DNA of 64,000 bases from the NCBI GenBank assembly GCA_019456145.1, contig VRUL01000003.1, positions 124,001 through 188,000 of the forward strand, written 5' to 3'. This document shows positions 1 through 64,000 of this stretch, in pieces (the stretch's first letter is position 1; every line of letters starts with the position of its first letter). The notes beneath the pieces are model-generated. The model was not told where the DNA came from, ran no database searches, and saw only the letters and a list, made by a program, of their open reading frames with translations. This DNA comes from Planctomycetota bacterium. Its GTDB lineage: Bacteria > Planctomycetota > Phycisphaerae > Sedimentisphaerales > Anaerobacaceae. A program made the position numbers and the translations under genes.

Positions 1-25
1 GATGATCGCGGATCCGGAGATAGTT

Positions 26-1579
26 TCAATCGGCATTTGCTAAATTCAACCTTTGCTGCCAGAACTGCTTTGCTTTACGGTGATATTTGAGCACTTCGGC
101 GAGCTTCTTTGGGTCTTTGAGATTTATTTGTCCGATCCTGGCGTCAACCCAGTCTTTGAAAAAACGAATAGATTTTCTACTCAGATAGTGTTTTTCATCG
201 CCAATCTCAACGTAGTATGGCGCAGTTGAGGCAAACCTGAATGTATGTTTCACATCGGCTATTACACGGATGATAAACCAGCCGCTTTTTGTAAAGCTCA
301 GAGTTCCAAACTTAACGTCTGTGCCCAATTCTGAACCGGTAACAGTTCTCTCGATGGAGCCATTTTTGATTATCTCGATACACCGAACAGGGTCATTGCC
401 GGCCAGGTGTAAGTTTATGTCAAGCTCAAGCGTCCGGCCTTTGTCGGCTTTAAAAACATGGCCCGGTTTGTGACCTGAAACATTCGGCAAAATCAAAGGC
501 CCATTAGTAACAAAGGATATCCCTTTTCGCAGATTCTCCCACCACCGGCTGTATTCGAGGTTTTTTCCACCCGTATAAACATAAACACGATTGTATCCTA
601 CGGGATTACCCAATACTCCCGATGCACTTCCGGCTGACGGGGCTATGCGAATGCCGCTGTTGAGAATATGATAATAAATATGCTGCGACCAGAAACCATT
701 ACCCAGCGGAGAAGGAAACTCCTGCTTGTTCCTTGGTTTTCCCCATGCCTCGCTATCGAGCATCTGGGACCTCCAGCAATGGTTATTCAGCAATCCAATC
801 GAATCGCCATATCCGTGCGCCAGTGCAACAGGAACATCCCACCAAAACGGTTTTTCAATGTCTATCCAGGCACCGGACTGCTGCCTTGCCAGCTCAATAA
901 AATGTAATGGAGATGGGTACTCTCGCTGGGCCCGAGTAATTTCCAAAGGCGCCTCCATATTGAAGTACATGAAAGCACCACCATTACGTTCATCCTCACC
1001 GCCTAACAGCTCGTAAAAGCGATTGTTATCAAAACCCACTACTGTTTTTTTGGGGATTTGTGAATTCTTCCATTTATTTGTACGGTTCCACCAGGTGATG
1101 ACAGGGGCAATATGAAGGTCTTCGGCCCGCATAAGCAGCTCGATATCTTTAATAGGTCTGTGCACATGCAATTCACCACTCCAGAAGCCTTTTGAGGCCA
1201 TATCGATTATCCGGGTTAGTTTTTTCTTTATTTCAGTGAGAGAACCTCTTCTGATTTCAAAAGAGCCTTTCGATCTTTGGTATTCCGGGCCCCGCTCGAT
1301 GACGTAAGTGTATCTTCCGGCGGGCAAAGTCAGTGTTACCCGGCCATCGCAACAAAAATGGTCACGGTAAGAGGGAAGATGGTCGAAAAGCTGCGGCTCG
1401 CCTTTGGCATTGACTAAATGTATCCTGCAGGCGATTGTTTTGTTGGTAGCCGTGTCCAGAATTGTAAGGCCCAATTTCCCCGAATTTGGTTTTACATCAG
1501 AGGAGCGTTCTATCGCGAGGCCTGCATCAGAAAAAGCAAGCACAACGATCCAGGTCAGGAGCCTCAAGTTTTTCATCAT
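26..1579 (-). CDS. Secreted CehA/McbA-like PHP-type metallohydrolase
   Basis: A 517-residue protein with an N-terminal signal peptide (hydrophobic stretch about residues 5-22), so it is probably exported. A carboxypeptidase-regulatory-like or beta-sandwich segment comes first (about 35-120). The motif GELHVHRP then opens a PHP-type metal-dependent hydrolase domain like that of the CehA/McbA family, whose members cleave esters or phosphoesters; the substrate here is not predictable. The C-terminal part (about 370-470) looks like another beta-sandwich. An AAAGGA ribosome site lies about 10 bases before the ATG pair; the second ATG (1576) is equally possible. It is transcribed away from the DUF5677-like gene across a 950-base spacer and appears to be a single-gene unit. 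Family assignment is by motif and overall layout only. Confidence 0.72.
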   Translation of the reverse strand: MMKNLRLLTWIVVLAFSDAGLAIERSSDVKPNSGKLGLTILDTATNKTIACRIHLVNAKGEPQLFDHLPSYRDHFCCDGRVTLTLPAGRYTYVIERGPEYQRSKGSFEIRRGSLTEIKKKLTRIIDMASKGFWSGELHVHRPIKDIELLMRAEDLHIAPVITWWNRTNKWKNSQIPKKTVVGFDNNRFYELLGGEDERNGGAFMYFNMEAPLEITRAQREYPSPLHFIELARQQSGAWIDIEKPFWWDVPVALAHGYGDSIGLLNNHCWRSQMLDSEAWGKPRNKQEFPSPLGNGFWSQHIYYHILNSGIRIAPSAGSASGVLGNPVGYNRVYVYTGGKNLEYSRWWENLRKGISFVTNGPLILPNVSGHKPGHVFKADKGRTLELDINLHLAGNDPVRCIEIIKNGSIERTVTGSELGTDVKFGTLSFTKSGWFIIRVIADVKHTFRFASTAPYYVEIGDEKHYLSRKSIRFFKDWVDARIGQINLKDPKKLAEVLKYHRKAKQFWQQRLNLANAD

Positions 1580-2536
1580 ATTGGCTTTTCCTTTAATTGG
1601 CAGCGATCATTATAACGACATTCTCCATTTTGGCTATATGAAACAGTCTCTTGCCTGGTTTTCTGACCCATTCTGGAAGCAGCAGCATTTTTTTGGGTTT
1701 GTCCCGCCACACAGATGGCGGGCAAGAATTGGGTTTGTATTTCGTATGTTGTATGTGGGATGTCGTATGTCGTCTTGTGCGCGGGGGAAATTGGGTTTGA
1801 ATTGGCTTTGATTGGGTTCGTTTTGGGTTCGTTTTTCCCATGTTCACCAAGTGTCTTATTTTCATAATCCCTTGTTAATACCTTATTTATGTTCATTTGA
1901 CTTTTTTGGAAATTGGGTTCGTTTTGCATAATTAAGGTAATAATTGGTTGGCAAATTGGGCTGGATAGGCGGTTTGCGCAGCTCATATCTCGTATTGCGT
2001 ATAGCGTCTCAAATAGCGTACAGCGTGCAGCGTAGAGCGGATAGAACATATACAAAACACCTTTACGAATGATTAAAATTGGTTGGGCTGGCTGGCCCTA
2101 AGACCGTACCACGCTGTGGCTTACGACTTGCGGTTCTCCGCTTTAGATCAAGCCACAGAGACCACAGAGTTCACAGAGAAGTCTTATGGCTAAAAACAAC
2201 GAACCAACAATTAGAGACTAAACATGTCTACATGTTGTAATTATACCAAACTCCCCCGGAATGTTCAATATAAATCTAACTATTTTGAAAAATATTTAGC
2301 CACGAAAATGCACAAAAGACAACAAAAAGATGACAAAAATAGTGCTTTTTTGGTCACTCTGAGCACGGTCAAACGAGACAAACCACTGATTTTGTTCTGC
2401 CATTAAAAAAAAGTACCGGACACCTTTAATTCCGGACACCTTTAATTCCCCCCCGCACCACTTTGACAAAAATAAATCTTTTATATTTTATCCACAAACT
2501 CGTATAATCTGCAAAAGAAAAAATCGATAGTTTTTA
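1580..2536. repeat. Repeat-rich intergenic region with dispersed-repeat fragments
   Basis: A 957-base spacer without a convincing gene. Minus-strand bases about 1700-1935 read as low-complexity peptide with blocks QNEPNF and NEPKTNPIKAN. I remember such blocks from spurious hypothetical proteins of planctomycete assemblies, so I take this as a dispersed extragenic repeat, not a gene. Bases about 1985-2042 hold several loose copies of a GCGTAxAGCGT-like unit. Bases 2153-2179 carry three CACAGAG units. Bases 2416-2431 and 2432-2447 are an exact 16-base tandem duplication (CCGGACACCTTTAATT). No promoter or terminator is clear. Confidence 0.6.
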
Positions 2537-3307
2537 ATGTTTAACCACATGTGTAAAATATTGCGATTAGTAAAGAACGTTTTGATGAAAGCCACAAAGA
2601 CCGATGAACTTCTTGATCTCCTTGAAATCATACACAAAACCTGTATCAATAAGGAACCAACACACTTAACTTGCGACAGTGAAGACATACAAGCCCCTTA
2701 TATGTTTGGCCTGTATTCCATTGTGGTTGAACTTACCGGCGACTCCTATCATGCAATAAAATCTCGTAAGGAGTTGGCGTCTCATGTACTGACAAGGGCT
2801 TTGCTTGAGGCCGTTGTTGTTCTGTGCAATGTGATTAATGATCCCAATTATGTAAAAATTCATTTCCAGAAGTCACTGGCCAAAGGCAAAAAACCGCTTG
2901 AATACCTACGGGACAACCCTGATTTGATTGATAAAAAAAGGCATACTGTTAAGGATATACAAGATCTGCTTGACAAAGGCGCGAAACTACGTGATCAAGA
3001 ACCAACCAAATCTTACATCGTAGACGATTTCAAAAATGCTGACATGGAAAAATACTATTATACCAGATACGCCTTCTTGTGTAATTACTCCCACCATAAC
3101 GCTAAAGTAATAATCAATCGCCCCCTTGGATTAAATGTACGTCCCCTTGACGAAAAGAGCACACAGAGACTAGCCCACTGGATAATTGACTTAATATTGA
3201 AGGCGTCAATAGCCGTTCATGAATTCCTAAAAACTGGCCAAAGCAATATTTTCGAAGATTTACAACAAAAATGGCAAGCTACATTTTGCGGTACTCCCTT
3301 TGAGTAG
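2537..3307 (+). CDS. DUF5677-like helical protein
   Basis: A 256-residue, mostly alpha-helical protein without signal peptide or membrane segment. The central ARALLEAVV-like stretch (here TRALLEAVVVLCNV, about 95-108) and the later YTRYAFLCNYSHHN segment with conserved Ser-His resemble the DUF5677 family, whose function is unknown to me. The start is uncertain: ATG codons at 2537, 2549 and 2585 are all in frame and none has a strong ribosome site; homologues of this layout would fit a start at 2585. It stands alone on the plus strand between repeat-rich spacers; its left flank ends in the exact 16-base tandem repeat. Codon usage is AT-richer than the genes at 6-11 kb, which may indicate acquisition. 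Confidence 0.5.
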   Translation: MFNHMCKILRLVKNVLMKATKTDELLDLLEIIHKTCINKEPTHLTCDSEDIQAPYMFGLYSIVVELTGDSYHAIKSRKELASHVLTRALLEAVVVLCNVINDPNYVKIHFQKSLAKGKKPLEYLRDNPDLIDKKRHTVKDIQDLLDKGAKLRDQEPTKSYIVDDFKNADMEKYYYTRYAFLCNYSHHNAKVIINRPLGLNVRPLDEKSTQRLAHWIIDLILKASIAVHEFLKTGQSNIFEDLQQKWQATFCGTPFE

Positions 3308-3644
3308 AATTAAATCTGTATGGCAAATAAGAATAGAAAAAAGTGCAAGTACCTTTTTTGGTAACCTTTTCCCATAATCTCTTTTTTCTTTCCGGCCATA
3401 CAATATCAAAAACGTAATCCGTCAAATCAACTTTTGAATTTTGCACTTGGGCTTTCCAATTTAATCTTTTAGTTTCCACGCAATACGAAACTTATTCTCT
3501 ATGTTTTCTTCTCAACATCACTGCACCCAAACAAAGCAAGAACATGGCAGTTGTATTCTCCCTGAAAGTTTACCTTTACTTAGAGCTACAGGTTCGTAAC
3601 TATTCTTGCATCAACTCTGTTCCATTTTTCAAGGATTCGAGCCA
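3308..3644. other. Intergenic spacer, no convincing gene
   Basis: 337 bases between converging genes. Around 3336-3360 an A-tract, a GTGCAAGTACC core and a T-tract form a loose inverted repeat similar to the GTACCGGACACC stretch on the other side of the DUF5677-like gene. A 66-codon minus-strand frame (3279-3479) is open but overlaps the neighbouring gene and matches nothing I recognise. No terminator with a clean stem was found. Confidence 0.4.
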
Positions 3645-5552
3645 CTACTTTCTTTTGGTTGTGAGTTTGTTATGGAATTCACTCGCCTTTTTTTGTCCCT
3701 CGGCTATCTGTTCTTTTGTCATTTCTTCTTTTAGCTTATCTCTGAACCTAATGTTGAGGTCATCACCACGCATCGCTGCAAGATTAGCCCATTTATAGGC
3801 CTCAACATAATCCTGAACTATGCCTTCTCCTTTATAGTACATGTTTGCAAGAGAGTATTGGGCCAATTTATGTCCTTGCTCCGCAGCTTTTGTATACCAC
3901 TCTGCTGCTGCTCCATAGCTTTTCGTAGTGCCTTCTCCTCTATAATACATACGGCCCAGACAGTAATGGGCTGAACTGCCCCTGATTCCTTGTTGTGCAG
4001 CAGCTTTTTTATACCACTTAAACGCGTTTTCATAACTCTGGCCCACACCTTGCCCACGTTCGTACATACCGCCAAGCATCAATTGAGCTTGAGAATCACC
4101 CTTTTTTGAGGCTATTTCAAACCACTTGAATGCCTTTTTATAATCCTGAGTAATGTGTTTTCCCCAATAATATTCCTGACCGACAGCACAGATGTGTCTA
4201 ATGTAATCTTCTTGCCAAAGGAATTCCCCCATGTAGTATTCCCGACCGACAGCCGAAGACATTTCGGCATCAATATTCCATTGTTCAAGACCTTTTGCAC
4301 ACCATTTGACGGCTTCATTATAGTCCTGGACTGCTTCATTATACATGTAAGTACTAACAAGTTCATTCAGGGCTCCCCTATGGCCTCGTTCTGCGGCTTC
4401 TTTATACCACCTGATTGCTTCGGCATCATTATGGAAAGCTTTTATCTCATCACCATGTACGGGCGCCCATTTTCCACTATTAAGTATTTGAGCCAGCCGA
4501 AATTGAGCCCCAACATCTCCTTGCTGTGCAGCCTGTCTATACCATGTGATGGCCTTAGAATAGTCTTTCTTTTCTTTATAGTAAGAGGCCAGTTCATGTT
4601 GTGCTTGAAAATGTCCCTGATTTGCGGCCTTTTCTAACCACTTAATCGCCTCAGCATAATCTTTTTTTCTAAACCTATAATGGGAACCGAGTCTGTACTG
4701 CGTGATAGGGTCACCTTGATCGGCGGCTTTCTTATACCATTTTATCTTTTCAATCTCATTTTTTTGGAATGAATATATTTCCCCTAATATACGTTGAGCT
4801 TTGATACTTCCGTGTTCAGCGGCCTTTTTGTTATTTTCTATCGCTTTCAGGCGCCATTCAGAAGCTTTATCTTTATCTTTAATATCAGGCAACATACCCG
4901 TGTACATTCTTGAGAGGATATATTGAGCCTCTGCGTCTCCTTCCATCGCCAAATGCTTAATCTTGGGGTATGCCAACCTCTGCGACTCTCGGCCATCTGC
5001 TTCTATCCTTTTGAACTCTTTTTCCAGACGTGCCGCTGCATCTGGTTGTTCCTCGTAGACGTTTTGCAATCTCATACCTAAGGCAATGTCTGTAAGTGCT
5101 ACTATCCCAAGGTAAAACTGCGCCTTGGCAAAACCCTTTTCTGAAGCTTTCTTGAACCAATAAGCGGCCTTTGTCGGATTTTTTGGAAGCCCTAAACCTT
5201 CACGGTATATGTGTCCGAGTTCATATTGAGCCTGGGCATCTCCTTGTTCTGCTGCCTTCTTCAGCCTATTGGCGACATTAGTAAGATTCGAGTTTGGTTC
5301 AAGCTGATCGGTTTTTCTTTCAGCGAGGCCATACGGTGCATTCGGCTTGCTTTTGTCAGTTATGCTAATTTCGAGATTTTGAGTAGGAGAAGTTGGTTGG
5401 CTTCGTCTTGTCATGTCGTCTAATTCATCTTTTGCGGTTCTTATGTGCTGTCCTTCACTATGCTCATAAGGAACACGCATGGTCGTATCAAGACTATTAT
5501 GGCAACCAGTGAAAATAAGAAGCACTACAGTATAAAACTTTGTCACTTTCAT
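3645..5552 (-). CDS. Sel1-repeat (TPR-like) lipoprotein
   Basis: A 635-residue protein. The N-terminus is a lipoprotein signal: a hydrophobic stretch ends in FTGC (Cys about 17), so it is probably membrane-anchored. From about residue 85 onward the protein is an array of Sel1-like repeats of about 36 residues, with recurrent AEQGDAQAQYELGxxY, AxxWYKKAAEQG and GxGxxxxYxxA blocks. At least a dozen units are visible, some spaced by degenerate segments around 190-250 and 370-440. Sel1 arrays mediate protein-protein contacts, often in envelope or signalling functions; no partner is evident. The gene is alone, on the minus strand, and its start (ATG at 5552) has only a weak ribosome site. Long antisense frames inside it are by-products of the repeats. 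Confidence 0.85.
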   Translation of the reverse strand: MKVTKFYTVVLLIFTGCHNSLDTTMRVPYEHSEGQHIRTAKDELDDMTRRSQPTSPTQNLEISITDKSKPNAPYGLAERKTDQLEPNSNLTNVANRLKKAAEQGDAQAQYELGHIYREGLGLPKNPTKAAYWFKKASEKGFAKAQFYLGIVALTDIALGMRLQNVYEEQPDAAARLEKEFKRIEADGRESQRLAYPKIKHLAMEGDAEAQYILSRMYTGMLPDIKDKDKASEWRLKAIENNKKAAEHGSIKAQRILGEIYSFQKNEIEKIKWYKKAADQGDPITQYRLGSHYRFRKKDYAEAIKWLEKAANQGHFQAQHELASYYKEKKDYSKAITWYRQAAQQGDVGAQFRLAQILNSGKWAPVHGDEIKAFHNDAEAIRWYKEAAERGHRGALNELVSTYMYNEAVQDYNEAVKWCAKGLEQWNIDAEMSSAVGREYYMGEFLWQEDYIRHICAVGQEYYWGKHITQDYKKAFKWFEIASKKGDSQAQLMLGGMYERGQGVGQSYENAFKWYKKAAAQQGIRGSSAHYCLGRMYYRGEGTTKSYGAAAEWYTKAAEQGHKLAQYSLANMYYKGEGIVQDYVEAYKWANLAAMRGDDLNIRFRDKLKEEMTKEQIAEGQKKASEFHNKLTTKRK

Positions 5553-6155
5553 AATTATCTCATTCCATAGGTTTTGAATTGTTTTATTGGTCAGCCTCTG
5601 CTACCAAATTGTTATTGTTTACCGGCACACTAAAAAAGGCACCGCTATATCTTGCCCGGTCGAGGCCGGCCAAGGCGGCTTTTTTAAGCGAAATCCCCAG
5701 TTATCAATCAAGCCATTAGGGACAGAGAATAGCATAAGAGAATTGAAAAGGGAAAGAAAAAAGGAAAAATGCTGAGAGGGGCGACCACATGGGGTCGCCC
5801 GTACGTGATAAGGGAGAATGGGTGCCATTGGCAAATGATTATTGATTATTGAGATTGCCGCGCTGCGCTCGCAATGACAAGAAACCCCTTGCCGTGCAAG
5901 GGGCTAACAACCCCACCCAGAGGACGGAGGGAATATGCAATATCGAACAAGGAATGCCGAATGACGAAGTGAGAAACACTTTTCGCTCGTCCTGGTAACG
6001 ATCCGGTTATTCGGATAAGCTCTTAATCACGATGTTTGAGGCTTATTTTTCCCGATGCGCCCATTTTTTCTCTTGTATTTCATTGTTCTAATGCTTAAAA
6101 TTGCTGTTTTCGGTTTCACAATAAACAACTTAAGTCCCAACAATAGGAGAAGAAA
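5553..6155. repeat. Intergenic region with three hairpin-forming repeat units
   Basis: 603 bases without a gene. Three compact palindromes are visible: 5779-5800 (8-base stem GGGCGACC/GGTCGCCC, 6-base loop), 5854-5875 (ATTGC...GCAAT around a CG-rich core) and 5885-5903 (8-base stem CCCCTTGC/GCAAGGGG, 3-base loop). The second resembles short intergenic repeats seen in many environmental bacterial genomes. A GCCG/CGGC stem followed by six T at 5665-5685 resembles an intrinsic terminator but no plus-strand gene lies upstream. The last 100 bases should contain the promoter of the oxidoreductase gene; no clear -35/-10 pair was recognised. Confidence 0.55.
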
Positions 6156-7502
6156 ATGATGAAGACCAAAATCATTCAACGACGCCAGTTTCTGAAATCC
6201 ACCGCGGCGGCCGGGATCGGACTGGTTATTTTACCCAGCGGTACGCTCTCCGGCGCCAATGCGCCCAGTAACAAGCTCAATATCGCCATGATCGGTACAT
6301 GGGGTCGGGCAGACGCGCATTTCGGCGCTGTCTCAAAGGAGAACGTCGTGGCCCTTTGCGACGTGGATGAGAAACACATTGCCCACGCCGCCAAGAGGTT
6401 CCCGAAGGCCAAAACATATGTCGACTGGCGAAAATGTCTCGAACAAAAAGACATCGATGCCGTGATTTGTTGTACCACGGACCAAACTCACGCTTTCATC
6501 GCCAACTGGGCGTTGAACCGTGATATGCATGTCTATTGCGAAAAGCCGGTGGCCAACACTGTGGAAGAAGCACGCGTTGTCCGCGCGAACTATCTCAAGA
6601 AGAAACATAAGCTGGCTACGCAGGTCGGTACCCAGCGTCACGCCAAGCCGAACTTCGAGCGTGTGCGTGAGCTGGTCAAAGACGGAGCGATTGGTGAACT
6701 GACGGATGCTTATGCCTGGGGTAATCGCCAGATTCGCAGGGCCGGCTATCCGGCGGCCAAAGGCACACCTCCGAAACACCTGCACTACGACCTGTGGATA
6801 GGGCCGGCTCCGTGGCATCCTTATAATCCTGAGTACTTTGCCGGCGGCCCGGGTATGAATTGCCTGAGCTGGAACATGTACTGGGACTACGGCACCGGGC
6901 AGGTCGGCGACATGGGCAGCCATACAATCGACCTGGTGTGGAACGCCATCGACGCGGGTCGTCCAACTACGGCAGAAGGCGAAGGCCAGAAATTCAATCC
7001 TGAAGTCACTCCCGTCGAATTGCACACATCTTTCGATATCCCGAAAAACGACTGGCGCGGCCCTATCAAGGTCCACTGGTATCAGGGAGGCATGATGCCG
7101 AGATCGCCCAAGGGCTATGTCGACTTGAACAAAATCGGACACGGCGCGATGTTCAAGGGCACCAAGGGCTATGTTGTCTGCGATTACGATTCGCGGATAT
7201 TGCTGCCGTTCGGCAATGATGCGGACCTGACGTATTACAATAGACGGGACAAGGACGATGTGATTCCGCCGTTGGGTCACTTCCAGGAGGAATGGACCAG
7301 GGCCTGTAAGGGTAGCTTAAAGACGCATTGTGATTTCGACTACGGCGGAACGGTGATCGAGATGATGCTCCTGGGTCTTGTGGCCTACCGCGTCGGTAAG
7401 AAACTCGATTACGACGGCAAAAACGGTCGCGTTACCAACAGCGCCGAGGCCAACGAGCTGCTTAGCAAAAAGTACCGCCCCGGCTGGACGCTCAACGGAT
7501 AA
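6156..7502 (+). CDS. Tat-exported Gfo/Idh/MocA family oxidoreductase
   Basis: A 448-residue NAD(P)-dependent oxidoreductase of the Gfo/Idh/MocA family. Residues 9-30 are a twin-arginine signal (RRQFLKSTAAAG), so it acts outside the cytoplasm after export in folded form. The Rossmann start IAMIGTWGRA (about 43-52) and the family EKP motif (129-131, in CEKPVAN) are present, followed by the C-terminal alpha/beta substrate domain with its typical W-rich region. Such exported members are numerous in Planctomycetota, where they are thought to act on sugars or cyclitols; the substrate cannot be told. An AGGAG site lies about 9 bases before the ATG pair at 6156/6159. The gene is clearly richer in G and C than the glycan locus. 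A 315-codon antisense frame within it is a GC artefact. Confidence 0.9.
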   Translation: MMKTKIIQRRQFLKSTAAAGIGLVILPSGTLSGANAPSNKLNIAMIGTWGRADAHFGAVSKENVVALCDVDEKHIAHAAKRFPKAKTYVDWRKCLEQKDIDAVICCTTDQTHAFIANWALNRDMHVYCEKPVANTVEEARVVRANYLKKKHKLATQVGTQRHAKPNFERVRELVKDGAIGELTDAYAWGNRQIRRAGYPAAKGTPPKHLHYDLWIGPAPWHPYNPEYFAGGPGMNCLSWNMYWDYGTGQVGDMGSHTIDLVWNAIDAGRPTTAEGEGQKFNPEVTPVELHTSFDIPKNDWRGPIKVHWYQGGMMPRSPKGYVDLNKIGHGAMFKGTKGYVVCDYDSRILLPFGNDADLTYYNRRDKDDVIPPLGHFQEEWTRACKGSLKTHCDFDYGGTVIEMMLLGLVAYRVGKKLDYDGKNGRVTNSAEANELLSKKYRPGWTLNG

Positions 7503-7798
7503 GGCCACGACAGGACGAAATCTGAATCAGGATAAGCTGTATGGGATTTGCCTGCGCGCCAGCGCTTTGTCGGGCCGGACAGAAGGGGGATATGTCTCCA
7601 AAGCAGCGTAGAAATTGCCGGAGGTGTTAATCGAAAAAATTCTTGATGCAGCTGGAGGCAAGTCGAGATAACAAACAAATAGTGCGGTCGGTATTTTCTT
7701 GTTTGAAGAGAATTATTGGTATTGACAGACATTGATGGCGTGGGGCTGAGAAGCGTCGATAATTGACCGGGGCGAGAGTGTATGTTAAACTCGGTTTT

Positions 7799-9508
7799 AT
7801 GATATACGGGAATTTAAGGAATCCGGTTTCAGCCACAGTGCTTTACGCAGCCATTTTCTATTTGGCGCTATCACCCCAGGTGAGTTCGGCGGGGTCTCTG
7901 GCCGGTACGCTGCGCAATACTACCACCGGTGCAGGGGTTAGGCGTGTGATGGTGCGTGCTTACGCGCATGGACGGAGCACAGCATTTACCGCCATGACCG
8001 AGAATGATGGTTCGTATGTCTTTCGAGAACTTCCGGCCGGCAGCTATGCCGTTTGCGTCCCGGCATCGAAGGACTATCGTCCTGTTTGCGTTCCCCTTGT
8101 GGAAATAGACCGGAACACCGAGACAAGTCTTGGCCTGAAGGCCGGGCAATCCTTCGCAATCAATGGGGATTCGTGGCTTCAGGGACGACTTTCATTTGGC
8201 CAGTCGTACCGCGCGACGGGACTGGGTCTGACAATGGTTCAAATCAAGGCCTTTGGGCCGGCTCGCCGAGTGCATGTTCAGCTGCTCGGTGGCCAGGGGA
8301 CAAGCGGCAAGTCCATCGGCCCGTCGAGAACAACAGATAAAGTCGGTAATGAAGGCAGTGTCGCCGCAGCATGGTCCGGGGCGGAAAGCCCGACGGTGCC
8401 GGGTCAAATCTATACGATTAAGATGTTTGCTGATGCCGAAGAAACCTGGATACCGGCTGTGGCAGGCCGTGGTGATGTTTACAGCTCCGGTTCAGCATAT
8501 TTCCGCGGGACACACAGGGCCTACAGCGATCTTGGCATAACCGTCTGCGAAGACAATGACTCGCTGCGAACAGATTATTATTTAGCCGGTACAGGGCGGA
8601 TGCACCGGGCCGTGTCGGTCGGACAGAGTTTCGTGGCTCTAAGCGAGAATATTACTTTCGCCTCGGCTTCCCTGAAGGGAATAGACAGTTCGCCGGGCTA
8701 TGTACGGTTCAGCATTCACCGGGGCGGCCCGGGCGGCAGACAGATAGGTCCGAGCAAAGCAGTGGCCCCGGGCAGTGGCGCCGCGGTTGCCTGGGGTCCG
8801 CAGGAGGTGGCTGTGCGGCCGGGACAGAAATATTACCTGCATATCGAAAGTCTTTCAGGAAAGAATTTTCTGGCAGCGTATAAAAACGACACCTATGCTT
8901 TGGGAAGCGCAGCTTTCAACGGGCGCAAGTCAGCCGATAAGGATATCGTCGCAGCAGTTGCAGGCCTGATCACCGAGCAGGATTTCGACCGACTGATGAG
9001 GCATCCGGAAAATATCGAGGCAATCCCGTTAAGAAATCCCTCTTTTGAGAACGGCCTTGGGCGGTGGCGCCGCGACGGCAGGCATGGAGGCATTGTCGGG
9101 TGCGACTTCGGGATTGTCCCGTGCTGGGGGACAAGAATGTTCGGCTGGACAAACCAGCGGAAAGGCCAGGAGACAAGGGAAGTTATCTATCAGCAGGTGA
9201 AAGTGAAAAAGAATCAATGGTACTGTTTCAGCGGGTGGGTTTATACAGACCAGCTCGGCGGGCGAAGCAGCGATGTTAAGATTCGACTGCTTGCACTTGC
9301 CGGGGGCGGAACGGCCGTGCGGGACAACAAGTTGATCGGGACCTCGCAATGGTACGCCACAGAGGGCCAATGGTGCCGCGGTTCGGTCCTGTTCAGGGCC
9401 GAGGCTGAGATTGTTACGGTCGGTTTCGATCTGGAGCAACGATTCAGTCTCGAATCCAACAGTTTGTACGTCGATGGTGCACATCTACAGCGTATCGGAG
9501 CACAATAG
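7799..9508 (+). CDS. Secreted carboxypeptidase-regulatory/CBM-like protein (paralogue 1)
   Basis: A 569-residue predicted secreted protein if started at ATG 7799; in-frame TTG (7763) and GTG (7778) starts are possible but give a poorer signal peptide. The hydrophobic signal covers about residues 12-30. Residues about 33-110 look like a carboxypeptidase-regulatory-like or SdrD-B-like fold (GSLAGTLRNTTTGAG, ENDGSYVFRELPAGSY). Two similar beta-rich segments follow, each with a GGPGGRQIGPS-like or GTSGKSIGPS-like turn. The C-terminal quarter (NPSFENGLGRWR to LYVDGAHL) resembles CBM4/9-like galactose-binding folds. It is followed with no gap by a second protein of the same architecture. Likely an extracellular carbohydrate-binding or structural protein; no catalytic residues were recognised. 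Confidence 0.68.
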   Translation: MIYGNLRNPVSATVLYAAIFYLALSPQVSSAGSLAGTLRNTTTGAGVRRVMVRAYAHGRSTAFTAMTENDGSYVFRELPAGSYAVCVPASKDYRPVCVPLVEIDRNTETSLGLKAGQSFAINGDSWLQGRLSFGQSYRATGLGLTMVQIKAFGPARRVHVQLLGGQGTSGKSIGPSRTTDKVGNEGSVAAAWSGAESPTVPGQIYTIKMFADAEETWIPAVAGRGDVYSSGSAYFRGTHRAYSDLGITVCEDNDSLRTDYYLAGTGRMHRAVSVGQSFVALSENITFASASLKGIDSSPGYVRFSIHRGGPGGRQIGPSKAVAPGSGAAVAWGPQEVAVRPGQKYYLHIESLSGKNFLAAYKNDTYALGSAAFNGRKSADKDIVAAVAGLITEQDFDRLMRHPENIEAIPLRNPSFENGLGRWRRDGRHGGIVGCDFGIVPCWGTRMFGWTNQRKGQETREVIYQQVKVKKNQWYCFSGWVYTDQLGGRSSDVKIRLLALAGGGTAVRDNKLIGTSQWYATEGQWCRGSVLFRAEAEIVTVGFDLEQRFSLESNSLYVDGAHLQRIGAQ

Positions 9509-11584
9509 ATGTTGAGATCTCATTTTGTAATCGTGGCGTTAGGGTGCGTAGCCGTGTGGCACCTGGCAGGTGTGCCGTGCCGGGCAGGTGGCAAGATTAA
9601 AGGAACAGCGGGCGGAATTGAGCGGGGCGCCTCCCTTTTTGCACGGGATGGCTCTCTGCGGGCCTGGACAGTGACCGGACCAAGTGGTTTGTATGAATTC
9701 GGTGGAATCGAGCAGGGACAATATTTCATGCTGCTCAACGGCAGAATTGTTCCTTATGTATCTGTTGAGAACAACAAGACCACCATAGTCGATCAAGCTT
9801 CGCAGCCAAAGCTGGACCTCGAAAAGGAAGTTTGGGGACCCGGACGTGTCCGTTTTGCACAGAGTTTTATCGCTACGGGCACCGCCGTGACCGGCTTTAG
9901 TTTGTGGCGGGCCTCCGGGGACAGTAAACTGCTTGTTTCTTTGTTTGAGGATTCACCTTCGGGCAGACGTATTGCAGGGCCCTTCCAGACAGAAAAGCGG
10001 ATGGTCTGGATATGCGGCAGCGGTCTGCCTGCCGAGTTGTTCCGGACGATACGGGGCAGGAAATATGCCCTTGAGCTTGCCGCCGCGGACGGCAAGCGAT
10101 GGAACCACGGGATGCCGCGAAAGAGCGACGTCTATCCCGGAGGAGTGGCGTACTATGACGGAGTTGAGCATCCGGAAAGTGACCTTGGTATTGAGATCAA
10201 CCAGGCGCAGCCGGGCCTGAAACAGTTCGCCTCTGCCCGAGAAGATTTACACTTCATCGCGGAAGGCCCGGGCTCCGGTGTGTGCAGAGTCGCCGGTCAA
10301 ACATTTATCGCAACGACACCAAATGTGATACAGGCATTCGCCAACTGCGGGGGCTGGGGCGGCGGCGCGGCCGAATTCATTTTCTCCATCCATGAAAACG
10401 GTCCGGGGGGCAGTCAGATTGGGCCTGCGTGTCACGTGAAGATGGTTTGCAATTGGGGCGCCGACGTGGTGTGGTTTGACGATGCGGTTCGGCTCAGAAT
10501 CGGGGAGCAATACTACCTGCAATATCGTCGCGCCGACAACGAGCCCTTCTTTTCTTATCTTTCCAAAGACCGTTACGGGCGGGGCAGGGCTTTTCGCGAC
10601 GGCAAGGAATTGCCTGAGCAGTTCGACCAATTGTTCTACATTCGGGGCGAGCAGGAGCCCGGGAGCGTCATCTATCCGTACAATGTCTCTGTGACAGGGA
10701 TTACGGCCACCGGCGCTACCGTTATTTGGCAGACCGGGACAGCCGGTGACAGCCTTATCCATTATGGAACGGACCACTACGTGAGCAGTCAGGCAGGCTC
10801 CAAAGAAGATCGCGACAAAACTCACAAAGTGGTCTTATCCAGCCTCAAACCTGCGACTGTATACCTGTATCGTGTCTCATCGGATACTCACAAGGAATCG
10901 TCACGGCGCACGTATTCGCGGATATACAGTTTTATGACCACGCCCCGGGGCAGGGACGAGCCTCGCTTTGACAAGCCGAGGGTTACGCCTCCAGTGGCCG
11001 GCTGTAAAGACTGCATAGCGATCGACAATCCCGGTTTCGAGGATGGCACAAAAGGCTGGAGGCGCATAGCCCGTTTAGGCCGGGCCAAGGAACCGCAGAG
11101 ATACGTGCCTGATGCCGAGCCGTTTGGCGCAGCCGGTGCCAGCGTTGACGGATATGAGCCCCACGGCGGTTCGCGGCTGTACGGATGGTCCTATTTTGGC
11201 TCAGAGGACCCAAACTGGCAGGAGCCACGGGAAGACTGGAAGCGGGAGGTGATATTTCAGCGAGTGGCGGTTGAGGCGGGCAGGACGTATCTGTTGACCG
11301 CGTGGCTGCTTACAGGGGACATCGGCAGCGGATGGGGACGCGACTGCCGAATACGCCTTTTAGTCGATGAAAACGACGCAGGTCTGTTGGAGCGGTTCGA
11401 CACCGTCGAACAGGCAAACGTAACTCAATGGTTTGCCACTCAACACCGGTGGATGCCTGTTACACTCCGGTTCAAGGCAAAGGGCGACTACGCGGCAGTC
11501 GGTGCGGAGTTCCTCCAATGGTGGGCGCTGAAAGCCAGCCACCTGTACATCGACGATTTCTCCATCAGACCGCAAGAGCCATGA
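9509..11584 (+). CDS. Secreted fibronectin-III-like/CBM-like protein (paralogue 2)
   Basis: A 691-residue secreted protein starting at the ATG immediately after the stop codon of its upstream paralogue (TAGATG), with GGAG about 9 bases before; the two genes form an operon. The signal peptide is residues 1-26. The order of domains mirrors the first gene: a short regulatory-like fold (SGLYEFGGIEQGQY), two beta segments with GPGGSQIGP-type turns, then an extra fibronectin-III-like or purple-acid-phosphatase-N-like domain (ATGATVIWQTG ... LSSLKPATVYLYRVSS, about 395-475), and a C-terminal CBM4/9-like domain (NPGFEDGTKGWRR ... LYIDDFSI). No catalytic site is seen. Probably a cell-surface or secreted glycan-binding protein. 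Confidence 0.68.
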   Translation: MLRSHFVIVALGCVAVWHLAGVPCRAGGKIKGTAGGIERGASLFARDGSLRAWTVTGPSGLYEFGGIEQGQYFMLLNGRIVPYVSVENNKTTIVDQASQPKLDLEKEVWGPGRVRFAQSFIATGTAVTGFSLWRASGDSKLLVSLFEDSPSGRRIAGPFQTEKRMVWICGSGLPAELFRTIRGRKYALELAAADGKRWNHGMPRKSDVYPGGVAYYDGVEHPESDLGIEINQAQPGLKQFASAREDLHFIAEGPGSGVCRVAGQTFIATTPNVIQAFANCGGWGGGAAEFIFSIHENGPGGSQIGPACHVKMVCNWGADVVWFDDAVRLRIGEQYYLQYRRADNEPFFSYLSKDRYGRGRAFRDGKELPEQFDQLFYIRGEQEPGSVIYPYNVSVTGITATGATVIWQTGTAGDSLIHYGTDHYVSSQAGSKEDRDKTHKVVLSSLKPATVYLYRVSSDTHKESSRRTYSRIYSFMTTPRGRDEPRFDKPRVTPPVAGCKDCIAIDNPGFEDGTKGWRRIARLGRAKEPQRYVPDAEPFGAAGASVDGYEPHGGSRLYGWSYFGSEDPNWQEPREDWKREVIFQRVAVEAGRTYLLTAWLLTGDIGSGWGRDCRIRLLVDENDAGLLERFDTVEQANVTQWFATQHRWMPVTLRFKAKGDYAAVGAEFLQWWALKASHLYIDDFSIRPQEP

Positions 11585-11735
11585 GGGCTGTCCCGGGGCC
11601 GCTTTGCGGAACACTATAAATACCGGTCGTTTCATAGCGCAAGTTCATAAAAATTGCCTTTTGGGCCGAATACCGCAGAAACCACGACATGAAACGATAA
11701 TTAATCCCAAATTCCTTGCATCACAGTTAGGCAGC

Positions 11736-11880
11736 GGGTAAAATTGACATAGAAGATTGCAGCAAGGGACAACATTCGCATCTAAAGAGTACATGTTGGT
11801 TTGGGCCTTCTTGAAAGAAGGGAAAGCGTCATGCACAGAAGAAAGGCATTTACATTAGTTGAGCTTTTGGTGGTGATTGG
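11736..11880 (+). repeat. Pseudopilin leader repeat, copy 1
   Basis: About 145 bases that recur at 13661-13808 with about five substitutions and one 3-base indel. The unit covers some 95 bases of untranslated leader, the ribosome site (GAAGGGAAAG) and the first 17 codons of the pseudopilin gene. A TTGACA hexamer (11744-11749) is conserved in both copies and may be a -35 box; no convincing -10 was found at normal spacing. Conservation of the leader is as high as that of the coding part. Confidence 0.8.
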
Positions 11881-12634
11881 TATTATTGCTCTGCTGATGG
11901 CTATGTTGCTGCCTGCCCTGGAACGGGCGAGAAACCAGGCATATACGATTAAATGTCAATCTAACCTGCATGAATGGAGCCTTATATTACAGATGTACGC
12001 GGACGACAACGAGGGCTATTTCCCCCATGCGCATAAGCAGCCAATGGATGGAAGATGTTGGTGGGATTGGAACTGGATAGACGATTACTCTAACATAGGT
12101 GCCGAGGACATACTTTGTTGCCCTATGGCGACGGAACTGCCCGAGCAAAGCTCAACGGGTGTATATAAATTTTTGGCTTGGGTTTCGAGTTATCCTCCTT
12201 ACCATGTCAGCAGCTATGGTATGAATCTTTTTTGTATTAATTGGAATAAGTGTGATATTATCTCCCCGTTTTCTGGCTCACAGGTTTCTGACTCACAGCA
12301 ATGGAAACACATCGATCATAAAGGCGGAAATAACATACCAGTGTTGTTGGATTGTGTTTTTCCTTTTGCCGGTCCGGTTTTAACTATCGAGCCTCCTATA
12401 TATGAGGAAGTGGCACTCACTCCCGGTAAGGGTTTTCACGCTTTCTGTATAAATCGGCATGATGGTTATATAAACGGTCTATTCATGGATTGGTCTGTCA
12501 GGAAGGTTGGCTTTAAGGAGTTGTGGACGTTGAAGTGGCACCGACAGTTCAACACGTCAAATGAGTGGACCATTGCAGGCGGCGTTAAACCCTCCGACTG
12601 GCCGGAGTGGATGCGAAAGTTTAAAGACTATTGA
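11831..12634 (+). CDS. Type II secretion/pseudopilin-like protein with prepilin leader
   Basis: 267 residues from ATG 11831 (GAAGGGAAAG ribosome site; an in-frame TTG at 11801 is less likely). The leader MHRRKA precedes the prepilin cleavage and methylation site FTLVE, and the following 20 residues are the hydrophobic alpha-helix of pseudopilins; Glu5 of the mature form is present. The C-terminal NRHDGYINGLFMDWSVRK and LKWHRQF blocks are typical of the large planctomycete family of such proteins, many per genome. The family is probably processed by a prepilin peptidase and assembled by a type II secretion-like machine, none of which lies here. A truncated second copy of its 5' end lies at 13662-13848. 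It appears monocistronic. Confidence 0.9.
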   Translation: MHRRKAFTLVELLVVIGIIALLMAMLLPALERARNQAYTIKCQSNLHEWSLILQMYADDNEGYFPHAHKQPMDGRCWWDWNWIDDYSNIGAEDILCCPMATELPEQSSTGVYKFLAWVSSYPPYHVSSYGMNLFCINWNKCDIISPFSGSQVSDSQQWKHIDHKGGNNIPVLLDCVFPFAGPVLTIEPPIYEEVALTPGKGFHAFCINRHDGYINGLFMDWSVRKVGFKELWTLKWHRQFNTSNEWTIAGGVKPSDWPEWMRKFKDY

Positions 12635-12711
12635 TGCGGGAAACAGGGTCATATAAATCGATTAATTCCACATAGAATTGTAAGGCACAAAAGTGTTTCA
12701 AACGGCGTTAA

Positions 12712-13482
12712 ATGGAAAATACCAAATATACATGCGGAGGTAACCAAATAGCTAATAAACTGTTCACCAATAGTACACGCACCATCAGTATATCCCTTCT
12801 GGTCTTGGTCTCCACGGTTTTGGCCGGCTGCATGAGTATTCATACGGCCGCCCGTGCGGGAAATCTGGGCGAGGTGAAAAGGCAACTGGCCTGGGGCGTA
12901 AACCCAAACACAAGAACCTTCTGGTACTTAAACACGCCTTTACATGGGGCCTCCGCCTATGGGCGCATAAGAGTGGTCAAACTGCTTTTGGCCAAAGGAG
13001 CTGATGTAAATAAAGGCAACGAAGGTAGCAAAAGGCCACTACATTATGCAGCCCGCCATGGCCATACTAAAGTAATGAAGATACTCTTAGAACATGGTGC
13101 CAAAGTAACGGCCAAAGACAAGAGTGGGTGGATAACACCAGGTTGGAAAACTCCGTTAAAATCCGCAGCGGGAAACGGCCAAATTGAAGCGGCCAAGCTA
13201 CTTCTGGCCTATGGGGCAGATATTAACGAGCCATCTGGTGGAACACGAGACACTCCTCTATACTCGGCGGTTTTTTACAATCAGATTGAAATGGTAATAT
13301 TCCTATTAGCTAATGGGGCTAATGTCAATATTAAAAGTCAAGGCTGTACCGCGCTTCATCTATCGTATCAGAAGAAGTATGAGGAAATCGCTCGAGTCTT
13401 ATTAGAACATGGAGCTGATCCTAATATTGAGTGCCGGGGTTATAAAATACCACAATCTTTTCTTAGGCAACTTCACAAGTGA
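12712..13482 (+). CDS. Ankyrin-repeat lipoprotein
   Basis: A 256-residue protein with a lipoprotein signal (hydrophobic residues about 26-39 ending in LAGC, Cys 40) followed by five to six ankyrin repeats of about 33 residues, recognisable by TPLHGAS, PLHYAARHGH, LLLAKGADVN, LLEHGAKV, LLLAYGADIN, LLEHGADPN. It is likely exported, lipidated and engaged in protein binding in the periplasm or at the outer membrane. The start is unsettled: ATG 12712 has no visible ribosome site, while a perfect GGAGGT lies inside the frame at 12736-12741 with only non-standard codons (CTG) at the right distance, so a shorter N-terminus is possible. It sits between the full pseudopilin gene and the truncated pilin copy. 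Confidence 0.82.
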   Translation: MENTKYTCGGNQIANKLFTNSTRTISISLLVLVSTVLAGCMSIHTAARAGNLGEVKRQLAWGVNPNTRTFWYLNTPLHGASAYGRIRVVKLLLAKGADVNKGNEGSKRPLHYAARHGHTKVMKILLEHGAKVTAKDKSGWITPGWKTPLKSAAGNGQIEAAKLLLAYGADINEPSGGTRDTPLYSAVFYNQIEMVIFLLANGANVNIKSQGCTALHLSYQKKYEEIARVLLEHGADPNIECRGYKIPQSFLRQLHK

Positions 13483-13661
13483 TGGGTTGAATATCCATAT
13501 ATATCTAATAAGAACTGTCAACACTATGCAACCAGGTATTGACCAATAATGCAGGAAAATACCGGTTTTTTCGGTGTTCGCCGATTGCAGGGCCCGTTCA
13601 GTACGTTTTCCCTGAGCACCATAATTTTGGAGTAAAATGCTTGCATTACGGAAATGGGGCA

Positions 13662-13848
13662 GGTAAAATTGACATAGAAGATTGCAGCAAGGGAAAACAT
13701 TCGCATCTAAAGAGTAAATGTTGGTTTGGGCCTTCTTGAAGATAGAAGGGAAAGCGTCATGCACAGAAGAAAGGCATTTACGCTAATTGAGCTTTTGGTG
13801 GTGATTGGGAATATTCGGTTTCAACGCCCCGGTTGTACAGCCGGATGA
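13662..13848 (+). pseudogene. Truncated pseudopilin copy (leader plus first 17 codons)
   Basis: Bases 13662-13808 repeat the leader and start of the pseudopilin gene at 11736-11880. The frame begins at ATG 13759 with MHRRKAFTLIELLVVIG, then loses similarity and ends at TGA 13846-13848 after 29 residues. It keeps the prepilin cleavage site and ribosome site but has no body, so it is probably a deletion remnant of a second pilin gene or a partial duplication. The minus-strand response regulator gene begins only 28 bases from its end. Whether it is transcribed is unknown. Confidence 0.8.
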
Positions 13849-13875
13849 TCTTACAGTAATTACTCGAATGAGTTG

Positions 13876-14283
13876 TCATTGCTTATCAGGTTTTTTTGTC
13901 AGCAGCTTTTCGACTTCTTTGAGTAAGGTGTCCGGTTCTATCGGCTTCTCGTGGAATTCATCTACGGGACACCATGTCGGATCGCCGGCAGTAGCTTTGA
14001 AGTCTATTCCGGTTTTATTCTTGATCCCTGTGAGCATCAGAATAGGTATATTTTGGTACTCGTTGTTTTTCTTCAGGTCTCTTGCCATGTCAAAACCATC
14101 TGTCCATGAATCCATCATAACATCTAATATGATTAAATCCGGTTTCTCAGCCCTGATTTTCTCCATAGCTTCTGTTACACCGGGAGCTGTAGCAACATTA
14201 TACCGGCTGTGTTCCAAAATAACCTTCAATGAATCTCTAATGTCCCGGTCATCATCCACAATCAAAATCTTTGCATTTTCCAT
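13876..14283 (-). CDS. Stand-alone response regulator (receiver domain)
   Basis: A 135-residue single-domain receiver protein of two-component systems. The acidic pocket is Asp10-Asp11-Asp12 (ILIVDDD), the phosphoacceptor Asp54 lies in LIILDVMMD, the switch Thr85 in MLTG, and Lys113 in HEKPIEP. There is no output domain, so it would act by protein contacts or in a phosphorelay, like CheY or Spo0F. The insertion between beta4 and beta5 (about 86-108) is longer than usual. AAGG lies 8 bases before the ATG. No histidine kinase is nearby. Confidence 0.9.
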   Translation of the reverse strand: MENAKILIVDDDRDIRDSLKVILEHSRYNVATAPGVTEAMEKIRAEKPDLIILDVMMDSWTDGFDMARDLKKNNEYQNIPILMLTGIKNKTGIDFKATAGDPTWCPVDEFHEKPIEPDTLLKEVEKLLTKKPDKQ

Positions 14284-14541
14284 AATTTGCCTTGTAAGAA
14301 TTAACCGAATATTTCCGGTTATACGATTTTATTTGCTTTCCTTCCAGCGCAAAAATTCACTCTCATAATGCTACAAATACAGGGAGGTTACGTCAAGGAA
14401 TATCTGCCGTATGAGACCGGTGGCAATTGTTTGTGATCTACGCAAAAACCTGGTGCACTTTAGTGCACCGCCTGTTCCCGGGGCAGAAGTGATTGACAAG
14501 GCTGGGAAGAAGTCATTCTATTATAACAAATTAAAACTAAA
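14284..14541. other. Intergenic spacer with a hairpin
   Basis: Spacer between the regulator gene start and the tRNA fragment. A perfect 7-base stem with 4-base loop lies at 14452-14469 (GGTGCAC, TTTA, GTGCACC). It lacks a T-tract and could be an operator or a remnant. Nothing else is supported. Confidence 0.4.
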
Positions 14542-14580
14542 ACGCCCGTAGCTCAGTTGGACAGAGCACGGATTTCTAAT
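14542..14580 (+). tRNA. 5' half of a tRNA-Arg(TCT) gene (truncated)
   Basis: Bases 14542-14580 match the 5' part of a bacterial tRNA: acceptor strand ACGCCCG, TA at positions 8-9, D-arm GCTC...GAGC with AGTTGGACA loop, then ACGGA and the anticodon loop TTTCTAA (anticodon TCT, arginine) plus one base. The expected 3' half (variable loop, GGTTCGA T-arm, acceptor) is absent from the next 400 bases, so the gene cannot be functional. One base is also missing between the D-stem and the anticodon stem. The break just after the anticodon loop is where some integrases recombine, so this may be debris of an integration or excision event. Confidence 0.7.
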
Positions 14581-14708
14581 TTGTTTTGCTGGTTTATAAC
14601 CTCTTATCTCACCACACCTTACAACGGCAAAGATGGCTTTATGCAGTGAAATAGTAGTCTGGCCGTAGGTGAGTAGTAGTTCAATAGAACATTGTTGGTA
14701 CGCATAAA

Positions 14709-14897
14709 TAGTTTTTAGCAGAAACCATTCAGACTGCACTGGCCTGGAATGAACGTCAACAAAGAGAAATGGATGAATTGACGAGGAAAGGCTTTGCAAA
14801 GTTTCCTTCCTGGGATGACACTGTCGATAAAACTGCTAACGAACTCAAGCTTGCTGTTGAGAGAAGTAATCTCAAAGAAACTGGCGCCGGTGACTGA
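14709..14897 (+). pseudogene. Short coding remnant next to the tRNA half
   Basis: After an in-frame TAG (14709-14711) the plus strand is open to a TGA at 14895-14897 and reads as plausible protein: TALAWNERQQREMDEL, then KFPSWDDTVDKTANELK, with an ATG at 14769 giving 42 residues. Composition is charged and helical, unlike random translation, but no start with a ribosome site exists and I recognise no family. It may be the C-terminal end of a gene carried by a lost mobile element, given the tRNA half 130 bases upstream. The rest of 14581-14928 shows nothing else. Confidence 0.3.
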
Positions 14898-14928
14898 CTC
14901 AGCCGGCAATAAACACCGTACAGCTCAA

Positions 14929-16461
14929 TCACAACACTTCATAAATAATTAACCTGTATTTTCTCCTCCGCTTATCAACCCATAACACCCGCTTTTTTTG
15001 CACAATTCTTCCGACTTTCAATTTCTCATTTTTATTCTTCAGAAAGCTCACAATATAGTCGAACCCTTCGGAAGCATTCTCACTCTCACTGACTGTGTCT
15101 CGTTCCGCATAAAAACCTATTCGACCATCCGGCACAGCGATTAAGTCTTCGTTAGTAGTGTTCTCCTCTAACCACTTGGCAGCATCCCTGTAACTTTGCT
15201 TTTTCATACGTATAGGTCTTATCAATTTAGGCAAACAAATGGCCCCGCCAATTGTCAACAAGATAAAAAACCATCGCCGTGAATTTAGAGCAGCTTCTGA
15301 GCGGCTCTGTGAATTTCTGCTTCCCAGCCAGTTGCCCAGCACTTCCAAACCGGTCACAACATAGAAAATCAGAAGCACAACAAGCGGCATACAATTTCTC
15401 CTGTCTATGTATCCATAGCTGCAATATAGTAGAATCATGATAATAACATTAAATACTATAAAAGCAGGCACAAAAAACCTCTCTATGTCTGTTGACCCGG
15501 ATCGTTTGCGGAAACGGCAATAAATGCCAAGCAGCAGTGCCGGCACAAAAAAGTGCATCAAATTATCACTAATTTTTTCGATGAGCTCGCCGATCGCTTT
15601 TGTTATGTTTCCGAGTGAACTCATAATGATATAAATACGGTTGTGACTCTCAACGTCTTTTTCCGATTGAATCTGAAAAAAAGAAGTGACATATTCTTTA
15701 GAAAAATCGATAAGCTCTTCCAATTTAGGCGGGGTGATTCTTTCTGCTTCTATTACATAGAGGATTGTGGGAAGAACAAATCCAATTAGAAGAACGAATA
15801 ACGCGCAGAGTAGTCTGGATCTGTTCATTTTACATTTTGGCTTGAGAAATCTAACCAATAGCCATAGAACTCCATAAATAATCAATTGCGCACATTCAGG
15901 CCGAATTATAAATCCAAGCCCTGCAAGCAGACCGACCATTCCAAAAGTCCACCATTTGCCTTGTTCGGCACCCCAAAGCAAAAACAGAAAACCCGCGGCC
16001 AAAAACAGAATATGCGGCCAATCTCTCAATGCGTCACTTCCATACTGTGCAGGATAAGGGAGTATTATCAGGATAAGAATTGCCCAGAAGCTTTTCCTGC
16101 TCCCAACTAAAAGCTTTCCCAGAAAATATAAAGGAATTAGAGCGATTAATCTGCATAACAACGTTACGCTTTGAGCAGTATATATCCAAGTAAACACTGA
16201 TGAGCTGTTAGTGAATAACATGGCAAATTTATGGGCTAAAAAAATAAGATATGGATAGCCCGGAGGGTGTAACTTCACAATACTGCCTGGATCACTTGAA
16301 AGTTTTTGTGCCCGCTCAATATAATAAACACCGTCTTCGGCGATAAGGACAGTTGTGGCAATTAAGTAAACTCCGAGCACAGATGCGATAAAGATGAGAA
16401 TAAGTATGTTGACGATATCGTCTTTATGTTCTTCAGATTTGGCTTCTAATCCGGCAGCCAT
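14929..16461 (-). CDS. ArnT/PMT-like membrane glycosyltransferase (GT-C fold)
   Basis: 510 residues starting at ATG 16461 (a TTG one codon upstream is not needed). About ten to twelve membrane segments cover residues 18-400. The first periplasmic loop carries the acidic motif AEDGVYYIERAQ (about 42-53) expected for GT-C enzymes of the ArnT/PMT_2 type, followed by HPPGYPY. The C-terminal soluble part (about 410-510) is periplasmic in relatives. These enzymes move a sugar from a polyprenyl-phosphate donor to lipid, protein or glycan on the outer face of the inner membrane. The gene lies on the minus strand, divergent from the glycan locus with 1.2 kb between. Acceptor unknown. Confidence 0.78.
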   Translation of the reverse strand: MAAGLEAKSEEHKDDIVNILILIFIASVLGVYLIATTVLIAEDGVYYIERAQKLSSDPGSIVKLHPPGYPYLIFLAHKFAMLFTNSSSVFTWIYTAQSVTLLCRLIALIPLYFLGKLLVGSRKSFWAILILIILPYPAQYGSDALRDWPHILFLAAGFLFLLWGAEQGKWWTFGMVGLLAGLGFIIRPECAQLIIYGVLWLLVRFLKPKCKMNRSRLLCALFVLLIGFVLPTILYVIEAERITPPKLEELIDFSKEYVTSFFQIQSEKDVESHNRIYIIMSSLGNITKAIGELIEKISDNLMHFFVPALLLGIYCRFRKRSGSTDIERFFVPAFIVFNVIIMILLYCSYGYIDRRNCMPLVVLLIFYVVTGLEVLGNWLGSRNSQSRSEAALNSRRWFFILLTIGGAICLPKLIRPIRMKKQSYRDAAKWLEENTTNEDLIAVPDGRIGFYAERDTVSESENASEGFDYIVSFLKNKNEKLKVGRIVQKKRVLWVDKRRRKYRLIIYEVL

Positions 16462-17542
16462 CAAATCTCATCCGTGATAATTCAGAAAACAGTTTGTATA
16501 AATGATATAGATAAGCCCTGACAGTCTCAAGATAACCCGCAACCTTCTAACTTGCAACAAATTTTTGTGGTAGTTGCGATTGTGAAAAATTGTAATTCTT
16601 AACGACAGTTATTTTTTACAATACCTAAGATTATAAGCTTAGGGACAGCGGGTAGCTTTTGCTATGTATCTTTCTGGCAAAGACTTATCGATCTTCCTTA
16701 CATCACAAATCGCTTTCAAACTAAGCCAGACTATCATTCCAGACAAATTTCACTTGACTATTGGCCTCTTATAGGCAAAAATCCTTTGGAATCTATGGAG
16801 TGAAAAATGAACAGGATTTTTGGGCTAATAATCCAGTCGGTGTCGAATGGAGTCGCTCCCCGGGAGGGGATTCTCGTCATAAGCAAGTTATGTAAAAAAC
16901 ATGGAGAATTGTTCCAGACAGGGCCTACGTACTTTTTTACATCATAAGGATGCTTAGAGTGTTTTTTTCAAGGATGGAAAGCCGACGAATGGATGACATA
17001 CAAGTCGAAAAATCGGGGGCAACCATCCATCACAAATACCATCAGTCAGTAAGAATGTTCGCTCTGCGAGACTACCATTTATCTGAGAAGGTATCTGAAA
17101 ATATAATGAGTAATACAGCGAGGGGGCATGGAAGATGATAAACTGCGGATTCTTGTGAGGTTTCTCAAACCAGAGTTCCACAAACTTGAAGAACTGTACG
17201 TGTTTGATATGACTATGAAATTATAAAAGAACTCAATCCGGCGGGTGTAATAAAGGCCCTGATTGGCAGACTTTGAGAGAGGTTGGATGTAAAGAAGGAT
17301 CTGAGTAGAAAAACAAGTGGATTGGGAGTTGTTCTTTGTATCTTATTGGGCTTTTCTTAGCTGCCTGATAACAAAACTATTTTTTTATTCAAAGGGTTAT
17401 ATTGCAACCCACGGGGACGGAGTTTGTTCATATAACAGCGAGAACTATATGCCAGAGAGCAAGATGATTTCAACTACTGACAGCACAGGTTAGTTTTAGG
17501 GATTCATAAATGCTTATAAGACAAAAGAGCAGTTAGTGCCTT
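16462..17542 (+). pseudogene. Spacer holding probable decayed coding segments
   Basis: No intact gene, but three start-less stretches read as plausible protein. 16603-16803: contains SFWQRLIDLPYITNRFQ and LDYWPLIGKNP. 16800-16895: GTG-started KNEQDFWANNPVGVEWS, like the N-terminus of some SAM-dependent methyltransferases in polysaccharide loci. 17305-17493: DWELFFVSYWAFLSCL, then YIATHGDGVCSYNSENY. Between them frames shift and stops accumulate (for example 17128-17225). I read this as debris of one or two old genes, possibly a methyltransferase. The evidence is weak: it rests on the look of the peptides. No promoter for the downstream glycan locus was clear. Confidence 0.3.
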
Positions 17543-17701
17543 AGAGCCTATAACAAAATGAATCTGTATTCAAGCGGCTTGTTTTTCGTCCTGACGGCGT
17601 CAGGCTGCATCGACAATGCTTTGGTATTGCCTGTTTCGCCTTCCTTGCAGGACGAAAAAACGCTCGCTTTCGGTACAACGATTCATTTTGTTAGAGACTC
17701 T
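17543..17701. repeat. MITE-like palindromic element, copy A
   Basis: A 159-base element bounded by 18-base terminal inverted repeats, AGAGCCTATAACAAAATG at 17543-17560 and the complement of AGAGTCTCTAACAAAATG at 17684-17701 (16 of 18 match). Inner arms also pair (GTTTTTCGTCCTG against CAGGACGAAAAAAC), so the unit can fold into a long hairpin. A related 185-base element is at 19854-20038. No transposase is encoded. It ends 22 bases before the first neuA-like gene and must therefore contain or border its promoter. Confidence 0.75.
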
Positions 17702-17723
17702 TAGGAATTCTGGAATAGAGTTA

Positions 17724-18434
17724 ATGAAGAAAAGTTCATGTTTTACCCTCGGTCTTATTCCGGCAAGAGGTGGGTCTAAAGGGATAAGAAGGAAAAATAC
17801 AAGATACCTATCAGGAAAACCTTTGATAGCTTATTCTATTGAGTGCGGATTAGCCTGTCCATCTATAGACAAGGTGGTGGTTTCTACAGACAACCGGGAA
17901 ATTGCAGAAATCTCAAGGGATTTGGGCGCTGAGGTACCTTTTATGAGGCCGTCAGAACTGGCGCAGGATGAAACACCGATGCTGCAAGTAATGCAACATG
18001 CTTTAGAGACTGCTGAAAATATTTATCATAAAAAAGTCGATACTTTAGTATTATTACAACCAACCAGTCCACTCAGGAAAGTATCTGATATAGAAGAGTC
18101 TCTATTAATATATCTACAAGACAAAGATTGCCAGGCAGTAATATCAGGACGTACAGCTCATTTCAATCCTTATTTTAATATGGCATGTTTGGAAGAGGGG
18201 TATGTTCAATTAGCGATTCCTCCAAGTGAAGATATAGGCAGTCGTCAAAAATGTCCTGTTGTATATGATCTGGATGGTACGGTGTGGATATATTCAAGAG
18301 AGGCACTGATGGATATAAAAAAAAGAATCCCTCCTCGTACTCGACTTTTTGAGGTCCCTGAGGAAAGGGTAATCGAAATAGATACGGAGTTGGATTTTAA
18401 AATTGCTGAAATTTTAATGTCGCAGGATTTTTGA
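17724..18434 (+). CDS. neuA: Acylneuraminate cytidylyltransferase-like (CMP-nonulosonate synthetase 1)
   Basis: 236 residues from ATG 17724 (earlier in-frame codons lie in the palindromic element). The NeuA fingerprint is clear: LGLIPARGGSKGIRRKN near the N-terminus (nucleotide-binding loop), DKVVVSTD, VPFMRPSELAQDE and LLQPTSPLR. The enzyme transfers CMP from CTP to a nonulosonic acid such as sialic, legionaminic or pseudaminic acid, making the donor for glycosyl transfer; which acid cannot be told. It is the first gene of the glycan locus, 7 bases before a cobalamin radical SAM gene. Two more NeuA-like genes (27065, 56490) and a KdsB-like gene (50070) follow. Length is normal for a one-domain bacterial NeuA. 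Confidence 0.92.
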   Translation: MKKSSCFTLGLIPARGGSKGIRRKNTRYLSGKPLIAYSIECGLACPSIDKVVVSTDNREIAEISRDLGAEVPFMRPSELAQDETPMLQVMQHALETAENIYHKKVDTLVLLQPTSPLRKVSDIEESLLIYLQDKDCQAVISGRTAHFNPYFNMACLEEGYVQLAIPPSEDIGSRQKCPVVYDLDGTVWIYSREALMDIKKRIPPRTRLFEVPEERVIEIDTELDFKIAEILMSQDF

Positions 18435-18441
18435 CATAATA

Positions 18442-19854
18442 ATGAAATTCTGTTTTATAAATCCTCCCTGGTTTTTTAAAGAAGAGATTGAGTTTATATC
18501 TCACAATCTTGGTCTTGGGTACATCATTTCATTACTTGAAGCAAACGGCCATGAGGTCCAATTTATCGATGCTCTGGCTGAGGGAATTGACAATAAAGTA
18601 TGTGTGGACACCAAGTACCAAAAGGTCAATCGCTATGGACTATCCTATAAGGAAATTTCCGAAAAAATCGAAAGTGATGCTGACTATATCGGGATAACAG
18701 GTCCTTTTACCGATTCCGCCATGATTCTAAGGGAGCTGATAAGTGTAATTAAGGAAAAGTGTCCTGAAAAACCTGTCATCGCAGGTGGTGTTTATCCGTC
18801 GACACTGCCCCGACGTGCATTGGATTTGGGTGCTGACATTGTTGTTAGGGGGGAGGGGGAGCTTGCAATGCTGCATCTGGCGAGAGGAGATAAACCTGAA
18901 GATATAAAAGGGCTTGTTTTCTATCGAGATGGACAAATCGTCAACAATGGCACAGCGGAGCTAATTAAGGACTTAGATGCGATTCCTTTGCCGTCTTATA
19001 GTAAAAGGCCGGTTGATTTTTATTTCAGCTGGTCTCCGAGAGGAGACAGGGAAAACCAGACTGCATCTATGATAACTTCCAGAGGATGTCCTTTTAGCTG
19101 CAGTTTTTGTTCAATCCATCCGGTATATGGACAGAACTGGAGAGCGAGGACACCTGAAAACGTTCTGGGAGAAATAAAGTTGTTAGTAGAAGAATATGGT
19201 ATAAACCATATTGAGTTTGAAGATGATAATTTTACTCTCCAACCTGAAAGAGTTGAGGCGATTCTTAATGGCATAATCGAAATTAACAGAGGTAAGAGTG
19301 GTAGTGACAGGTTAGTCTGGTCCGCCCCTAACGGGATACGCCTGGATACGCTGACGGAGAGTCTGGTGTTAAAGATGAAGGAGTCTTCGTGTAAGGCCGT
19401 ATGCATAGCAGTAGAATCCGGCGACCCTGATATCCTTAAGCGTATGAATAAGAGATTGGACTTAAGTAAAGCGGAAGAAGTTGTTAAGCTTTTTACTAAA
19501 CATGGGATTAACAGTAATGCGTTTTTTATCATAGGTTATCCCGGCGAGAATGAAGCAAGATTTTTAAACTCGGTTGCTTTTGCCAAAAAATTGAAGAAGC
19601 AGGGACTTACTTCCATCTCGCCTTTAGTAGCGACGCCCTATCCTGGTACGCCTCTTTTCTCTGAGTGCCAGGAAAAGGGGTATCTGAGATATCCTGATGT
19701 GGAGAATGTTTTATATCTCGCTCAATATTCTTCGTATAACAGTGATTTTGTTCAGATAGAAACACCTGATTTTTCGGTTAATGATGTAATGCGCAGATAC
19801 AAATATTTTCAGGATGAATTCGGAGGGGATGGTATAAAATATAATGTTTATTAA
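18442..19854 (+). CDS. Cobalamin-binding radical SAM protein 1
   Basis: 470 residues. The N-terminal 150 residues form a B12-binding-type Rossmann domain (LGLGYIISLLEANGHEV, GGVYPSTLP, RGEGE), without the DxHxxG cobalamin-ligand motif, as in many members. The radical SAM [4Fe-4S] motif is Cys216-x3-Cys220-x2-Cys223 (GCPFSCSFC), and the later ESGDPDILKRMNKR and IGYPGE blocks are typical. Such enzymes methylate unreactive carbons or do other radical chemistry. Its place between neuA and neuB suggests a sugar or ulosonate substrate; this is inference. The stop codon touches the left end of palindromic element B, so neuA and this gene lie as a pair between two related elements. Confidence 0.85.
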   Translation: MKFCFINPPWFFKEEIEFISHNLGLGYIISLLEANGHEVQFIDALAEGIDNKVCVDTKYQKVNRYGLSYKEISEKIESDADYIGITGPFTDSAMILRELISVIKEKCPEKPVIAGGVYPSTLPRRALDLGADIVVRGEGELAMLHLARGDKPEDIKGLVFYRDGQIVNNGTAELIKDLDAIPLPSYSKRPVDFYFSWSPRGDRENQTASMITSRGCPFSCSFCSIHPVYGQNWRARTPENVLGEIKLLVEEYGINHIEFEDDNFTLQPERVEAILNGIIEINRGKSGSDRLVWSAPNGIRLDTLTESLVLKMKESSCKAVCIAVESGDPDILKRMNKRLDLSKAEEVVKLFTKHGINSNAFFIIGYPGENEARFLNSVAFAKKLKKQGLTSISPLVATPYPGTPLFSECQEKGYLRYPDVENVLYLAQYSSYNSDFVQIETPDFSVNDVMRRYKYFQDEFGGDGIKYNVY

Positions 19855-20038
19855 GAGCGTCTAACAAAATGCCTTTGCATTCGAACGGCTTGTTCCTTCG
19901 CCCGGCGGCGTTGTCAGGGGCGAATCGGTCCTCGACGATGCTCTTACATCGCCTGCGGTGATTCGACCCTTCCGCCTTGCCGGTCGAAGAGAAGAACCGC
20001 TCGTTCTCGATGCGACAATTCATTTTGTTAGAAGCTCT
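19854..20038. repeat. MITE-like palindromic element, copy B
   Basis: A 185-base element with 18-base terminal inverted repeats (AGAGCGTCTAACAAAATG at 19854-19871; complement of AGAGCTTCTAACAAAATG at 20021-20038; 17 of 18 match). It shares ends and the CGGCTTG and GCTCG arms with copy A at 17543-17701. It fills most of the gap between the radical SAM gene and neuB, so it separates the neuA-radical SAM pair from neuB. No coding capacity of its own. Confidence 0.78.
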
Positions 20039-20130
20039 AACTCAAGCTATGAATTGGAAGACTATTTTCGTTTGAACTGTAGTGAATGGATATTAATAAG
20101 TATGACACAATCTGAATGGACAGGTTCTCA

Positions 20131-21165
20131 ATGAAAACGTTCAAAATCGGAACAAGGATAATAAGTTCTGGTGTTGCACCTTTTATTATTGCAGATGCAG
20201 GGATTAATCACGATGGTGATTTCAACAAAGCTATTCAGTTAGTAGATGCTGCCAAGGAGGCTGGGGCTGACTGCATTAAATTTCAGTGTCACATAACAGA
20301 AGCTGAGCTTATTTATACAGATATAAAACCGGGATATATATCCGAAGAGTCTCTTTGGGACATAACGAAACGTATTGAACTCACTGAGGATGAAGATAGA
20401 CGAATTAAACGATACTGTGAGGAGAAAGGGATAATATACTTAAGTACGCCATTTTCTAAGGAGGCGGCTGACCGGCTTGAATCCATGAATGTAGGAGCCT
20501 TCAAGATTGGTTCCGGAGAGTGTAATAATCTTCCTTTGCTCGGGCATATTGCCAAAATAGGAAAACCAATGATATTATCAACCGGGATGAACGATATTGA
20601 ATCTATAAAGAAATCCGTAGCGGTTATTCAGAGCCATAATTGCCCTTTGATGCTGATGCACTGCACATCTATATATCCAACTGCCTATGACAAAGTCCGT
20701 TTAGGGGCTATTACGGAATTACAAGAGGTATTTGGCTTACCAGTTGGATTGAGCGACCACTCTATGGGCATATATACGAGCTTAGGTGCTGTAGCCCTCG
20801 GAGTGTGCGTTCTCGAGAAGCACTTTACAATTAGCCGCAACTGGCCTGGACCTGATGTGCCTATTTCCATAGAACCGGATGAGCTTGTCGAATTAATTAA
20901 AGGCTCAAGAGCTATTTTTTCGGCTCTGGGCGGCCATAAAACGGTCTTGCCCGAAGAACAGCCTGTAATGGAATTTGCCTTTGCAAGTGTTGTATCTACA
21001 AAAGATATTAAGAAAGGCAGTATTTTAAACGTTGACAATATATGGGTAAAAAAGCCGGGAACGGGTGAAATAAGCGCAGAGAAACTTAACTCAATTATTG
21101 GTAATACTGCAAGAGAGGATATCAAAAAAGGTCAACAGTTAACCTGGATGATGATTAATGATTAA
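20131..21165 (+). CDS. neuB: N-acetylneuraminate synthase family protein 1
   Basis: 344 residues from ATG 20131, chosen because AGG lies 6 bases upstream while the ATG at 20116 has none. A TIM-barrel NeuB domain (IADAGINHDGDFNKA, CIKFQCH, FKIGSGECNNLPLL, LSTGMND, MHCTSIYPT, GLSDHSMG, EKHFTISR) is followed by a C-terminal SAF or antifreeze-like domain (about 283-344). The family condenses phosphoenolpyruvate with ManNAc or a bacillosamine/altrosamine derivative to give a nonulosonic acid. It overlaps the next gene, a NeuC-type epimerase, by 8 bases, so the two are translationally coupled and belong to one pathway. Sialic and legionaminic acid are both possible products; the presence of a NeuC partner argues against a pseudaminic-acid route. 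Confidence 0.9.
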   Translation: MKTFKIGTRIISSGVAPFIIADAGINHDGDFNKAIQLVDAAKEAGADCIKFQCHITEAELIYTDIKPGYISEESLWDITKRIELTEDEDRRIKRYCEEKGIIYLSTPFSKEAADRLESMNVGAFKIGSGECNNLPLLGHIAKIGKPMILSTGMNDIESIKKSVAVIQSHNCPLMLMHCTSIYPTAYDKVRLGAITELQEVFGLPVGLSDHSMGIYTSLGAVALGVCVLEKHFTISRNWPGPDVPISIEPDELVELIKGSRAIFSALGGHKTVLPEEQPVMEFAFASVVSTKDIKKGSILNVDNIWVKKPGTGEISAEKLNSIIGNTAREDIKKGQQLTWMMIND

Positions 21166-22297
21166 AAAGAAAAAATTAGTTTTTTTAACGGGGACACGGG
21201 CGGAATTCGGGAAGTTAAAACCCCTAATCAGATGTCTCAACGACACTGACCAATGCGAGGTGCATTTATTTGTAACGGGGATGCATTTGCTTGAGAAGTA
21301 TGGAGGTACAGCCCGTGAAGTATTAAGAGAGTTTCCCAATGTATATTTATATAACAACCAGGCTTTCGGTTCACGAATGGACATAACTCTGTCTAATACT
21401 ATCTACGGCTTTGGTTATTACATCAGTGAAATTTCGCCCGACCTGATAATCGTTCATGGTGACAGAGTTGAGACGCTGGCCGGTGCAATCGTGGGGGCAT
21501 TAAATAATATTTTGGTCGCTCATATCGAGGGTGGGGAGTTGTCTGGAACAATTGACGAATTGATGAGGCATTCGGTTACAAAATTAGCCCACATTCATTT
21601 TGTCGCAAATGAACAGGCAAAAAAACGAATAATTCAACTTGGAGAAATCGAGGAAAATATAATTATAATAGGGTCTCCCGATATCGATGTTATGTCTTCT
21701 GAAGATCTTCCTGCTTTAGAGAATGTTTGCAAGCACTATAATATTGATTTCGATGAACATGCGATTTTACTATATCATCCAGTGACAAGTGAGCTTAAAA
21801 AATTGAAAAGAAGCGTAAAAGAACTCATTGATGCTGTTATCGAATCCGGCTTGAACTATGTTGTCATTTATCCGAATAACGACCCTGGATGTAAGATATT
21901 AATTGAGGAATATTCAAAACTTGATGGTTTGCCGAACTTCAAATTATTCCCTTCAATTCAATTTGAGAGTTTTCTTGTATTATTAAAAAACGCTAAATTC
22001 ATCATAGGAAATTCAAGTGCCGGCATTCGAGAAGCTCCCATGTATGCTATACCCACGATAAATCTTGGAAGCAGACAGCATAATCGATTTCGGCATGACT
22101 CGATCTTCGATGTGAAAGAGAAAGGTAAGATGATACTGAAGGCCATTACTGATATCAGTAATAATTCGTATAAGTTCGAACCATGCTATTTTTTTGGAAA
22201 TGGCGGCAGTGCTCTTAAATTCAAGGAAGCTCTGAATAAAAAAGGATTTTGGGATACAAAAACGCAAAAACAATTTCTTGATCTTTATGACATCTAA
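21158..22297 (+). CDS. neuC: UDP-GlcNAc 2-epimerase (hydrolysing)-like 1
   Basis: 379 residues. NeuC/WecB-type GT-B fold: FLTGTRAEFGKLKPLI at the N-terminus, VHGDRVETLAGAI, HIEGGELSGTIDE, RHSVTKLAHIHFVANEQA, YHPVTSE and GNSSAGIREAP with the late GSRQHNR. The enzyme releases UDP from a UDP-HexNAc and inverts C2 to yield a ManNAc-type sugar, the substrate of NeuB. Start ATG 21158 lies within the end of neuB (8-base overlap). A second NeuB-NeuC pair occurs at 31551-33733. The substrate may be UDP-GlcNAc or a 2,4-diacetamido derivative (legionaminic route); residues that decide were not resolved by eye. Confidence 0.9.
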   Translation: MIKKKKLVFLTGTRAEFGKLKPLIRCLNDTDQCEVHLFVTGMHLLEKYGGTAREVLREFPNVYLYNNQAFGSRMDITLSNTIYGFGYYISEISPDLIIVHGDRVETLAGAIVGALNNILVAHIEGGELSGTIDELMRHSVTKLAHIHFVANEQAKKRIIQLGEIEENIIIIGSPDIDVMSSEDLPALENVCKHYNIDFDEHAILLYHPVTSELKKLKRSVKELIDAVIESGLNYVVIYPNNDPGCKILIEEYSKLDGLPNFKLFPSIQFESFLVLLKNAKFIIGNSSAGIREAPMYAIPTINLGSRQHNRFRHDSIFDVKEKGKMILKAITDISNNSYKFEPCYFFGNGGSALKFKEALNKKGFWDTKTQKQFLDLYDI

Positions 22298-22349
22298 TTA
22301 GTTTTGAACAGTTTGGTGCGTTCGGAAAGATTTTAAACTGTGAGGTGGA

Positions 22350-23309
22350 ATGAAAGAGGAATACTTTGAATATATCCCCTGCCCTGTTTGCAATGGGGAG
22401 CAATTGGAGGGATTTTTCAAGATCGCTTATGGCAAGCTGAAACAGAAGCGGAGCCTGGATTATTCGTGTTTGGGTATAAATAAGGATACGCTTCTGGAGA
22501 CCCGTCGGTGCAAAGAGTGTAAGTTTGTGTTTGTAAATCCGCGTGTTCGGTCAAAGTACGCTCACCTGATTTACAATCAGAGCAAGGAGGGCAAGTATGC
22601 CGGTAACAAGAGATACACAATCGACACCGCTGAGAACAGGGATATGACGCGACAAAGGAAACTTGCTTACTTTTCGATATTTCCAAAGATGCTTAATTAT
22701 GTAAATCTAAGTGATTCTTTACGTTTACTTGATGTTGGATGTGGCTTTGGTCATGTTTTATCTTTGGCTGGTGAGCTTGGTATAGAAGGTATTGGGGTTG
22801 ACATAGATGAGTTTCGGCTGGAGTACTGCAGAGGGCTTGGGTTGAAAGTTTTTTCTCCGAGCGAGTTTAAAGCCGATTACGAGGGGGAGTCCTTTGATTT
22901 GATTGTCTGCCAGAGCGTGATAGAACACGTGATTGACTTAAATGAGTTTCTATCGTTTATTGATTCGATATCCAAAGAGAACACGATTTTGTATCTCAAC
23001 GGTATCAGTCCTCATTTGATAAGTAAAGAGAGCAAAAAAGGGAGGTTTGTCAAAGCACATTTTGTGGAACATATTAATTACTTTTACGATTCGACGCTGG
23101 ATTTATTCATGGGCCAGGCTGGTTTTGCGCCTGCAAGTCATGAGATTATTATTTTAAATTCTCGAAAGATACGGATTCCGCTGAAACTGGCGAGAGTGAT
23201 AAGACCAAAGACGGGATTTTTTGAAAAGATATATATCAAAGAATCATGTATAGGTGAAATAGCGAAGAGACTCAGGGGGAGCAAGGTTGTGGAATATATT
23301 ATCAGTTGA
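22350..23309 (+). CDS. Class I SAM methyltransferase with N-terminal zinc-ribbon
   Basis: 319 residues; ATG at 22350 with GAGGTGGA just upstream. Residues about 9-52 carry two Cys pairs (CPVCNG and CKECKFVFVNPR), a small zinc-ribbon common in methyltransferases of polysaccharide loci. The SAM-binding motif is LLDVGCGFGHVL (about 125-136) and the post-motif DLIVCQSVIEHV. It probably methylates a sugar or a sugar-bound group. It follows neuC after a 52-base gap and precedes a capsule-type transferase. Confidence 0.82.
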   Translation: MKEEYFEYIPCPVCNGEQLEGFFKIAYGKLKQKRSLDYSCLGINKDTLLETRRCKECKFVFVNPRVRSKYAHLIYNQSKEGKYAGNKRYTIDTAENRDMTRQRKLAYFSIFPKMLNYVNLSDSLRLLDVGCGFGHVLSLAGELGIEGIGVDIDEFRLEYCRGLGLKVFSPSEFKADYEGESFDLIVCQSVIEHVIDLNEFLSFIDSISKENTILYLNGISPHLISKESKKGRFVKAHFVEHINYFYDSTLDLFMGQAGFAPASHEIIILNSRKIRIPLKLARVIRPKTGFFEKIYIKESCIGEIAKRLRGSKVVEYIIS

Positions 23310-23406
23310 TTTTGAGAATTTAGTGCAATATAGAGACACTTTAAATTCTCTTTTTCGAAGAACAAAAATCCAGAGAAAGGTTTATTGGTAGATGGAGAAA
23401 TAACAC

Positions 23407-24909
23407 GTGAATGTAGTTTTTGTTACGCATGGCGATTACGCATTTTTTTACTTGGATTTGCTCACGTTAATCAATCAAAAATTCCCTTTAAAACAAATAG
23501 GCTTTTATGTAACTGACAGGCTCAACTATCCAAAGTATCTCAGAAAAGCAAAACATACAAATCTTGACATTGAGTTTTTGAAGGAGTGGGAAATAACGTC
23601 TTTTCATGAGGAAGGTGTAGACTATGATGTTTTGGAAAGACTCGAGAAGGAATTTGGAGATCCGTTCTTGTGGAATGCTTTGGTGGTAGACAGAAGAGTA
23701 TACAATGGTGTCTTAACAAAATGCAAACAGGACTACAAACCAAGATTCATTCACGAGAAGATGCTATCTATTCTTCAGAATGGTTTTAAAGATATTTTAC
23801 AATTTATTGAGAGCATTAAGCCGGATATTATTATTGGTGGTTTTACGCCTGTGACGTTTGGTGGATATATCTTCTATCTCTGTGCCAAGGCCAGAGGCAT
23901 TAAATATATTAATCTTAATCCCACGAAGATTCTCAATTATGTTACCTTTTCAGAGGAGGTGTACAGACAGTTTCCACATATTCAAAAAACGTACGAACAG
24001 TATTTGGACGAGAATAAAGAAGATGTTTTTCTTGACCAAAGTAAACAATATTTACGAACTGAAGATATGAAGTATGATGGGGCGATAATTGCTTTTCCCA
24101 GATTTCCATATAAAAAATGGTGTACGAGTCTGCTGAAATGGCCGGCTGTGATGGGTAACTACTATTTTAAGAGGGCATATTTGGATAATCAGGTTAAAGG
24201 GTATCACTGGGGATATTTTTTTAGCAATATATATAATCCCCTGAAGGATAAAGTTGTACAAAGATCTCTCCCGTACTTGCCGATGGAAAAATTGAGTCAG
24301 GTTGAATATGTATATTATCCATTGCACACAGAGCCGGAGATAGCCCTTTCTATCTTTGGGAGAGAATATCTCAATCAAATAGAACTGGTCAGGAATATTT
24401 CCCGGTCCATTCCCGTGACCTGGAAATTAATTGTTAAGGACCATCCTGCCGGCGTAGGCAGAAGGAATATCCGGTATTACAAAAAGCTTCTGGAAATCCC
24501 CAATGTCATTTTAATAAATCATCACATAGCGTCGAAACATATCATCGAAAAAGCAAAGATGGTTTTTACTGTATCCGGCTTTTCGGGGTTTGAGGCGATT
24601 CTCAAAAGAAGGCCTGTTGTCACATTCGGAAAAACGTTCTATAACATTCTTCCCGATTGTATGGTGCAAAATGTCCAATCCTTACAGGGCCTGCCGCTTG
24701 TGGTGAAACGACTTTTGGAAAATTACCGATACAGTGAGAACGAAATTATTTGTCTTATCGCGGCAATTATAAAAAACTCAGTTCCATTGAACCTATATAC
24801 ACAGGTCTTAAAGAAGAAGGGGCGAGTAGCAATAGATACAGGGGTATTAGATGTTCAAAAAGAGAAATTCGTAGATTTTCTGGCATCTCATGTACAAGCG
24901 GCCAGATAG
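23407..24909 (+). CDS. Capsule polysaccharide biosynthesis (KpsS/KpsC-like) transferase
   Basis: 500 residues with a GTG start (23407) and GGAGA about 8 bases before it. The C-terminal half resembles the Capsule_synth family: YYPLHTEPEIAL, VKDHPAGVGRRN, then TVSGFSGFEAILKRRPVVTFG. In Gram-negative capsules KpsS and KpsC add beta-Kdo linker residues from CMP-Kdo to the lipid anchor. A CMP-ulosonate donor is plausible here because the locus makes several. The N-terminal half (about 1-200) is less typical and may define the acceptor. Neighbours on both sides are methyltransferases. Function beyond a GT-B-type transferase is inference. Confidence 0.68.
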   Translation: MNVVFVTHGDYAFFYLDLLTLINQKFPLKQIGFYVTDRLNYPKYLRKAKHTNLDIEFLKEWEITSFHEEGVDYDVLERLEKEFGDPFLWNALVVDRRVYNGVLTKCKQDYKPRFIHEKMLSILQNGFKDILQFIESIKPDIIIGGFTPVTFGGYIFYLCAKARGIKYINLNPTKILNYVTFSEEVYRQFPHIQKTYEQYLDENKEDVFLDQSKQYLRTEDMKYDGAIIAFPRFPYKKWCTSLLKWPAVMGNYYFKRAYLDNQVKGYHWGYFFSNIYNPLKDKVVQRSLPYLPMEKLSQVEYVYYPLHTEPEIALSIFGREYLNQIELVRNISRSIPVTWKLIVKDHPAGVGRRNIRYYKKLLEIPNVILINHHIASKHIIEKAKMVFTVSGFSGFEAILKRRPVVTFGKTFYNILPDCMVQNVQSLQGLPLVVKRLLENYRYSENEIICLIAAIIKNSVPLNLYTQVLKKKGRVAIDTGVLDVQKEKFVDFLASHVQAAR

Positions 24910-24921
24910 AGAAGAAACGTT

Positions 24922-25842
24922 TTGTCACAAACAAAAGAAGGAACTATCGGGAACGCTCCATTTGACTATGACTCGCAGCCAAAAGAGGAGGTGCGGTTCT
25001 GCAACGTATGTGGTTCATCGTCCTTCGCTGATGTTGCCAAGAGAGACCGCTATGGCCTTAATGTTTCGTCGCATCTCTGTCTTCAATGTGGGCTTGTATT
25101 CATATCGCCCCGATTGAAACGAGAAGGATATGCTTTATTCTATCAAGAGTTCTACAGACCCATGGTCAGCCATTATCTCCAAAAAAAGGTCGACAGAACC
25201 ACAATACAGGACGAGCAGAAAGAGTATGCGCAGGAAGTGTTCACGTGGCTCGCCCCTTACTTAACAAACTATTGTGATGTATTGCGAATATTGGATGTTG
25301 GTGGATCGACAGGTATTGTCGCAGATACATTCAAAAGGAACCTGACTGAAATGAATATCAAGGCAAATACCACCGTGATAGACCCTTCTCCCTGTGAATT
25401 GGCGATTGCAAAGGAACTGGGTCTTAAGACCATAGAAGGGTTTGCGGAAGATCTGGATGTCGGGGAAAATTGCTGGGATATCGTTTTATTGTGTCAAACA
25501 ATAGACCATCTTTTAGATGCTCACAAGGCTGTTTCAGCTATAAGGGATGCTTTGGTTGAAAACGGTTTGTTTTTTGTAGATATCGTTGACTGGGAATATG
25601 TTGTCAACAAAAAGGGCGTCGAAGATTCCATAAAAATAGACCATCCTCTTAATTTCACGAAACAGACGGTTATTCCTTTTCTGGGATGCATAGGGTTTGA
25701 GATCGTATCTGAATCAGTATTGACGGATGGTCATTTGACAGGATTTCTCTGTCGAAAAGCGAGTCCATGTAAGCAAGTGTTCTCAAGAAAGCATGCAGAA
25801 TCTCTACTTTCTTTGGTAGAGAAGAAGCAGACCATTGAGTAA
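24922..25842 (+). CDS. Class I SAM methyltransferase with zinc-ribbon (hypermodification type)
   Basis: 306 residues starting at TTG 24922, the only start in frame after an upstream stop. Cys pairs at CNVCGSSSF and CLQCGLVFISPR form the N-terminal zinc-ribbon; the SAM-binding loop is ILDVGGSTGIV (about 122-132), with Gly-Gly replacing the usual Gly-Cys. A later LCQTIDHLLD block marks the post-motif. The domain order is the same as in the gene at 22350, so the two are distant paralogues or act on neighbouring positions of one sugar. It lies 12 bases after the KpsS-like gene. Confidence 0.78.
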   Translation: MSQTKEGTIGNAPFDYDSQPKEEVRFCNVCGSSSFADVAKRDRYGLNVSSHLCLQCGLVFISPRLKREGYALFYQEFYRPMVSHYLQKKVDRTTIQDEQKEYAQEVFTWLAPYLTNYCDVLRILDVGGSTGIVADTFKRNLTEMNIKANTTVIDPSPCELAIAKELGLKTIEGFAEDLDVGENCWDIVLLCQTIDHLLDAHKAVSAIRDALVENGLFFVDIVDWEYVVNKKGVEDSIKIDHPLNFTKQTVIPFLGCIGFEIVSESVLTDGHLTGFLCRKASPCKQVFSRKHAESLLSLVEKKQTIE

Positions 25843-25884
25843 TGAATCGTAATTCCGTAATTTGCGGAGAGTATTTCACATCGA

Positions 25885-27054
25885 ATGAAATTGTATCTGG
25901 GCAATTGTCTGGCGCGGTATTTCTATTATAAAGACAGGGATCCGAACAAGCGGTATAAGTGGTGTTCGAACTATCGCTATCTTTCTAATCCGCCAGAAAG
26001 CTATAGTGCCCTCGAACACGAAAAGGTTCTGTTCAACATAAACCGTTATACTAATCTGATCGACAGTAAAGCATATAACTTTATTATTTTGCCGATGTCG
26101 CAGTTCCTGGTAAGAGAGCACTATGTATGTAAGGGCGATATTTATGCCGAGCTTGAGCAATTTGATGGCGGTGGGTGGAAGAACTGTCCGTCAAAATCGG
26201 AGACATCATATACGGAATACTTCCTGGATTGCGTCCGTCTAATCAGTCGACTCTGCCCACAGGCGATAATTGTCACCCTTATAAAGTTAGTGCCGGACAC
26301 CGAGATGGGACATGTACAATACGGCGATTATTTCGATCAGTTTAACAAGGAGACTCTTGACAGGTCTCTTTTCCACGACTTAACATCCATTCCAAATGTA
26401 AAGATCGTTGATCAGGGCCTTATTGCCAATAATCTTGTTTCCGTACGTGATGATATTGACGTTCTGTTTCCGTGGTTTCACTATGACATGCGCGAAAAGG
26501 TTTTCGTGCGGGACTTACTTCATTACTCGGAATACTTTAATGATGCCATATTCGAATATGTCTGTGAAGTCATAGAAACAGGTCATGATCATTCGGATGG
26601 TTTTTGCACTTTTTCCGGTCGTCTTGCTCTTGACAATGGTGCTACAAACCATGAACCACTCTATAAGAAGGTTTTTGTGAACAGTATTGATGCTCTCGGG
26701 GCGATGATAATGCGAACCGGCTCCTTAGAGCAGCTTCATTCGTTGTTGAACCGTCACAATGAAACGATCGACGACATCATGGAAAAAGCCACCAATGAAC
26801 ATGTCGGCCCCAAGGGAAAACAAGATTACTTTTTGACACTGAACGTTACGGGATACCAGAGTATTGCCGGTAACCTGTGTGCGAAAATGGTCAGCTTGGG
26901 TGCGATGAACGACCCTATCCTGGCAAGGCTGCAGGATTTTTTCTCAAAATGCCTTTCTAAGGTTTCTTCAAATTCTCCATTGAGCAGGTTCCATACACTT
27001 TATTTGAATATGCTCGATGATGTCATGTCTGGTAAAACGCTAACGCTTTTATAG
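25885..27054 (+). CDS. Unknown protein of the glycan locus
   Basis: 389 residues, ATG start, soluble, no signal peptide. I do not recognise a family. The N-terminus LYLGNCLARYF recalls the GNCQ start of WcbI-type polysaccharide proteins, and segments NFIILPMSQFL, QAIIVTLIKLVP and DLLHYSEYFNDAIFEY have the spacing of an SGNH-like alpha/beta fold with a late Asp-x-x-His-like element, but no GDS motif exists. The C-terminal third is helical. It lies 42 bases after a methyltransferase and 10 bases before the second neuA, so it is part of the operon. A sugar-modifying role, such as acyl transfer or hydrolysis, is conceivable but unproven. Confidence 0.55.
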   Translation: MKLYLGNCLARYFYYKDRDPNKRYKWCSNYRYLSNPPESYSALEHEKVLFNINRYTNLIDSKAYNFIILPMSQFLVREHYVCKGDIYAELEQFDGGGWKNCPSKSETSYTEYFLDCVRLISRLCPQAIIVTLIKLVPDTEMGHVQYGDYFDQFNKETLDRSLFHDLTSIPNVKIVDQGLIANNLVSVRDDIDVLFPWFHYDMREKVFVRDLLHYSEYFNDAIFEYVCEVIETGHDHSDGFCTFSGRLALDNGATNHEPLYKKVFVNSIDALGAMIMRTGSLEQLHSLLNRHNETIDDIMEKATNEHVGPKGKQDYFLTLNVTGYQSIAGNLCAKMVSLGAMNDPILARLQDFFSKCLSKVSSNSPLSRFHTLYLNMLDDVMSGKTLTLL

Positions 27055-27064
27055 TGATTCTATC

Positions 27065-27811
27065 ATGGGTGATTACGGGAAGCACGAAAACAGGATTCTT
27101 GGTATCATACCCGCCAGAGGAGGTTCGCAAGGTGTGTCCGGTAAGAACATCAAAGAACTCTGTGGCCTGCCGCTGATTGGTCATATCTTCAAGTCCGCTT
27201 GTGAAAGTAAAATGCTAACAGATATAATACTCTCAACTAATGATAAAAGGATCGCGGATGTGGGCAGAAGTTTGGGGATGAACGTGCCCTTTTTGCGGCC
27301 GGAGGAGTACGCTACGAGCACTGCCAAAAGTATCGATGTTGTAAAACATGCGATAGGTGAGATGGAAAGACAAAACGGTTGTGTATATGATTTTGGAGTT
27401 TTGCTTCAACCCACTTGTCCCCTTACGCAAACACATCATATTGATGAGTCGGTGCGGCTCTTAAGATACGATGGATACAATTCAGTAGTTTCTTTGACCC
27501 GGGTTGACCACTACCATCCGTATTTCATGATGAGAAAACAAGGTGATAGCTATGAGAGATTGCTTCAAAACACAGAGGAATATACTAATCGCCAGCATTT
27601 GCCGGAGGTGTATGTTCGCTGCGGTAACGTTTATTCCTTTGAGAGAAACCTGGTTATGGAGCATGATAAGCTGTTTGACTACAAGAGCGGTCATATCATC
27701 ATAGAAAAGAGGTTTAATATAAATATTGACGACCAAATAGACTGGCTAATTGCAGAGGCATTGGTTTCCCACTATGGAAAACAAAAGATAAAAGAATGCT
27801 CGTCGCCATGA
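27065..27811 (+). CDS. neuA: Acylneuraminate cytidylyltransferase-like (CMP-nonulosonate synthetase 2)
   Basis: 248 residues. NeuA fingerprint: GIIPARGGSQGVSGKN (the usual SKG is SQG), DIILSTND, VPFLRPEEYA, LLQPTCPLTQ (the usual SPLR is CPLT) and a late DQIDWLIAE. These small changes set it apart from the copies at 17724 and 56490 and suggest another ulosonic acid substrate. It starts the second synthesis set: a cobalamin radical SAM gene follows after 35 bases, then neuB and neuC at 31551 and 32561. The arrangement neuA-radical SAM is the same as in the first set. Confidence 0.9.
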   Translation: MGDYGKHENRILGIIPARGGSQGVSGKNIKELCGLPLIGHIFKSACESKMLTDIILSTNDKRIADVGRSLGMNVPFLRPEEYATSTAKSIDVVKHAIGEMERQNGCVYDFGVLLQPTCPLTQTHHIDESVRLLRYDGYNSVVSLTRVDHYHPYFMMRKQGDSYERLLQNTEEYTNRQHLPEVYVRCGNVYSFERNLVMEHDKLFDYKSGHIIIEKRFNINIDDQIDWLIAEALVSHYGKQKIKECSSP

Positions 27812-27846
27812 ATTAGTGTTGAGATCAGGGCTAAAGAAGGATTAAA

Positions 27847-29376
27847 ATGAGTGACCCGAAAAAAACTATAGCTCTTGTAAATGTAATCAATCCAAGTTCT
27901 GAGGAAAAGCTGAGAATACCTGTCGGCCTGATATACCTTGGAAGCGCATTACAAAAACACGGATATAATGTTAAATTATATCAGCCTATACAAAAGCAGA
28001 AAGAGATACAGGAGGTAGAACACAAAATCATTGAGGCAAATCCTTTGTTTGTTGGATTTTCCGTTTTCATGGGGCCAGGCAGTGTGGAGGGCCTGGATAT
28101 GTCTGAAAGAATAAAAAATGCTTTAGGGACAAAAATAGTCTGGGGAGGCAAATTCCCTACGTCCATTTCCGAGCAGGCAATCAAGGAAGATTGTATTGAC
28201 GTTGTTTGCCTGGGGGAAGGAGAGAGAACCATCGTTGAACTTGCGAAAGCTTTTGAGGACGGCAGTGGCCTGGAAGAAGTAAAAGGTATCTGCTATGAGG
28301 CAGACGGTCAGGCGGTTTATACCGAACCGAGGGAATTGATCGATGATTTGGATACCCTTGATTACGATCTTAATCTGATACAAGATTGGGACAGGTATAT
28401 AACAAAACTAAACGGACGACCAGCGTTGCTTGATGTAATCGAGTCTCAGCGTGGGTGCCCATTCCACTGCAGGTTTTGTTACCAGAGCAGGAAAGGGTAT
28501 CATAAAGACAGCAAAAAAGTTGTAAGAGCCCATTCAGTTGAGTGGGTGTTTGAAAAAGCGAAGCAGTTGAAAGAGATGATCGGCGTGGATTACACTTCCT
28601 TCTGTGATGACGAATTCTGGATAAAGCGAGAGAGGTCTTTTGAAATTATAGAGAAGTTATATAAAATCGGTCTTAAGTTTTTTAAACTCCGAATGCGATT
28701 TAGCAGCTTGAAGGATGAAGAAATGATCGAAAGACTGATCGCAAATGAAATATATACGTTGAACTTCGGGTTAGAGTCCGGTGTAGACCGAATCCTGAAA
28801 TTGATGGATAAGCGACAGACGACAGAACAGATATTAGAGAAAATGCGCCTCTTAGCAAAATATCCGCAAATAACGGCGGGGGCACCTGTAATTATCGGCA
28901 GTCCAACCGAAACCAAGGAAGAGGTACTGGAAAGTATAAGGTTTGCATTAAGACTATGCGAGGTAAACCCAAATTTTGATTTTGGTATCAATCTTTATAA
29001 ACCGCTTCCGGGGACGGACTTTTTTGATATGGCGGTTGATTTAGGCTTTGATCCTCCTAAGGATATCAGGAGTTGGTCAAGCGTTGAACACAAGCTTGTC
29101 TATAAGCTCGCCAAAAGTTGGCTGCCCTGGTTTGATAAGCGGGAAGAGCTTAATTATAACAGAGTATTTGACTATTTGAGGATTCTTTATCATGTAAGGA
29201 AGCACGATAGACTAAATTCTAAGAGACGAGGTTTTGGGAAATTGAATCCCATAAATATTCTAAGAAATATCTTTGGAATTATAGCTTATAAAAGAATATA
29301 TCATTGGTTTTTCCTCTTTCCAATTGAGATATACTTTTCAGGAATTTATAAATACTTCAAGCGTTTTCGATCTTAA
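27847..29376 (+). CDS. Cobalamin-binding radical SAM protein 2
   Basis: 509 residues with AAGGATTAAA before the ATG. The N-terminal 150 residues are a B12-binding-like domain (IPVGLIYLGSALQKHGY, VWGGKFPT, LGEGERTIVELA). The radical SAM cluster is Cys204-x3-Cys208-x2-Cys211 (RGCPFHCRFCYQ), followed by FCDDEFW, FGLESGVDRILKLMDK and IIGSPTE blocks. About 80 C-terminal residues end in a hydrophobic stretch (YHWFFLFPIEIYFSGIY) that may bind membrane. It follows neuA 2 as protein 1 follows neuA 1, though the two radical SAM proteins are quite different in sequence. Substrate unknown; a carbon methylation of a sugar acid is one possibility. Confidence 0.85.
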   Translation: MSDPKKTIALVNVINPSSEEKLRIPVGLIYLGSALQKHGYNVKLYQPIQKQKEIQEVEHKIIEANPLFVGFSVFMGPGSVEGLDMSERIKNALGTKIVWGGKFPTSISEQAIKEDCIDVVCLGEGERTIVELAKAFEDGSGLEEVKGICYEADGQAVYTEPRELIDDLDTLDYDLNLIQDWDRYITKLNGRPALLDVIESQRGCPFHCRFCYQSRKGYHKDSKKVVRAHSVEWVFEKAKQLKEMIGVDYTSFCDDEFWIKRERSFEIIEKLYKIGLKFFKLRMRFSSLKDEEMIERLIANEIYTLNFGLESGVDRILKLMDKRQTTEQILEKMRLLAKYPQITAGAPVIIGSPTETKEEVLESIRFALRLCEVNPNFDFGINLYKPLPGTDFFDMAVDLGFDPPKDIRSWSSVEHKLVYKLAKSWLPWFDKREELNYNRVFDYLRILYHVRKHDRLNSKRRGFGKLNPINILRNIFGIIAYKRIYHWFFLFPIEIYFSGIYKYFKRFRS

Positions 29377-29384
29377 CGGAGGAG

Positions 29385-29441
29385 ATGATTCAACAGACTT
29401 ATTCAAAACTGTTCAAAAAATCATCAAAAAACAAGACATGA
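29385..29441 (+). CDS. Possible 18-residue leader ORF with strong ribosome site
   Basis: An ATG at 29385 lies just behind GGAGGA (29379-29384), starting 8 bases past the radical SAM stop. It encodes 18 residues (MIQQTYSKLFKKSSKNKT) and its TGA overlaps the ATG of the carboxypeptidase gene (ATGA at 29438). The distance from the GGAGG to the start is short. It may be a coupling peptide for the next gene or the relic of a shifted N-terminus. It is too short to judge by composition. Confidence 0.3.
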   Translation: MIQQTYSKLFKKSSKNKT

Positions 29442-30706
29442 AACTTATTAAAGATTTTTCCGGTGCATCGGTCGGCGATTTTAGCGTTGACGGAAATGAG
29501 ATATACGCAGGCATTTTCGAAGAGCCTTCGGTGAAGGTTGACGGAATAGTACATGATTACGGCCTTCATTTCTGTTTCGGTGTATCGAATGACAGTGGAA
29601 AAGGTGTTTCTGCGGATATTTATATCAATACAGACAAGAGTCGTGGTGATTTAATTCATGATGTAAAGATATACATGGCAAAGAATCCGGGGGAGGAGTT
29701 TGCGTATGGTATTATCGGTAAAACCGACCGCAAAAAAAGTTATTCGTTTTTGTTGTCGCTGGGAGCGAATGAAACGGTATATGTTGCAAATGCATACGTG
29801 AGGCAGTACGAAAGGGTATCGGCCATATTCAAAGAACTGGCATGTCAGGGCCACGGAGAGAAAATCATATACGGTAGGAGCGTCGAAGGGCGGGAGCTTT
29901 CGGCATACAGATACGGCAGTGAAATCGGGCAAGACGATAAGCCTGAAGTTTTTATTGTTTCCGGCTGGCATCCTCCCGAAGGTGATACATTCGGCACGGA
30001 AGGAATTGCTGAGATTCTCTCAGATGACAGGGAAAGGGAGGAGTTACTCAAGTCTGTCAACATCACAATTATTCCGATAGGCAATCCTGATGGTTTCGTT
30101 CATGGTTTCAATGGTTGTAACTTGAAACTTAGAAACGTTTACTGGGACTTTGATATAAACAACAAAGACGAGATGCCGGAAACGTATTTTGCATGGAAAC
30201 TGATGGGAAAGATAAAGCCGGATATTTATTTTGATTTTCACGGTTACACTTTTCAGGGCGAGAGTAAATTTTTGTCTTCCTACATTAAACCGTTATTATT
30301 TTATAGCAGCAGGCGAAGGATGTTTGCAGAGAATCTAAACAGAAGAATCATCGAACGGTGTGGTGGCAAGTGTGTAAAGGGGTATTCTACATTTGCTCCA
30401 TCGACCCCAGGCTGCCGGTTAACGTCAAAATTTGATACGATAACTTATGCGAAATTTCATTTCCACATTGATGATGGGATCTCTGGAATTAAAAAAATGG
30501 CATGTGACTTGTTGAAGATAACCATCGGCGAAATTAAAAAAACAAACAGCAGCGTTTTTCATAATAATACTGCAAGCTTTCTTTCTTTGCACACAATATG
30601 CTGTAAATTTTATACATATATTATTGGCTATTGCAAAATTAAGGTAAATCAATTCGTCAAGAGCATATTGAAATCGCTTAGACAACAAGAAAAAAGCAAT
30701 GCCTGA
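29438..30706 (+). CDS. M14-type zinc carboxypeptidase-like protein
   Basis: 422 residues from ATG 29438; the frame is open upstream to 29324 but that lies inside the radical SAM gene. The metal site of M14 metallopeptidases is visible: His178-x-x-Glu181 in GWHPPEGD, GNPDGFVHG further on, and His268 in FDFHGYTFQG. The 170 N-terminal residues form a beta-rich pre-domain as in AGBL/M14-like proteins. There is no signal peptide, so it is probably cytoplasmic. M14 enzymes cut C-terminal residues or remove amino acids from amide-linked conjugates; in a glycan operon it may trim an aminoacyl group from a sugar, which is speculation. It overlaps the next gene by 8 bases. Confidence 0.72.
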   Translation: MKLIKDFSGASVGDFSVDGNEIYAGIFEEPSVKVDGIVHDYGLHFCFGVSNDSGKGVSADIYINTDKSRGDLIHDVKIYMAKNPGEEFAYGIIGKTDRKKSYSFLLSLGANETVYVANAYVRQYERVSAIFKELACQGHGEKIIYGRSVEGRELSAYRYGSEIGQDDKPEVFIVSGWHPPEGDTFGTEGIAEILSDDREREELLKSVNITIIPIGNPDGFVHGFNGCNLKLRNVYWDFDINNKDEMPETYFAWKLMGKIKPDIYFDFHGYTFQGESKFLSSYIKPLLFYSSRRRMFAENLNRRIIERCGGKCVKGYSTFAPSTPGCRLTSKFDTITYAKFHFHIDDGISGIKKMACDLLKITIGEIKKTNSSVFHNNTASFLSLHTICCKFYTYIIGYCKIKVNQFVKSILKSLRQQEKSNA

Positions 30707-31517
30707 CAATACGATGGAACAAATTGATATCTTGAACTTGTTAAAAATAGCAGCAGAAGCAGGTGATGCTGTTATGGAAGTGTACAATACAAGCTTTACT
30801 TATAAGCACAAAGAAGATTGTTCGCCCCTGACATTGGCGGATAAACGTTCAAATGAAATAATTACGCAAAGATTGCAAGAAGCCTACCCTGATATTCCAA
30901 TAATTTCGGAAGAATCAAAAAGTATTCCCTATGAAACAAGAAGTCGGTGGGAAGAGTTCTGGCTTGTTGATCCTCTCGACGGCACAAAGGAATTTATCAA
31001 GAGGAACGGGGAGTTTACAGTAAATATTGCTTTGATTGATAATAATGTTCCGGTTGCCGGTGTTGTTTATGTACCTGTAACTAAAACATTTTACTTTGCC
31101 AGGAAAGACTTCGGGTCATACAAGTTTGTTGATGACGGCAAAGTTCAAGCAGCGAAAGATATTCAAGAGATAACAGCAAGTGCCTGTCGTCTTCCCGAAG
31201 GACCAGAGGGGCGGGCATTTACAGTGGTAACAAGCCGCTCTCACATATCAAAGGAAACAATGGAATACACCAATGAATTGCGACAGAAACATGGGACCGT
31301 TGAAGTTATTGCCTGTGGAAGTTCTTTGAAATTGTGCATGGTCGCTGAGGGTAAAGCAGATATTTATCCACGTCTTGGACCGACATCAGAGTGGGACATT
31401 GCCGCCGCCCATGCTGTGGTGAAGGAAGCAGGCCGAGGGGTATACAGTTACCACAGCGGTGAAGAATTCACATATAACAAGGAAAGTCTGCGTAATGAGT
31501 GGTTTATCGTCAGTTGA
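30699..31517 (+). CDS. cysQ: CysQ-like 3'(2'),5'-bisphosphate nucleotidase
   Basis: 272 residues of the inositol monophosphatase superfamily. Metal-binding motifs are complete: Glu71-Glu72 (ISEES), Asp91-Pro-Leu-Asp94-Gly-Thr (VDPLDGT), and WDIAAAHAV near the C-terminus. CysQ converts 3'-phosphoadenosine 5'-phosphate to AMP and thereby drives sulfotransferase reactions. In this locus, which also encodes a CDP-phosphoramidate kinase-like enzyme, the by-product of transfer from a 3'-phospho-CDP donor would be a similar 3',5'-bisphosphonucleotide, so CysQ could serve either chemistry. It overlaps the M14 gene and lies 33 bases before neuB 2. Confidence 0.9.
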   Translation: MPDNTMEQIDILNLLKIAAEAGDAVMEVYNTSFTYKHKEDCSPLTLADKRSNEIITQRLQEAYPDIPIISEESKSIPYETRSRWEEFWLVDPLDGTKEFIKRNGEFTVNIALIDNNVPVAGVVYVPVTKTFYFARKDFGSYKFVDDGKVQAAKDIQEITASACRLPEGPEGRAFTVVTSRSHISKETMEYTNELRQKHGTVEVIACGSSLKLCMVAEGKADIYPRLGPTSEWDIAAAHAVVKEAGRGVYSYHSGEEFTYNKESLRNEWFIVS

Positions 31518-31550
31518 GCAAGATATTCCCTGCTTTAGAAGTACTGAAAC

Positions 31551-32564
31551 ATGAAGAGTGTTAATATTTTTAAGGTTATTGATATTGCCCAGGCTCATGA
31601 CGGCAGTCTTGGAGTACTTCATTCATACATAGATGCTGTAGCACCTACGGGAATTGATGCGATCAAGTTTCAGGTTCATATAGCTGAGGCTGAAAGCAGT
31701 CCTTATGAAAAATTTCGGGTTAAATTCGGTTATGAAGATGTCACACGATATGATTATTGGAAGAGGATGGAGTTTACAGAACACCAGTGGTTAGAGATTA
31801 AAAAGCACTGTGAAGATGTGGGTATGGAATTTATGGCCACGCCTTTTTCTGTCAAGGCAGTAGAGCTTCTTGAGCAAGTAGGAGTCAAACGATATAAAGT
31901 TGGTTCCGGTGATGTGCAGAATTTTCTTTTGCTTGAAAATATAGCAAGGACGGCCAAGCCAATCATCCTGTCCACAGGGATGAGTTCGCTGGATGAAATT
32001 GACGAGGCGATTAGGTTTTTAAAACCTTTCGGCAATGAAGTATCAGTGCTTCAATGTACAACAAAGTATCCTTTGGGTCCGGAAGAGGTCGGACTAAATG
32101 TAATAGCAGAGCTGAAGCAGAGGTTTAATCTACCAACAGGGTTGTCCGACCACTCCGGGATGATATTTCCGTCTCTGGCGGCGGTTGCATTTGGAGCATC
32201 GATAATCGAAGTTCACGTTATTTTTGACAAATCGACGTTTGGTCCTGATTCTTCTTCTTCACTTACGATCGATGAGTTGAAGCTGCTGGTTGATGGAATC
32301 GGGTTTTTCGAAAAGATGCTGAACAACCCGGTGGATAAAGCCAAGAATCCGGAGATATTTTCTGAGGAGCGTGAGATTTTTGGGAGGAGTTTGTCATACA
32401 GGCGTGATTTACGGGCCGGTGAGAGGGTCAGCTTTGAAATGTTAGAGTCCAAAAAGCCTGCTGGGTACGGATTATCACCCAAGCGTTTCAGAGAAATCTT
32501 AGGTAAAAGGCTCAAGCGAGATGTTAAAGAAGGGGATTTTGTGAAAGAGGAAGACCTGTTATGA
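31551..32564 (+). CDS. neuB: N-acetylneuraminate synthase family protein 2
   Basis: 337 residues. NeuB barrel blocks: IDIAQAHDGSLGVLH, IKFQVHIAEAE, ATPFSVKAVELLEQ, YKVGSGDVQNFLLL, STGMSS, VLQCTTKYPL, GLSDHSG, EVHVIFDKSTFGPDS; the C-terminal SAF domain spans about 275-337 (RDLRAGERV to VKEGDFVKEEDLL). Compared with the first NeuB it has a different active-site surrounding (AQAHDG instead of AGINHDG), so a different hexosamine is probably used. Its stop overlaps the neuC start (ATGA). It condenses phosphoenolpyruvate with a ManNAc-type sugar. Confidence 0.9.
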   Translation: MKSVNIFKVIDIAQAHDGSLGVLHSYIDAVAPTGIDAIKFQVHIAEAESSPYEKFRVKFGYEDVTRYDYWKRMEFTEHQWLEIKKHCEDVGMEFMATPFSVKAVELLEQVGVKRYKVGSGDVQNFLLLENIARTAKPIILSTGMSSLDEIDEAIRFLKPFGNEVSVLQCTTKYPLGPEEVGLNVIAELKQRFNLPTGLSDHSGMIFPSLAAVAFGASIIEVHVIFDKSTFGPDSSSSLTIDELKLLVDGIGFFEKMLNNPVDKAKNPEIFSEEREIFGRSLSYRRDLRAGERVSFEMLESKKPAGYGLSPKRFREILGKRLKRDVKEGDFVKEEDLL

Positions 32565-33733
32565 AAAAAATAGGAATTGTCGTAACATCAAGAGCCAGTT
32601 ATGCGCGGATAAAAACAGTCCTCAAAGCCATCCGGAACTCCTCTGATCTGGAGTTGTTTCTGGTTGGTTCAGCATCACTGCTTTTATATAAGTACGGCAA
32701 CGCATATCAAATAATCGAAAAGGACGGGTTTGTTATTGATGAAAAAGTGTACATGTTGGTTGAAGGCGAGAATCCCGCTACAATGGCCAAGAGCGTAGGG
32801 ATCGGGATAATGGAACTGTCCACAATCTTCGATAATCATAAACCAGATATTGTAATTTCCATAGCGGACAGATTTGAGACCATATGTACGGCTATTGCTG
32901 CTTCGTATCTGAATATTCCCGTTGCACATATCCAAGGCGGAGAACTAACCGGTTCTATTGACGGGAAAGTAAGGCACGCAGTAACCAAGTTTTCATCGCT
33001 TCATTTTGTTGCGAATGAAGAGGCAAAGCAAAGGGTACGAATGATGGGTGAGCCGGAAGAGTCCATATTCGTAACGGGCTGTCCTTCTGTTGACCTGGCA
33101 AATGAAGTCAAAAACGGCAATAGCTTTATGAATACTAAATATCTTTATTCCAAATACGGAGGCACAGGTGCATTTGTTGACATTGATAAGGATTTTCTGA
33201 TTGTTATGCAACACCCAGTTACGACAGAATTCGAAGAAAGTCATAAACATGCCCGAGAGACCTTATCGGCCGTGAGGGAGACAGGAATTCCTGCTATTGT
33301 GATGTGGCCTAATGTTGACGCCGGCAGTGATTTGATCTCAAAAGCAATAAGAGATTTCAGAGAGGAGTTCAAGCCAGACAATGTTCACTTTTTCAGGAAT
33401 TTTGAGCCGGAAGACTTTTTTGCGCTTCTCTTAAAATCAAAGTGCATTGTAGGAAACTCTTCTGTGGGGATACGGGAATGTTCGTTCCTGGGTGTACCTG
33501 CCGTCAATATTGGAACTCGCCAGGAAGACCGTAAACGTGGCAAGAATGTAATTGATGTATCGTATTCGAAGAATGAAATAAAGAAAGCCATTACAAAACA
33601 CTGCCGGGACAACAGCAGATATCCTTCGGTGCAATTATATGGAGACGGAGCGGCCGGAGAAAGAATAGGGAGAATTCTGACTGAAGTGAATCCGAGCAGC
33701 AAAAAGAGGTTTGCCGAATGGAAAGTATCTTAA
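32561..33733 (+). CDS. neuC: UDP-GlcNAc 2-epimerase (hydrolysing)-like 2
   Basis: 390 residues. VTSRASYARIKTVL at the N-terminus replaces the usual GTRxxF of NeuC but is found in the legionaminic-type branch. Further blocks: ADRFETICTAIAA, HIQGGELTGSIDGKVRHAVTK, HFVANEEA, MQHPVTTEF and GNSSVGIRECSFLGVPAVNIGTRQ. It forms an ATGA overlap with neuB 2 and overlaps the next dehydrogenase by 16 bases, so the three are one coupled unit. It would produce the 2-epimerised sugar for NeuB 2. Whether the UDP sugar is GlcNAc or a diacetamido form remains open. Confidence 0.9.
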   Translation: MKKIGIVVTSRASYARIKTVLKAIRNSSDLELFLVGSASLLLYKYGNAYQIIEKDGFVIDEKVYMLVEGENPATMAKSVGIGIMELSTIFDNHKPDIVISIADRFETICTAIAASYLNIPVAHIQGGELTGSIDGKVRHAVTKFSSLHFVANEEAKQRVRMMGEPEESIFVTGCPSVDLANEVKNGNSFMNTKYLYSKYGGTGAFVDIDKDFLIVMQHPVTTEFEESHKHARETLSAVRETGIPAIVMWPNVDAGSDLISKAIRDFREEFKPDNVHFFRNFEPEDFFALLLKSKCIVGNSSVGIRECSFLGVPAVNIGTRQEDRKRGKNVIDVSYSKNEIKKAITKHCRDNSRYPSVQLYGDGAAGERIGRILTEVNPSSKKRFAEWKVS

Positions 33734-34650
33734 TTGGATATCCATTGGACAAATACAGCGAATTTGCACCATTGCTGGACAGGTTAGGGCAGAAGTATGT
33801 ATTAGAGTGCAGGGATTACGATTACAATTGGCTTTCGGCAAATATCGAAAAGTTTGAGCATTTTGTCCCAAGCATAAAAGTTAAGATAGACGACGATATT
33901 ATAAATAAAGCTGTTAAACTCAAAACAGTTTTTTCCCCTGCCACTGGGAATGACCATCTTGGTTTTGCCCGTCCTGAGAAGATTAAAGTGGTAACGCTGG
34001 CAGATTTCAAGGAGGAAATAAGGGATATCAGTTCCACGGCGGAACTGGCTTTTTGTTTTATTCTGTCATTATCAAGAAAAGTTGTTTTGGCCTGCGGTGA
34101 TGTTTTGACTAAAGGCGTGTGGGACAGAAACAAGTTTTTGGGAGAGGAACTCAAAGGAAAGGTTGTCGGCATCGTAGGGATGGGCAGGGTCGGCAGAAAG
34201 ATAAGCAGCTACGCCGAAGCGTTTGGCATGAAAATAAACTACTGGGACAAAAAGGCGGTTGATGGCAGATGGCAGAGGATAGAGAAGCTTGAAAAACTGT
34301 TATCTACTTGTGATTATATTGTATGCTCTATAAGTTTGACCGAAGAGACGCAGTATCTTTTGGATAAATCTTGTCTGAAACATTTCAAGGGCGGCAGTTA
34401 CTTTATAAATATAAGCAGGGGAAAGGTGGTTGAGGAATCCATGCTGGTCGAAGGCATGGAGAGGGATATATTTAACGGGGTGGCAACCGATGTTTTGGAG
34501 AGTGAGCTGGAAGATGTAGGGGCTTCTATTCTATATAATTATGCAAGACGTAATCCCGGGAAGAATATAATTATTACTCCTCATGTTGGTGGCGCTACTT
34601 TACAGGCATGGGAGAAAGTCTTTGGCCTGATTTTGAAAGTGATAAATTGA
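33718..34650 (+). CDS. D-isomer-specific 2-hydroxyacid dehydrogenase
   Basis: 310 residues. NAD-binding motif GMGRVG (154-159), catalytic Arg234 (NISRGK), Glu261 or Glu263 (VLESEL) and His289 (TPHVGG) are all present, so it should be active. It resembles SerA/GyaR-type dehydrogenases that interconvert 2-oxo and 2-hydroxy acids. In this operon it may supply an acyl precursor, such as a glyceric or lactic acid derivative, or oxidise a sugar acid; inference. Coupled to neuC 2 by a 16-base overlap and to the next gene by a one-base stop/start overlap (TGATG). Confidence 0.85.
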   Translation: MESILIGYPLDKYSEFAPLLDRLGQKYVLECRDYDYNWLSANIEKFEHFVPSIKVKIDDDIINKAVKLKTVFSPATGNDHLGFARPEKIKVVTLADFKEEIRDISSTAELAFCFILSLSRKVVLACGDVLTKGVWDRNKFLGEELKGKVVGIVGMGRVGRKISSYAEAFGMKINYWDKKAVDGRWQRIEKLEKLLSTCDYIVCSISLTEETQYLLDKSCLKHFKGGSYFINISRGKVVEESMLVEGMERDIFNGVATDVLESELEDVGASILYNYARRNPGKNIIITPHVGGATLQAWEKVFGLILKVIN

Positions 34651-36158
34651 TGGTTACAAAGAAACCTCAAGAGGAAAAACGCGAATCGCAGCAGACAGTT
34701 TTTATCTCCGCGTATCGAAGCGTTTCAGTCAGATACATACTTTATTCCGACATTTTCAAGAGGCTGCGGGAGAAAAAGGGCCTGAGGATAGTGGTTTTTT
34801 TGAAGGCCAATGACATAGAGTATTATCGCAAGAAACTTGGCGGTGACAACATACTTTTCGAGTCAGTACTCTTTGATAAGGCATACAGTCTTTTGCGGCA
34901 TAATATTTTAAGTGTATTTTTTGTTCTTGTCCGCAGATGCCTGTCCGGAAGGAGAAAGGGATATGATAACACCACGGACAAAGTGCTTCAGTATCGGTAT
35001 AAAGAGGATCTGTCGGGAAGTTTGAAATGGCGTATGTTTTTTCAAGCTGTTCGCATGGTTGCGGCCATAGGGAGTAGAACATCTTTTATTCGAAAAACCA
35101 TCCTTGCATCCGAAACTTTTTTGTTTCCCGGCAGGATGTATGACGGTTATTTTAAAAAGTACAGACCTGATATGCTTGTAACATCTTCCATTGGAAATAT
35201 GATCGACTCTTATTTTATGCGAGCAGCGAAGCGAAGCCGCTGCAAGGTAGTATCTGTTGTTCACAGCTGGGATAATACGTCCACTCGAAATTATCGCGGC
35301 GCGGACCCTGACGTTGTGATTGCCTGGAACGACATCATGAAACGTGAGGTGAATATTTTTCACGATGTTCCCGAAGAAAAAATATGGGTGGGAGGAATAG
35401 CTCACTGGGATTTTTATTTTGATGACAGTTTCAGGCCCCGCAGCAAGAAAGAGTTTCTCCGTTTTTGTGGTCTTTCTGAGGGAAAGCAGATTATCTTTTA
35501 CGGAACATCGAGCCCTAAGGCGTTCAGGAATACGTTCGACGTTGTAGAACAATTGCTGTGTGAAATGGAAAAAGACCCGTTCCTCTCTGGAGCCCAACTC
35601 CTTGTGCGGCTTCACCCGTCTTATCTCAACAGGCAAAAAGGAAATGAAGGTCTTGTTCTCGACCGTTATAAGGAGAGGATGGACGGACTTAAAAGAATAC
35701 ACGGTGACAGAATCGCTTTTAATCTTCCGGAGGTTGTAGTTCTAAATGACGATTTAGACATGACATTGGAAGACATGTATATTCTTGCCGAGATATTAAA
35801 GTATTCTGATGTAATGCTGACGGAGTATTCCACGCTTATGATTGAGGGGAGCATTTTTGATTTACCAGTTATTAATATTGGCCTTTATAATTTCATAGAT
35901 ACAGCCAAGCCCGCAAGTTATTTCGAAGAGATGACACATATCAAGCGAATTATAGAAACAGGTGCGACCAAGAATGCTTATACAATTGAACAAGTTTGTG
36001 AATATATCAAGTGGTATCTTGAAGACCCTTGTCGCGATCGAGAACTAAGAAAGAAGGTTGTTGACCGGGAAGTCGATACAAACCCCGGACATGCAGGGGA
36101 GCAAATTGCCGAATATATATATGAGCTTCTGCATGAAAGAATGAAGGTTAACAGTTGA
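34650..36158 (+). CDS. GT-B-type surface-glycan transferase (family shared with 60476 gene)
   Basis: 502 residues from ATG 34650, which shares a base with the upstream stop; an ATG at 34608 lies within the dehydrogenase. Blocks DMLVTSSIGNMID, VVHSWDNTSTRNYRGADPDVVIAWND, EEKIWVGGIAHWDFYF, LLVRLHPSYL and a late YSDVMLTEYSTLMIEGSIFDLPVINIG resemble the CDP-glycerol glycerophosphotransferase or UDP-GlcNAc 2-epimerase-like GT-B fold. It is clearly paralogous to the protein at 60476 (same SWDNT, GG(I/V)AH and RLHP blocks). Probably transfers a sugar or an ulosonate from a nucleotide donor; donor unknown. No membrane segment. Confidence 0.68.
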   Translation: MVTKKPQEEKRESQQTVFISAYRSVSVRYILYSDIFKRLREKKGLRIVVFLKANDIEYYRKKLGGDNILFESVLFDKAYSLLRHNILSVFFVLVRRCLSGRRKGYDNTTDKVLQYRYKEDLSGSLKWRMFFQAVRMVAAIGSRTSFIRKTILASETFLFPGRMYDGYFKKYRPDMLVTSSIGNMIDSYFMRAAKRSRCKVVSVVHSWDNTSTRNYRGADPDVVIAWNDIMKREVNIFHDVPEEKIWVGGIAHWDFYFDDSFRPRSKKEFLRFCGLSEGKQIIFYGTSSPKAFRNTFDVVEQLLCEMEKDPFLSGAQLLVRLHPSYLNRQKGNEGLVLDRYKERMDGLKRIHGDRIAFNLPEVVVLNDDLDMTLEDMYILAEILKYSDVMLTEYSTLMIEGSIFDLPVINIGLYNFIDTAKPASYFEEMTHIKRIIETGATKNAYTIEQVCEYIKWYLEDPCRDRELRKKVVDREVDTNPGHAGEQIAEYIYELLHERMKVNS

Positions 36159-36183
36159 CAGTCTCATTAAGGACGTCGATAAG

Positions 36184-37095
36184 ATGGGTATAAAAAACTC
36201 GCTCCGCACTCTTTTTTTGCGGATATTAAAATCTGTAGACGATAAAGCCAGGCAGGACATTTTGCTTGAAGCCACTTCCGAGATGACGAAACGTTTTTTG
36301 TCACAATCCGATGACATTGAACGCATGCGACAGATACTTGACTCACAAAGATTCGGGCGTATTGTCAAGCCGATATCGGTAGATATGCCTGATGCAAATA
36401 ATATTCTGATATTTGCACCGCATCAAGACGATGAAACTATCGGGGCGGCAGGTACAATACTGCGTTGTGTATCATACGGGAAACGTGTACAGGTAATTTA
36501 TGTTACAGATGGTGCCGCTGCGACAAAGCCATCCAACCAGAAGGACTTAGCCGTTACCCGCAAAGAAGAGGCAAAGAAAGCCTGGTCTTTCATCAACGGC
36601 ACAGAACCTGTATTCCTGGATTTGCACTGTCGGAATATTCCATTGACTATGGAAAATGCAGAAAAGATGCGGAGACAGATTTCTGACTTTCAGCCGGATT
36701 GTATCTTTATTCCGTTCTTTTTAGAGCCGCCGCTGGACCATCGTGCAGTAAATCAACTCCTGTTAATGGCTCATAAAATCGAGCCTTTATCTGAGTCGTT
36801 ACAAATCTGGGCGTACCAGGTAAGTGCGATGGTCAGTGCTAACGTTGTGGTTGATATTACAGATTTGATTGATAAGAAAGACGCTGTCAACAGTTTGTGG
36901 AAGTCCCAGAATGTTAATTTTAATTATGCGCATTTCGCAAGGGGAATGGCAGCATACAATTCGATATTTCTTAAAAAAGAGTTTACCCCGTGTCCCAAAA
37001 AATGTTACGCAGAAATTTTCTTTGTTTCAGATGCTGCTGAGTATATCAGTTTAATTGACACTTACTTTGGAGCTAAAAAGGACACCTCCGGATGA
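36184..37095 (+). CDS. PIG-L family deacetylase
   Basis: 303 residues, AAGGA about 9 bases before the ATG. The PIG-L/LmbE zinc motif is APHQDDE (78-84, with His80, Asp82, Asp83), and DHRAVN (about 180-185) supplies the second His. Such enzymes remove N-acetyl groups from GlcNAc-containing substrates. The first 65 residues are a helical extension not needed for catalysis. Here it may deacetylate an amino sugar or nonulosonic acid so that another acyl group can be attached. It lies 25 bases after the GT-B gene and 22 bases before a methyltransferase-like gene. Confidence 0.88.
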   Translation: MGIKNSLRTLFLRILKSVDDKARQDILLEATSEMTKRFLSQSDDIERMRQILDSQRFGRIVKPISVDMPDANNILIFAPHQDDETIGAAGTILRCVSYGKRVQVIYVTDGAAATKPSNQKDLAVTRKEEAKKAWSFINGTEPVFLDLHCRNIPLTMENAEKMRRQISDFQPDCIFIPFFLEPPLDHRAVNQLLLMAHKIEPLSESLQIWAYQVSAMVSANVVVDITDLIDKKDAVNSLWKSQNVNFNYAHFARGMAAYNSIFLKKEFTPCPKKCYAEIFFVSDAAEYISLIDTYFGAKKDTSG

Positions 37096-37117
37096 ATATT
37101 TTTTAGAAAGCTAAACG

Positions 37118-37870
37118 ATGAGAAATATAAACAGGTTTTTTATCAAGTTTTCGCCTTTTTTCGAGAAGCAGAGAGACCGTTGCGTCAGAGATTATCTTGG
37201 CAAAAATGAATCTTTAAGAGAAATCATTGACCGTTGCGACAAGACCTCAAAATCGTGCGGTGTTTCATTGAGTGACTATGTTGCTTTATATGAGATAGTA
37301 AGGCACAGAAAACCTCGATTCGTACTTGAATGTGGTACTGGCAAATCAACTATGATCATAGCGCAGGCCATGCTTGACAATAGAGAGAAGGACGGTATTG
37401 ACGATATTAAACTGGTATCTATGGACCATAATAAAGAGTGGCAGGAGCATGCTGTCTCCATATTTCCTGAAAAATTTAAAAGTTTTGTTGAGATACTTTA
37501 CTCACCGCTAAAGATTTACGGTTGTTCTCTTATAAGGGGAACGATCTATGAAGAGGTTCCGAACCATCCTTATGAATTCGTATTTGTAGATGGGCCGTCT
37601 CAGGAAGGTATGTGTAATATGCAGTTTGTAAAGGTGGTGGAAAATTCGGACATTCCGGTCAGTGCGGTTACAGACAATCGCAAGAACTCGGTGCTGGCAT
37701 ATACTTTGCTATTTGGCCCCGACAAGGTCAGCTATTATGTGCCATGGAGTCTTGGGATCGTCGACGAAGTAACGAGTAACGACTTTGTTTTCAAAGACCC
37801 GTTAAAAATGAAAACAACCATATTTGACCATGTGGTGCCATTCAGATTTGGAAACCCCATTGGAAAATAG
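37118..37870 (+). CDS. Class I methyltransferase-like protein
   Basis: 250 residues. The Rossmann motif VLECGTGKSTMIIAQAM (about 68-84) and FVDGPSQEG (about 152-160) suggest a SAM-dependent methyltransferase fold of the CmcI/macrocin-O-methyltransferase kind. The motif is Glu-Cys-Gly-Thr-Gly-Lys-Ser, looking like a P-loop at first sight but followed by a typical methyltransferase helix. Target unknown. It lies 53 bases before the start of the phosphoramidate gene set and may belong to it or to the preceding sugar set. Confidence 0.62.
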   Translation: MRNINRFFIKFSPFFEKQRDRCVRDYLGKNESLREIIDRCDKTSKSCGVSLSDYVALYEIVRHRKPRFVLECGTGKSTMIIAQAMLDNREKDGIDDIKLVSMDHNKEWQEHAVSIFPEKFKSFVEILYSPLKIYGCSLIRGTIYEEVPNHPYEFVFVDGPSQEGMCNMQFVKVVENSDIPVSAVTDNRKNSVLAYTLLFGPDKVSYYVPWSLGIVDEVTSNDFVFKDPLKMKTTIFDHVVPFRFGNPIGK

Positions 37871-37923
37871 AGACAGCTTAAAGACTGTTTCTTGCAGACA
37901 CGATTTCAAAAAAATACCATAAT

Positions 37924-40308
37924 ATGAAATTTGTTTTTGGAACAAAGACAGAAACACTTGAACGTATAGCTCCTTTGCTTTCGTTTTCACATGTCCCTGA
38001 ACTTTGCCATTTTACGGTAGACCAGTGGAAAGTAAGCAGGGATTCTGTTCTGCAAGAAATACAATCCCGGTTCGAACACGGCAAGATTATTGTTCGTTCC
38101 AGTGCTCTTACAGAAGATGGTGCATCTTTTGCTATGGCGGGAATGTATGATTCTATTCCAGATATTCAGGTTGATGATGTCGATTCTTTGAGTAATGCAA
38201 TTAATACTGTTATCTCCAGTTACGAAAAATCACATCACGATAACAGCGATCAGCATCAGGTACTTGTTCAGCCTATGATTAAAGACGTTTCAATGAGCGG
38301 AGTATTATTCACACAGGACTTGAATACGGGGGCTCCATATTATGTGATAAACTATGACGATGAAAGCGGGCAGACAGATACTGTTACTTCGGGAAAAGAA
38401 AACAGCAACAGAACACTGCTCGTACATCGTGAATCTGTTGCTAATCTTTGTTCCGAACGTTTTAAAGCGGTCCTAAAATCAATACAGGAAATAGAAAAAC
38501 TTATCAGCAGTGATTCTCTTGATGTCGAATTTGCCTTAGACAAGAACAATAAAGTGTATCTTTTTCAGGTTCGTCAGATCACTACAAAACCCAACTGGAA
38601 CCGTGGCATTACTATTCAAGTCAATGATGCGATTAAACGCATTGGGGAATTTATAAAGGGTGCTCTGGTTCCTCGACAAGGATTATCCGGCAAAACAACA
38701 CTTTTTGGGAGAATGCCGGACTGGAATCCCGCTGAGATGATAGGCACCGCTCCGCGTCCTTTAGCATTATCGCTTTACCAGCGTCTTATCACAGATTGTG
38801 TCTGGCGCCAAGCTCGAAGTCACATGGGGTATTTTGAACCGCAAGGAAGCCGTCTGATGGTCTCTCTGTCCGGTCAGCCTTATATCGACGTGCGTTTAAG
38901 TTTCAACTCTTTTCTTCCTGCAAACCTTGACACCTCAATAAGAGATAAACTGGTGGACGCATGGTTAAAGAGATTATCAGAACATAAGGAGTTGCACGAT
39001 AAAGTTGAGTTCGATGTTGCCATAACTGCTTTGACGTTTGATTTTGACACTTCTATTGAAGAACAAATGCCCGGCATTCTAACTGAGCACGAAAAGTCTG
39101 TTTTCCAGAAGAGTCTTTTTATACTCACGAATAATTTGCTTACAGGCAAAACTGCTCCAATCGAAGAGCAATTGGATAAAATTGAGTTATTACAGCAGCG
39201 TCGTGGAGATATGATTAGTAAGTGTCAGTGCCCTGATTTAGCAGTTGTGGCCGGACTGCTGGAAGATTGTATTTCTTTGGGGACGATACCTTTTAGTATA
39301 TTAGCGCGACATGCATTCATTGCAAAAAGTTTTCTTCGCTCATTCCTTCGATGCGGTCTGGCGGATGAGTCGGCGATAACATCTTTTCAAAAATCGACAA
39401 AGACGGTAGCAGGTGAAGTGGTGAATGACCTCGACAACCTTATGCTTGGTGATATCAGTCCGGAAGAGTTTATGGATAAATACGGGCACCTGAGACCGGG
39501 CACATATGATATCTTATCCAAAAGATATGACCAACGAGAAGATTTGATTAATGGAAATGTCGCAAAGCCGGTGCAAAGAGAAACAGCCAAAGATTTTTCG
39601 TTTTCATCAGGGCAATTAAATAAAATCACCAAGTTATTGAAGCAGTTCGGATTTACTTTAGATGCACATGAATTGATTAGTTATATATCTGAGGCTGTTA
39701 TTGCCCGCGAATATGCAAAGTTTGTATTTACAAGAAATATCAGTGATGCTTTGGAAATTATTGCTGCCTGGGGCGAAAATATCGGTTTGAGTCGGGAAGA
39801 GCTTTCATATTTACGTATAGATGACATTTTGGATACGATAAACATATCGCGTGGCAGGACATTGGAACAGCATTTGCGCAATATATCGCTCGATGAAAAG
39901 AAAAAGCATGAAATCACACTTGCCCTTCGTTTGCCGTATCTTATTGAGACACCTGAAGACGTTGCTATTGTTCCTTTACTGTTTCACAAGCCGAATTTTA
40001 TCACACAAAAGACAGTCAGGGGTAGTTATGTGTTTCTTGACGGTGAAAATGAAAATATACCGGAAATTGCAGGCCAAGTAGTTTTAATAGAGGGCGCAGA
40101 TCCTGGTTTTGATTGGATTTTTTCACGTCCAATACTGGGTCTTATTACCAAATTTGGCGGTGCAAATTCTCACATGGCAATCCGCTGCGCCGAATTCGGT
40201 CTTCCTGCCGCTATCGGCTGTGGCGAACAGATATTTGACCGTATATTACGTTCACGATTTCTGGAACTGAATTGTTCCGAGGGTAGAATTGAATCAATCG
40301 AGGCATAA
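37924..40308 (+). CDS. L-glutamine kinase-like PEP-synthase-family enzyme (Cj1418-like)
   Basis: 794 residues. An N-terminal nucleotide-binding ATP-grasp-type part (RSSALTEDG about 56-64, AMAGMYDS, VLVQPMI, FTQDLNTG, VEFALDKNNKVYLFQVRQI) is joined by a long central region to a C-terminal phosphohistidine domain, where GGANSHMAIR carries the mobile His750. This architecture is that of PEP synthases, but the PEP-binding barrel is missing, as in C. jejuni Cj1418, which phosphorylates the amide of L-glutamine. Identification rests on architecture and on the three neighbours that match Cj1417, Cj1416 and Cj1415. It is the first step of phosphoramidate donor synthesis. The next gene starts 3 bases after its stop. 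Confidence 0.8.
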   Translation: MKFVFGTKTETLERIAPLLSFSHVPELCHFTVDQWKVSRDSVLQEIQSRFEHGKIIVRSSALTEDGASFAMAGMYDSIPDIQVDDVDSLSNAINTVISSYEKSHHDNSDQHQVLVQPMIKDVSMSGVLFTQDLNTGAPYYVINYDDESGQTDTVTSGKENSNRTLLVHRESVANLCSERFKAVLKSIQEIEKLISSDSLDVEFALDKNNKVYLFQVRQITTKPNWNRGITIQVNDAIKRIGEFIKGALVPRQGLSGKTTLFGRMPDWNPAEMIGTAPRPLALSLYQRLITDCVWRQARSHMGYFEPQGSRLMVSLSGQPYIDVRLSFNSFLPANLDTSIRDKLVDAWLKRLSEHKELHDKVEFDVAITALTFDFDTSIEEQMPGILTEHEKSVFQKSLFILTNNLLTGKTAPIEEQLDKIELLQQRRGDMISKCQCPDLAVVAGLLEDCISLGTIPFSILARHAFIAKSFLRSFLRCGLADESAITSFQKSTKTVAGEVVNDLDNLMLGDISPEEFMDKYGHLRPGTYDILSKRYDQREDLINGNVAKPVQRETAKDFSFSSGQLNKITKLLKQFGFTLDAHELISYISEAVIAREYAKFVFTRNISDALEIIAAWGENIGLSREELSYLRIDDILDTINISRGRTLEQHLRNISLDEKKKHEITLALRLPYLIETPEDVAIVPLLFHKPNFITQKTVRGSYVFLDGENENIPEIAGQVVLIEGADPGFDWIFSRPILGLITKFGGANSHMAIRCAEFGLPAAIGCGEQIFDRILRSRFLELNCSEGRIESIEA

Positions 40309-40311
40309 ACC

Positions 40312-40992
40312 ATGTCTATGCGTATAGGTATAACAATGCGCGTAACAGAAAATGCGAGTTACCCTGAACGGCGTGATTCAGTGAGTCAGGAGTGGGGCGC
40401 TTATATAGCTAAGGTTTTGCCGGAAGCGGTACTTGTTCCTCTATTAAACCGTCCGGACGATGTGATAAGGTGCATGGAGGAGTTGAATATTGAAGGTGTT
40501 ATTCTTTCCGGCGGGAACGACTGGGACGAGGCCGCAGAGAGAGATGAAACAGAAAAACGTCTTGTCGATCACTGTATGCGAGAGGAAATCGCTGTTCTTG
40601 GTGTATGCAGAGGCATGGAGGTGCTAAACGTATTGTTCGGGGGACAGTTGGAGGATGATATTTATAAGGCAAGTGAGGAAGGACACGTAAATGTTAACCA
40701 CACGGTCAAGATTCAACGTTGCCGGTTTGCAAACTGGGATGAGGGTGAGATATTAACAAACAGTTTTCACAGTCAGGGAATTATAGTCTCGGGTATGTCT
40801 GATGAGTTCAAGGTGTTTGCCCAGACAGCTTTGGGTGTGGTTGAAGGATTTTATCATCCCAACAAGCCTGTTGTTGGTATTCAATGGCATCCGGAGCGCG
40901 ACAATCCAGCGGAGGCGTTTGATAAACAGCTGATAAGAACGTTGTTTTACAGTGGTGTGTTTAGCGGCAGTGAGAGAAACGAGCAAAGATGA
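40312..40992 (+). CDS. Gamma-glutamyl-CDP-amidate hydrolase-like class I amidotransferase (Cj1417-like)
   Basis: 226 residues of the glutamine amidotransferase class I (peptidase C26) family. The nucleophile is Cys99 in GVCRGMEVLN; His193 and Glu195 (QWHPE) complete the triad; SGGND at 66-70 is the oxyanion region. In the C. jejuni phosphoramidate pathway such an enzyme removes glutamate from gamma-glutamyl-CDP-amidate, giving cytidine diphosphoramidate. Alone it could be read as a gamma-glutamyl-GABA hydrolase; the position between the kinase-like and cytidylyltransferase-like genes favours the pathway role. Stop and next start overlap (ATGA, 40989-40992). Confidence 0.82.
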   Translation: MSMRIGITMRVTENASYPERRDSVSQEWGAYIAKVLPEAVLVPLLNRPDDVIRCMEELNIEGVILSGGNDWDEAAERDETEKRLVDHCMREEIAVLGVCRGMEVLNVLFGGQLEDDIYKASEEGHVNVNHTVKIQRCRFANWDEGEILTNSFHSQGIIVSGMSDEFKVFAQTALGVVEGFYHPNKPVVGIQWHPERDNPAEAFDKQLIRTLFYSGVFSGSERNEQR

Positions 40993-41732
40993 AAGCGATA
41001 ATTCTGGCTGCGGGTCGCGGAAGTCGTCTTAAGGGTATCACGGATGACCGTCCCAAATGTTTAAGTATTGTCAGGGGTATGACTATGCTTGAAAGTCAGT
41101 TGTCCGTGTTGAAAACTGGGGGGGTCGATGAGATTATAATCGTGACCGGATACAAAAATCAGGTGCTCGAGATGTTTGGCTGTCGAACAGTACATAATTT
41201 ACAGTGGGAAGAAACAAATATGGTCGTAAGTCTGTTGTGTGCATCAGAGGAGTTCGCGCATGGGGCAATAGTGAGTTATTCTGATATTATCTACGGTAAA
41301 GATATTGTGTCTCAGCTGGCAAAGCGGACGGAGGACATTGTGATCGTATATGACCGGGATTGGAAAAGGTTATGGGAACTCCGATTCGAAGACCCTTTGC
41401 AGGATGCCGAAAGCTTTGTTATCGATTCAGATGGCAGGATTCGTGATATAGGTCGAAAGGTTCAAAGCCTTGAAGATGTTCAAGGCCAGTATACCGGACT
41501 TATGCGTTTTTCGAAAAAAGCCTTCGAATGGATCGAGGATTTTTGCGATAGGCAGCCTGAGAAGGTTTTACATAAAATGGACATGACAACTATGCTGCGT
41601 TCACTCATAAAAGAGAGGTATCCTGTTTATGGTATGGCTATCGATGGTGGTTGGTGCGAAATAGACACAGAGACCGACCTTGCACTGGCAAACAGGCTTT
41701 GCGCTGAAGGCCGACTCGATTTTTGTGGTTGA
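40989..41732 (+). CDS. CTP:phosphoglutamine cytidylyltransferase-like (Cj1416-like)
   Basis: 247 residues of the sugar/choline-phosphate nucleotidyltransferase family. The signature AAGRGSRL (7-14) and DRPKCL (20-25) bind the nucleotide; YSDIIY (about 97-102) holds the metal Asp; the C-terminal GGWCEIDTETDL (about 221-232) is as in LicC-type cytidylyltransferases. In C. jejuni, Cj1416 uses CTP and L-glutamine phosphate to form gamma-glutamyl-CDP-amidate. Choline-phosphate or sugar-phosphate activation would be the alternative, but no choline kinase is present. Coupled to the gene before by ATGA and 10 bases before the methyltransferase. Confidence 0.82.
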   Translation: MKAIILAAGRGSRLKGITDDRPKCLSIVRGMTMLESQLSVLKTGGVDEIIIVTGYKNQVLEMFGCRTVHNLQWEETNMVVSLLCASEEFAHGAIVSYSDIIYGKDIVSQLAKRTEDIVIVYDRDWKRLWELRFEDPLQDAESFVIDSDGRIRDIGRKVQSLEDVQGQYTGLMRFSKKAFEWIEDFCDRQPEKVLHKMDMTTMLRSLIKERYPVYGMAIDGGWCEIDTETDLALANRLCAEGRLDFCG

Positions 41733-41742
41733 GGGTGATGCC

Positions 41743-42537
41743 ATGCGAAAAATGATGAGATATGAGGATAATCTGAAGTACTGGGACCGTCGCTGGTCTG
41801 AAGCGGAGTGTGACGCCGATTCTTTCGAGAATTTGGATATTTACCCAATAAAATATGCTGAGATGGTGGTGGGAAACAATAACGGGCGGGTTGCCGAGTT
41901 TGGCTGTGGCCTGGGGCGGGTTGTAAAACATTATCATGCCAGAGGAGTAGAAATTACCGGAATTGAGCGTAGCGAGATTGCTGTACAAAAAATCAAAGAG
42001 GAAAGCAGCGATTTGAAAGTTCTTGTCGGTGATGTAAGCAAACTTTCTTTTCCCGATGGGTATTTTGATACGATTCTTGCATTTGGTTTGTATCACAATA
42101 TCGAAGATGGGATGGTGGATGCGATAAAGGAAACATTGCGATGTCTCAAAGGGAGCGGGGGTTTCTGTGTTTCGATTCGTCCTGACAATCTTGAGATGAG
42201 GTTAAACGAGTGGTATTGGAATTTCAAGGCCCGAAAAAAATACGGGAAAAGCCGGCCTGGTTATTTCCATAAGTGGGCAGTCAAAGAAGATGAATTCAGG
42301 GCCATTCTTAAGGATTTGGGCTGTAAGATAGAAAAGGTTTTTTATGCGAGGAATGTGTCTATCCTGTGGCGTGTGCCTTTTCTGAGGAAGTACCGCAATC
42401 TTAAAAATGTAAGTGAAAAGGAGCTGAGGTCCTGCGGGTATCAGCTAAATACCGTGGGAGAGCTTCTGGACAGACTGCTCCGGTTAGCACCAAGGTCTTT
42501 TAGCAATGTAATGGTTTTTATTGGTAAGAAACTTTAG
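41743..42537 (+). CDS. SAM-dependent methyltransferase in the phosphoramidate gene set
   Basis: 264 residues from ATG 41743 with GAGGGTG about 8 bases before; the frame is open further upstream but only within the previous gene. Class I methyltransferase: VAEFGCGLGRVV (about 50-61), ITGIERSE, LVGDVSKLSFPDGYFDTI and FGLYHNIED. In C. jejuni two methyltransferase genes (Cj1419, Cj1420) accompany the phosphoramidate genes and one of them is held to O-methylate the phosphoramidate. This gene is the candidate for that step, or else it methylates the sugar. It lies 16 bases before the start of the kinase gene. Confidence 0.78.
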   Translation: MRKMMRYEDNLKYWDRRWSEAECDADSFENLDIYPIKYAEMVVGNNNGRVAEFGCGLGRVVKHYHARGVEITGIERSEIAVQKIKEESSDLKVLVGDVSKLSFPDGYFDTILAFGLYHNIEDGMVDAIKETLRCLKGSGGFCVSIRPDNLEMRLNEWYWNFKARKKYGKSRPGYFHKWAVKEDEFRAILKDLGCKIEKVFYARNVSILWRVPFLRKYRNLKNVSEKELRSCGYQLNTVGELLDRLLRLAPRSFSNVMVFIGKKL

Positions 42538-42553
42538 CAGAAGAGAAACGGTT

Positions 42554-43075
42554 ATGGTTATCTGGGTAATCGGGTTATCCGCTTCAGGCAAGACTACGCT
42601 GGGCAGGCATATTTATGAGGAGTTGAAAAAAGTAAAAACCAACACTGTGTTTATCGATGGTGATGAAATACGGCAGATTTTTAAACATGACCAAGGCAAC
42701 AGCCCTTATACACTTGAAGGACGCCGGATTAACGCTGACCGCATTTGTGAAATGTGTGCCTGGCTTGACCGACAGGACATTAATGTGGTGTGCTGCATTT
42801 TGTCGGTTTTCGAAGAATCCCGTCAATGGAACAGAAAGACTTACTCAAGTTATTTTGAAGTTTACATAGATGTACCTATGGAAATATTGAAAACACGAGA
42901 AACCAAGGGACTCTATGCGGCAGCGCATCGTGGAGAAATAAAAAATGTAGTAGGAGTCGATATTACTTTTACTGCCCCTAAAAATCCTGACTATATCTTT
43001 GACAACAGTAAAGACAATGTTGATTTTAAAAAGGCGGCCCAAGATATTCTTACGAAAGCTATGCAGGAGAGCTGA
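42554..43075 (+). CDS. CDP-phosphoramidate kinase-like, APS-kinase family (Cj1415-like)
   Basis: 173 residues from ATG 42554 (a TTG at 42521 is within the previous gene). P-loop GLSASGKTT (7-15), IDGDEIR, and the lid segment with KGLYAAAHRGEIKNVVGVDI mark the APS kinase (CysC) family. True APS kinases need ATP sulfurylase partners; none is in the window. In C. jejuni the equivalent Cj1415 adds a phosphate to the 3'-hydroxyl of cytidine diphosphoramidate, making the donor resemble PAPS. Context with Cj1418-, Cj1417- and Cj1416-like genes makes this the preferred reading; an APS kinase remains the alternative. Stop overlaps the next start by one base. Confidence 0.8.
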   Translation: MVIWVIGLSASGKTTLGRHIYEELKKVKTNTVFIDGDEIRQIFKHDQGNSPYTLEGRRINADRICEMCAWLDRQDINVVCCILSVFEESRQWNRKTYSSYFEVYIDVPMEILKTRETKGLYAAAHRGEIKNVVGVDITFTAPKNPDYIFDNSKDNVDFKKAAQDILTKAMQES

Positions 43076-43680
43076 TGAAGTTGTACCCTTACGCTGAAGG
43101 CGATTTATTAACCGAACGTAACACATATTTCTATACGCCGTATGAAGGACGTAAGTTTATTGAGGCATGGAAGGAAAGTCGCGATTCGATTGTCGAGACA
43201 ATTGGTGAAGAAGTTTGCCCTCCTTTGGCTGAAGAATTAATATCGTTGGAAGATATGTCCAAGAAAGCTGCAGATGGAGACCTTATCGAGGCCTCTGTCT
43301 GGCTGGATTCTTTGTATGTACCTATGGCAACCAAAGGCGTCGAAATCTGGAAGGACATTGCTGTTTATGTTGATGTCCTTGTAAAAAGATTTGAAATCAC
43401 TAAAAGAATACACAAAGCTTACGTCAAGGGTTTTCGGGCCCACGACAAGGATGCATGCAGAGATTTATCGTTATACATCCGCGCCGCTGAGGTTTTTGAA
43501 GTTGCGTATGATTTGAGTAAAGCTTTGCCGTACCTGAATGTATTGTTGAAATGTCTCGATACTTTGTGTGCATACAGCAGTAATCTAAATGAGTCAGAAA
43601 GTGGGCGACTGGGAAGGCTTATTGGTTTAGAGAGAAAGCATATTACCGAATTGGCAGAATCGCGGGGGGTGTCTATATGA
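43075..43680 (+). CDS. Unknown helical protein coupled to the phosphoramidate genes
   Basis: 201 residues, entirely helical in appearance, without signal, membrane segment or recognisable motif. The N-terminus (MKLYPYAEGDLLTERN) is followed by several amphipathic helices (ISLEDMSKKAADGDLIEASVWL, LLKCLDTLCAYSSN). Start ATG shares its A with the stop of the kinase gene, and its own stop overlaps the next start (ATGA), so it is cotranslated with both. It may be an accessory subunit or a small binding protein. I cannot name a family. Because the coupling is so tight, its product is likely needed in step with the kinase or the formyltransferase-like protein. Confidence 0.55.
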   Translation: MKLYPYAEGDLLTERNTYFYTPYEGRKFIEAWKESRDSIVETIGEEVCPPLAEELISLEDMSKKAADGDLIEASVWLDSLYVPMATKGVEIWKDIAVYVDVLVKRFEITKRIHKAYVKGFRAHDKDACRDLSLYIRAAEVFEVAYDLSKALPYLNVLLKCLDTLCAYSSNLNESESGRLGRLIGLERKHITELAESRGVSI

Positions 43681-44390
43681 AACTTGATAAGGTGTTGTTC
43701 CTTGGGAGCTATACAAGCCGGTCGCAGTCATACGCACAGGCTTTAAGTAATGCCGGTTTGCATCCGAAGCATGTTTTACTTTTCGGGACAGAAGGTGGTT
43801 CGTTGCCCGGACAGGGCCAGGCAAAGGGTTTTACAAACGGCATGAAAGATTTATTTATACCGGATTTTTCAGAGCCGCTGGAGGAAACGGTTTCGCGATG
43901 GGGATGCGGTGTAGATAAGATTTGCGAGCAATCAATTAATTCTGCGTTGATTTACGAGTGTATCAAGAAGATAGGGCCTCGCATGATAATTTACTCAGGA
44001 TATGGAGGGCAAATAGTAGGTGGCAAGCTTTTAGGTATAGGTATTCCTTTTTTACACATGCATAGCGGCTGGCTGCCTGATTATAAGGGGAGCACGACGC
44101 TTTATTACAGTTGGCTGAAGGAGGATTATTGTGCTGTTTCGGCAATCATCCTGGCAGAAAAGATTGATGCCGGTCCTATTGTGGCAAAAAAGAGATATCC
44201 ACCACCCAGGGGAGTTGATCCTGATTACATGTATGATAATGCAATCAGAGCTGATTTATTGGTTTCGGTTTTAAAGGACTACAGTGCCTCCGGGAGGTTT
44301 GCCAACCCAGAACCACAGACCAATAAAGGAACATACTATTACGTTATTCACCCTGTTTTGAAACATCTTGCCCGGCTTCAAGGCAATTGA
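43677..44390 (+). CDS. Formyltransferase-like protein with changed catalytic Asn
   Basis: 237 residues resembling the N-terminal domain of formyltransferases (Fmt, ArnA, WbmP-type). The signature HMHSGWLPDYKGSTT (127-141) corresponds to NxHPSLLPxYRG; the first residue, normally the catalytic Asn, is His127, while His129 and the late Asp in KIDAGPIV (about 163) are kept. The folate donor region is not obvious. It may form a formamido group on an amino sugar with altered chemistry or bind another carbamoyl-type donor. Coupled by ATGA to the unknown gene before it; a sulfotransferase-fold gene follows after 18 bases. Confidence 0.72.
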   Translation: MKLDKVLFLGSYTSRSQSYAQALSNAGLHPKHVLLFGTEGGSLPGQGQAKGFTNGMKDLFIPDFSEPLEETVSRWGCGVDKICEQSINSALIYECIKKIGPRMIIYSGYGGQIVGGKLLGIGIPFLHMHSGWLPDYKGSTTLYYSWLKEDYCAVSAIILAEKIDAGPIVAKKRYPPPRGVDPDYMYDNAIRADLLVSVLKDYSASGRFANPEPQTNKGTYYYVIHPVLKHLARLQGN

Positions 44391-44408
44391 AATTAGATTC
44401 ATAAAGAT

Positions 44409-45641
44409 ATGTCTGAAATCAAGAATCATTCTTCAGCAGAACAAGGTGTCGGGGATAGTCGGCCCAGATATATTTTTATTGCCGGCACACCACGTTCCGG
44501 TGGTAGTGTTACTTTAGCCTCTTTAGACGATCATCCAGATCTTCTTGCTTGGCCTAATGAGTTTCTGTATTTTCCATTTTTTTACCAGGTTGCAAAAGGT
44601 CGTCAAGAGGTACCTGTTTGTGAATTAAATCAGAAACTATTAAATGTATCTTTTGCCGCATTTAGGAAAAGATTACAAAATGTAAACGGCATTTATGTCC
44701 AAGACAGTTTGAGTTCAACACATAGTGAAAGTTACAATATAGGTGACTTTGATTACCAGGTCTTCCTTGAAAATCTGGAATCTGTTTCAGATGAACATTT
44801 TACTGCCGTTGGGTATTTGGATTTTTTGTTCGAATGTCTCAAAAAAGCAAACAGAAAATACAGGGACAAGCAGGTCAAATATAATGTTCTTCTGACCGGA
44901 GCACGTGGTTTTGACTGGAACAATAATAATCTATTAGAAACATCCATGTTTCTTTTCTCATACAGAGAAGCGGAAGATTCTTATGCTTCACTACGTGAAA
45001 GACGATTGAGAAAAGCTGGTCTAAATATGCTTTTCTCTCCAGCCGGGAAAAAATCATTATTATACTGGGTTGAAACTTACAGACGGATTTCAGACTACGC
45101 CAAAGACCACATAGATCACGGCAACTTTCTCGTTGTGCCATTGAAAAACTTACAGGCAGATAGCGATGAGTTTCTGAGAAAAATCTGTGCTTTCCTTAGT
45201 ATCAAACCATATCCGAGCATTTATGATTTGTCAGTTTGTGGTGCCCCTTACAAAGGTAATGCCAGTGAAGGCAATTTAAACCGGGGCAAAATTGCCAAGC
45301 GAACAAGTAAGCCCCGGACACCACTTTGCAGTTTTGAAAAAAGGGCTTTTGCTTTAGTTGATTTATTCGATTTTTCCGAAGGCAAACCGAGAAAAATGCC
45401 TCCTTTTGGACTTGTCGAGATGATCCAAAAAGCTTTTTCAAGTGCATTTTCTGAGATACCAGCTGAAAATATCACAAAAAGAATCAGCCTTCCGGTTGGT
45501 ATATTCTTCGAGAGGGTGTTGATGTTTTTTAAGTTGTGTTTGATATACCCGGGACTCAAGAATACATGGCTGAAGATGAAGTTTATTAAAAAGAGTAATC
45601 TGCATGTAATAAATAACCCTTTTTGGACTCGAATCAAATGA
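44409..45641 (+). CDS. Sulfotransferase-fold protein 1
   Basis: 410 residues. The PAPS-binding P-loop is GTPRSGGSVTLASLDDHPDL near residues 27-46, and the 3'-phosphate region appears further on (SYREAEDSYASLRERR; PLKNLQADSDEFLRKICAFLSI). It is a cytoplasmic sulfotransferase of the bacterial family that sulfates glycans. The usual donor is PAPS; the donor of the neighbouring phosphoramidate pathway is also a 3'-phosphorylated nucleotide, so it might alternatively transfer that group. The C-terminal 100 residues are basic and may contact membrane. It follows the formyltransferase-like gene and overlaps the next start by 4 bases (ATGA). Confidence 0.75.
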   Translation: MSEIKNHSSAEQGVGDSRPRYIFIAGTPRSGGSVTLASLDDHPDLLAWPNEFLYFPFFYQVAKGRQEVPVCELNQKLLNVSFAAFRKRLQNVNGIYVQDSLSSTHSESYNIGDFDYQVFLENLESVSDEHFTAVGYLDFLFECLKKANRKYRDKQVKYNVLLTGARGFDWNNNNLLETSMFLFSYREAEDSYASLRERRLRKAGLNMLFSPAGKKSLLYWVETYRRISDYAKDHIDHGNFLVVPLKNLQADSDEFLRKICAFLSIKPYPSIYDLSVCGAPYKGNASEGNLNRGKIAKRTSKPRTPLCSFEKRAFALVDLFDFSEGKPRKMPPFGLVEMIQKAFSSAFSEIPAENITKRISLPVGIFFERVLMFFKLCLIYPGLKNTWLKMKFIKKSNLHVINNPFWTRIK

Positions 45642-46903
45642 TACTGTTTTTTATAAGAAGATTTAACGATATAGATCACATAACACCCATTGTGTATAGA
45701 ATGGTAAAGGACGGCTATAAGCAGATGGCGGTACTGGCTTTGAATTCGAAGATCGATCTGGAAAACGATTTTCGGCTGAATTTTTTGAAGAACGAATGTG
45801 GTGTACAGATAGACCATGTTTGCAGGTTCTATGCACCCAGGGCAATTCAGAAATTTGCCGCCAGGTTTTTATGCCGTCCTGCAAACAGTAAGAAGCAAAA
45901 CATATTCATTAAAGCCATACGGTTTTTCTGGTACAAATACTGCCACTCATTCTGGCTGAAGAAAGTTGTCTTTAAGTATATTTTTGGAGAGAAGTGGGCT
46001 TATGGTTTTTTGAAAGATAATGATGTCAGGCTTTTAGTTTTTGACTGGCAATGGGTCAAAAAACCAACGATATGTGCATTGATATATGCTGCCAAAAAAT
46101 CTAACACCCCAGCTATTGCAGTTCCTCACGGAATATCGCTTTATACAAACACTAAGTGGACGGTTTCTTCTTTTAATCAAGATACTGAACTTGCGTTTAA
46201 GGAAAGGCTGAAAGATTATGACAAAGTCCTCGTCCAACACGAGAGGTACAAACAGACTATTGTAAATCATGGTGTACCAAAGGACAAAGTCCATGTCCTC
46301 GGGAGTACCCGGTTTTGCCGTGAATGGGAAGAAATTTACTGGCAACTTATACCTGATTCGCCGGAGTATCCAGCAGGCAGTGAAAACGGCAGAGTAAAAG
46401 TTGTTTTTATGGACCACAGCCAGAATTACCGCATTGACTCGGACAAGGTTATTGATACGGTTAAGAAACTTTCGCGGTTGGATTTCGTTGATCTGGTGAT
46501 CAAGCCTTCGACCGCTTCAGAAAAATCCCTTTCTTCTTTGGAACTCTATAATCTGGCAAGGGTCGATACTGATACATCTTCTGTTCAGTTGATACGATGG
46601 GCAGATGTTGTTATGGGTACAACCAGTAGTATCTTGCTTGAGCCGTTACTAATGGATAAGATCTTTGTTTATCCCAGGTATCTTCATGAAAATGATATGC
46701 TCTGGGATGAAATGGAAGCCTGTTGGACTGTAAAGAATTATGATGAACTGGAAAGTGCTTTAAAAAAGATATCAGAAAAACCCGGTTACAAGCCATATTC
46801 CAATGATAATGTAAATAATTTCATTGACGAAGTGGTTTATGGAGGTGTAAAAGACAGAGATGTTTTAGGAGATTACAAGGATTTTATCTTGTCACTAATA
46901 TGA
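45638..46903 (+). CDS. GT-B-type surface-glycan transferase
   Basis: 421 residues from ATG 45638 which overlaps the sulfotransferase stop. Blocks AIAVPHGISLYTN, KVLVQHERYKQ, KVHVLGSTRFCREW, MDHSQNYR and ADVVMGTTSSILLEPLL resemble the CDP-glycerol glycerophosphotransferase or capsule-synthesis type of GT-B enzymes. It is distantly related to the proteins at 34650 and 60476 but lacks their SWDNT block. Donor and acceptor unknown; a CMP-ulosonate or CDP-linked group would fit the locus. Confidence 0.65.
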   Translation: MILFFIRRFNDIDHITPIVYRMVKDGYKQMAVLALNSKIDLENDFRLNFLKNECGVQIDHVCRFYAPRAIQKFAARFLCRPANSKKQNIFIKAIRFFWYKYCHSFWLKKVVFKYIFGEKWAYGFLKDNDVRLLVFDWQWVKKPTICALIYAAKKSNTPAIAVPHGISLYTNTKWTVSSFNQDTELAFKERLKDYDKVLVQHERYKQTIVNHGVPKDKVHVLGSTRFCREWEEIYWQLIPDSPEYPAGSENGRVKVVFMDHSQNYRIDSDKVIDTVKKLSRLDFVDLVIKPSTASEKSLSSLELYNLARVDTDTSSVQLIRWADVVMGTTSSILLEPLLMDKIFVYPRYLHENDMLWDEMEACWTVKNYDELESALKKISEKPGYKPYSNDNVNNFIDEVVYGGVKDRDVLGDYKDFILSLI

Positions 46904-46947
46904 CAGCCACAAAAAAAGATTGAATATCCACTTTTCATGGAGATAAA

Positions 46948-48948
46948 ATGCCTTTTGCAGAAAAAACAAAGGTAAAAAAGAAGCAAGATCATACTACGGT
47001 GGCATTTACTAAACTAAATACAAAACAATATAGAGTCTTTGTTTCTACTCAACCTTTTGGTTCCATAAATTCTGAGCCTTTGGATATTCTGGCCCGGTAC
47101 AATGCAGAGGTTGAGCTGAACCCATACGGCAGAAAAATGGAGCCGGAAGAATTTAAAAAACATATAGCGGACAAAGATATTCTGATTGCAGGTACTGACA
47201 GGGTCGATAAAGCCGTGCTTGATCGCGCACCGGGTCTGAAACTTATAGCACGCGTTGGGATCGGGATTGACAATATTGATTTTGCGGAAGTTAAAAAACG
47301 TGGAATAATTCTAACGTATACACCTAATGCCGTTTCACAAGCAGTTGCGGAATTAACTGTTGCAAATATGCTTAATGCAGCCAGGATGATCCCACAAATC
47401 TATTTGGCGATGAAGAAGCGTCACTGGAACCGACAGATCGGTTTTGAAATATCAGGTAAAGCAATCGGGCTGATAGGTTTCGGGCGTGTAGGCCAGCGTG
47501 TAGCCAAAATGCTCCAGGGCTTTTCGTGTCGAATTCTTGTCAATGATATTGCTCCCGACCAGGAAACGGGCAGTCGGTATAATGTTGTCTGGGCCACTAA
47601 AGAAGAAATTTACTCTCAGGCTGATATAATATCACTGCATGTGCCACATACTCCATTAACATATAACATGATAGACACAACCGAAATAGAAATGATGAAA
47701 CCGCATGTATGTATCATTAATACTTCCCGTGGAGGAATAATCAACGAAGATGCTCTGTATCATGCTCTGAAAACAGGAAAGATCGGTACAGCGGCAATTG
47801 ATGTCTATGAGAACGAACCATATACTGGACAGCTATGTGAGCTTGATAATATTATTCTTACCGCCCACAGCGGTTCATGTTCCAAAGAAGCACGCTATTT
47901 GATGGAACTTGGAGCGGCACAAGAAGTAGTTCAGTTTGTTACCGGCAAACCTCCTATCGAGCCTGTACCTGATGATGTTATCAAAATGGAATGTTCCACT
48001 CACGCCGGGAAGGTCAAATTCGAGTGGCATGAGATACTGAATCAAAGCCAGGAACGTGACGACCAGCGTTACATGATTTATCGAAAGCACTGGAATCAGT
48101 ACCCGACGCATAGAATCGTTGGGCCGTATCCTCTTAATCTCGACTTAGAGTTGGTTCATAATCCTTTGGAAGGATATGAACGGGGCAGGATGCTGGATTA
48201 TTTCATGTCGCCTCTTCATCCTCGCGCAAAATTCATGGAGATGGCTCTTTTTGAGAAAGTCATCAACGAAATCGATAAAATGACCGAGCCGATGGCCATC
48301 AAGCTTGGGGTGCGCGGCTGTCCAACATACCATCCTCATTTGGAGCAGATACTGCGGATGCTTAAAGAGGCCAACTGCGTAGAGACGATAATTTCTGTAT
48401 GTCTTAGTCAGCTGGTAGGCATTCGAAAATCCATATTTGATACTATGGTTGAGTGTGGACTTGGAGTGCTCAATATATTTGTGGATACGCCTGCAAAAGA
48501 CGATGCCATATTGGACATACTTGCTGGGATAAAAAAGAAAAGATCCGTACACAAAAAAGCCAGTCTCAAATTGCGGATTATCGGCAATAGTAAATGGGAG
48601 GACTCACAAGAAGTGGGAATATTTGAAGATTTCTGGAGTCACTGGGCCGATGTCATTGCTTTAGTCGACCCTCGGGATTATCAACGCAAGATTTCCGATA
48701 GGGATTGGGACTGTTTGAGATTGTGGCAGCGACTGACGATTTCAGCTGAGGGAAAGATTCTGGCTTGTAATTATGATATAAGCGAAGAATTTTGTCTCGG
48801 CCAATTTCCTGGATGTTCCATTCAGGATGCATGGCGAGGAGAGAAAATGAAGCGTCTTCGTGATGTACATGTATCGACTCGAGAAACCTGTTCAATATGT
48901 AACATCAAAAGAAACTCCCTGTTGCAGAACTGGAACAATATTAAATAA
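46948..48948 (+). CDS. Fusion: SerA-like dehydrogenase plus radical-SAM/SPASM-like domain without SAM cysteines
   Basis: 666 residues, GGAG before the ATG. Residues about 28-335 are a D-2-hydroxyacid dehydrogenase of the SerA type: GFGRVG (177-182), Arg261, Glu288 and His307 are all present. From about 395 the sequence follows the plan of a radical SAM protein (ALFEKVINEIDKM, then IKLGVRGCPTYHPHLEQILRMLKEA, then LGVLNIFVD), but the CxxxCxxC cluster position has LVHNPLEGYERGRM and no Cys between 349 and 458. The C-terminus keeps a SPASM-like cysteine set (607, 616, 623, 648, 651). It may be a catalytically silent radical-SAM fold serving as binding module, or a new reaction. The dehydrogenase probably works on a 2-oxo or 2-hydroxy acid. 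Confidence 0.78.
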   Translation: MPFAEKTKVKKKQDHTTVAFTKLNTKQYRVFVSTQPFGSINSEPLDILARYNAEVELNPYGRKMEPEEFKKHIADKDILIAGTDRVDKAVLDRAPGLKLIARVGIGIDNIDFAEVKKRGIILTYTPNAVSQAVAELTVANMLNAARMIPQIYLAMKKRHWNRQIGFEISGKAIGLIGFGRVGQRVAKMLQGFSCRILVNDIAPDQETGSRYNVVWATKEEIYSQADIISLHVPHTPLTYNMIDTTEIEMMKPHVCIINTSRGGIINEDALYHALKTGKIGTAAIDVYENEPYTGQLCELDNIILTAHSGSCSKEARYLMELGAAQEVVQFVTGKPPIEPVPDDVIKMECSTHAGKVKFEWHEILNQSQERDDQRYMIYRKHWNQYPTHRIVGPYPLNLDLELVHNPLEGYERGRMLDYFMSPLHPRAKFMEMALFEKVINEIDKMTEPMAIKLGVRGCPTYHPHLEQILRMLKEANCVETIISVCLSQLVGIRKSIFDTMVECGLGVLNIFVDTPAKDDAILDILAGIKKKRSVHKKASLKLRIIGNSKWEDSQEVGIFEDFWSHWADVIALVDPRDYQRKISDRDWDCLRLWQRLTISAEGKILACNYDISEEFCLGQFPGCSIQDAWRGEKMKRLRDVHVSTRETCSICNIKRNSLLQNWNNIK

Positions 48949-48960
48949 TAATTTAGATAA

Positions 48961-49284
48961 GAATATGATGCTATTACTGTTAGTATCTATACACCTTATC
49001 AGGGAACAGTTCTGCGTGAGCAGGCGATAGATGCCGGGTGGCTCGATCCTGAAGCGTTAACTGTACACACAACAGCCGGTTCTATGCTCAATATGCCCGA
49101 GTTTACTCCAAAACAAATAGACGGTCTGATGCGGACATTTCTGTTATATCTTGGATTTGATGAATCTGAATGGCCGGAAATAGAGAAGGCCGAGCGATTC
49201 GATTCTGAGGGAGATGAGATATTTTCCAGGTATTCAAAAACATATCGTGAACAAATGTGGAAAGAAGAACAGGAGAAAGTATGA
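48961..49284 (+). pseudogene. C-terminal remnant of a cobalamin radical SAM gene
   Basis: After an in-frame TAA at 48958 the plus strand is open for 107 codons to TGA 49284. The translation (SIYTPYQGTVLREQA, SMLNMPEFTPKQIDGLMRTF, WPEIEKAERFDSEGDEIF) matches the C-terminal end of the radical SAM protein at 51408 (SIFTPFYGTPLREL, SILDMPQFTKDQIAGKSRTF, WDQIEQAEQMTPEGERIW). The B12 domain and the SAM cluster are missing, and no ribosome site precedes it. It is a truncated gene whose stop still overlaps the start of the aldolase gene (ATGA), showing the older arrangement. The gene at 49084 onward could not make a working enzyme. Confidence 0.75.
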
Positions 49285-50069
49285 GATTTTTGCAGAATGC
49301 CATAAAACAAAAGCTTCATAATAACGACGTTGTGATTGGTTCATGGTTAAATCTTCCCTCGTTGGAAGTTACGGAGATTATGGCACGCAGCGGCTTTGAG
49401 TTTTTAGTTATTGATATTGAACATGGCCCTGCTGATCTTGAAACTATTCAGAAAATGATTATGGTTGCTGAGGGCTATGATTGTATCCCTATTGTACGTG
49501 TGGAGGAAAACAATCCGGTTTGCATAAAAAAAGTGCTCGATATGGGCTGTTACGGTGTTGTAGTCCCGATGGTTAATAGCGTTGAAGATGCACAAAAAGC
49601 CATAAAGAGTACTTACTATCCTCTTGAAGGATTTCGTGGAGTCGGATTATCTCGCGCACAAGGTTATGGAATGGAGTTCGAAAAATACTGCCAATGGCAT
49701 AGAGAAAACCTGGTGATAATCGCCCAGATCGAGCATATAGATGCCATTCATAATCTGCAGGAGATTCTGTCGCTTGAGGGTATAGATGCTTCGATCATTG
49801 GTCCCTATGATCTGTCGGCTTCGTTAGGCTTTCCCGGTGATTTTGCCAGGAAAGAGGTAAAGGATGCGTTAACAGCATATGAGCGTGTTTCCAAAAAGTG
49901 CGGCAAGCCTTACGGGTATCACATAGTCCAGGTGGATGACAAACTATTTTCAGAAAAGGTTGGGAAGGGTTATACGTTCATAGCATATGGAGTTGACGAG
50001 ATTTTTTTGGCAGAGAAATGTGCAGACGAGATTGGCTGCATTAAAAATCTTTTGAATGAGAAGAAATAA
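49281..50069 (+). CDS. HpcH/HpaI-type aldolase
   Basis: 262 residues from ATG 49281 with AGGAG about 6 bases before. The family blocks are clear: IGSWLNLPS, SGFEFLVIDIEHGP, IVRVEENNP, GCYGVVVPMVNS, RGVGLSRAQGYG, QIEHIDAIHNLQEIL and GPYDLSASLG. Such class II pyruvate aldolases join or split a 2-keto-3-deoxy acid and an aldehyde with pyruvate, using a divalent metal. In this place, directly before a CMP-KDO synthetase-like gene, it could make a 3-deoxy-ulosonic acid for activation; that is inference. One sign of remodelling is the radical SAM remnant overlapping its start. Confidence 0.88.
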   Translation: MRFLQNAIKQKLHNNDVVIGSWLNLPSLEVTEIMARSGFEFLVIDIEHGPADLETIQKMIMVAEGYDCIPIVRVEENNPVCIKKVLDMGCYGVVVPMVNSVEDAQKAIKSTYYPLEGFRGVGLSRAQGYGMEFEKYCQWHRENLVIIAQIEHIDAIHNLQEILSLEGIDASIIGPYDLSASLGFPGDFARKEVKDALTAYERVSKKCGKPYGYHIVQVDDKLFSEKVGKGYTFIAYGVDEIFLAEKCADEIGCIKNLLNEKK

Positions 50070-50861
50070 GTGGGTCAATCGCAGAAAAAATCCAGGATGA
50101 ATATTATAGGAATTATTCCGGCCCGGATGGGTAGCAGCAGATTTCCGGGCAAGCCGCTGGCTGATATTTTCGGAAAAGCGATGATATATCATGTTTACCA
50201 TCGGAGTAAGATGTCAAATGCAGTAGATGATGTATATATCGCAACACCCGATAAGGTGATAAAAGATTATTGCAAGGCTCACGATATGAATGTGGTCATG
50301 ACCAGTATACGTCATCAGCGTGCTTCCGACAGGGCTGCTGAAGCGATGCTTAAGATCGAAAAGAATCTCAAGAAAAGACTCGACATTGTGGTTATGATTC
50401 AAGGTGATGAACCTTTGGTTTGTCCGGAGATGATAAGCATGGCTGTCCGGCCGCTGATTAGAAACAAGGAAATTTTGGTTTTAAATCTCATGTCACCATT
50501 AAGAAATGCCAGAGAATTTGAGGACCCCAACGAAGTCAAGGTGGTTGCTGATAAGAACAATTTTGCTCTTTATTTTTCGAGAGAACCTGTTCCTTCCCGC
50601 AAGAAAATCGCTGCAAAAGTACAAATGATGAAACAGGTGTGCATTATACCGTTTAAGCGAGACTTTTTGCTGAAATTCAATCGCTTGAAACAGAGGCCTT
50701 TGGAAGTTGCAGAATCTATCGATATGCTGCGTTGTCTTGAACACGGCTATAAAGTCAAGTTAATATCATGTGATTTCGATACGTACAGCGTTGATACTAA
50801 AGAGGATTTGGCGAAGGTAAGAAAAATAATGAAGAAAGACCGTCTTTTGGGTTCATACTAA
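50070..50861 (+). CDS. kdsB: 3-deoxy-manno-octulosonate cytidylyltransferase-like
   Basis: 263 residues if started at GTG 50070, directly after the aldolase stop; ATG 50097 would give the more usual N-terminus (MNIIGIIPARMGSSRFPGKPL). KdsB blocks: IPARMGSSRFPGKPL, DVYIATPD, TSIRHQRASDRAAEA (KDO enzymes have HxSGTDR), VMIQGDEPLV, DPNEVKVV and YSVDTKEDL. The changed HxxxSDR element and divergent C-terminus suggest a substrate other than plain KDO. It makes a CMP-ulosonate. No KdsA is in the window; the aldolase gene before it may replace it. A perfect hairpin follows 15 bases after the stop. Confidence 0.85.
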   Translation: MGQSQKKSRMNIIGIIPARMGSSRFPGKPLADIFGKAMIYHVYHRSKMSNAVDDVYIATPDKVIKDYCKAHDMNVVMTSIRHQRASDRAAEAMLKIEKNLKKRLDIVVMIQGDEPLVCPEMISMAVRPLIRNKEILVLNLMSPLRNAREFEDPNEVKVVADKNNFALYFSREPVPSRKKIAAKVQMMKQVCIIPFKRDFLLKFNRLKQRPLEVAESIDMLRCLEHGYKVKLISCDFDTYSVDTKEDLAKVRKIMKKDRLLGSY

Positions 50862-50875
50862 ACAAAAAAACAAAT

Positions 50876-50902
50876 TTTAAGCCATCTTTTTTATGGCTTA
50901 AA
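50876..50902. terminator. Hairpin after kdsB-like gene (possible terminator)
   Basis: A perfect 10-base stem, TTTAAGCCAT at 50876-50885 with ATGGCTTAAA at 50893-50902, around a 7-base loop CTTTTTT. It lies 15 bases after the stop and would fold strongly. There is no T-tract after the stem, so it may be a weak or two-way terminator, or a stability element separating the upstream genes from the truncated hydrolase and radical SAM 3. Confidence 0.45.
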
Positions 50903-51411
50903 TAAACAATTTCTACAAACTCAGTTACAGTGTGTTACACAACAGATATCCGGGAGTTAAAATTTCCGTGATAAATGCCGTCGTAAGGGGCTATATTTCC
51001 TTTCAGGAACTTTTATATTATCTAACCTATGTTAACAGGTTTCAGCCTGACATCATCGTATCTTTTAATGGCTTTAACGATGCACAAGATTCATTGTATG
51101 AAGCTGTATTTAAAGGAGATGACAAACAACCATTAAAAACTCATCGTTACCGCGAAATCGAGAGTATTGTTAACGATATGATGAGAAAAGAAAACAACGC
51201 TCAAATTATTCCCGTACTTGTAAATAAGTTTAGGGATTTGAACACTGTGAAATTAATAGAAGCGGTCATTGCAAAACTAAAACTGCGTAAAGACAACGGA
51301 GCAGGAGTATTGGCTGCCATTGACTATGAAAACATACCTGAATTGGATCAGGTAAGCTTTTTAGCTCTACATTTTTTCAAGATTTTTCTCCATGTAAGGA
51401 GCCTGCGTTGA
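50902..51411 (+). pseudogene. Truncated SGNH-hydrolase-like gene
   Basis: The frame is open from after TAA 50899-50901 to TGA 51411; a GTG at 50932 is a possible start. The protein part (YPGVKISVINAVVRGYISFQELL, FQPDIIVSFNGFNDAQDSLYEA) matches the middle of an SGNH hydrolase or O-acyltransferase-like esterase, including the GxND element (NGFND). The GDS motif with the catalytic Ser and the C-terminal DxxH with the catalytic Asp and His are both missing. So it is a fragment lacking both ends and cannot be active. It overlaps the start of radical SAM gene 3. Confidence 0.65.
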
Positions 51412-52940
51412 GCAAAATCAAGGTGATGTTTATAAATCCAAACCCGAGAACAATGTCATTAGTATCCCCAACGGTTTCGATATTTTACAGCATATTTCGG
51501 GCTAATAGTATTGAGATGATGTATTTTGATACAACTTTTTATGATGTGTCAGATAAATACGTCAACCCTGATCAGTGTAGACAGGCAATCCTCGGGGTAA
51601 AAAATTTCTCACGTAACCTGACAAGTGATGATATGAGTAAAGGTGACATGAATCAGCTCCTCGCGGATTTCAGAGAACTGGTTTCAACCTGGGAACCTGA
51701 TGTGATTATGGCCTCGGTAATGGAGAGTACTTTTCTTTTCACTTTGGAGATTCTCGGGTCTGTAAGGGACTTAGGAATTCCTCATGTCCTTGGCGGTGTA
51801 TTCCCAACTTTCGCGCCGGAATTATCAATTAAGTATGACGAAGTAGATATCCTCTGCATCGGCGAAGGTGAAAAAATTATTGTTCCTTTATGTCAGAAAT
51901 TAAAATCCTGTGAAAGCTTAGAAGGCATTCCCAACTTATGGGTCAAAAATAAAGACCAATCCATCTCCAAGGCCAAACTTACAGCACCTGTAGACTTAAA
52001 TAAAAATCCGTCTTTCGACGCATCCATTTTTGACCAACAACGTTTCTACCGTGCCATGGCGGGCAACATATATAAAATGTTTCCTGTTGAGACCCATCGG
52101 GGATGTTCAAATAAATGTACTTTCTGCAACTCACCCCTTCAATCGGAAAAATATAAAAAGGAAACAGGGAAAAAGTATCTCAGAAAAAAAAGCATAGCCA
52201 ATGTGATTAAGGATGTTTTGTATTTTAGTGAACGCTGCCAGGCGGAATACCTTTTTTTCTGGGCCGACAATTTTTTATTATACTCAAGAGATGAAATAGA
52301 CGAGTTCTGCAGAGCATATTCTGAAATCATACTTCCCTTTTATGTTCAAACTTACCCTACAACAATAGATGAGTATAAAATAATAAAGTTATGCCAGGTA
52401 GGCCTACATAGAGTTGGAATGGGCGTTGAACACGGCAACGAAAAATTTAGAAGAGAAATAGTAAAACGAAATTATTCAAATAAGTCTGCCATAGATGGGG
52501 CAGAAATACTAAAGAAACATAATGTCCAATATAGTTGTAACAATATCGTAGGCTTTCCAACGGAAACCCCCGAACTTCACATGGATACTGTCCGGCTTAA
52601 CAGATTATTACAGCCAAACACGGCAAGTTGTTCCATATTTACTCCGTTTTACGGTACTCCGTTAAGGGAATTGTCGCTTAAATTGGGATATTTAAAAGAT
52701 CCTGATATCCTCGCTCCTACAAACGATGAGTCAAGCATCTTGGATATGCCTCAATTTACTAAAGACCAGATTGCGGGCAAAAGCCGAACATTTAATCTTT
52801 ACTTAAAATTCCCTGAGAACAGGTGGGATCAAATTGAACAGGCTGAACAAATGACGCCTGAAGGCGAAAGAATCTGGCTGGAACTTAAGGAAGAATATGC
52901 TGAAAAATACGAAAATATGAGCACCGCAGATTCCAGATGA
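51408..52940 (+). CDS. Cobalamin-binding radical SAM protein 3
   Basis: 510 residues with a TTG start at 51408, supported by AAGGAG 6 bases before. The N-terminal part (about 1-160) resembles a B12-binding domain, but weakly (MFINPNPRTMSLVSPT, VLGGVFPTFAPE, IGEGEKIIVPL). The radical SAM motif is Cys233-x3-Cys237-x2-Cys240 (GCSNKCTFC), followed by FFWADNFLL, VGMGVEHGNEKFRRE and NIVGFPTETPE. Its C-terminus matches the remnant at 48961, so these two were of one subfamily. It follows the kdsB-like gene with only a broken hydrolase fragment between, keeping the pattern CMP-ulosonate synthetase plus radical SAM. Coupled to the ABC exporter by ATGA. Confidence 0.85.
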   Translation: MSKIKVMFINPNPRTMSLVSPTVSIFYSIFRANSIEMMYFDTTFYDVSDKYVNPDQCRQAILGVKNFSRNLTSDDMSKGDMNQLLADFRELVSTWEPDVIMASVMESTFLFTLEILGSVRDLGIPHVLGGVFPTFAPELSIKYDEVDILCIGEGEKIIVPLCQKLKSCESLEGIPNLWVKNKDQSISKAKLTAPVDLNKNPSFDASIFDQQRFYRAMAGNIYKMFPVETHRGCSNKCTFCNSPLQSEKYKKETGKKYLRKKSIANVIKDVLYFSERCQAEYLFFWADNFLLYSRDEIDEFCRAYSEIILPFYVQTYPTTIDEYKIIKLCQVGLHRVGMGVEHGNEKFRREIVKRNYSNKSAIDGAEILKKHNVQYSCNNIVGFPTETPELHMDTVRLNRLLQPNTASCSIFTPFYGTPLRELSLKLGYLKDPDILAPTNDESSILDMPQFTKDQIAGKSRTFNLYLKFPENRWDQIEQAEQMTPEGERIWLELKEEYAEKYENMSTADSR

Positions 52941-54670
52941 GAAATAAATCGAAGAAACAAATTTTATTTTATGAAATAAAACAGACTTTTGCAGCAAAAA
53001 AGCTTCGCTGGATATTTGCCTTTTTCGCAATGCAATTGATCCCTCTTCTGGAGGTTATATTTATTTCGTGTATCTATCTTATCCTTAACAAGGAAAAGCA
53101 GGAATTACTATTGTCTAAAATCGATTCTCTTTCCTTGGCTAATTTTGACTTTTCGGGATTATCTGAAGTTGCTGTAAGTTCAATTGTTTTTGTAATAGCA
53201 TTAGTGCTTTTGTTTTTTAATATTGCATTACGTTACATAAACGAGATGAACTTGATTACTTTAAAATATTTCTTTTATGTGCGGGATTCACAGCGTCTTA
53301 TCAGTAGCTTTTTATATAGTAGTACCTCGTCGGCTCACCGCATTGGAAAAGAAACGATCACCGATAGTATCATCCGTGACTGTGGAACACTGTCAAATAA
53401 TACTCATCTGTTTATGGGGATTTTTGGTGCAGCTTGTTCGATACTGTTATACATTGCAGGAGGTGTACTGCTTTCATGGAAAATATTGCTTGTGGCGATG
53501 ATGCTGTACGTATTCCCGCTATGGGCAAACAGAAAAGTATATAGTAAAATGCAAAATATAGGCCAATTAAAGGTACGAACACATGAACGTGTACTTAAAT
53601 TCTTTACAGACATCCTAAGCGGCTATAAGCGTTCGAAACTTGATGGCCTTGAATCATCTCTTGAAGACAAATCAGGGAAAATTCTGAAAAAAAGTCAGAA
53701 CTGGCGTATCAAGAAAAGAAAAACACAGGCACGTTTTTTAATCACCATGGATGGACTATCCCTGCTGAGTTTATTGATCATCCTTTTTGTTGGCATCTCC
53801 TTTATTAGCTTAAGCCTCTCAACTTTGATGATTGTCTTTGTTATTTTCAACCGTATGAAAGCATATGTTACTACGATTACAAATTCCATGATTAAGGTCA
53901 GAGAGCAAATCCCTAATATTTATAGGTATTTTGACCTTCTGGAATCATTGAAAACCAAGGGACCTTCTTTTAACCAGATAACGCCTATTAATGAAACATC
54001 CTTTTCTAAGATTGAAATGAAAAACGTTGATTTTGGATACGATGATGAATTCGTATTAAATAATATAAATTTTATGGCGCAGGCTGGAGATAGGATTCTT
54101 ATCCAGGGCCCTTCAGGCCAGGGAAAGTCTACTTTCCTCGAGATTTTATGCGGTATTCTGCCTCCTTCAAGAGGGACTGTTTTATTCGACGATAACCCGC
54201 TTAATGAAACACTTTTTTATAAGATCAGGCCCTTTATTGTATATGCCTCACCCACTGTATATTTGTTTGAAGATACCCTTCTGGCAAACCTGACGATGGG
54301 TTCTTCGTTTACGGAAAAAAATCTCAACGAAGCAATAACACTTTCAGGATTACAAGAGGTTGTATCAGAATTGCCAAACGGCCTTGACAGTTATATAGGA
54401 AGCAATGGTGACACACTGTCTTTAGGGCAACGGCAGCGGGTTATCTTGGCACGATTATACCTTAAGAAACCGAAATTGATACTATTAGACGAAGCTACCG
54501 CAAATCTCGACACGAAAATGGAAAATCAAATTATCAAAAACCTCCTGTCGTTTGTAAGTGCAAACTCAATCTTGATAATGGTAGCTCATAAGGAGCCCAA
54601 GGGAATGGATTTTAATAAGCGTTTTATTATGAAGAACGGGCAATTATCCACAGCAGCAATCAAAGTTTAA
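52937..54670 (+). CDS. ABC exporter with fused membrane and ATPase domains
   Basis: 577 residues. Six membrane segments are predicted in residues about 25-310, then an ATPase domain: Walker A GPSGQGKST (about 391-399), LSLGQRQR signature, Walker B LILLDEAT, and the switch His in MVAHKE. The Q-loop reads YASPTVYLF where PglK-type flippases have YVPQQVYLF, so the conserved Gln seems replaced by Pro. The layout is that of B-type lipid-linked glycan flippases or exporters. It would move the finished or partly finished glycan unit across the inner membrane. Overlaps the radical SAM gene by 4 bases (ATGA). Confidence 0.85.
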   Translation: MRNKSKKQILFYEIKQTFAAKKLRWIFAFFAMQLIPLLEVIFISCIYLILNKEKQELLLSKIDSLSLANFDFSGLSEVAVSSIVFVIALVLLFFNIALRYINEMNLITLKYFFYVRDSQRLISSFLYSSTSSAHRIGKETITDSIIRDCGTLSNNTHLFMGIFGAACSILLYIAGGVLLSWKILLVAMMLYVFPLWANRKVYSKMQNIGQLKVRTHERVLKFFTDILSGYKRSKLDGLESSLEDKSGKILKKSQNWRIKKRKTQARFLITMDGLSLLSLLIILFVGISFISLSLSTLMIVFVIFNRMKAYVTTITNSMIKVREQIPNIYRYFDLLESLKTKGPSFNQITPINETSFSKIEMKNVDFGYDDEFVLNNINFMAQAGDRILIQGPSGQGKSTFLEILCGILPPSRGTVLFDDNPLNETLFYKIRPFIVYASPTVYLFEDTLLANLTMGSSFTEKNLNEAITLSGLQEVVSELPNGLDSYIGSNGDTLSLGQRQRVILARLYLKKPKLILLDEATANLDTKMENQIIKNLLSFVSANSILIMVAHKEPKGMDFNKRFIMKNGQLSTAAIKV

Positions 54671-54697
54671 ATTTTAAGCAGTAAGTTGGACTATTTT

Positions 54698-55775
54698 ATG
54701 GATATGCAGGAATTATTTCAGGACAAAATGATTATCATCGGCGGGCTGCCAAGAAGCGGGAAGAGCTTGCTAAGAAATTTGATCGGTTCACATAGCCAAA
54801 TTACAATCCTTCCTTCAGGATTCTCTTTTTTCCATTATTTTAGCGAGAAGAAATTTTCTGAACGGGGATGCTATCAGGACAATCTCGACTTCTTTTTTGA
54901 GTCTTACAGAAAAAACAAAAAATATAAAATTACTAAAGAGACAATGGTCGGCAAGGGTAACAATCGGCGAGATTTGTTTATTAATATAATTGAAAGCTAT
55001 CGAAGGGCGCATTACCCGCACAAAAAATACGCCGGTGTATATAATCATGTTGTTGAAGAATATTTCGATACTCTTATTGAATGGTTCGGTTTTGAAGGAT
55101 TAAAATTTATCCAGATAGTTAGAAATCCTTATGACAACTATGCCAGTTGCGTTGTAGCAAAAAAAGTATCTCTGCGCGAAAGACAAGCCAGAAACCCCCA
55201 CGCCTTTATTCACCGCTTTTGTAATATGTGGTCACAATCGGCAGTTATGGGCATATCTCGCGCCTTATAGGTATCCTGCAACATATCGAACACTGTTTTT
55301 TGAGCAGTTTAAGGAAAATCCAGAGGTTTCATTACATGCGCTTTGTGAGTGGCTTCAAGTTCCTTATGAACCGGAAAATATGTTTGAGATGGTTGATTAT
55401 GAACAAAAGCAACCCTCTGCTTTTAAGAGCGACCCCAGAGAAGGAGAGGGCGTCGGCTTTGTCCGCAAGGATAAAATAGATCGACGAGAGATTCTTACGA
55501 GGTATGAGTTAGAAACAATCAGAACAATGTATTGCCCTAATCTTTTATGCGCAACGGATTACGATAAGTCTTATATAAAAGTAAACTATAAATATGGGAA
55601 GGCCGTAAAAGTAAAAGATTATGCGGACACGCTTCCTATGATAATCAGATCTTTTTTATCCCCCCTGCCCTTTAGTAAAGTTATTCTTATTTATTTACGA
55701 CAGATAATAATATTTATAAAAGAAATTTTTGTTGGTTTGTGGCGTAAACTTGAAAAGAGAATTAAGAAGGGGTAG
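54698..55775 (+). pseudogene. Sulfotransferase-fold gene 2, frameshifted
   Basis: Two overlapping frames make one sulfotransferase-like protein. The first (ATG 54698 to 55270) has the P-loop GLPRSGKSLLRNLIGSHSQ and the IVRNPYDNYASCV element. At about 55244 (GCAGTTATGG) one extra base shifts the frame: removing the G gives WSQSALWAYLAPYRYP and the reading goes on in another frame to 55775 (ENPEVSLHALCEWLQVPYEP, then FEMVDYEQKQPSAFKSDPREG). About 360 residues would be restored. An assembly or sequencing error is possible; otherwise the gene is inactive. It lies 27 bases after the ABC gene and ends 4 bases before the next methyltransferase. Confidence 0.8.
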
Positions 55776-55779
55776 AAAA

Positions 55780-56460
55780 ATGAAAAGAACGATTAATGCG
55801 ATACTGGCTAAGTTGACTGGGTTACGGATCGCAAAAGCAATTAATATCAAAGAGATGCCTTACCCTCTGCTCCCCTTCGTTGTGAAAAGAACTGTGTATT
55901 TTTACGACCTGTTACAGAAGATAAAAGGAATCAAAGGCGAAATTGTTGAATGTGGTGTCGGGTGGGGCCGAAGCCTGTTTTTACTTTCTGCCTTGTCAGG
56001 ATTGTACGATACACAAAGACATATATACGGTTTTGATTCTTTCCAGGGATTTCCAGAACCGACTATAGAAGATGAGCCTGAGCGATATAATATCAAGAAA
56101 GGCCGTTACACAACAACAAAAGAAGGAACAATTAGATACTTATTCAATAGCGGTATTGATCATGATTTCATAGATAATAATATCACTCTGGTCGAGGGGT
56201 TTTTCTCAGAAAGCCTAACCAGATACAGGGGTGGTAATATTGCGCTATTACATCTTGATGTTGACTTATACCAGTCCTACAAGGAAACACTCAAATTCTT
56301 TTACCCCAAAGTAGTAAAAGGCGGCATAATCGCATTTGATGAATACCATAAAGTAGAGAAATTTTCAGGGGCAAAAATAGCTATCGACGAATTCTTCTTA
56401 GGAAAAGAAAAAATTCTAAAATCAAGTATAATTAATCGCTATTATGTAATTAAACAGTAA
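55780..56460 (+). CDS. TylF/MycF-like O-methyltransferase
   Basis: 226 residues from ATG 55780 with AAGGGG before it. Blocks IVECGVGWGRSLF (about 49-61), GFDSFQGFPEP, ALLHLDVDLYQSYKETLKFF and GGIIAFDEYH are those of the TylF/MycF family of metal-dependent sugar O-methyltransferases (Asp residues in LDVDLY and DEYH bind Mg). In antibiotic clusters TylF methylates a deoxy sugar hydroxyl. Here it probably methylates a sugar of the surface glycan. It is the last gene of the second set, 29 bases before neuA 3. Confidence 0.85.
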   Translation: MKRTINAILAKLTGLRIAKAINIKEMPYPLLPFVVKRTVYFYDLLQKIKGIKGEIVECGVGWGRSLFLLSALSGLYDTQRHIYGFDSFQGFPEPTIEDEPERYNIKKGRYTTTKEGTIRYLFNSGIDHDFIDNNITLVEGFFSESLTRYRGGNIALLHLDVDLYQSYKETLKFFYPKVVKGGIIAFDEYHKVEKFSGAKIAIDEFFLGKEKILKSSIINRYYVIKQ

Positions 56461-56489
56461 GTAATATATCTTCAGGGTTATAACGCAAA

Positions 56490-57203
56490 ATGAAAGTTGT
56501 CGCAATTATACCAGCTCGCGGTGGTTCAAAATCTATCCCGTTAAAAAACATCAAGTCGTTCTGTGGCAAGCCTCTTTTGGTTCACAGTATCGAGACGGCT
56601 CTCGGGTGTTCTACCATTGACCGGACGATTGTAAGTACGGATTCGGAACAGATAGCAACAGTAGCCAAAGAAGCTTGTGCTGAAGTTCCTTTTCTTCGGC
56701 CTGCTGAATTTGCGCAAGATGATGCACTCGATCTTCCGGTATTTCTTCATTGTCTGGATTGGCTGAAGGCAAATGAAGGGTATGAGCCTGACATCATTGT
56801 TCATTTAAGACCCACATCACCATTAAGAACTGTAGTTATGGTCGAAAAAGCTATTCATAAGCTTATAGAAAATCCACGTGCAGATTCCGTTCGCTCTGTA
56901 TGCACACCAAGCCAAAATCCTTTTAAAATGTGGAGTATTGATAAGGATGGCTTTTTGTCACCATTGATTAAAATTGATATATATGAACAATGGAATCAAC
57001 CAAGACAAAAACTGCCAAAAGTCTATTGGCAGAACGGGTATGTAGACGTTACCCGAAGAACCACCTTGATTAAAAAGCATTCTATGACTGGGGACAAAAT
57101 ATTATCCTTGGTCATCGAGGATACGCATATCATTGACATCGATAACCAAGTAACCTTTGAACTGGCAGAAAAAATTTATCAAAAGAACTGTCTGAAATTA
57201 TGA
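56490..57203 (+). CDS. neuA: Acylneuraminate cytidylyltransferase-like (CMP-nonulosonate synthetase 3)
   Basis: 237 residues. VVAIIPARGGSKSIPLKN (here GSKSIPLKN in place of GSKGIxRKN), DRTIVSTDSEQIA, VPFLRPAEFAQDDA and HLRPTSPLRT are NeuA motifs. It begins a third ulosonate set: its stop overlaps the start of a Gfo/Idh-type gene (ATGA), then come an SDR and the NeuB-phosphatase fusion. In contrast to the other synthetases it has no radical SAM gene after it. The product acid is probably made as a 9-phosphate and dephosphorylated by the fusion protein. Confidence 0.9.
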   Translation: MKVVAIIPARGGSKSIPLKNIKSFCGKPLLVHSIETALGCSTIDRTIVSTDSEQIATVAKEACAEVPFLRPAEFAQDDALDLPVFLHCLDWLKANEGYEPDIIVHLRPTSPLRTVVMVEKAIHKLIENPRADSVRSVCTPSQNPFKMWSIDKDGFLSPLIKIDIYEQWNQPRQKLPKVYWQNGYVDVTRRTTLIKKHSMTGDKILSLVIEDTHIIDIDNQVTFELAEKIYQKNCLKL

Positions 57204-58189
57204 AGGCACTAATTGTTGGATTAGGTTCAATAGGAACCAGACATCTTAATAATTTGAGCCGATTAGGTGTTGACAATCTGTCAGCATTTCGTTCGAGAAA
57301 ACTGCCGCCGCCTACTGAGATACTTGATAAAAATACTCGCATCTTTGAAGATTATAACAAGGCTTTGGAAGATAACCCTGATATGGTAATTATTGCAAAC
57401 CCCACTTCATATCACGTGCCTTTTGCAATAAAAGCTCTTGAAGCAAACTGCCATGTGTATCTGGAAAAGCCAGTCTCAAACTCACTGGATGGTGTCGATC
57501 GCTTGATAGAGCTTGCGCAGAAAAGAAAACGTGTGGTGATGGTCGGATGCCAGCTTCGTTTCCATCCTAATATTGAGGCTATAAAGCAATGGATACAGGC
57601 AAAAGTAATAGGTCGTATTTTTTCTGTATATGTTGATACGGGAGAATCTCTTCCCTCGTGGCATCCCTGGGAGGATTATCAACAAAGCTATGCTGCGCAA
57701 ACCAAGCTGGGCGGCGGTGTTATCCTGACCTTGATTCACGAACTGGATTATTTGTACTGGCTCCTGGGGCCGATGAAGGAAGTTTACGCGATTGGGGGGC
57801 ATTTAACGCCTTTAAAAATAGATGTTGAAGATACCGCTCTGATATCGTTATGGTCGCAGCAAAAAGTGCCTATTCAGTTGCGTATGGATTATTGGCGCAA
57901 ACCTCCTGCCAGGAAGATGCATGTAGTGGGGGAAAAGGGGCAGATTTTCTGGGATTATTATTCGGGACAGGCAAGTGTCGTTCAGGAAGATGGTTCTGTG
58001 ATAGAACAATCAAACCTTTCAGAAAATTGGGAACGCAATGACCTGTTTATTGCTATTATGAAAAATTTCCTGGATACTGTTAAAAATCGAGCTTCTGTTC
58101 GAGTTCCTTTGACAGATGGTGTAAATGTGCTTAAAATAGCTTTGGCAGCAAAAGCTTCGTTGTCGCAAAAGGAGGTCATACATTTGTGA
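57200..58189 (+). CDS. Gfo/Idh/MocA family oxidoreductase
   Basis: 329 residues, no signal peptide, cytoplasmic. Rossmann start LIVGLGSIGTRH (about 4-15), the EKP motif in YLEKPVSN (about 93-100), and HELDYLYWLLG (about 179-189) are family features. Unlike the Tat-exported member at 6156 it belongs to the sugar-nucleotide or nonulosonate operon type, as PtmF- or legionaminic-associated oxidoreductases in other bacteria. It overlaps neuA 3 at the start (ATGA) and the next SDR at the end (GTGA). The likely role is oxidation or reduction of a precursor sugar. Confidence 0.85.
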   Translation: MKALIVGLGSIGTRHLNNLSRLGVDNLSAFRSRKLPPPTEILDKNTRIFEDYNKALEDNPDMVIIANPTSYHVPFAIKALEANCHVYLEKPVSNSLDGVDRLIELAQKRKRVVMVGCQLRFHPNIEAIKQWIQAKVIGRIFSVYVDTGESLPSWHPWEDYQQSYAAQTKLGGGVILTLIHELDYLYWLLGPMKEVYAIGGHLTPLKIDVEDTALISLWSQQKVPIQLRMDYWRKPPARKMHVVGEKGQIFWDYYSGQASVVQEDGSVIEQSNLSENWERNDLFIAIMKNFLDTVKNRASVRVPLTDGVNVLKIALAAKASLSQKEVIHL

Positions 58190-59031
58190 AAAAAGAACCT
58201 GGCCCATATTCGGGAACGCCTTTCGATTTAACGGGCAAAACTGCACTCGTCAGCGGTGGTGCGGGCTTATTAGGTGCCGAATTCTGTAAGGCCTTAGCCT
58301 CAGCAGGAGCAAACATAGTGTTAGCTGACAACGACAAAAAAAAGATGAAAAATACTACCAAAGAGATTCAAAGGACTCTGCCGGAAATCAGCATCATTGC
58401 CCGGTATACTGATGTCACCGACCAAAGCTCGATAGATGAATGTATTGACCTTATCAAAAGTAGATATGGGCAGCTTGACATTCTGGTCAACAGTGCTGCT
58501 GTTGACCCAAAATTTGAAAAAAACTCTGATATTTCAAAGTTTTCCAGCTTCCCTAACTTTCCTAAGGAACTTTGGCAGTATTCCATAGATGTAAACCTCA
58601 CAGGAACGTTCCTTCTTACTCAAAAAGTCTGTAAACTTATGGAAAAAAAGAAGAGAGGTTCGATAATCAATCTTGGTTCCAATTATGGACTCGTTGGCCC
58701 GGACCAGCGTATTTACAAAAAGAAAAATCAATCGCAACAAACGTATAAGCCAGTGGTTTACTCGGTCTGCAAAGCAGGTATCATCGGCTTTACGAAGTAT
58801 TTAGCGACATATTATGCAGGAACGAAGATCAGGGTAAATCTCTTAACGCCCGGCGGCGTTTATAATAATCACGACAAAGATTTTGCTGATAACTATGCTC
58901 AACGTACTGTACTTAGACGTATGTCAGACAAAAAAGAGTTTTGGGGAGGAGTAATATTTCTTGCTTCTGATGCCTCATCATATATGACTGGTGGAAACTT
59001 GGTTATTGATGGCGGATGGACAGCACTGTAA
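58186..59031 (+). CDS. Short-chain dehydrogenase/reductase (PtmA-like)
   Basis: 281 residues with a GTG start (58186) supported by GGAGGT about 9 bases before. The cofactor motif is GGAGLLG (about 25-31), the NSAA element (about 103-106) and the catalytic pair Tyr-x-x-x-Lys is YSVCK (about 188-192); GGWTAL ends the fold. PtmA-type SDRs occur in legionaminic-acid clusters. Between the Gfo/Idh gene and the NeuB fusion, it probably acts on a sugar precursor. Insertions around 120-130 and 165-180 make it longer than average. Confidence 0.85.
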   Translation: MKKEPGPYSGTPFDLTGKTALVSGGAGLLGAEFCKALASAGANIVLADNDKKKMKNTTKEIQRTLPEISIIARYTDVTDQSSIDECIDLIKSRYGQLDILVNSAAVDPKFEKNSDISKFSSFPNFPKELWQYSIDVNLTGTFLLTQKVCKLMEKKKRGSIINLGSNYGLVGPDQRIYKKKNQSQQTYKPVVYSVCKAGIIGFTKYLATYYAGTKIRVNLLTPGGVYNNHDKDFADNYAQRTVLRRMSDKKEFWGGVIFLASDASSYMTGGNLVIDGGWTAL

Positions 59032-59046
59032 AAGGAGAACAGGCTT

Positions 59047-60507
59047 ATGGAAAACCCAACAGTTATTGCAGAAATAGGATGCAATCACAAAGGAGATATT
59101 AATTTAGCAAAAGAATTTATAGATACTGCAAAAAACTTTTGTAAGGTTAATGTAGTAAAATTCCAAAAGCGCGATCCCAAAGAAATTTTAACACCAGAGG
59201 AATACAACTTGCCGCATCCGGTGCCGATGCATTCTTACGGTGATACATATGGCCAGCACAGAGAGTTCCTTGAGTTTACTATTGAACAACATCGTGAGTT
59301 AAAAAACTATTGTGAAGAGCGGGAAATGACATATGGATGCTCTGTATACGACATGACTTCGCTCAAGGATATCATGTCATTAAATCCCGATTTTATCAAA
59401 GTGCCCTCTGCAATTAATACCAACTCTGAGCTGACAGAATATTTGTGTAGGAATTATTCCGGAATGATACACCTTTCTTTGGGTATGACCACAAGGGAGG
59501 AAGAACATCAGATTGTCAACATTTTTCAAAAATGCAATCGTCTGTGTCATCTAATACTTTATGCCTGTACATCCGGATATCCGGTAGCAGCGGAAGATGT
59601 CTGTTTGCTGGAAATCAAGAGACTTATCAAAACATATGGAAATGATGTATATGCTATTGGTTTTTCCGGTCATCATAATGGAATTTCAATTGATCTCGGA
59701 GCATATATGCTTGGTGCAACTTATATTGAAAGGCACTTTACCATCGACCGTACCTGGAAGGGAACAGACCACGCGGCTTCTCTGGAACCCGATGGCCTGC
59801 GCAAATTGAACCGTAATCTCCAAAATGTGAAAAAAGCCTCGTCGTATAAGCACCAGGAAATACTTAACGTCGAAATGCCACAGCGAAAAAAGCTTAAATG
59901 GGACCGGAATCTTAACCCACTTCCTGAGAAAAAAATACTTTATAAGCTTCCAAAAAAGGCTGATACGCATAACATTAAGCTTTTTCTCACGGATGTTGAT
60001 GGTGTCCTTACTGACGCAGGAATGTATTATTCATATGCCGGTGAAGTTTCGAAAAAATTTAATACTCGTGATGGGCAGGCTATCGCCTTGCTTAAAGATG
60101 CTGGGATAAAAACCGGCATGATTACAAGAGAGGACACAAAAATTGTCTCCTGTAGAGCTGAAAAGACAGGTGTTGATTTTCTATACCAGGGCGTAACGGA
60201 TAAGTTGGAAATTGTAAAGTCATTGGCCAAAAAGCTAAAACTTGTGCCTTCGGAAATCTGCTATATCGGCGACGACATTCATGATATTGAGACACTTGAC
60301 TATGTCGGCCTGGCAGCTGTACCGAAGGATGCAATCCGTCAGTGCAAAGCTAAAGCAGATTATATATGTTCGGCCAAAGGAGGAGACGGATGTGTCCGCG
60401 AAGTTGCTGATTTTATTTTGAGTAAGAGAGCAAAGATAAAAGTAACCGAGTATCAACCAGTTAAAAGGAAAAAGAATGAAGTTAAAGACTTTTCTTATAC
60501 CGATTAA
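59047..60507 (+). CDS. neuB: NeuB-type synthase fused to KdsC-like HAD phosphatase
   Basis: 486 residues. Residues 1-265 are a NeuB barrel (IAEIGCNHKGDINLAKEFI, VVKFQKRDP, FIKVPSA, LSLGMTT, ACTSGYPV, GFSGHHNG, ERHFTIDR). In place of the C-terminal SAF domain there is an HAD phosphatase of KdsC type (312-455): Asp316-x-Asp318 (LTDVDGVLTD), GMITRED, and GDDIHD (408-413). The combination suggests a synthase that makes a 9-phosphate acid, as in the animal and KDN-9-phosphate routes, followed by removal of the phosphate in the same protein. It overlaps the next gene by 32 bases. GGAGAACAGG lies before the ATG. Confidence 0.88.
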   Translation: MENPTVIAEIGCNHKGDINLAKEFIDTAKNFCKVNVVKFQKRDPKEILTPEEYNLPHPVPMHSYGDTYGQHREFLEFTIEQHRELKNYCEEREMTYGCSVYDMTSLKDIMSLNPDFIKVPSAINTNSELTEYLCRNYSGMIHLSLGMTTREEEHQIVNIFQKCNRLCHLILYACTSGYPVAAEDVCLLEIKRLIKTYGNDVYAIGFSGHHNGISIDLGAYMLGATYIERHFTIDRTWKGTDHAASLEPDGLRKLNRNLQNVKKASSYKHQEILNVEMPQRKKLKWDRNLNPLPEKKILYKLPKKADTHNIKLFLTDVDGVLTDAGMYYSYAGEVSKKFNTRDGQAIALLKDAGIKTGMITREDTKIVSCRAEKTGVDFLYQGVTDKLEIVKSLAKKLKLVPSEICYIGDDIHDIETLDYVGLAAVPKDAIRQCKAKADYICSAKGGDGCVREVADFILSKRAKIKVTEYQPVKRKKNEVKDFSYTD

Positions 60508-61930
60508 TCAGGGTTTTGTGGCCCGTTATTTCTTACAAACAGATATATTCAAGACACTGCAAGCTTCGGGCAATCGTATCATTGTCCTGGTCCCAAATCC
60601 GGATGATAATTTTTATGAACCTTTTAACCAATATGACAATGTTATCTTCGAACGTTATAATATAGATAAGTGTCAAGAGTATATGCGCAAGACCCCCCTG
60701 GAACGCTGGCTGAAGTTAGTTCGCTTTTACGTCTTAAATGGTCGTTACGATATTCAAACAGCGAAAGACCATTATCAGATTTTCTTAGATGATTACACAA
60801 AAGTTTTCACCAGTGTATTAGGGAGAATCAGGTTATTTGTACTCCACTGCCAGGTAATGCTGTCCAGACGGTCGAAAGTCCTTAGAAAACTTATTTTGTG
60901 GATAGAGCGCGTTTTTTTCTCGCCATCTCTTCATAAAGATATTTTTGAAAAATATCAACCTGATTTATTAATAACATCCAGCATGGGGATTTTAGATTAT
61001 GACCAGTTTCTGCTGCGTGAAGCCTGCCGATATAATATAAAAACGGTTGCAGTGATATTGAGTTGGGACAATACCACAACGAAAGGAATGCCAGGGTATA
61101 TTCCGGATCACGTAGTCGCTTGGACTGAAAATATGAAAAAGGAGCTTATTGAGTTAAATGATGTTCCTGCGAATAAAATATTTGTCGGAGGTGTTGCGCA
61201 TTACGATCACTATTGTCGTGCTGAATCTTTTATGGAAAAGGATATTTTTTGTAAGCATATGGGCCTTGAAAAAAACAAAAAATTGCTTTTCTTTGTTGCA
61301 AAATCACCAAATGGATATCCTTATAATATGGATATCTGCCGTATTATCATGGAGGCAATTAGAGAGAAAAAGTTTAGTGCTCCGGCCCAACTTCTTGTTC
61401 GCCTACATCCCGTTTACTTTCGAAAAACCAATGGGATGTTTGTATTCCAAAACTTCATTGACCAGTTTTACGATTTAAAGAAGAAATATTCCGAACTTAT
61501 TTTAAATGAACCTGATATCCATTCACAGGGTCTTAAGTACTCTATGCCTCAGGAAGAGATCAAAGTATTGGCTTCTATCTTGAAGTATAGTGACGTAGTG
61601 ATCAATATGTTCTCCTCGGTCAATGTTGAAGCCAGCGTATTTGACAGGCCAATTGTCAATGTGTGTTTTGAGGGCGACTCTTACAAAGCTCCGAAGAAAG
61701 CACGTTATAATATTTCAATCGATGAAGCACAAACACATAATCAAAGAATCCTGCGAACCAAAGGTGTTCAAGTTGCATATAATCCTCGGGAATTGATAGA
61801 TTATATCGATCAATATCTTATAAACCCAGAAAAAGACAGACAGGGACGGCTTCAGATTCGCACCAATGAAGCCGGGCCGAATCTCGGCCAAGCCGGCAAA
61901 ACCATTGCAGAACATATACTGTCGCTATAA
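60476..61930 (+). CDS. GT-B-type surface-glycan transferase (paralogue of 34650 gene)
   Basis: 484 residues. Same family as the gene at 34650: DLLITSSMGILD, ILSWDNTTTKGMPGYIPDHVVAWTEN, NKIFVGGVAHYDHY, LLVRLHPVYF and a late YSDVVINMFSSVNVEASVFDRPIVNV. An AAGGA site precedes the ATG, inside the end of the NeuB fusion gene (32-base overlap). The two paralogues close the second and third ulosonate sets respectively, so each may use the CMP-ulosonate of its set. That is inference from position. No membrane segment. Confidence 0.68.
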   Translation: MKLKTFLIPINQGFVARYFLQTDIFKTLQASGNRIIVLVPNPDDNFYEPFNQYDNVIFERYNIDKCQEYMRKTPLERWLKLVRFYVLNGRYDIQTAKDHYQIFLDDYTKVFTSVLGRIRLFVLHCQVMLSRRSKVLRKLILWIERVFFSPSLHKDIFEKYQPDLLITSSMGILDYDQFLLREACRYNIKTVAVILSWDNTTTKGMPGYIPDHVVAWTENMKKELIELNDVPANKIFVGGVAHYDHYCRAESFMEKDIFCKHMGLEKNKKLLFFVAKSPNGYPYNMDICRIIMEAIREKKFSAPAQLLVRLHPVYFRKTNGMFVFQNFIDQFYDLKKKYSELILNEPDIHSQGLKYSMPQEEIKVLASILKYSDVVINMFSSVNVEASVFDRPIVNVCFEGDSYKAPKKARYNISIDEAQTHNQRILRTKGVQVAYNPRELIDYIDQYLINPEKDRQGRLQIRTNEAGPNLGQAGKTIAEHILSL

Positions 61931-62020
61931 AAAGACATATAGAGTTAAAGCTTTTACATATATACATTTCAGTCCTACGCAATAACTTAACACCATCTTT
62001 CTTATCGGGAGAATTGTATA

Positions 62021-63151
62021 TTGCAAAAACTTGTGTATTTATCAACTGCGATCATACCCTCAACACAAGCCAACAGCATCCAAATAATGAAAATGTGCAA
62101 CGCACTATGCAGGTTTAATTTTGATGTAACGTTGTTGGCTGGTGAACCCTACGACAAAAATATCAACGTTTTTGAGTATTACGGCCTTGAAAACACCTTT
62201 TCAATCATTACAAAAAAGACTGGTTACCATAGAGGCTCAACCTTCCTTCTTTCTGTACGGTATTACCCTCTTCTAAAAAAACTGGCTAAAAGTGACGAAG
62301 ATATACTTTTCTATGGAAGGGACGTTATAGCCCTTTATATTCTGGCCCGAGTGGGAAGGCAGGTCATATATGAAGTCCATGATATCTTCAGGAAAGGGCC
62401 AAGAAAATGGGCTGAAGAGCGGTTAATAAAAAGCCAAAATCTTCATAAAATCGTATTTATCTCTGACGAACTCAAAAAGGAGTATCTTAAAAAGTATGAT
62501 AAGCTTTTGGCGGATAATCAAATGATTGTCGCATCGGACGCTGCTGACAGACAGCCTAATTTTACTGAAGCCATAAAGCTAAATGGCAACTTTGATTTCA
62601 ATGCCTGTTATATTGGTAGCTTTCGCAGCGGTAGTGGAGTCGAGATGATTCTAGAAATTGCCAAGAAAATACCTGTTGTGGGTTTTCATCTTTTTGGAGG
62701 TAATGATAAACAGATTTATAGATTTAAACAAAAAGATTCATCGAATGTTCATTTCTATGGACATCTACCTCCAACTCAAACCTACAGGATTAGAAATGCT
62801 GCTGACGTTTTGCTAATACCATATCAGAAAAAAGTGATAGTGTCTCGAAACACTGCTGCTGAAACATCTCAATGGATGTCTCCGATGAAAATGTTTGAAT
62901 ATATGTCCAGCAAAAAACCCATCATCAGTTCAAATCATAAAGTGTTACAGGAAGTGCTAAGACCTAACTATAATTGTCTGCTATGTGAACCTGAAAATGT
63001 TCAACAGTGGATTCAGGCCATCAGAAAACTTAAAGAGGACACAGAACTTTGCAATACTATCAGCGAAAACGCTTACAAGGATTTTCTTAGTCATTACACG
63101 TGGAATAAGAGAATTGATAATATTTTCTTTGAAAAGCTAAACACTCAATAA
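62021..63151 (+). CDS. GT4/GT1-type glycosyltransferase
   Basis: 376 residues beginning at TTG 62021 with GGGAGA about 8 bases before. Typical GT-B retaining features: N-terminal STAIIPSTQANSIQIMKMCNAL, middle YEVHDIFRKGP, then YIGSFRSGSGVEMILEIAKK, and the donor-binding end MKMFEYMSSKKPIISSNHKVLQEVL with NCLLCEPEN. It transfers a hexose or similar sugar from a nucleotide donor. It lies 90 bases after the GT-B paralogue and 15 bases before the last gene, so it is in the same unit. Confidence 0.82.
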   Translation: MQKLVYLSTAIIPSTQANSIQIMKMCNALCRFNFDVTLLAGEPYDKNINVFEYYGLENTFSIITKKTGYHRGSTFLLSVRYYPLLKKLAKSDEDILFYGRDVIALYILARVGRQVIYEVHDIFRKGPRKWAEERLIKSQNLHKIVFISDELKKEYLKKYDKLLADNQMIVASDAADRQPNFTEAIKLNGNFDFNACYIGSFRSGSGVEMILEIAKKIPVVGFHLFGGNDKQIYRFKQKDSSNVHFYGHLPPTQTYRIRNAADVLLIPYQKKVIVSRNTAAETSQWMSPMKMFEYMSSKKPIISSNHKVLQEVLRPNYNCLLCEPENVQQWIQAIRKLKEDTELCNTISENAYKDFLSHYTWNKRIDNIFFEKLNTQ

Positions 63152-63165
63152 GGTAATAACTTATT

Positions 63166-64000
63166 ATGCCAGAGCTTGTTATGACAAAACACGATGTTCT
63201 AACTGAAGAAGAGATGTCTACTTTCTCAATGAACCAGAGAATATTGAGATTGATTGAATATTATCGACATAAAATGAATTTAGATAAAAGCCAGATGAAT
63301 ATTTTAGATTGGGGATGTGGAAGAGGCCGGACAGTAGCATGGTTAAGGCGGCACGGATATAGCGCTTTCGGGATTGATATTGACTCCGAGCCTGTTAATA
63401 ATTGCAAAGACTTATTTAGACAGCGTGGATATGACCCCGAAGCTATTCTTTCTTTGCTGGAAAATGGCAAAGAAACAAAATTTCCGGATAACTACTTTCA
63501 CTTTAGTTTCTCAAATGGTGTGTTTGAGCATATCCAGGACTTGGAGGCGGTTGCAGAAAACCTTAAAAGGTTAACTGCTCCAGGTGGTGTTGGCGTGCAC
63601 TTTTTCCCCGCCCATAAACACTTTGTGGAAATTCATCTTCGTTTACCATTTGTCCATTGGCTGCCCAAAAACATATTATGTAAAGTGTATATTTTCCTTT
63701 TTGTACTTTTTGGTAAAGGTCCCAAATGGAAGGAACTGCAGGCCAAAAGTCCACTTCAAAAAACTAATGGTTATTATGACTATATTATACATAAAACATA
63801 TTACAGGTCTTATCGCACTATAGAAACAATTTTTGAACAAAATAATTTCAAAGTGGCTTTTGTTCCTCTTCACGAATATGGATTGGAGAAACATCCATTG
63901 CTTGATAAATTGGTGAGATTTAAATCATTGCGTCCTTTCCTTAATTGGTGCATGAACAACTTCGGACAGGTTGGACTGATAATAACAAGAGAAGCAAACT
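63166..64000 (+). CDS. Class I SAM methyltransferase, cut by the window end
   Basis: An open frame from ATG 63166 (AAGG about 14 bases before) runs to the window end without stop: 278 residues are visible. The SAM-binding motif is ILDWGCGRGRTV (about 46-57), followed by FGIDIDSEP and FSFSNGVFEHIQD. The middle part has a hydrophobic stretch (LPKNILCKVYIFLFVLFGKG) that may touch the membrane. Probably a methyltransferase of the glycan locus. Because the gene is incomplete, the C-terminal part and any fused domain are unknown. Confidence 0.85.
   Translation, partial: MPELVMTKHDVLTEEEMSTFSMNQRILRLIEYYRHKMNLDKSQMNILDWGCGRGRTVAWLRRHGYSAFGIDIDSEPVNNCKDLFRQRGYDPEAILSLLENGKETKFPDNYFHFSFSNGVFEHIQDLEAVAENLKRLTAPGGVGVHFFPAHKHFVEIHLRLPFVHWLPKNILCKVYIFLFVLFGKGPKWKELQAKSPLQKTNGYYDYIIHKTYYRSYRTIETIFEQNNFKVAFVPLHEYGLEKHPLLDKLVRFKSLRPFLNWCMNNFGQVGLIITREAN

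Follow-up and report, generated by a model that had tools for sequence, protein, structure and literature searches.

A planctomycete glycan locus carries a predicted CDP-phosphoramidate donor gene set found in many phyla

Introduction

Do five consecutive genes in a 64,000-nucleotide stretch of planctomycete DNA (the whole of this stretch is referred to here as the window) encode the synthesis of an activated phosphoramidate, similar to the donor genes for O-methyl phosphoramidate (MeOPN), a rare P-N capsule decoration, in Campylobacter jejuni? A 2022 review still treats the glutamine kinase as C. jejuni-specific (PMC9561416). A sequence-only reading of the window had proposed a complete MeOPN-type donor pathway. 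We consider a CDP-phosphoramidate donor pathway to be by far the best reading of the set, and a very probable one.

Results

We established the identities, conservation, linkage and motif changes of the genes; the features discussed are listed below with window coordinates.

30699..31517, plus strand: CysQ, 3'(2'),5'-bisphosphate nucleotidase (TIGR01331, 291 bits, cut-off 228.8)
37924..40308, plus strand: L-glutamine kinase-like protein (PRK05849/NF004508; PPDK_N and PEP-utilizers domains; His750)
40312..40992, plus strand: class-I amidotransferase (best NCBIfam model NF045546; fused with the kinase in locus L106)
40989..41732, plus strand: LicC-type nucleotidyltransferase (nearest to 1jyk; linked to the kinase)
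41743..42537, plus strand: SAM-dependent methyltransferase (Methyltransf_11/25, Pfam)
42554..43075, plus strand: APS-kinase-like kinase (PRK05541; without the adenine-stacking Phe pair)
43075..43680, plus strand: U201, helical protein without known family (module member by linkage)
43677..44390, plus strand: formyltransferase-fold protein (PF00551; His-x-His...Asp in place of Asn-x-His...Asp)
44409..45641, plus strand: sulfotransferase-fold protein (PF13469; 5' loop TPRSGGSVTL; 3'-phosphate motif R...S at +8)

Reading of the sequence and its open reading frames placed five genes at 37924-43075, on one strand and almost unspaced, as the sequence-only reading had described: the kinase and amidotransferase genes are 3 bases apart, and the latter overlaps the cytidylyltransferase gene by 4 bases. 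The extent given by that reading had to be enlarged, as the unit runs on with overlaps through 43680 and 44390. We take the operon to span 37924-44390, beyond the five genes. The most likely start of the methyltransferase is ATG 41743 (the mechanical ORF opens at TTG 41680), and that of the small kinase is ATG 42554 (mechanical ORF from TTG 42521).

The first gene product consists of an ATP-grasp PPDK_N domain, a long middle region and a C-terminal phospho-His domain; PPDK_N and PEP-utilizers were the only Pfam domains found, with no PEP/pyruvate-binding domain. It scored 901 bits against PRK05849/NF004508 (cut-off 501), a family that we take to include Cj1418, just as PRK05541 presumably includes Cj1415. 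Models of true PEP synthases gave about 41–50 bits, and with 41 bits against TIGR01418 (cut-off 739.75) the protein is not a member of that family. His750, within GGANSHMAIR, is invariant in 14 aligned sequences, and the MPDWNPAE motif shows little or no variation among 14 homologues.

For the amidotransferase, the best family was NF045546, the Cj1417-type gamma-glutamyl-CDP-amidate hydrolase, yet at 104 bits the protein falls well under the cut-off of 250 and is, as judged from sequence, a relative of this equivalog and not a member. Nor is it a member of the PuuD gamma-glutamyl-GABA hydrolases (NF008471, 38.6 bits, cut-off 266). All 41 linked homologues tested matched the NF045546 model, and across 81 homologues the catalytic Cys is kept in 100% and the His and Glu in 98%. 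In locus L106 the kinase and the amidotransferase form one fused protein. We predict that the enzyme converts CDP-linked phosphoglutamine to CDP-phosphoramidate and glutamate. The product of 40989..41732 is in turn predicted to be a CTP:phosphoglutamine cytidylyltransferase; the signature GxGxR...PK is kept in 97–100% of 82 such proteins. The catalytic residues named in the sequence-only reading (His750, Cys99/His193/Glu195 and RGSRL) were found and are conserved in relatives, and the P-loop is intact.

The set recurs well beyond this genome. We found more than 560 kinase relatives, spread over about 16 phylum-level groups that include archaea; public annotation names these relatives 'PEP-utilizing enzyme'. 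Of 93 loci with a kinase relative, themselves from about 16 phylum-level groups, 85 have a linked cytidylyltransferase, 83 a linked amidotransferase and 64 the APS-kinase-like kinase, an association that is more than chance. Numerous unrelated bacteria, as well as a few archaea, carry the same set together with two extra conserved genes. Some kinase relatives lack the amidotransferase or the small kinase, so members of the kinase family may work in different pathways. The suggestion that such a modification would be new outside Campylobacter-like bacteria is not supported, as the cassette is widespread and phosphoramide without a methyl group has been reported on the LPS of Xanthomonas and Shewanella (PMC3907429; PMC8042644). 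Like the present prediction, the X. campestris and Shewanella cases concern a surface-glycan phosphoramide outside Campylobacter; theirs are known as unmethylated chemical structures.

In the planctomycete genome the cassette looks horizontally acquired. Contamination was ruled out, since a flanking gene on the same contig is 83–92% identical in genomes of the same genus. A viral origin was also rejected: no relative was found in viral contigs, and the sole 'phage' record resembles a bacterial contig.

Within the window, the set lies in a long glycan locus with NeuB, NeuC, KdsB-like and glycosyltransferase genes and an ABC exporter. This setting bears on the destination of the donor, as the core might make CDP-phosphoramidate for a small molecule or a lipid headgroup and not for a surface polysaccharide. 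Such a role is suggested by an Agrobacterium vitis plasmid, on which the triplet is not part of a glycan locus and has a translocator and a CDP-alcohol phosphatidyltransferase as neighbours, and by other loci where the cytidylyltransferase is followed by CDP-alcohol transferases. Given the glycan surroundings of the window set, and with no CDP-alcohol transferase among the window proteins scanned, we regard this destination as very unlikely here.

The last of the five genes encodes a small kinase of the APS_kinase Pfam family. It scored 169 bits against PRK05541 (cut-off 127) and 121.4 bits against TIGR00455 apsK, under the cut-off of 138.7. Both adenine-stacking Phe positions are missing, with GNSPY and NVVG standing where APS kinases have GFS and FTG. 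By score and by the Phe pair it is therefore not a true APS kinase, and it qualifies as a PRK05541-type kinase. A separate, true APS kinase with both GFS and FTG is encoded on another contig of the genome (C67), where it adjoins a sulfotransferase. Neither of the two ATP sulfurylase families searched reached its cut-off in the genome, and none adjoins the set. From its sequence, the small kinase is predicted to be the 3'-kinase of CDP-phosphoramidate. The enzyme types assigned in the sequence-only reading were thereby borne out by every named test run, family scores and ATP sulfurylase search alike.

Directly downstream of the operon, the protein at 44409..45641 scored 36 bits against the sulfotransferase model PF13469 (cut-off 27). 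It is our first choice as phosphoramidate transferase, tentatively proposed because 3'-phospho-CDP-phosphoramidate resembles PAPS; it may still be an ordinary PAPS sulfotransferase fed from C67. No homologue of a known MeOPN transferase was identified, and the pathway called complete in the sequence-only reading is so for donor synthesis, with the transferase at the level of a candidate. In sulfotransferase loci collected by seed and motif scan the small kinase was present in seven of seven, and Pfam counts lean likewise; the tie is weak, because 64 of the 93 loci have the small kinase anyway. CysQ at 30699-31517, overlooked in the sequence-only reading, is the sole copy over cut-off in the genome. 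It was rejected as a regular partner of the cassette, being near only 3 of 93.

The downstream sulfotransferase, the Pfam family of the small kinase and the nearby CysQ would together fit a sulfation locus, in which the small kinase makes PAPS, the 44409 protein sulfates the glycan and the other genes are unrelated. Against this stand the missing Phe pair and the score under the apsK cut-off, the true APS kinase beside a sulfotransferase elsewhere, and the two ATP sulfurylase families, neither of which reached its cut-off; nor would sulfation explain why the small kinase is linked to the glutamine-kinase cassette in 64 of the 93 loci. We hold sulfation to be highly improbable. Hardly any credence can be given to a phosphocholine-like decoration, in which the LicC-like enzyme activates phosphocholine or another phospho-alcohol prepared by the kinase: the nearest solved sequence is indeed the CTP:phosphocholine cytidylyltransferase 1jyk (E 7.6e-16) and the plasmid cytidylyltransferases are so named in RefSeq, but the amidotransferase is unaccounted for and the kinase belongs with the ATP-grasp/phospho-His enzymes rather than the choline kinases.

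Homologues of the methyltransferase (MTw) were found in 15 of the 93 loci, mostly alongside the APS-kinase-like gene. Its predicted role is O-methylation of the phosphoramidate or of the acceptor sugar, and the methyl part of 'MeOPN' is deduced from the presence of this gene.

U201 and the formyltransferase-fold gene recur alongside the set in 35–38 of 93 loci (U201 itself in 35), and the two are fused in L042, L056, L061, L063 and L069. In all 12 carrier genomes searched whole, U201 is single-copy; among 392 genomes of the phylum it was found in the window's own and was absent from the other 391. Neither Pfam nor NCBIfam gave a match to U201. Its AlphaFold model has a pLDDT of 94 and no Foldseek match under E 0.1. 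The top aligner score was a Z of about 10, to (alpha/alpha)6 epimerases; helical proteins are expected to reach such values, and we therefore draw no conclusion on the fold. The window copy of the second protein scored 22.6 bits against PF00551, just below the cut-off of 26.1, while homologues score above it, and its model matched FMT, ArnA and WbkC folds with E values of 1e-9 to 1e-11. His127, His129 and Asp164 are invariant in 31 homologues: the catalytic His and Asp are kept, the catalytic Asn is His in all 31, and the triad is thus not that of a folate-dependent formyltransferase. A tree-corrected test of whether the small kinase co-occurs with U201 or with the methyltransferases had too few independent pairs for significance.

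Discussion

We think it highly probable that the operon at 37924-44390 supplies activated phosphoramidate for a surface glycan. All reactions are inferred from the characterised C. jejuni enzymes. In the second step of the proposed pathway the cytidylyltransferase would join phosphoglutamine with CTP; the amidotransferase-like hydrolase would then strip off glutamate to leave CDP-phosphoramidate (step 3), and the APS-kinase-like enzyme would place a phosphate on the 3'-OH of the cytidine (step 4). The phosphoramidate is probably O-methylated by the methyltransferase. A transferase, for which the 44409 protein is the candidate, would transfer the group to a glycan sugar, the glycan itself being built by the neighbouring nonulosonate and glycosyltransferase genes, and CysQ (30699) could clear the 3'-phospho-CMP left after transfer, recycling the 3'-phosphonucleotide. 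U201 and the formyltransferase-like protein would add a further step, either modifying the donor or the acceptor or carrying out the transfer.

The set shares with the MeOPN genes of C. jejuni (Cj1415-Cj1418, Cj1419/Cj1420) the four donor enzyme types in near-identical order, a methyltransferase and a glycan locus, the likeness to Cj1415-Cj1418 being judged through NCBIfam models only. It differs in its phylum, in an amidotransferase far under the Cj1417 equivalog score, in having a sulfotransferase-fold candidate in place of the C. jejuni transferases Cj1421/Cj1422, and in the added U201 and formyltransferase-like genes, which have no known counterpart among the C. jejuni genes. With PAPS synthesis and sulfotransferases it has in common a 3'-phosphorylated nucleotide donor, the kinase and transferase folds and CysQ recycling; unlike there, cytidine and not adenosine is predicted, the adenine-stacking residues are absent and no ATP sulfurylase was recognised. 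The protein at 43677-44390 shares its fold and its catalytic His and Asp with formyltransferases (methionyl-tRNA formyltransferase, ArnA, WbkC, VioF), from which the invariant His for Asn, the position beside or fused to U201 and the tie to the phosphoramidate cassette set it apart. One possible, still speculative, reading is that the two proteins constitute an undescribed enzyme, a phosphoramidate transferase or a P-N modifier, and mark a non-MeOPN surface chemistry in many phyla and some archaea.

The analysis yields a list of cultured, non-pathogenic carrier species, among them Methyloversatilis universalis EHg5, Azospirillum lipoferum 4B and Cohnella panacarvi, and two new module genes for which a known donor would allow functional assays. 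MeOPN serves as a phage receptor in C. jejuni. If the reading is correct, phosphoramidate decoration would be a widespread surface chemistry that misannotation has masked, and phage recognition would likely be affected by it.

Gene layout and family assignment of the core proteins

The five genes described in the sequence-only reading were found on one strand at the positions it gave, and at most joints neighbouring genes are separated or overlap by no more than a few bases. The probable ATG starts of the methyltransferase (41743) and of the small APS-kinase-like gene (42554; here the small kinase) match homologue lengths. The chain of overlaps runs past 43075, the end of the small kinase gene, and the following genes are:

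43075-43680, + strand, U201, a protein of no known family; its first base is the last base of the small kinase gene
43677-44390, + strand, formyltransferase-like gene, overlapping U201 by 4 bases
44409-45641, + strand, sulfotransferase-like gene, 18 bases after the formyltransferase-like gene

In Campylobacter jejuni, the phosphoramidate donor is made by four genes, cj1415-cj1418, and placed by two transferases (PMC3907429); phosphorylation of an amide nitrogen was first demonstrated for the enzyme Cj1418 (PMC10971088). In profile searches the large, glutamine-kinase-like protein of the window scored 901 bits against PRK05849 (cut-off 501), vs. only about 41–50 bits against PEP synthases. Its Pfam domains are ATP-binding and phospho-His; the PEP/pyruvate-binding domain was not found by Pfam. 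For the amidotransferase, the top curated family was gamma-glutamyl-CDP-amidate hydrolase (NF045546), outscoring GMP synthase, PuuD and others, yet its 104 bits lie far below the curated cut-off of 250 and the protein was therefore not assigned to that equivalog. All 41 linked amidotransferase homologues tested matched the same model. The solved sequence nearest to the cytidylyltransferase is phosphocholine cytidylyltransferase LicC.

The small kinase differs from true APS kinases

The small kinase scored 169 bits against PRK05541 (cut-off 127) and 121.4 bits against the APS-kinase equivalog, below the cut-off of 138.7. Alignments showed GFS and FTG motifs in solved APS kinases (LTG in the archaeal ones shown). 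In fungal and human APS kinases the Phe of each motif stacks on the adenine. At these sites the window protein instead reads GNSPY and NVVG, and no cassette-linked small kinase carries both Phe positions together. Both are present in the genome's own APS kinase (contig C67, 62840-63280, locus L103), which is fused to an N-terminal nucleotidylyltransferase-like domain and adjoins a sulfotransferase. This is a sulfation locus of its own, and no ATP sulfurylase family was recognised in the genome: in the profile search PF01747 was absent and CysD stayed below every cut-off. The sequence-only reading had named best matches to PEP synthase, PuuD and APS kinase, or ATP sulfurylase genes adjoining the set, as evidence against a phosphoramidate pathway; the outcomes favour such a pathway, since the small kinase lacks the Phe pair, the true APS kinase lies elsewhere and ATP sulfurylase is unrecognised.

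Two additional module genes

U201 matched no family in Pfam or NCBIfam. Its predicted structure is confident (pLDDT 94) and helical, and the fold search gave no convincing relative among solved structures. As it occupies a single place in each of the 12 carrier genomes searched whole and occurs in 1 of 392 phylum genomes (the window's own), U201 shows no sign of existing independently of the cassette. Model comparison gave its partner a formyltransferase fold; in 31/31 homologues the Asn-His-Asp triad has His in place of Asn and keeps its His and Asp unchanged. Between the small kinase and the methyltransferase, L030 and L031/L032 hold either this pair or an unrelated protein of ~410 residues, which suggests that the functions of the two are exchangeable. 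Proteins of ~405–430 residues and no clear family (c20) replace the pair beside the small kinase in L023, L024, L025, L030, L033 and L057. The pair may modify the P-N group, formylate an acceptor or transfer the phosphoramidate.

Four flagellin matches were seen among 121 proteins neighbouring cassettes with U201 or c20, and these adjoining genes hint at phosphoramidate on flagellar glycans.

Candidate transferases and the surrounding locus

Three kinds of transferase gene recur near cassettes: sulfotransferase-fold, CDP-glycerol glycerophosphotransferase-like and CDP-alcohol transferases. Those of the window include:

44409-45641, + strand, sulfotransferase-fold protein with both nucleotide-binding motifs
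34608-36158, glycerophosphotransferase-like protein, above the Pfam threshold
60476-61930, glycerophosphotransferase-like protein, near the Pfam threshold

The sulfotransferase-fold protein is an attractive candidate for the phosphoramidate transferase, because the small kinase is predicted to yield a nucleotide phosphorylated at the 3' position and because this glycan locus contains the one CysQ of the genome above threshold, a 3'(2'),5'-bisphosphate nucleotidase (profile search). A second, short sulfotransferase-like ORF (PF13469, 54686-55270) is possibly incomplete. The same glycan locus holds three nonulosonate-type gene sets (NeuB-like, NeuC-like and acylneuraminate cytidylyltransferase-like; 17616-22297, 27065-33733 and 56490-60507). 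At 46948-48948, Pfam places a D-2-hydroxyacid dehydrogenase and a C-terminal SPASM iron-sulfur domain in one protein, an unusual combination.

Linkage and gene fusions

The cytidylyltransferase was linked to the kinase in 85 and the amidotransferase in 83 of 93 loci, followed by the APS-kinase-like gene (64/93), the formyltransferase-like gene (38/93) and U201 (35/93); about a third had one of two methyltransferase types. As the 80 named loci are those nearest the window, these shares are valid for this sample only. Gene sets were compared in the 60 loci whose flanks reach 4.5 kb or more on either side. The commonest full set was the core with small kinase, U201 and formyltransferase-like gene (22 loci, of which 7 also have a methyltransferase of the window's type); the core with small kinase and the second methyltransferase type came next (12 loci). 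U201 (26 loci) and that second type (15 loci) never co-occurred, the independent cases on the tree being too few for a test.

Kinase and amidotransferase form one 1011-residue protein in L106, a faecal contig (MT837632.1, 652-3687); the record is labelled 'Bacteriophage sp.' from human faeces and has the appearance of a bacterial contig. In about a dozen loci, among them L011, L012, L018, L057, L070, L081, L090, L095, L099, L101 and L102, a cytidylyltransferase-like domain that is degenerate and lacks the GxGxR...PK signature is fused ahead of the kinase; most of these loci have no small kinase. Five loci encode U201 and the formyltransferase-like protein as a single chain. These three kinds of fusion support common pathways for the joined proteins.

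Origin and distribution

In the kinase tree the window's copy falls among those of Omnitrophota and Peregrinibacteria at support 100, with identities reaching 61–62%, apart from the other kinases of its phylum. By this placement, nested with those lineages and not with its own phylum, it is judged a horizontal acquisition. Contamination was ruled out, as another gene of the same contig is 83–92% identical in same-genus genomes. Of 392 genomes sampled across the phylum, 8 have the kinase (the window's own included), and none of 147 others sampled from the window's order has it. Plasmids carry it in Azospirillum, Roseovarius, Vibrio, Cupriavidus and Agrobacterium.

Across named genomes, over 560 sites carry a relative; among the 80 best are those in Omnitrophota, Peregrinibacteria, Pseudomonas, Methyloversatilis, Prochlorococcus, Pelagibacter, Bacteroidota, Cohnella, Woesearchaeota and Altiarchaeales. 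The idea that phosphoramidate would be new outside Campylobacter-like bacteria was not supported: the kinase is found in many phyla, and phosphoramide without methyl has been reported in the LPS of Xanthomonas (PMC3907429) and Shewanella (PMC8042644). A 2022 review termed the glutamine kinase C. jejuni-specific (PMC9561416). In titles and abstracts from full-text searches, every mention of the kinase concerned Campylobacter or came from a general review; the C. jejuni enzyme papers may remark on its distribution. The window system is best described as a putative Campylobacter-type donor pathway with two additional module genes, and the predicted pathway appears far more widespread than the literature surveyed states.
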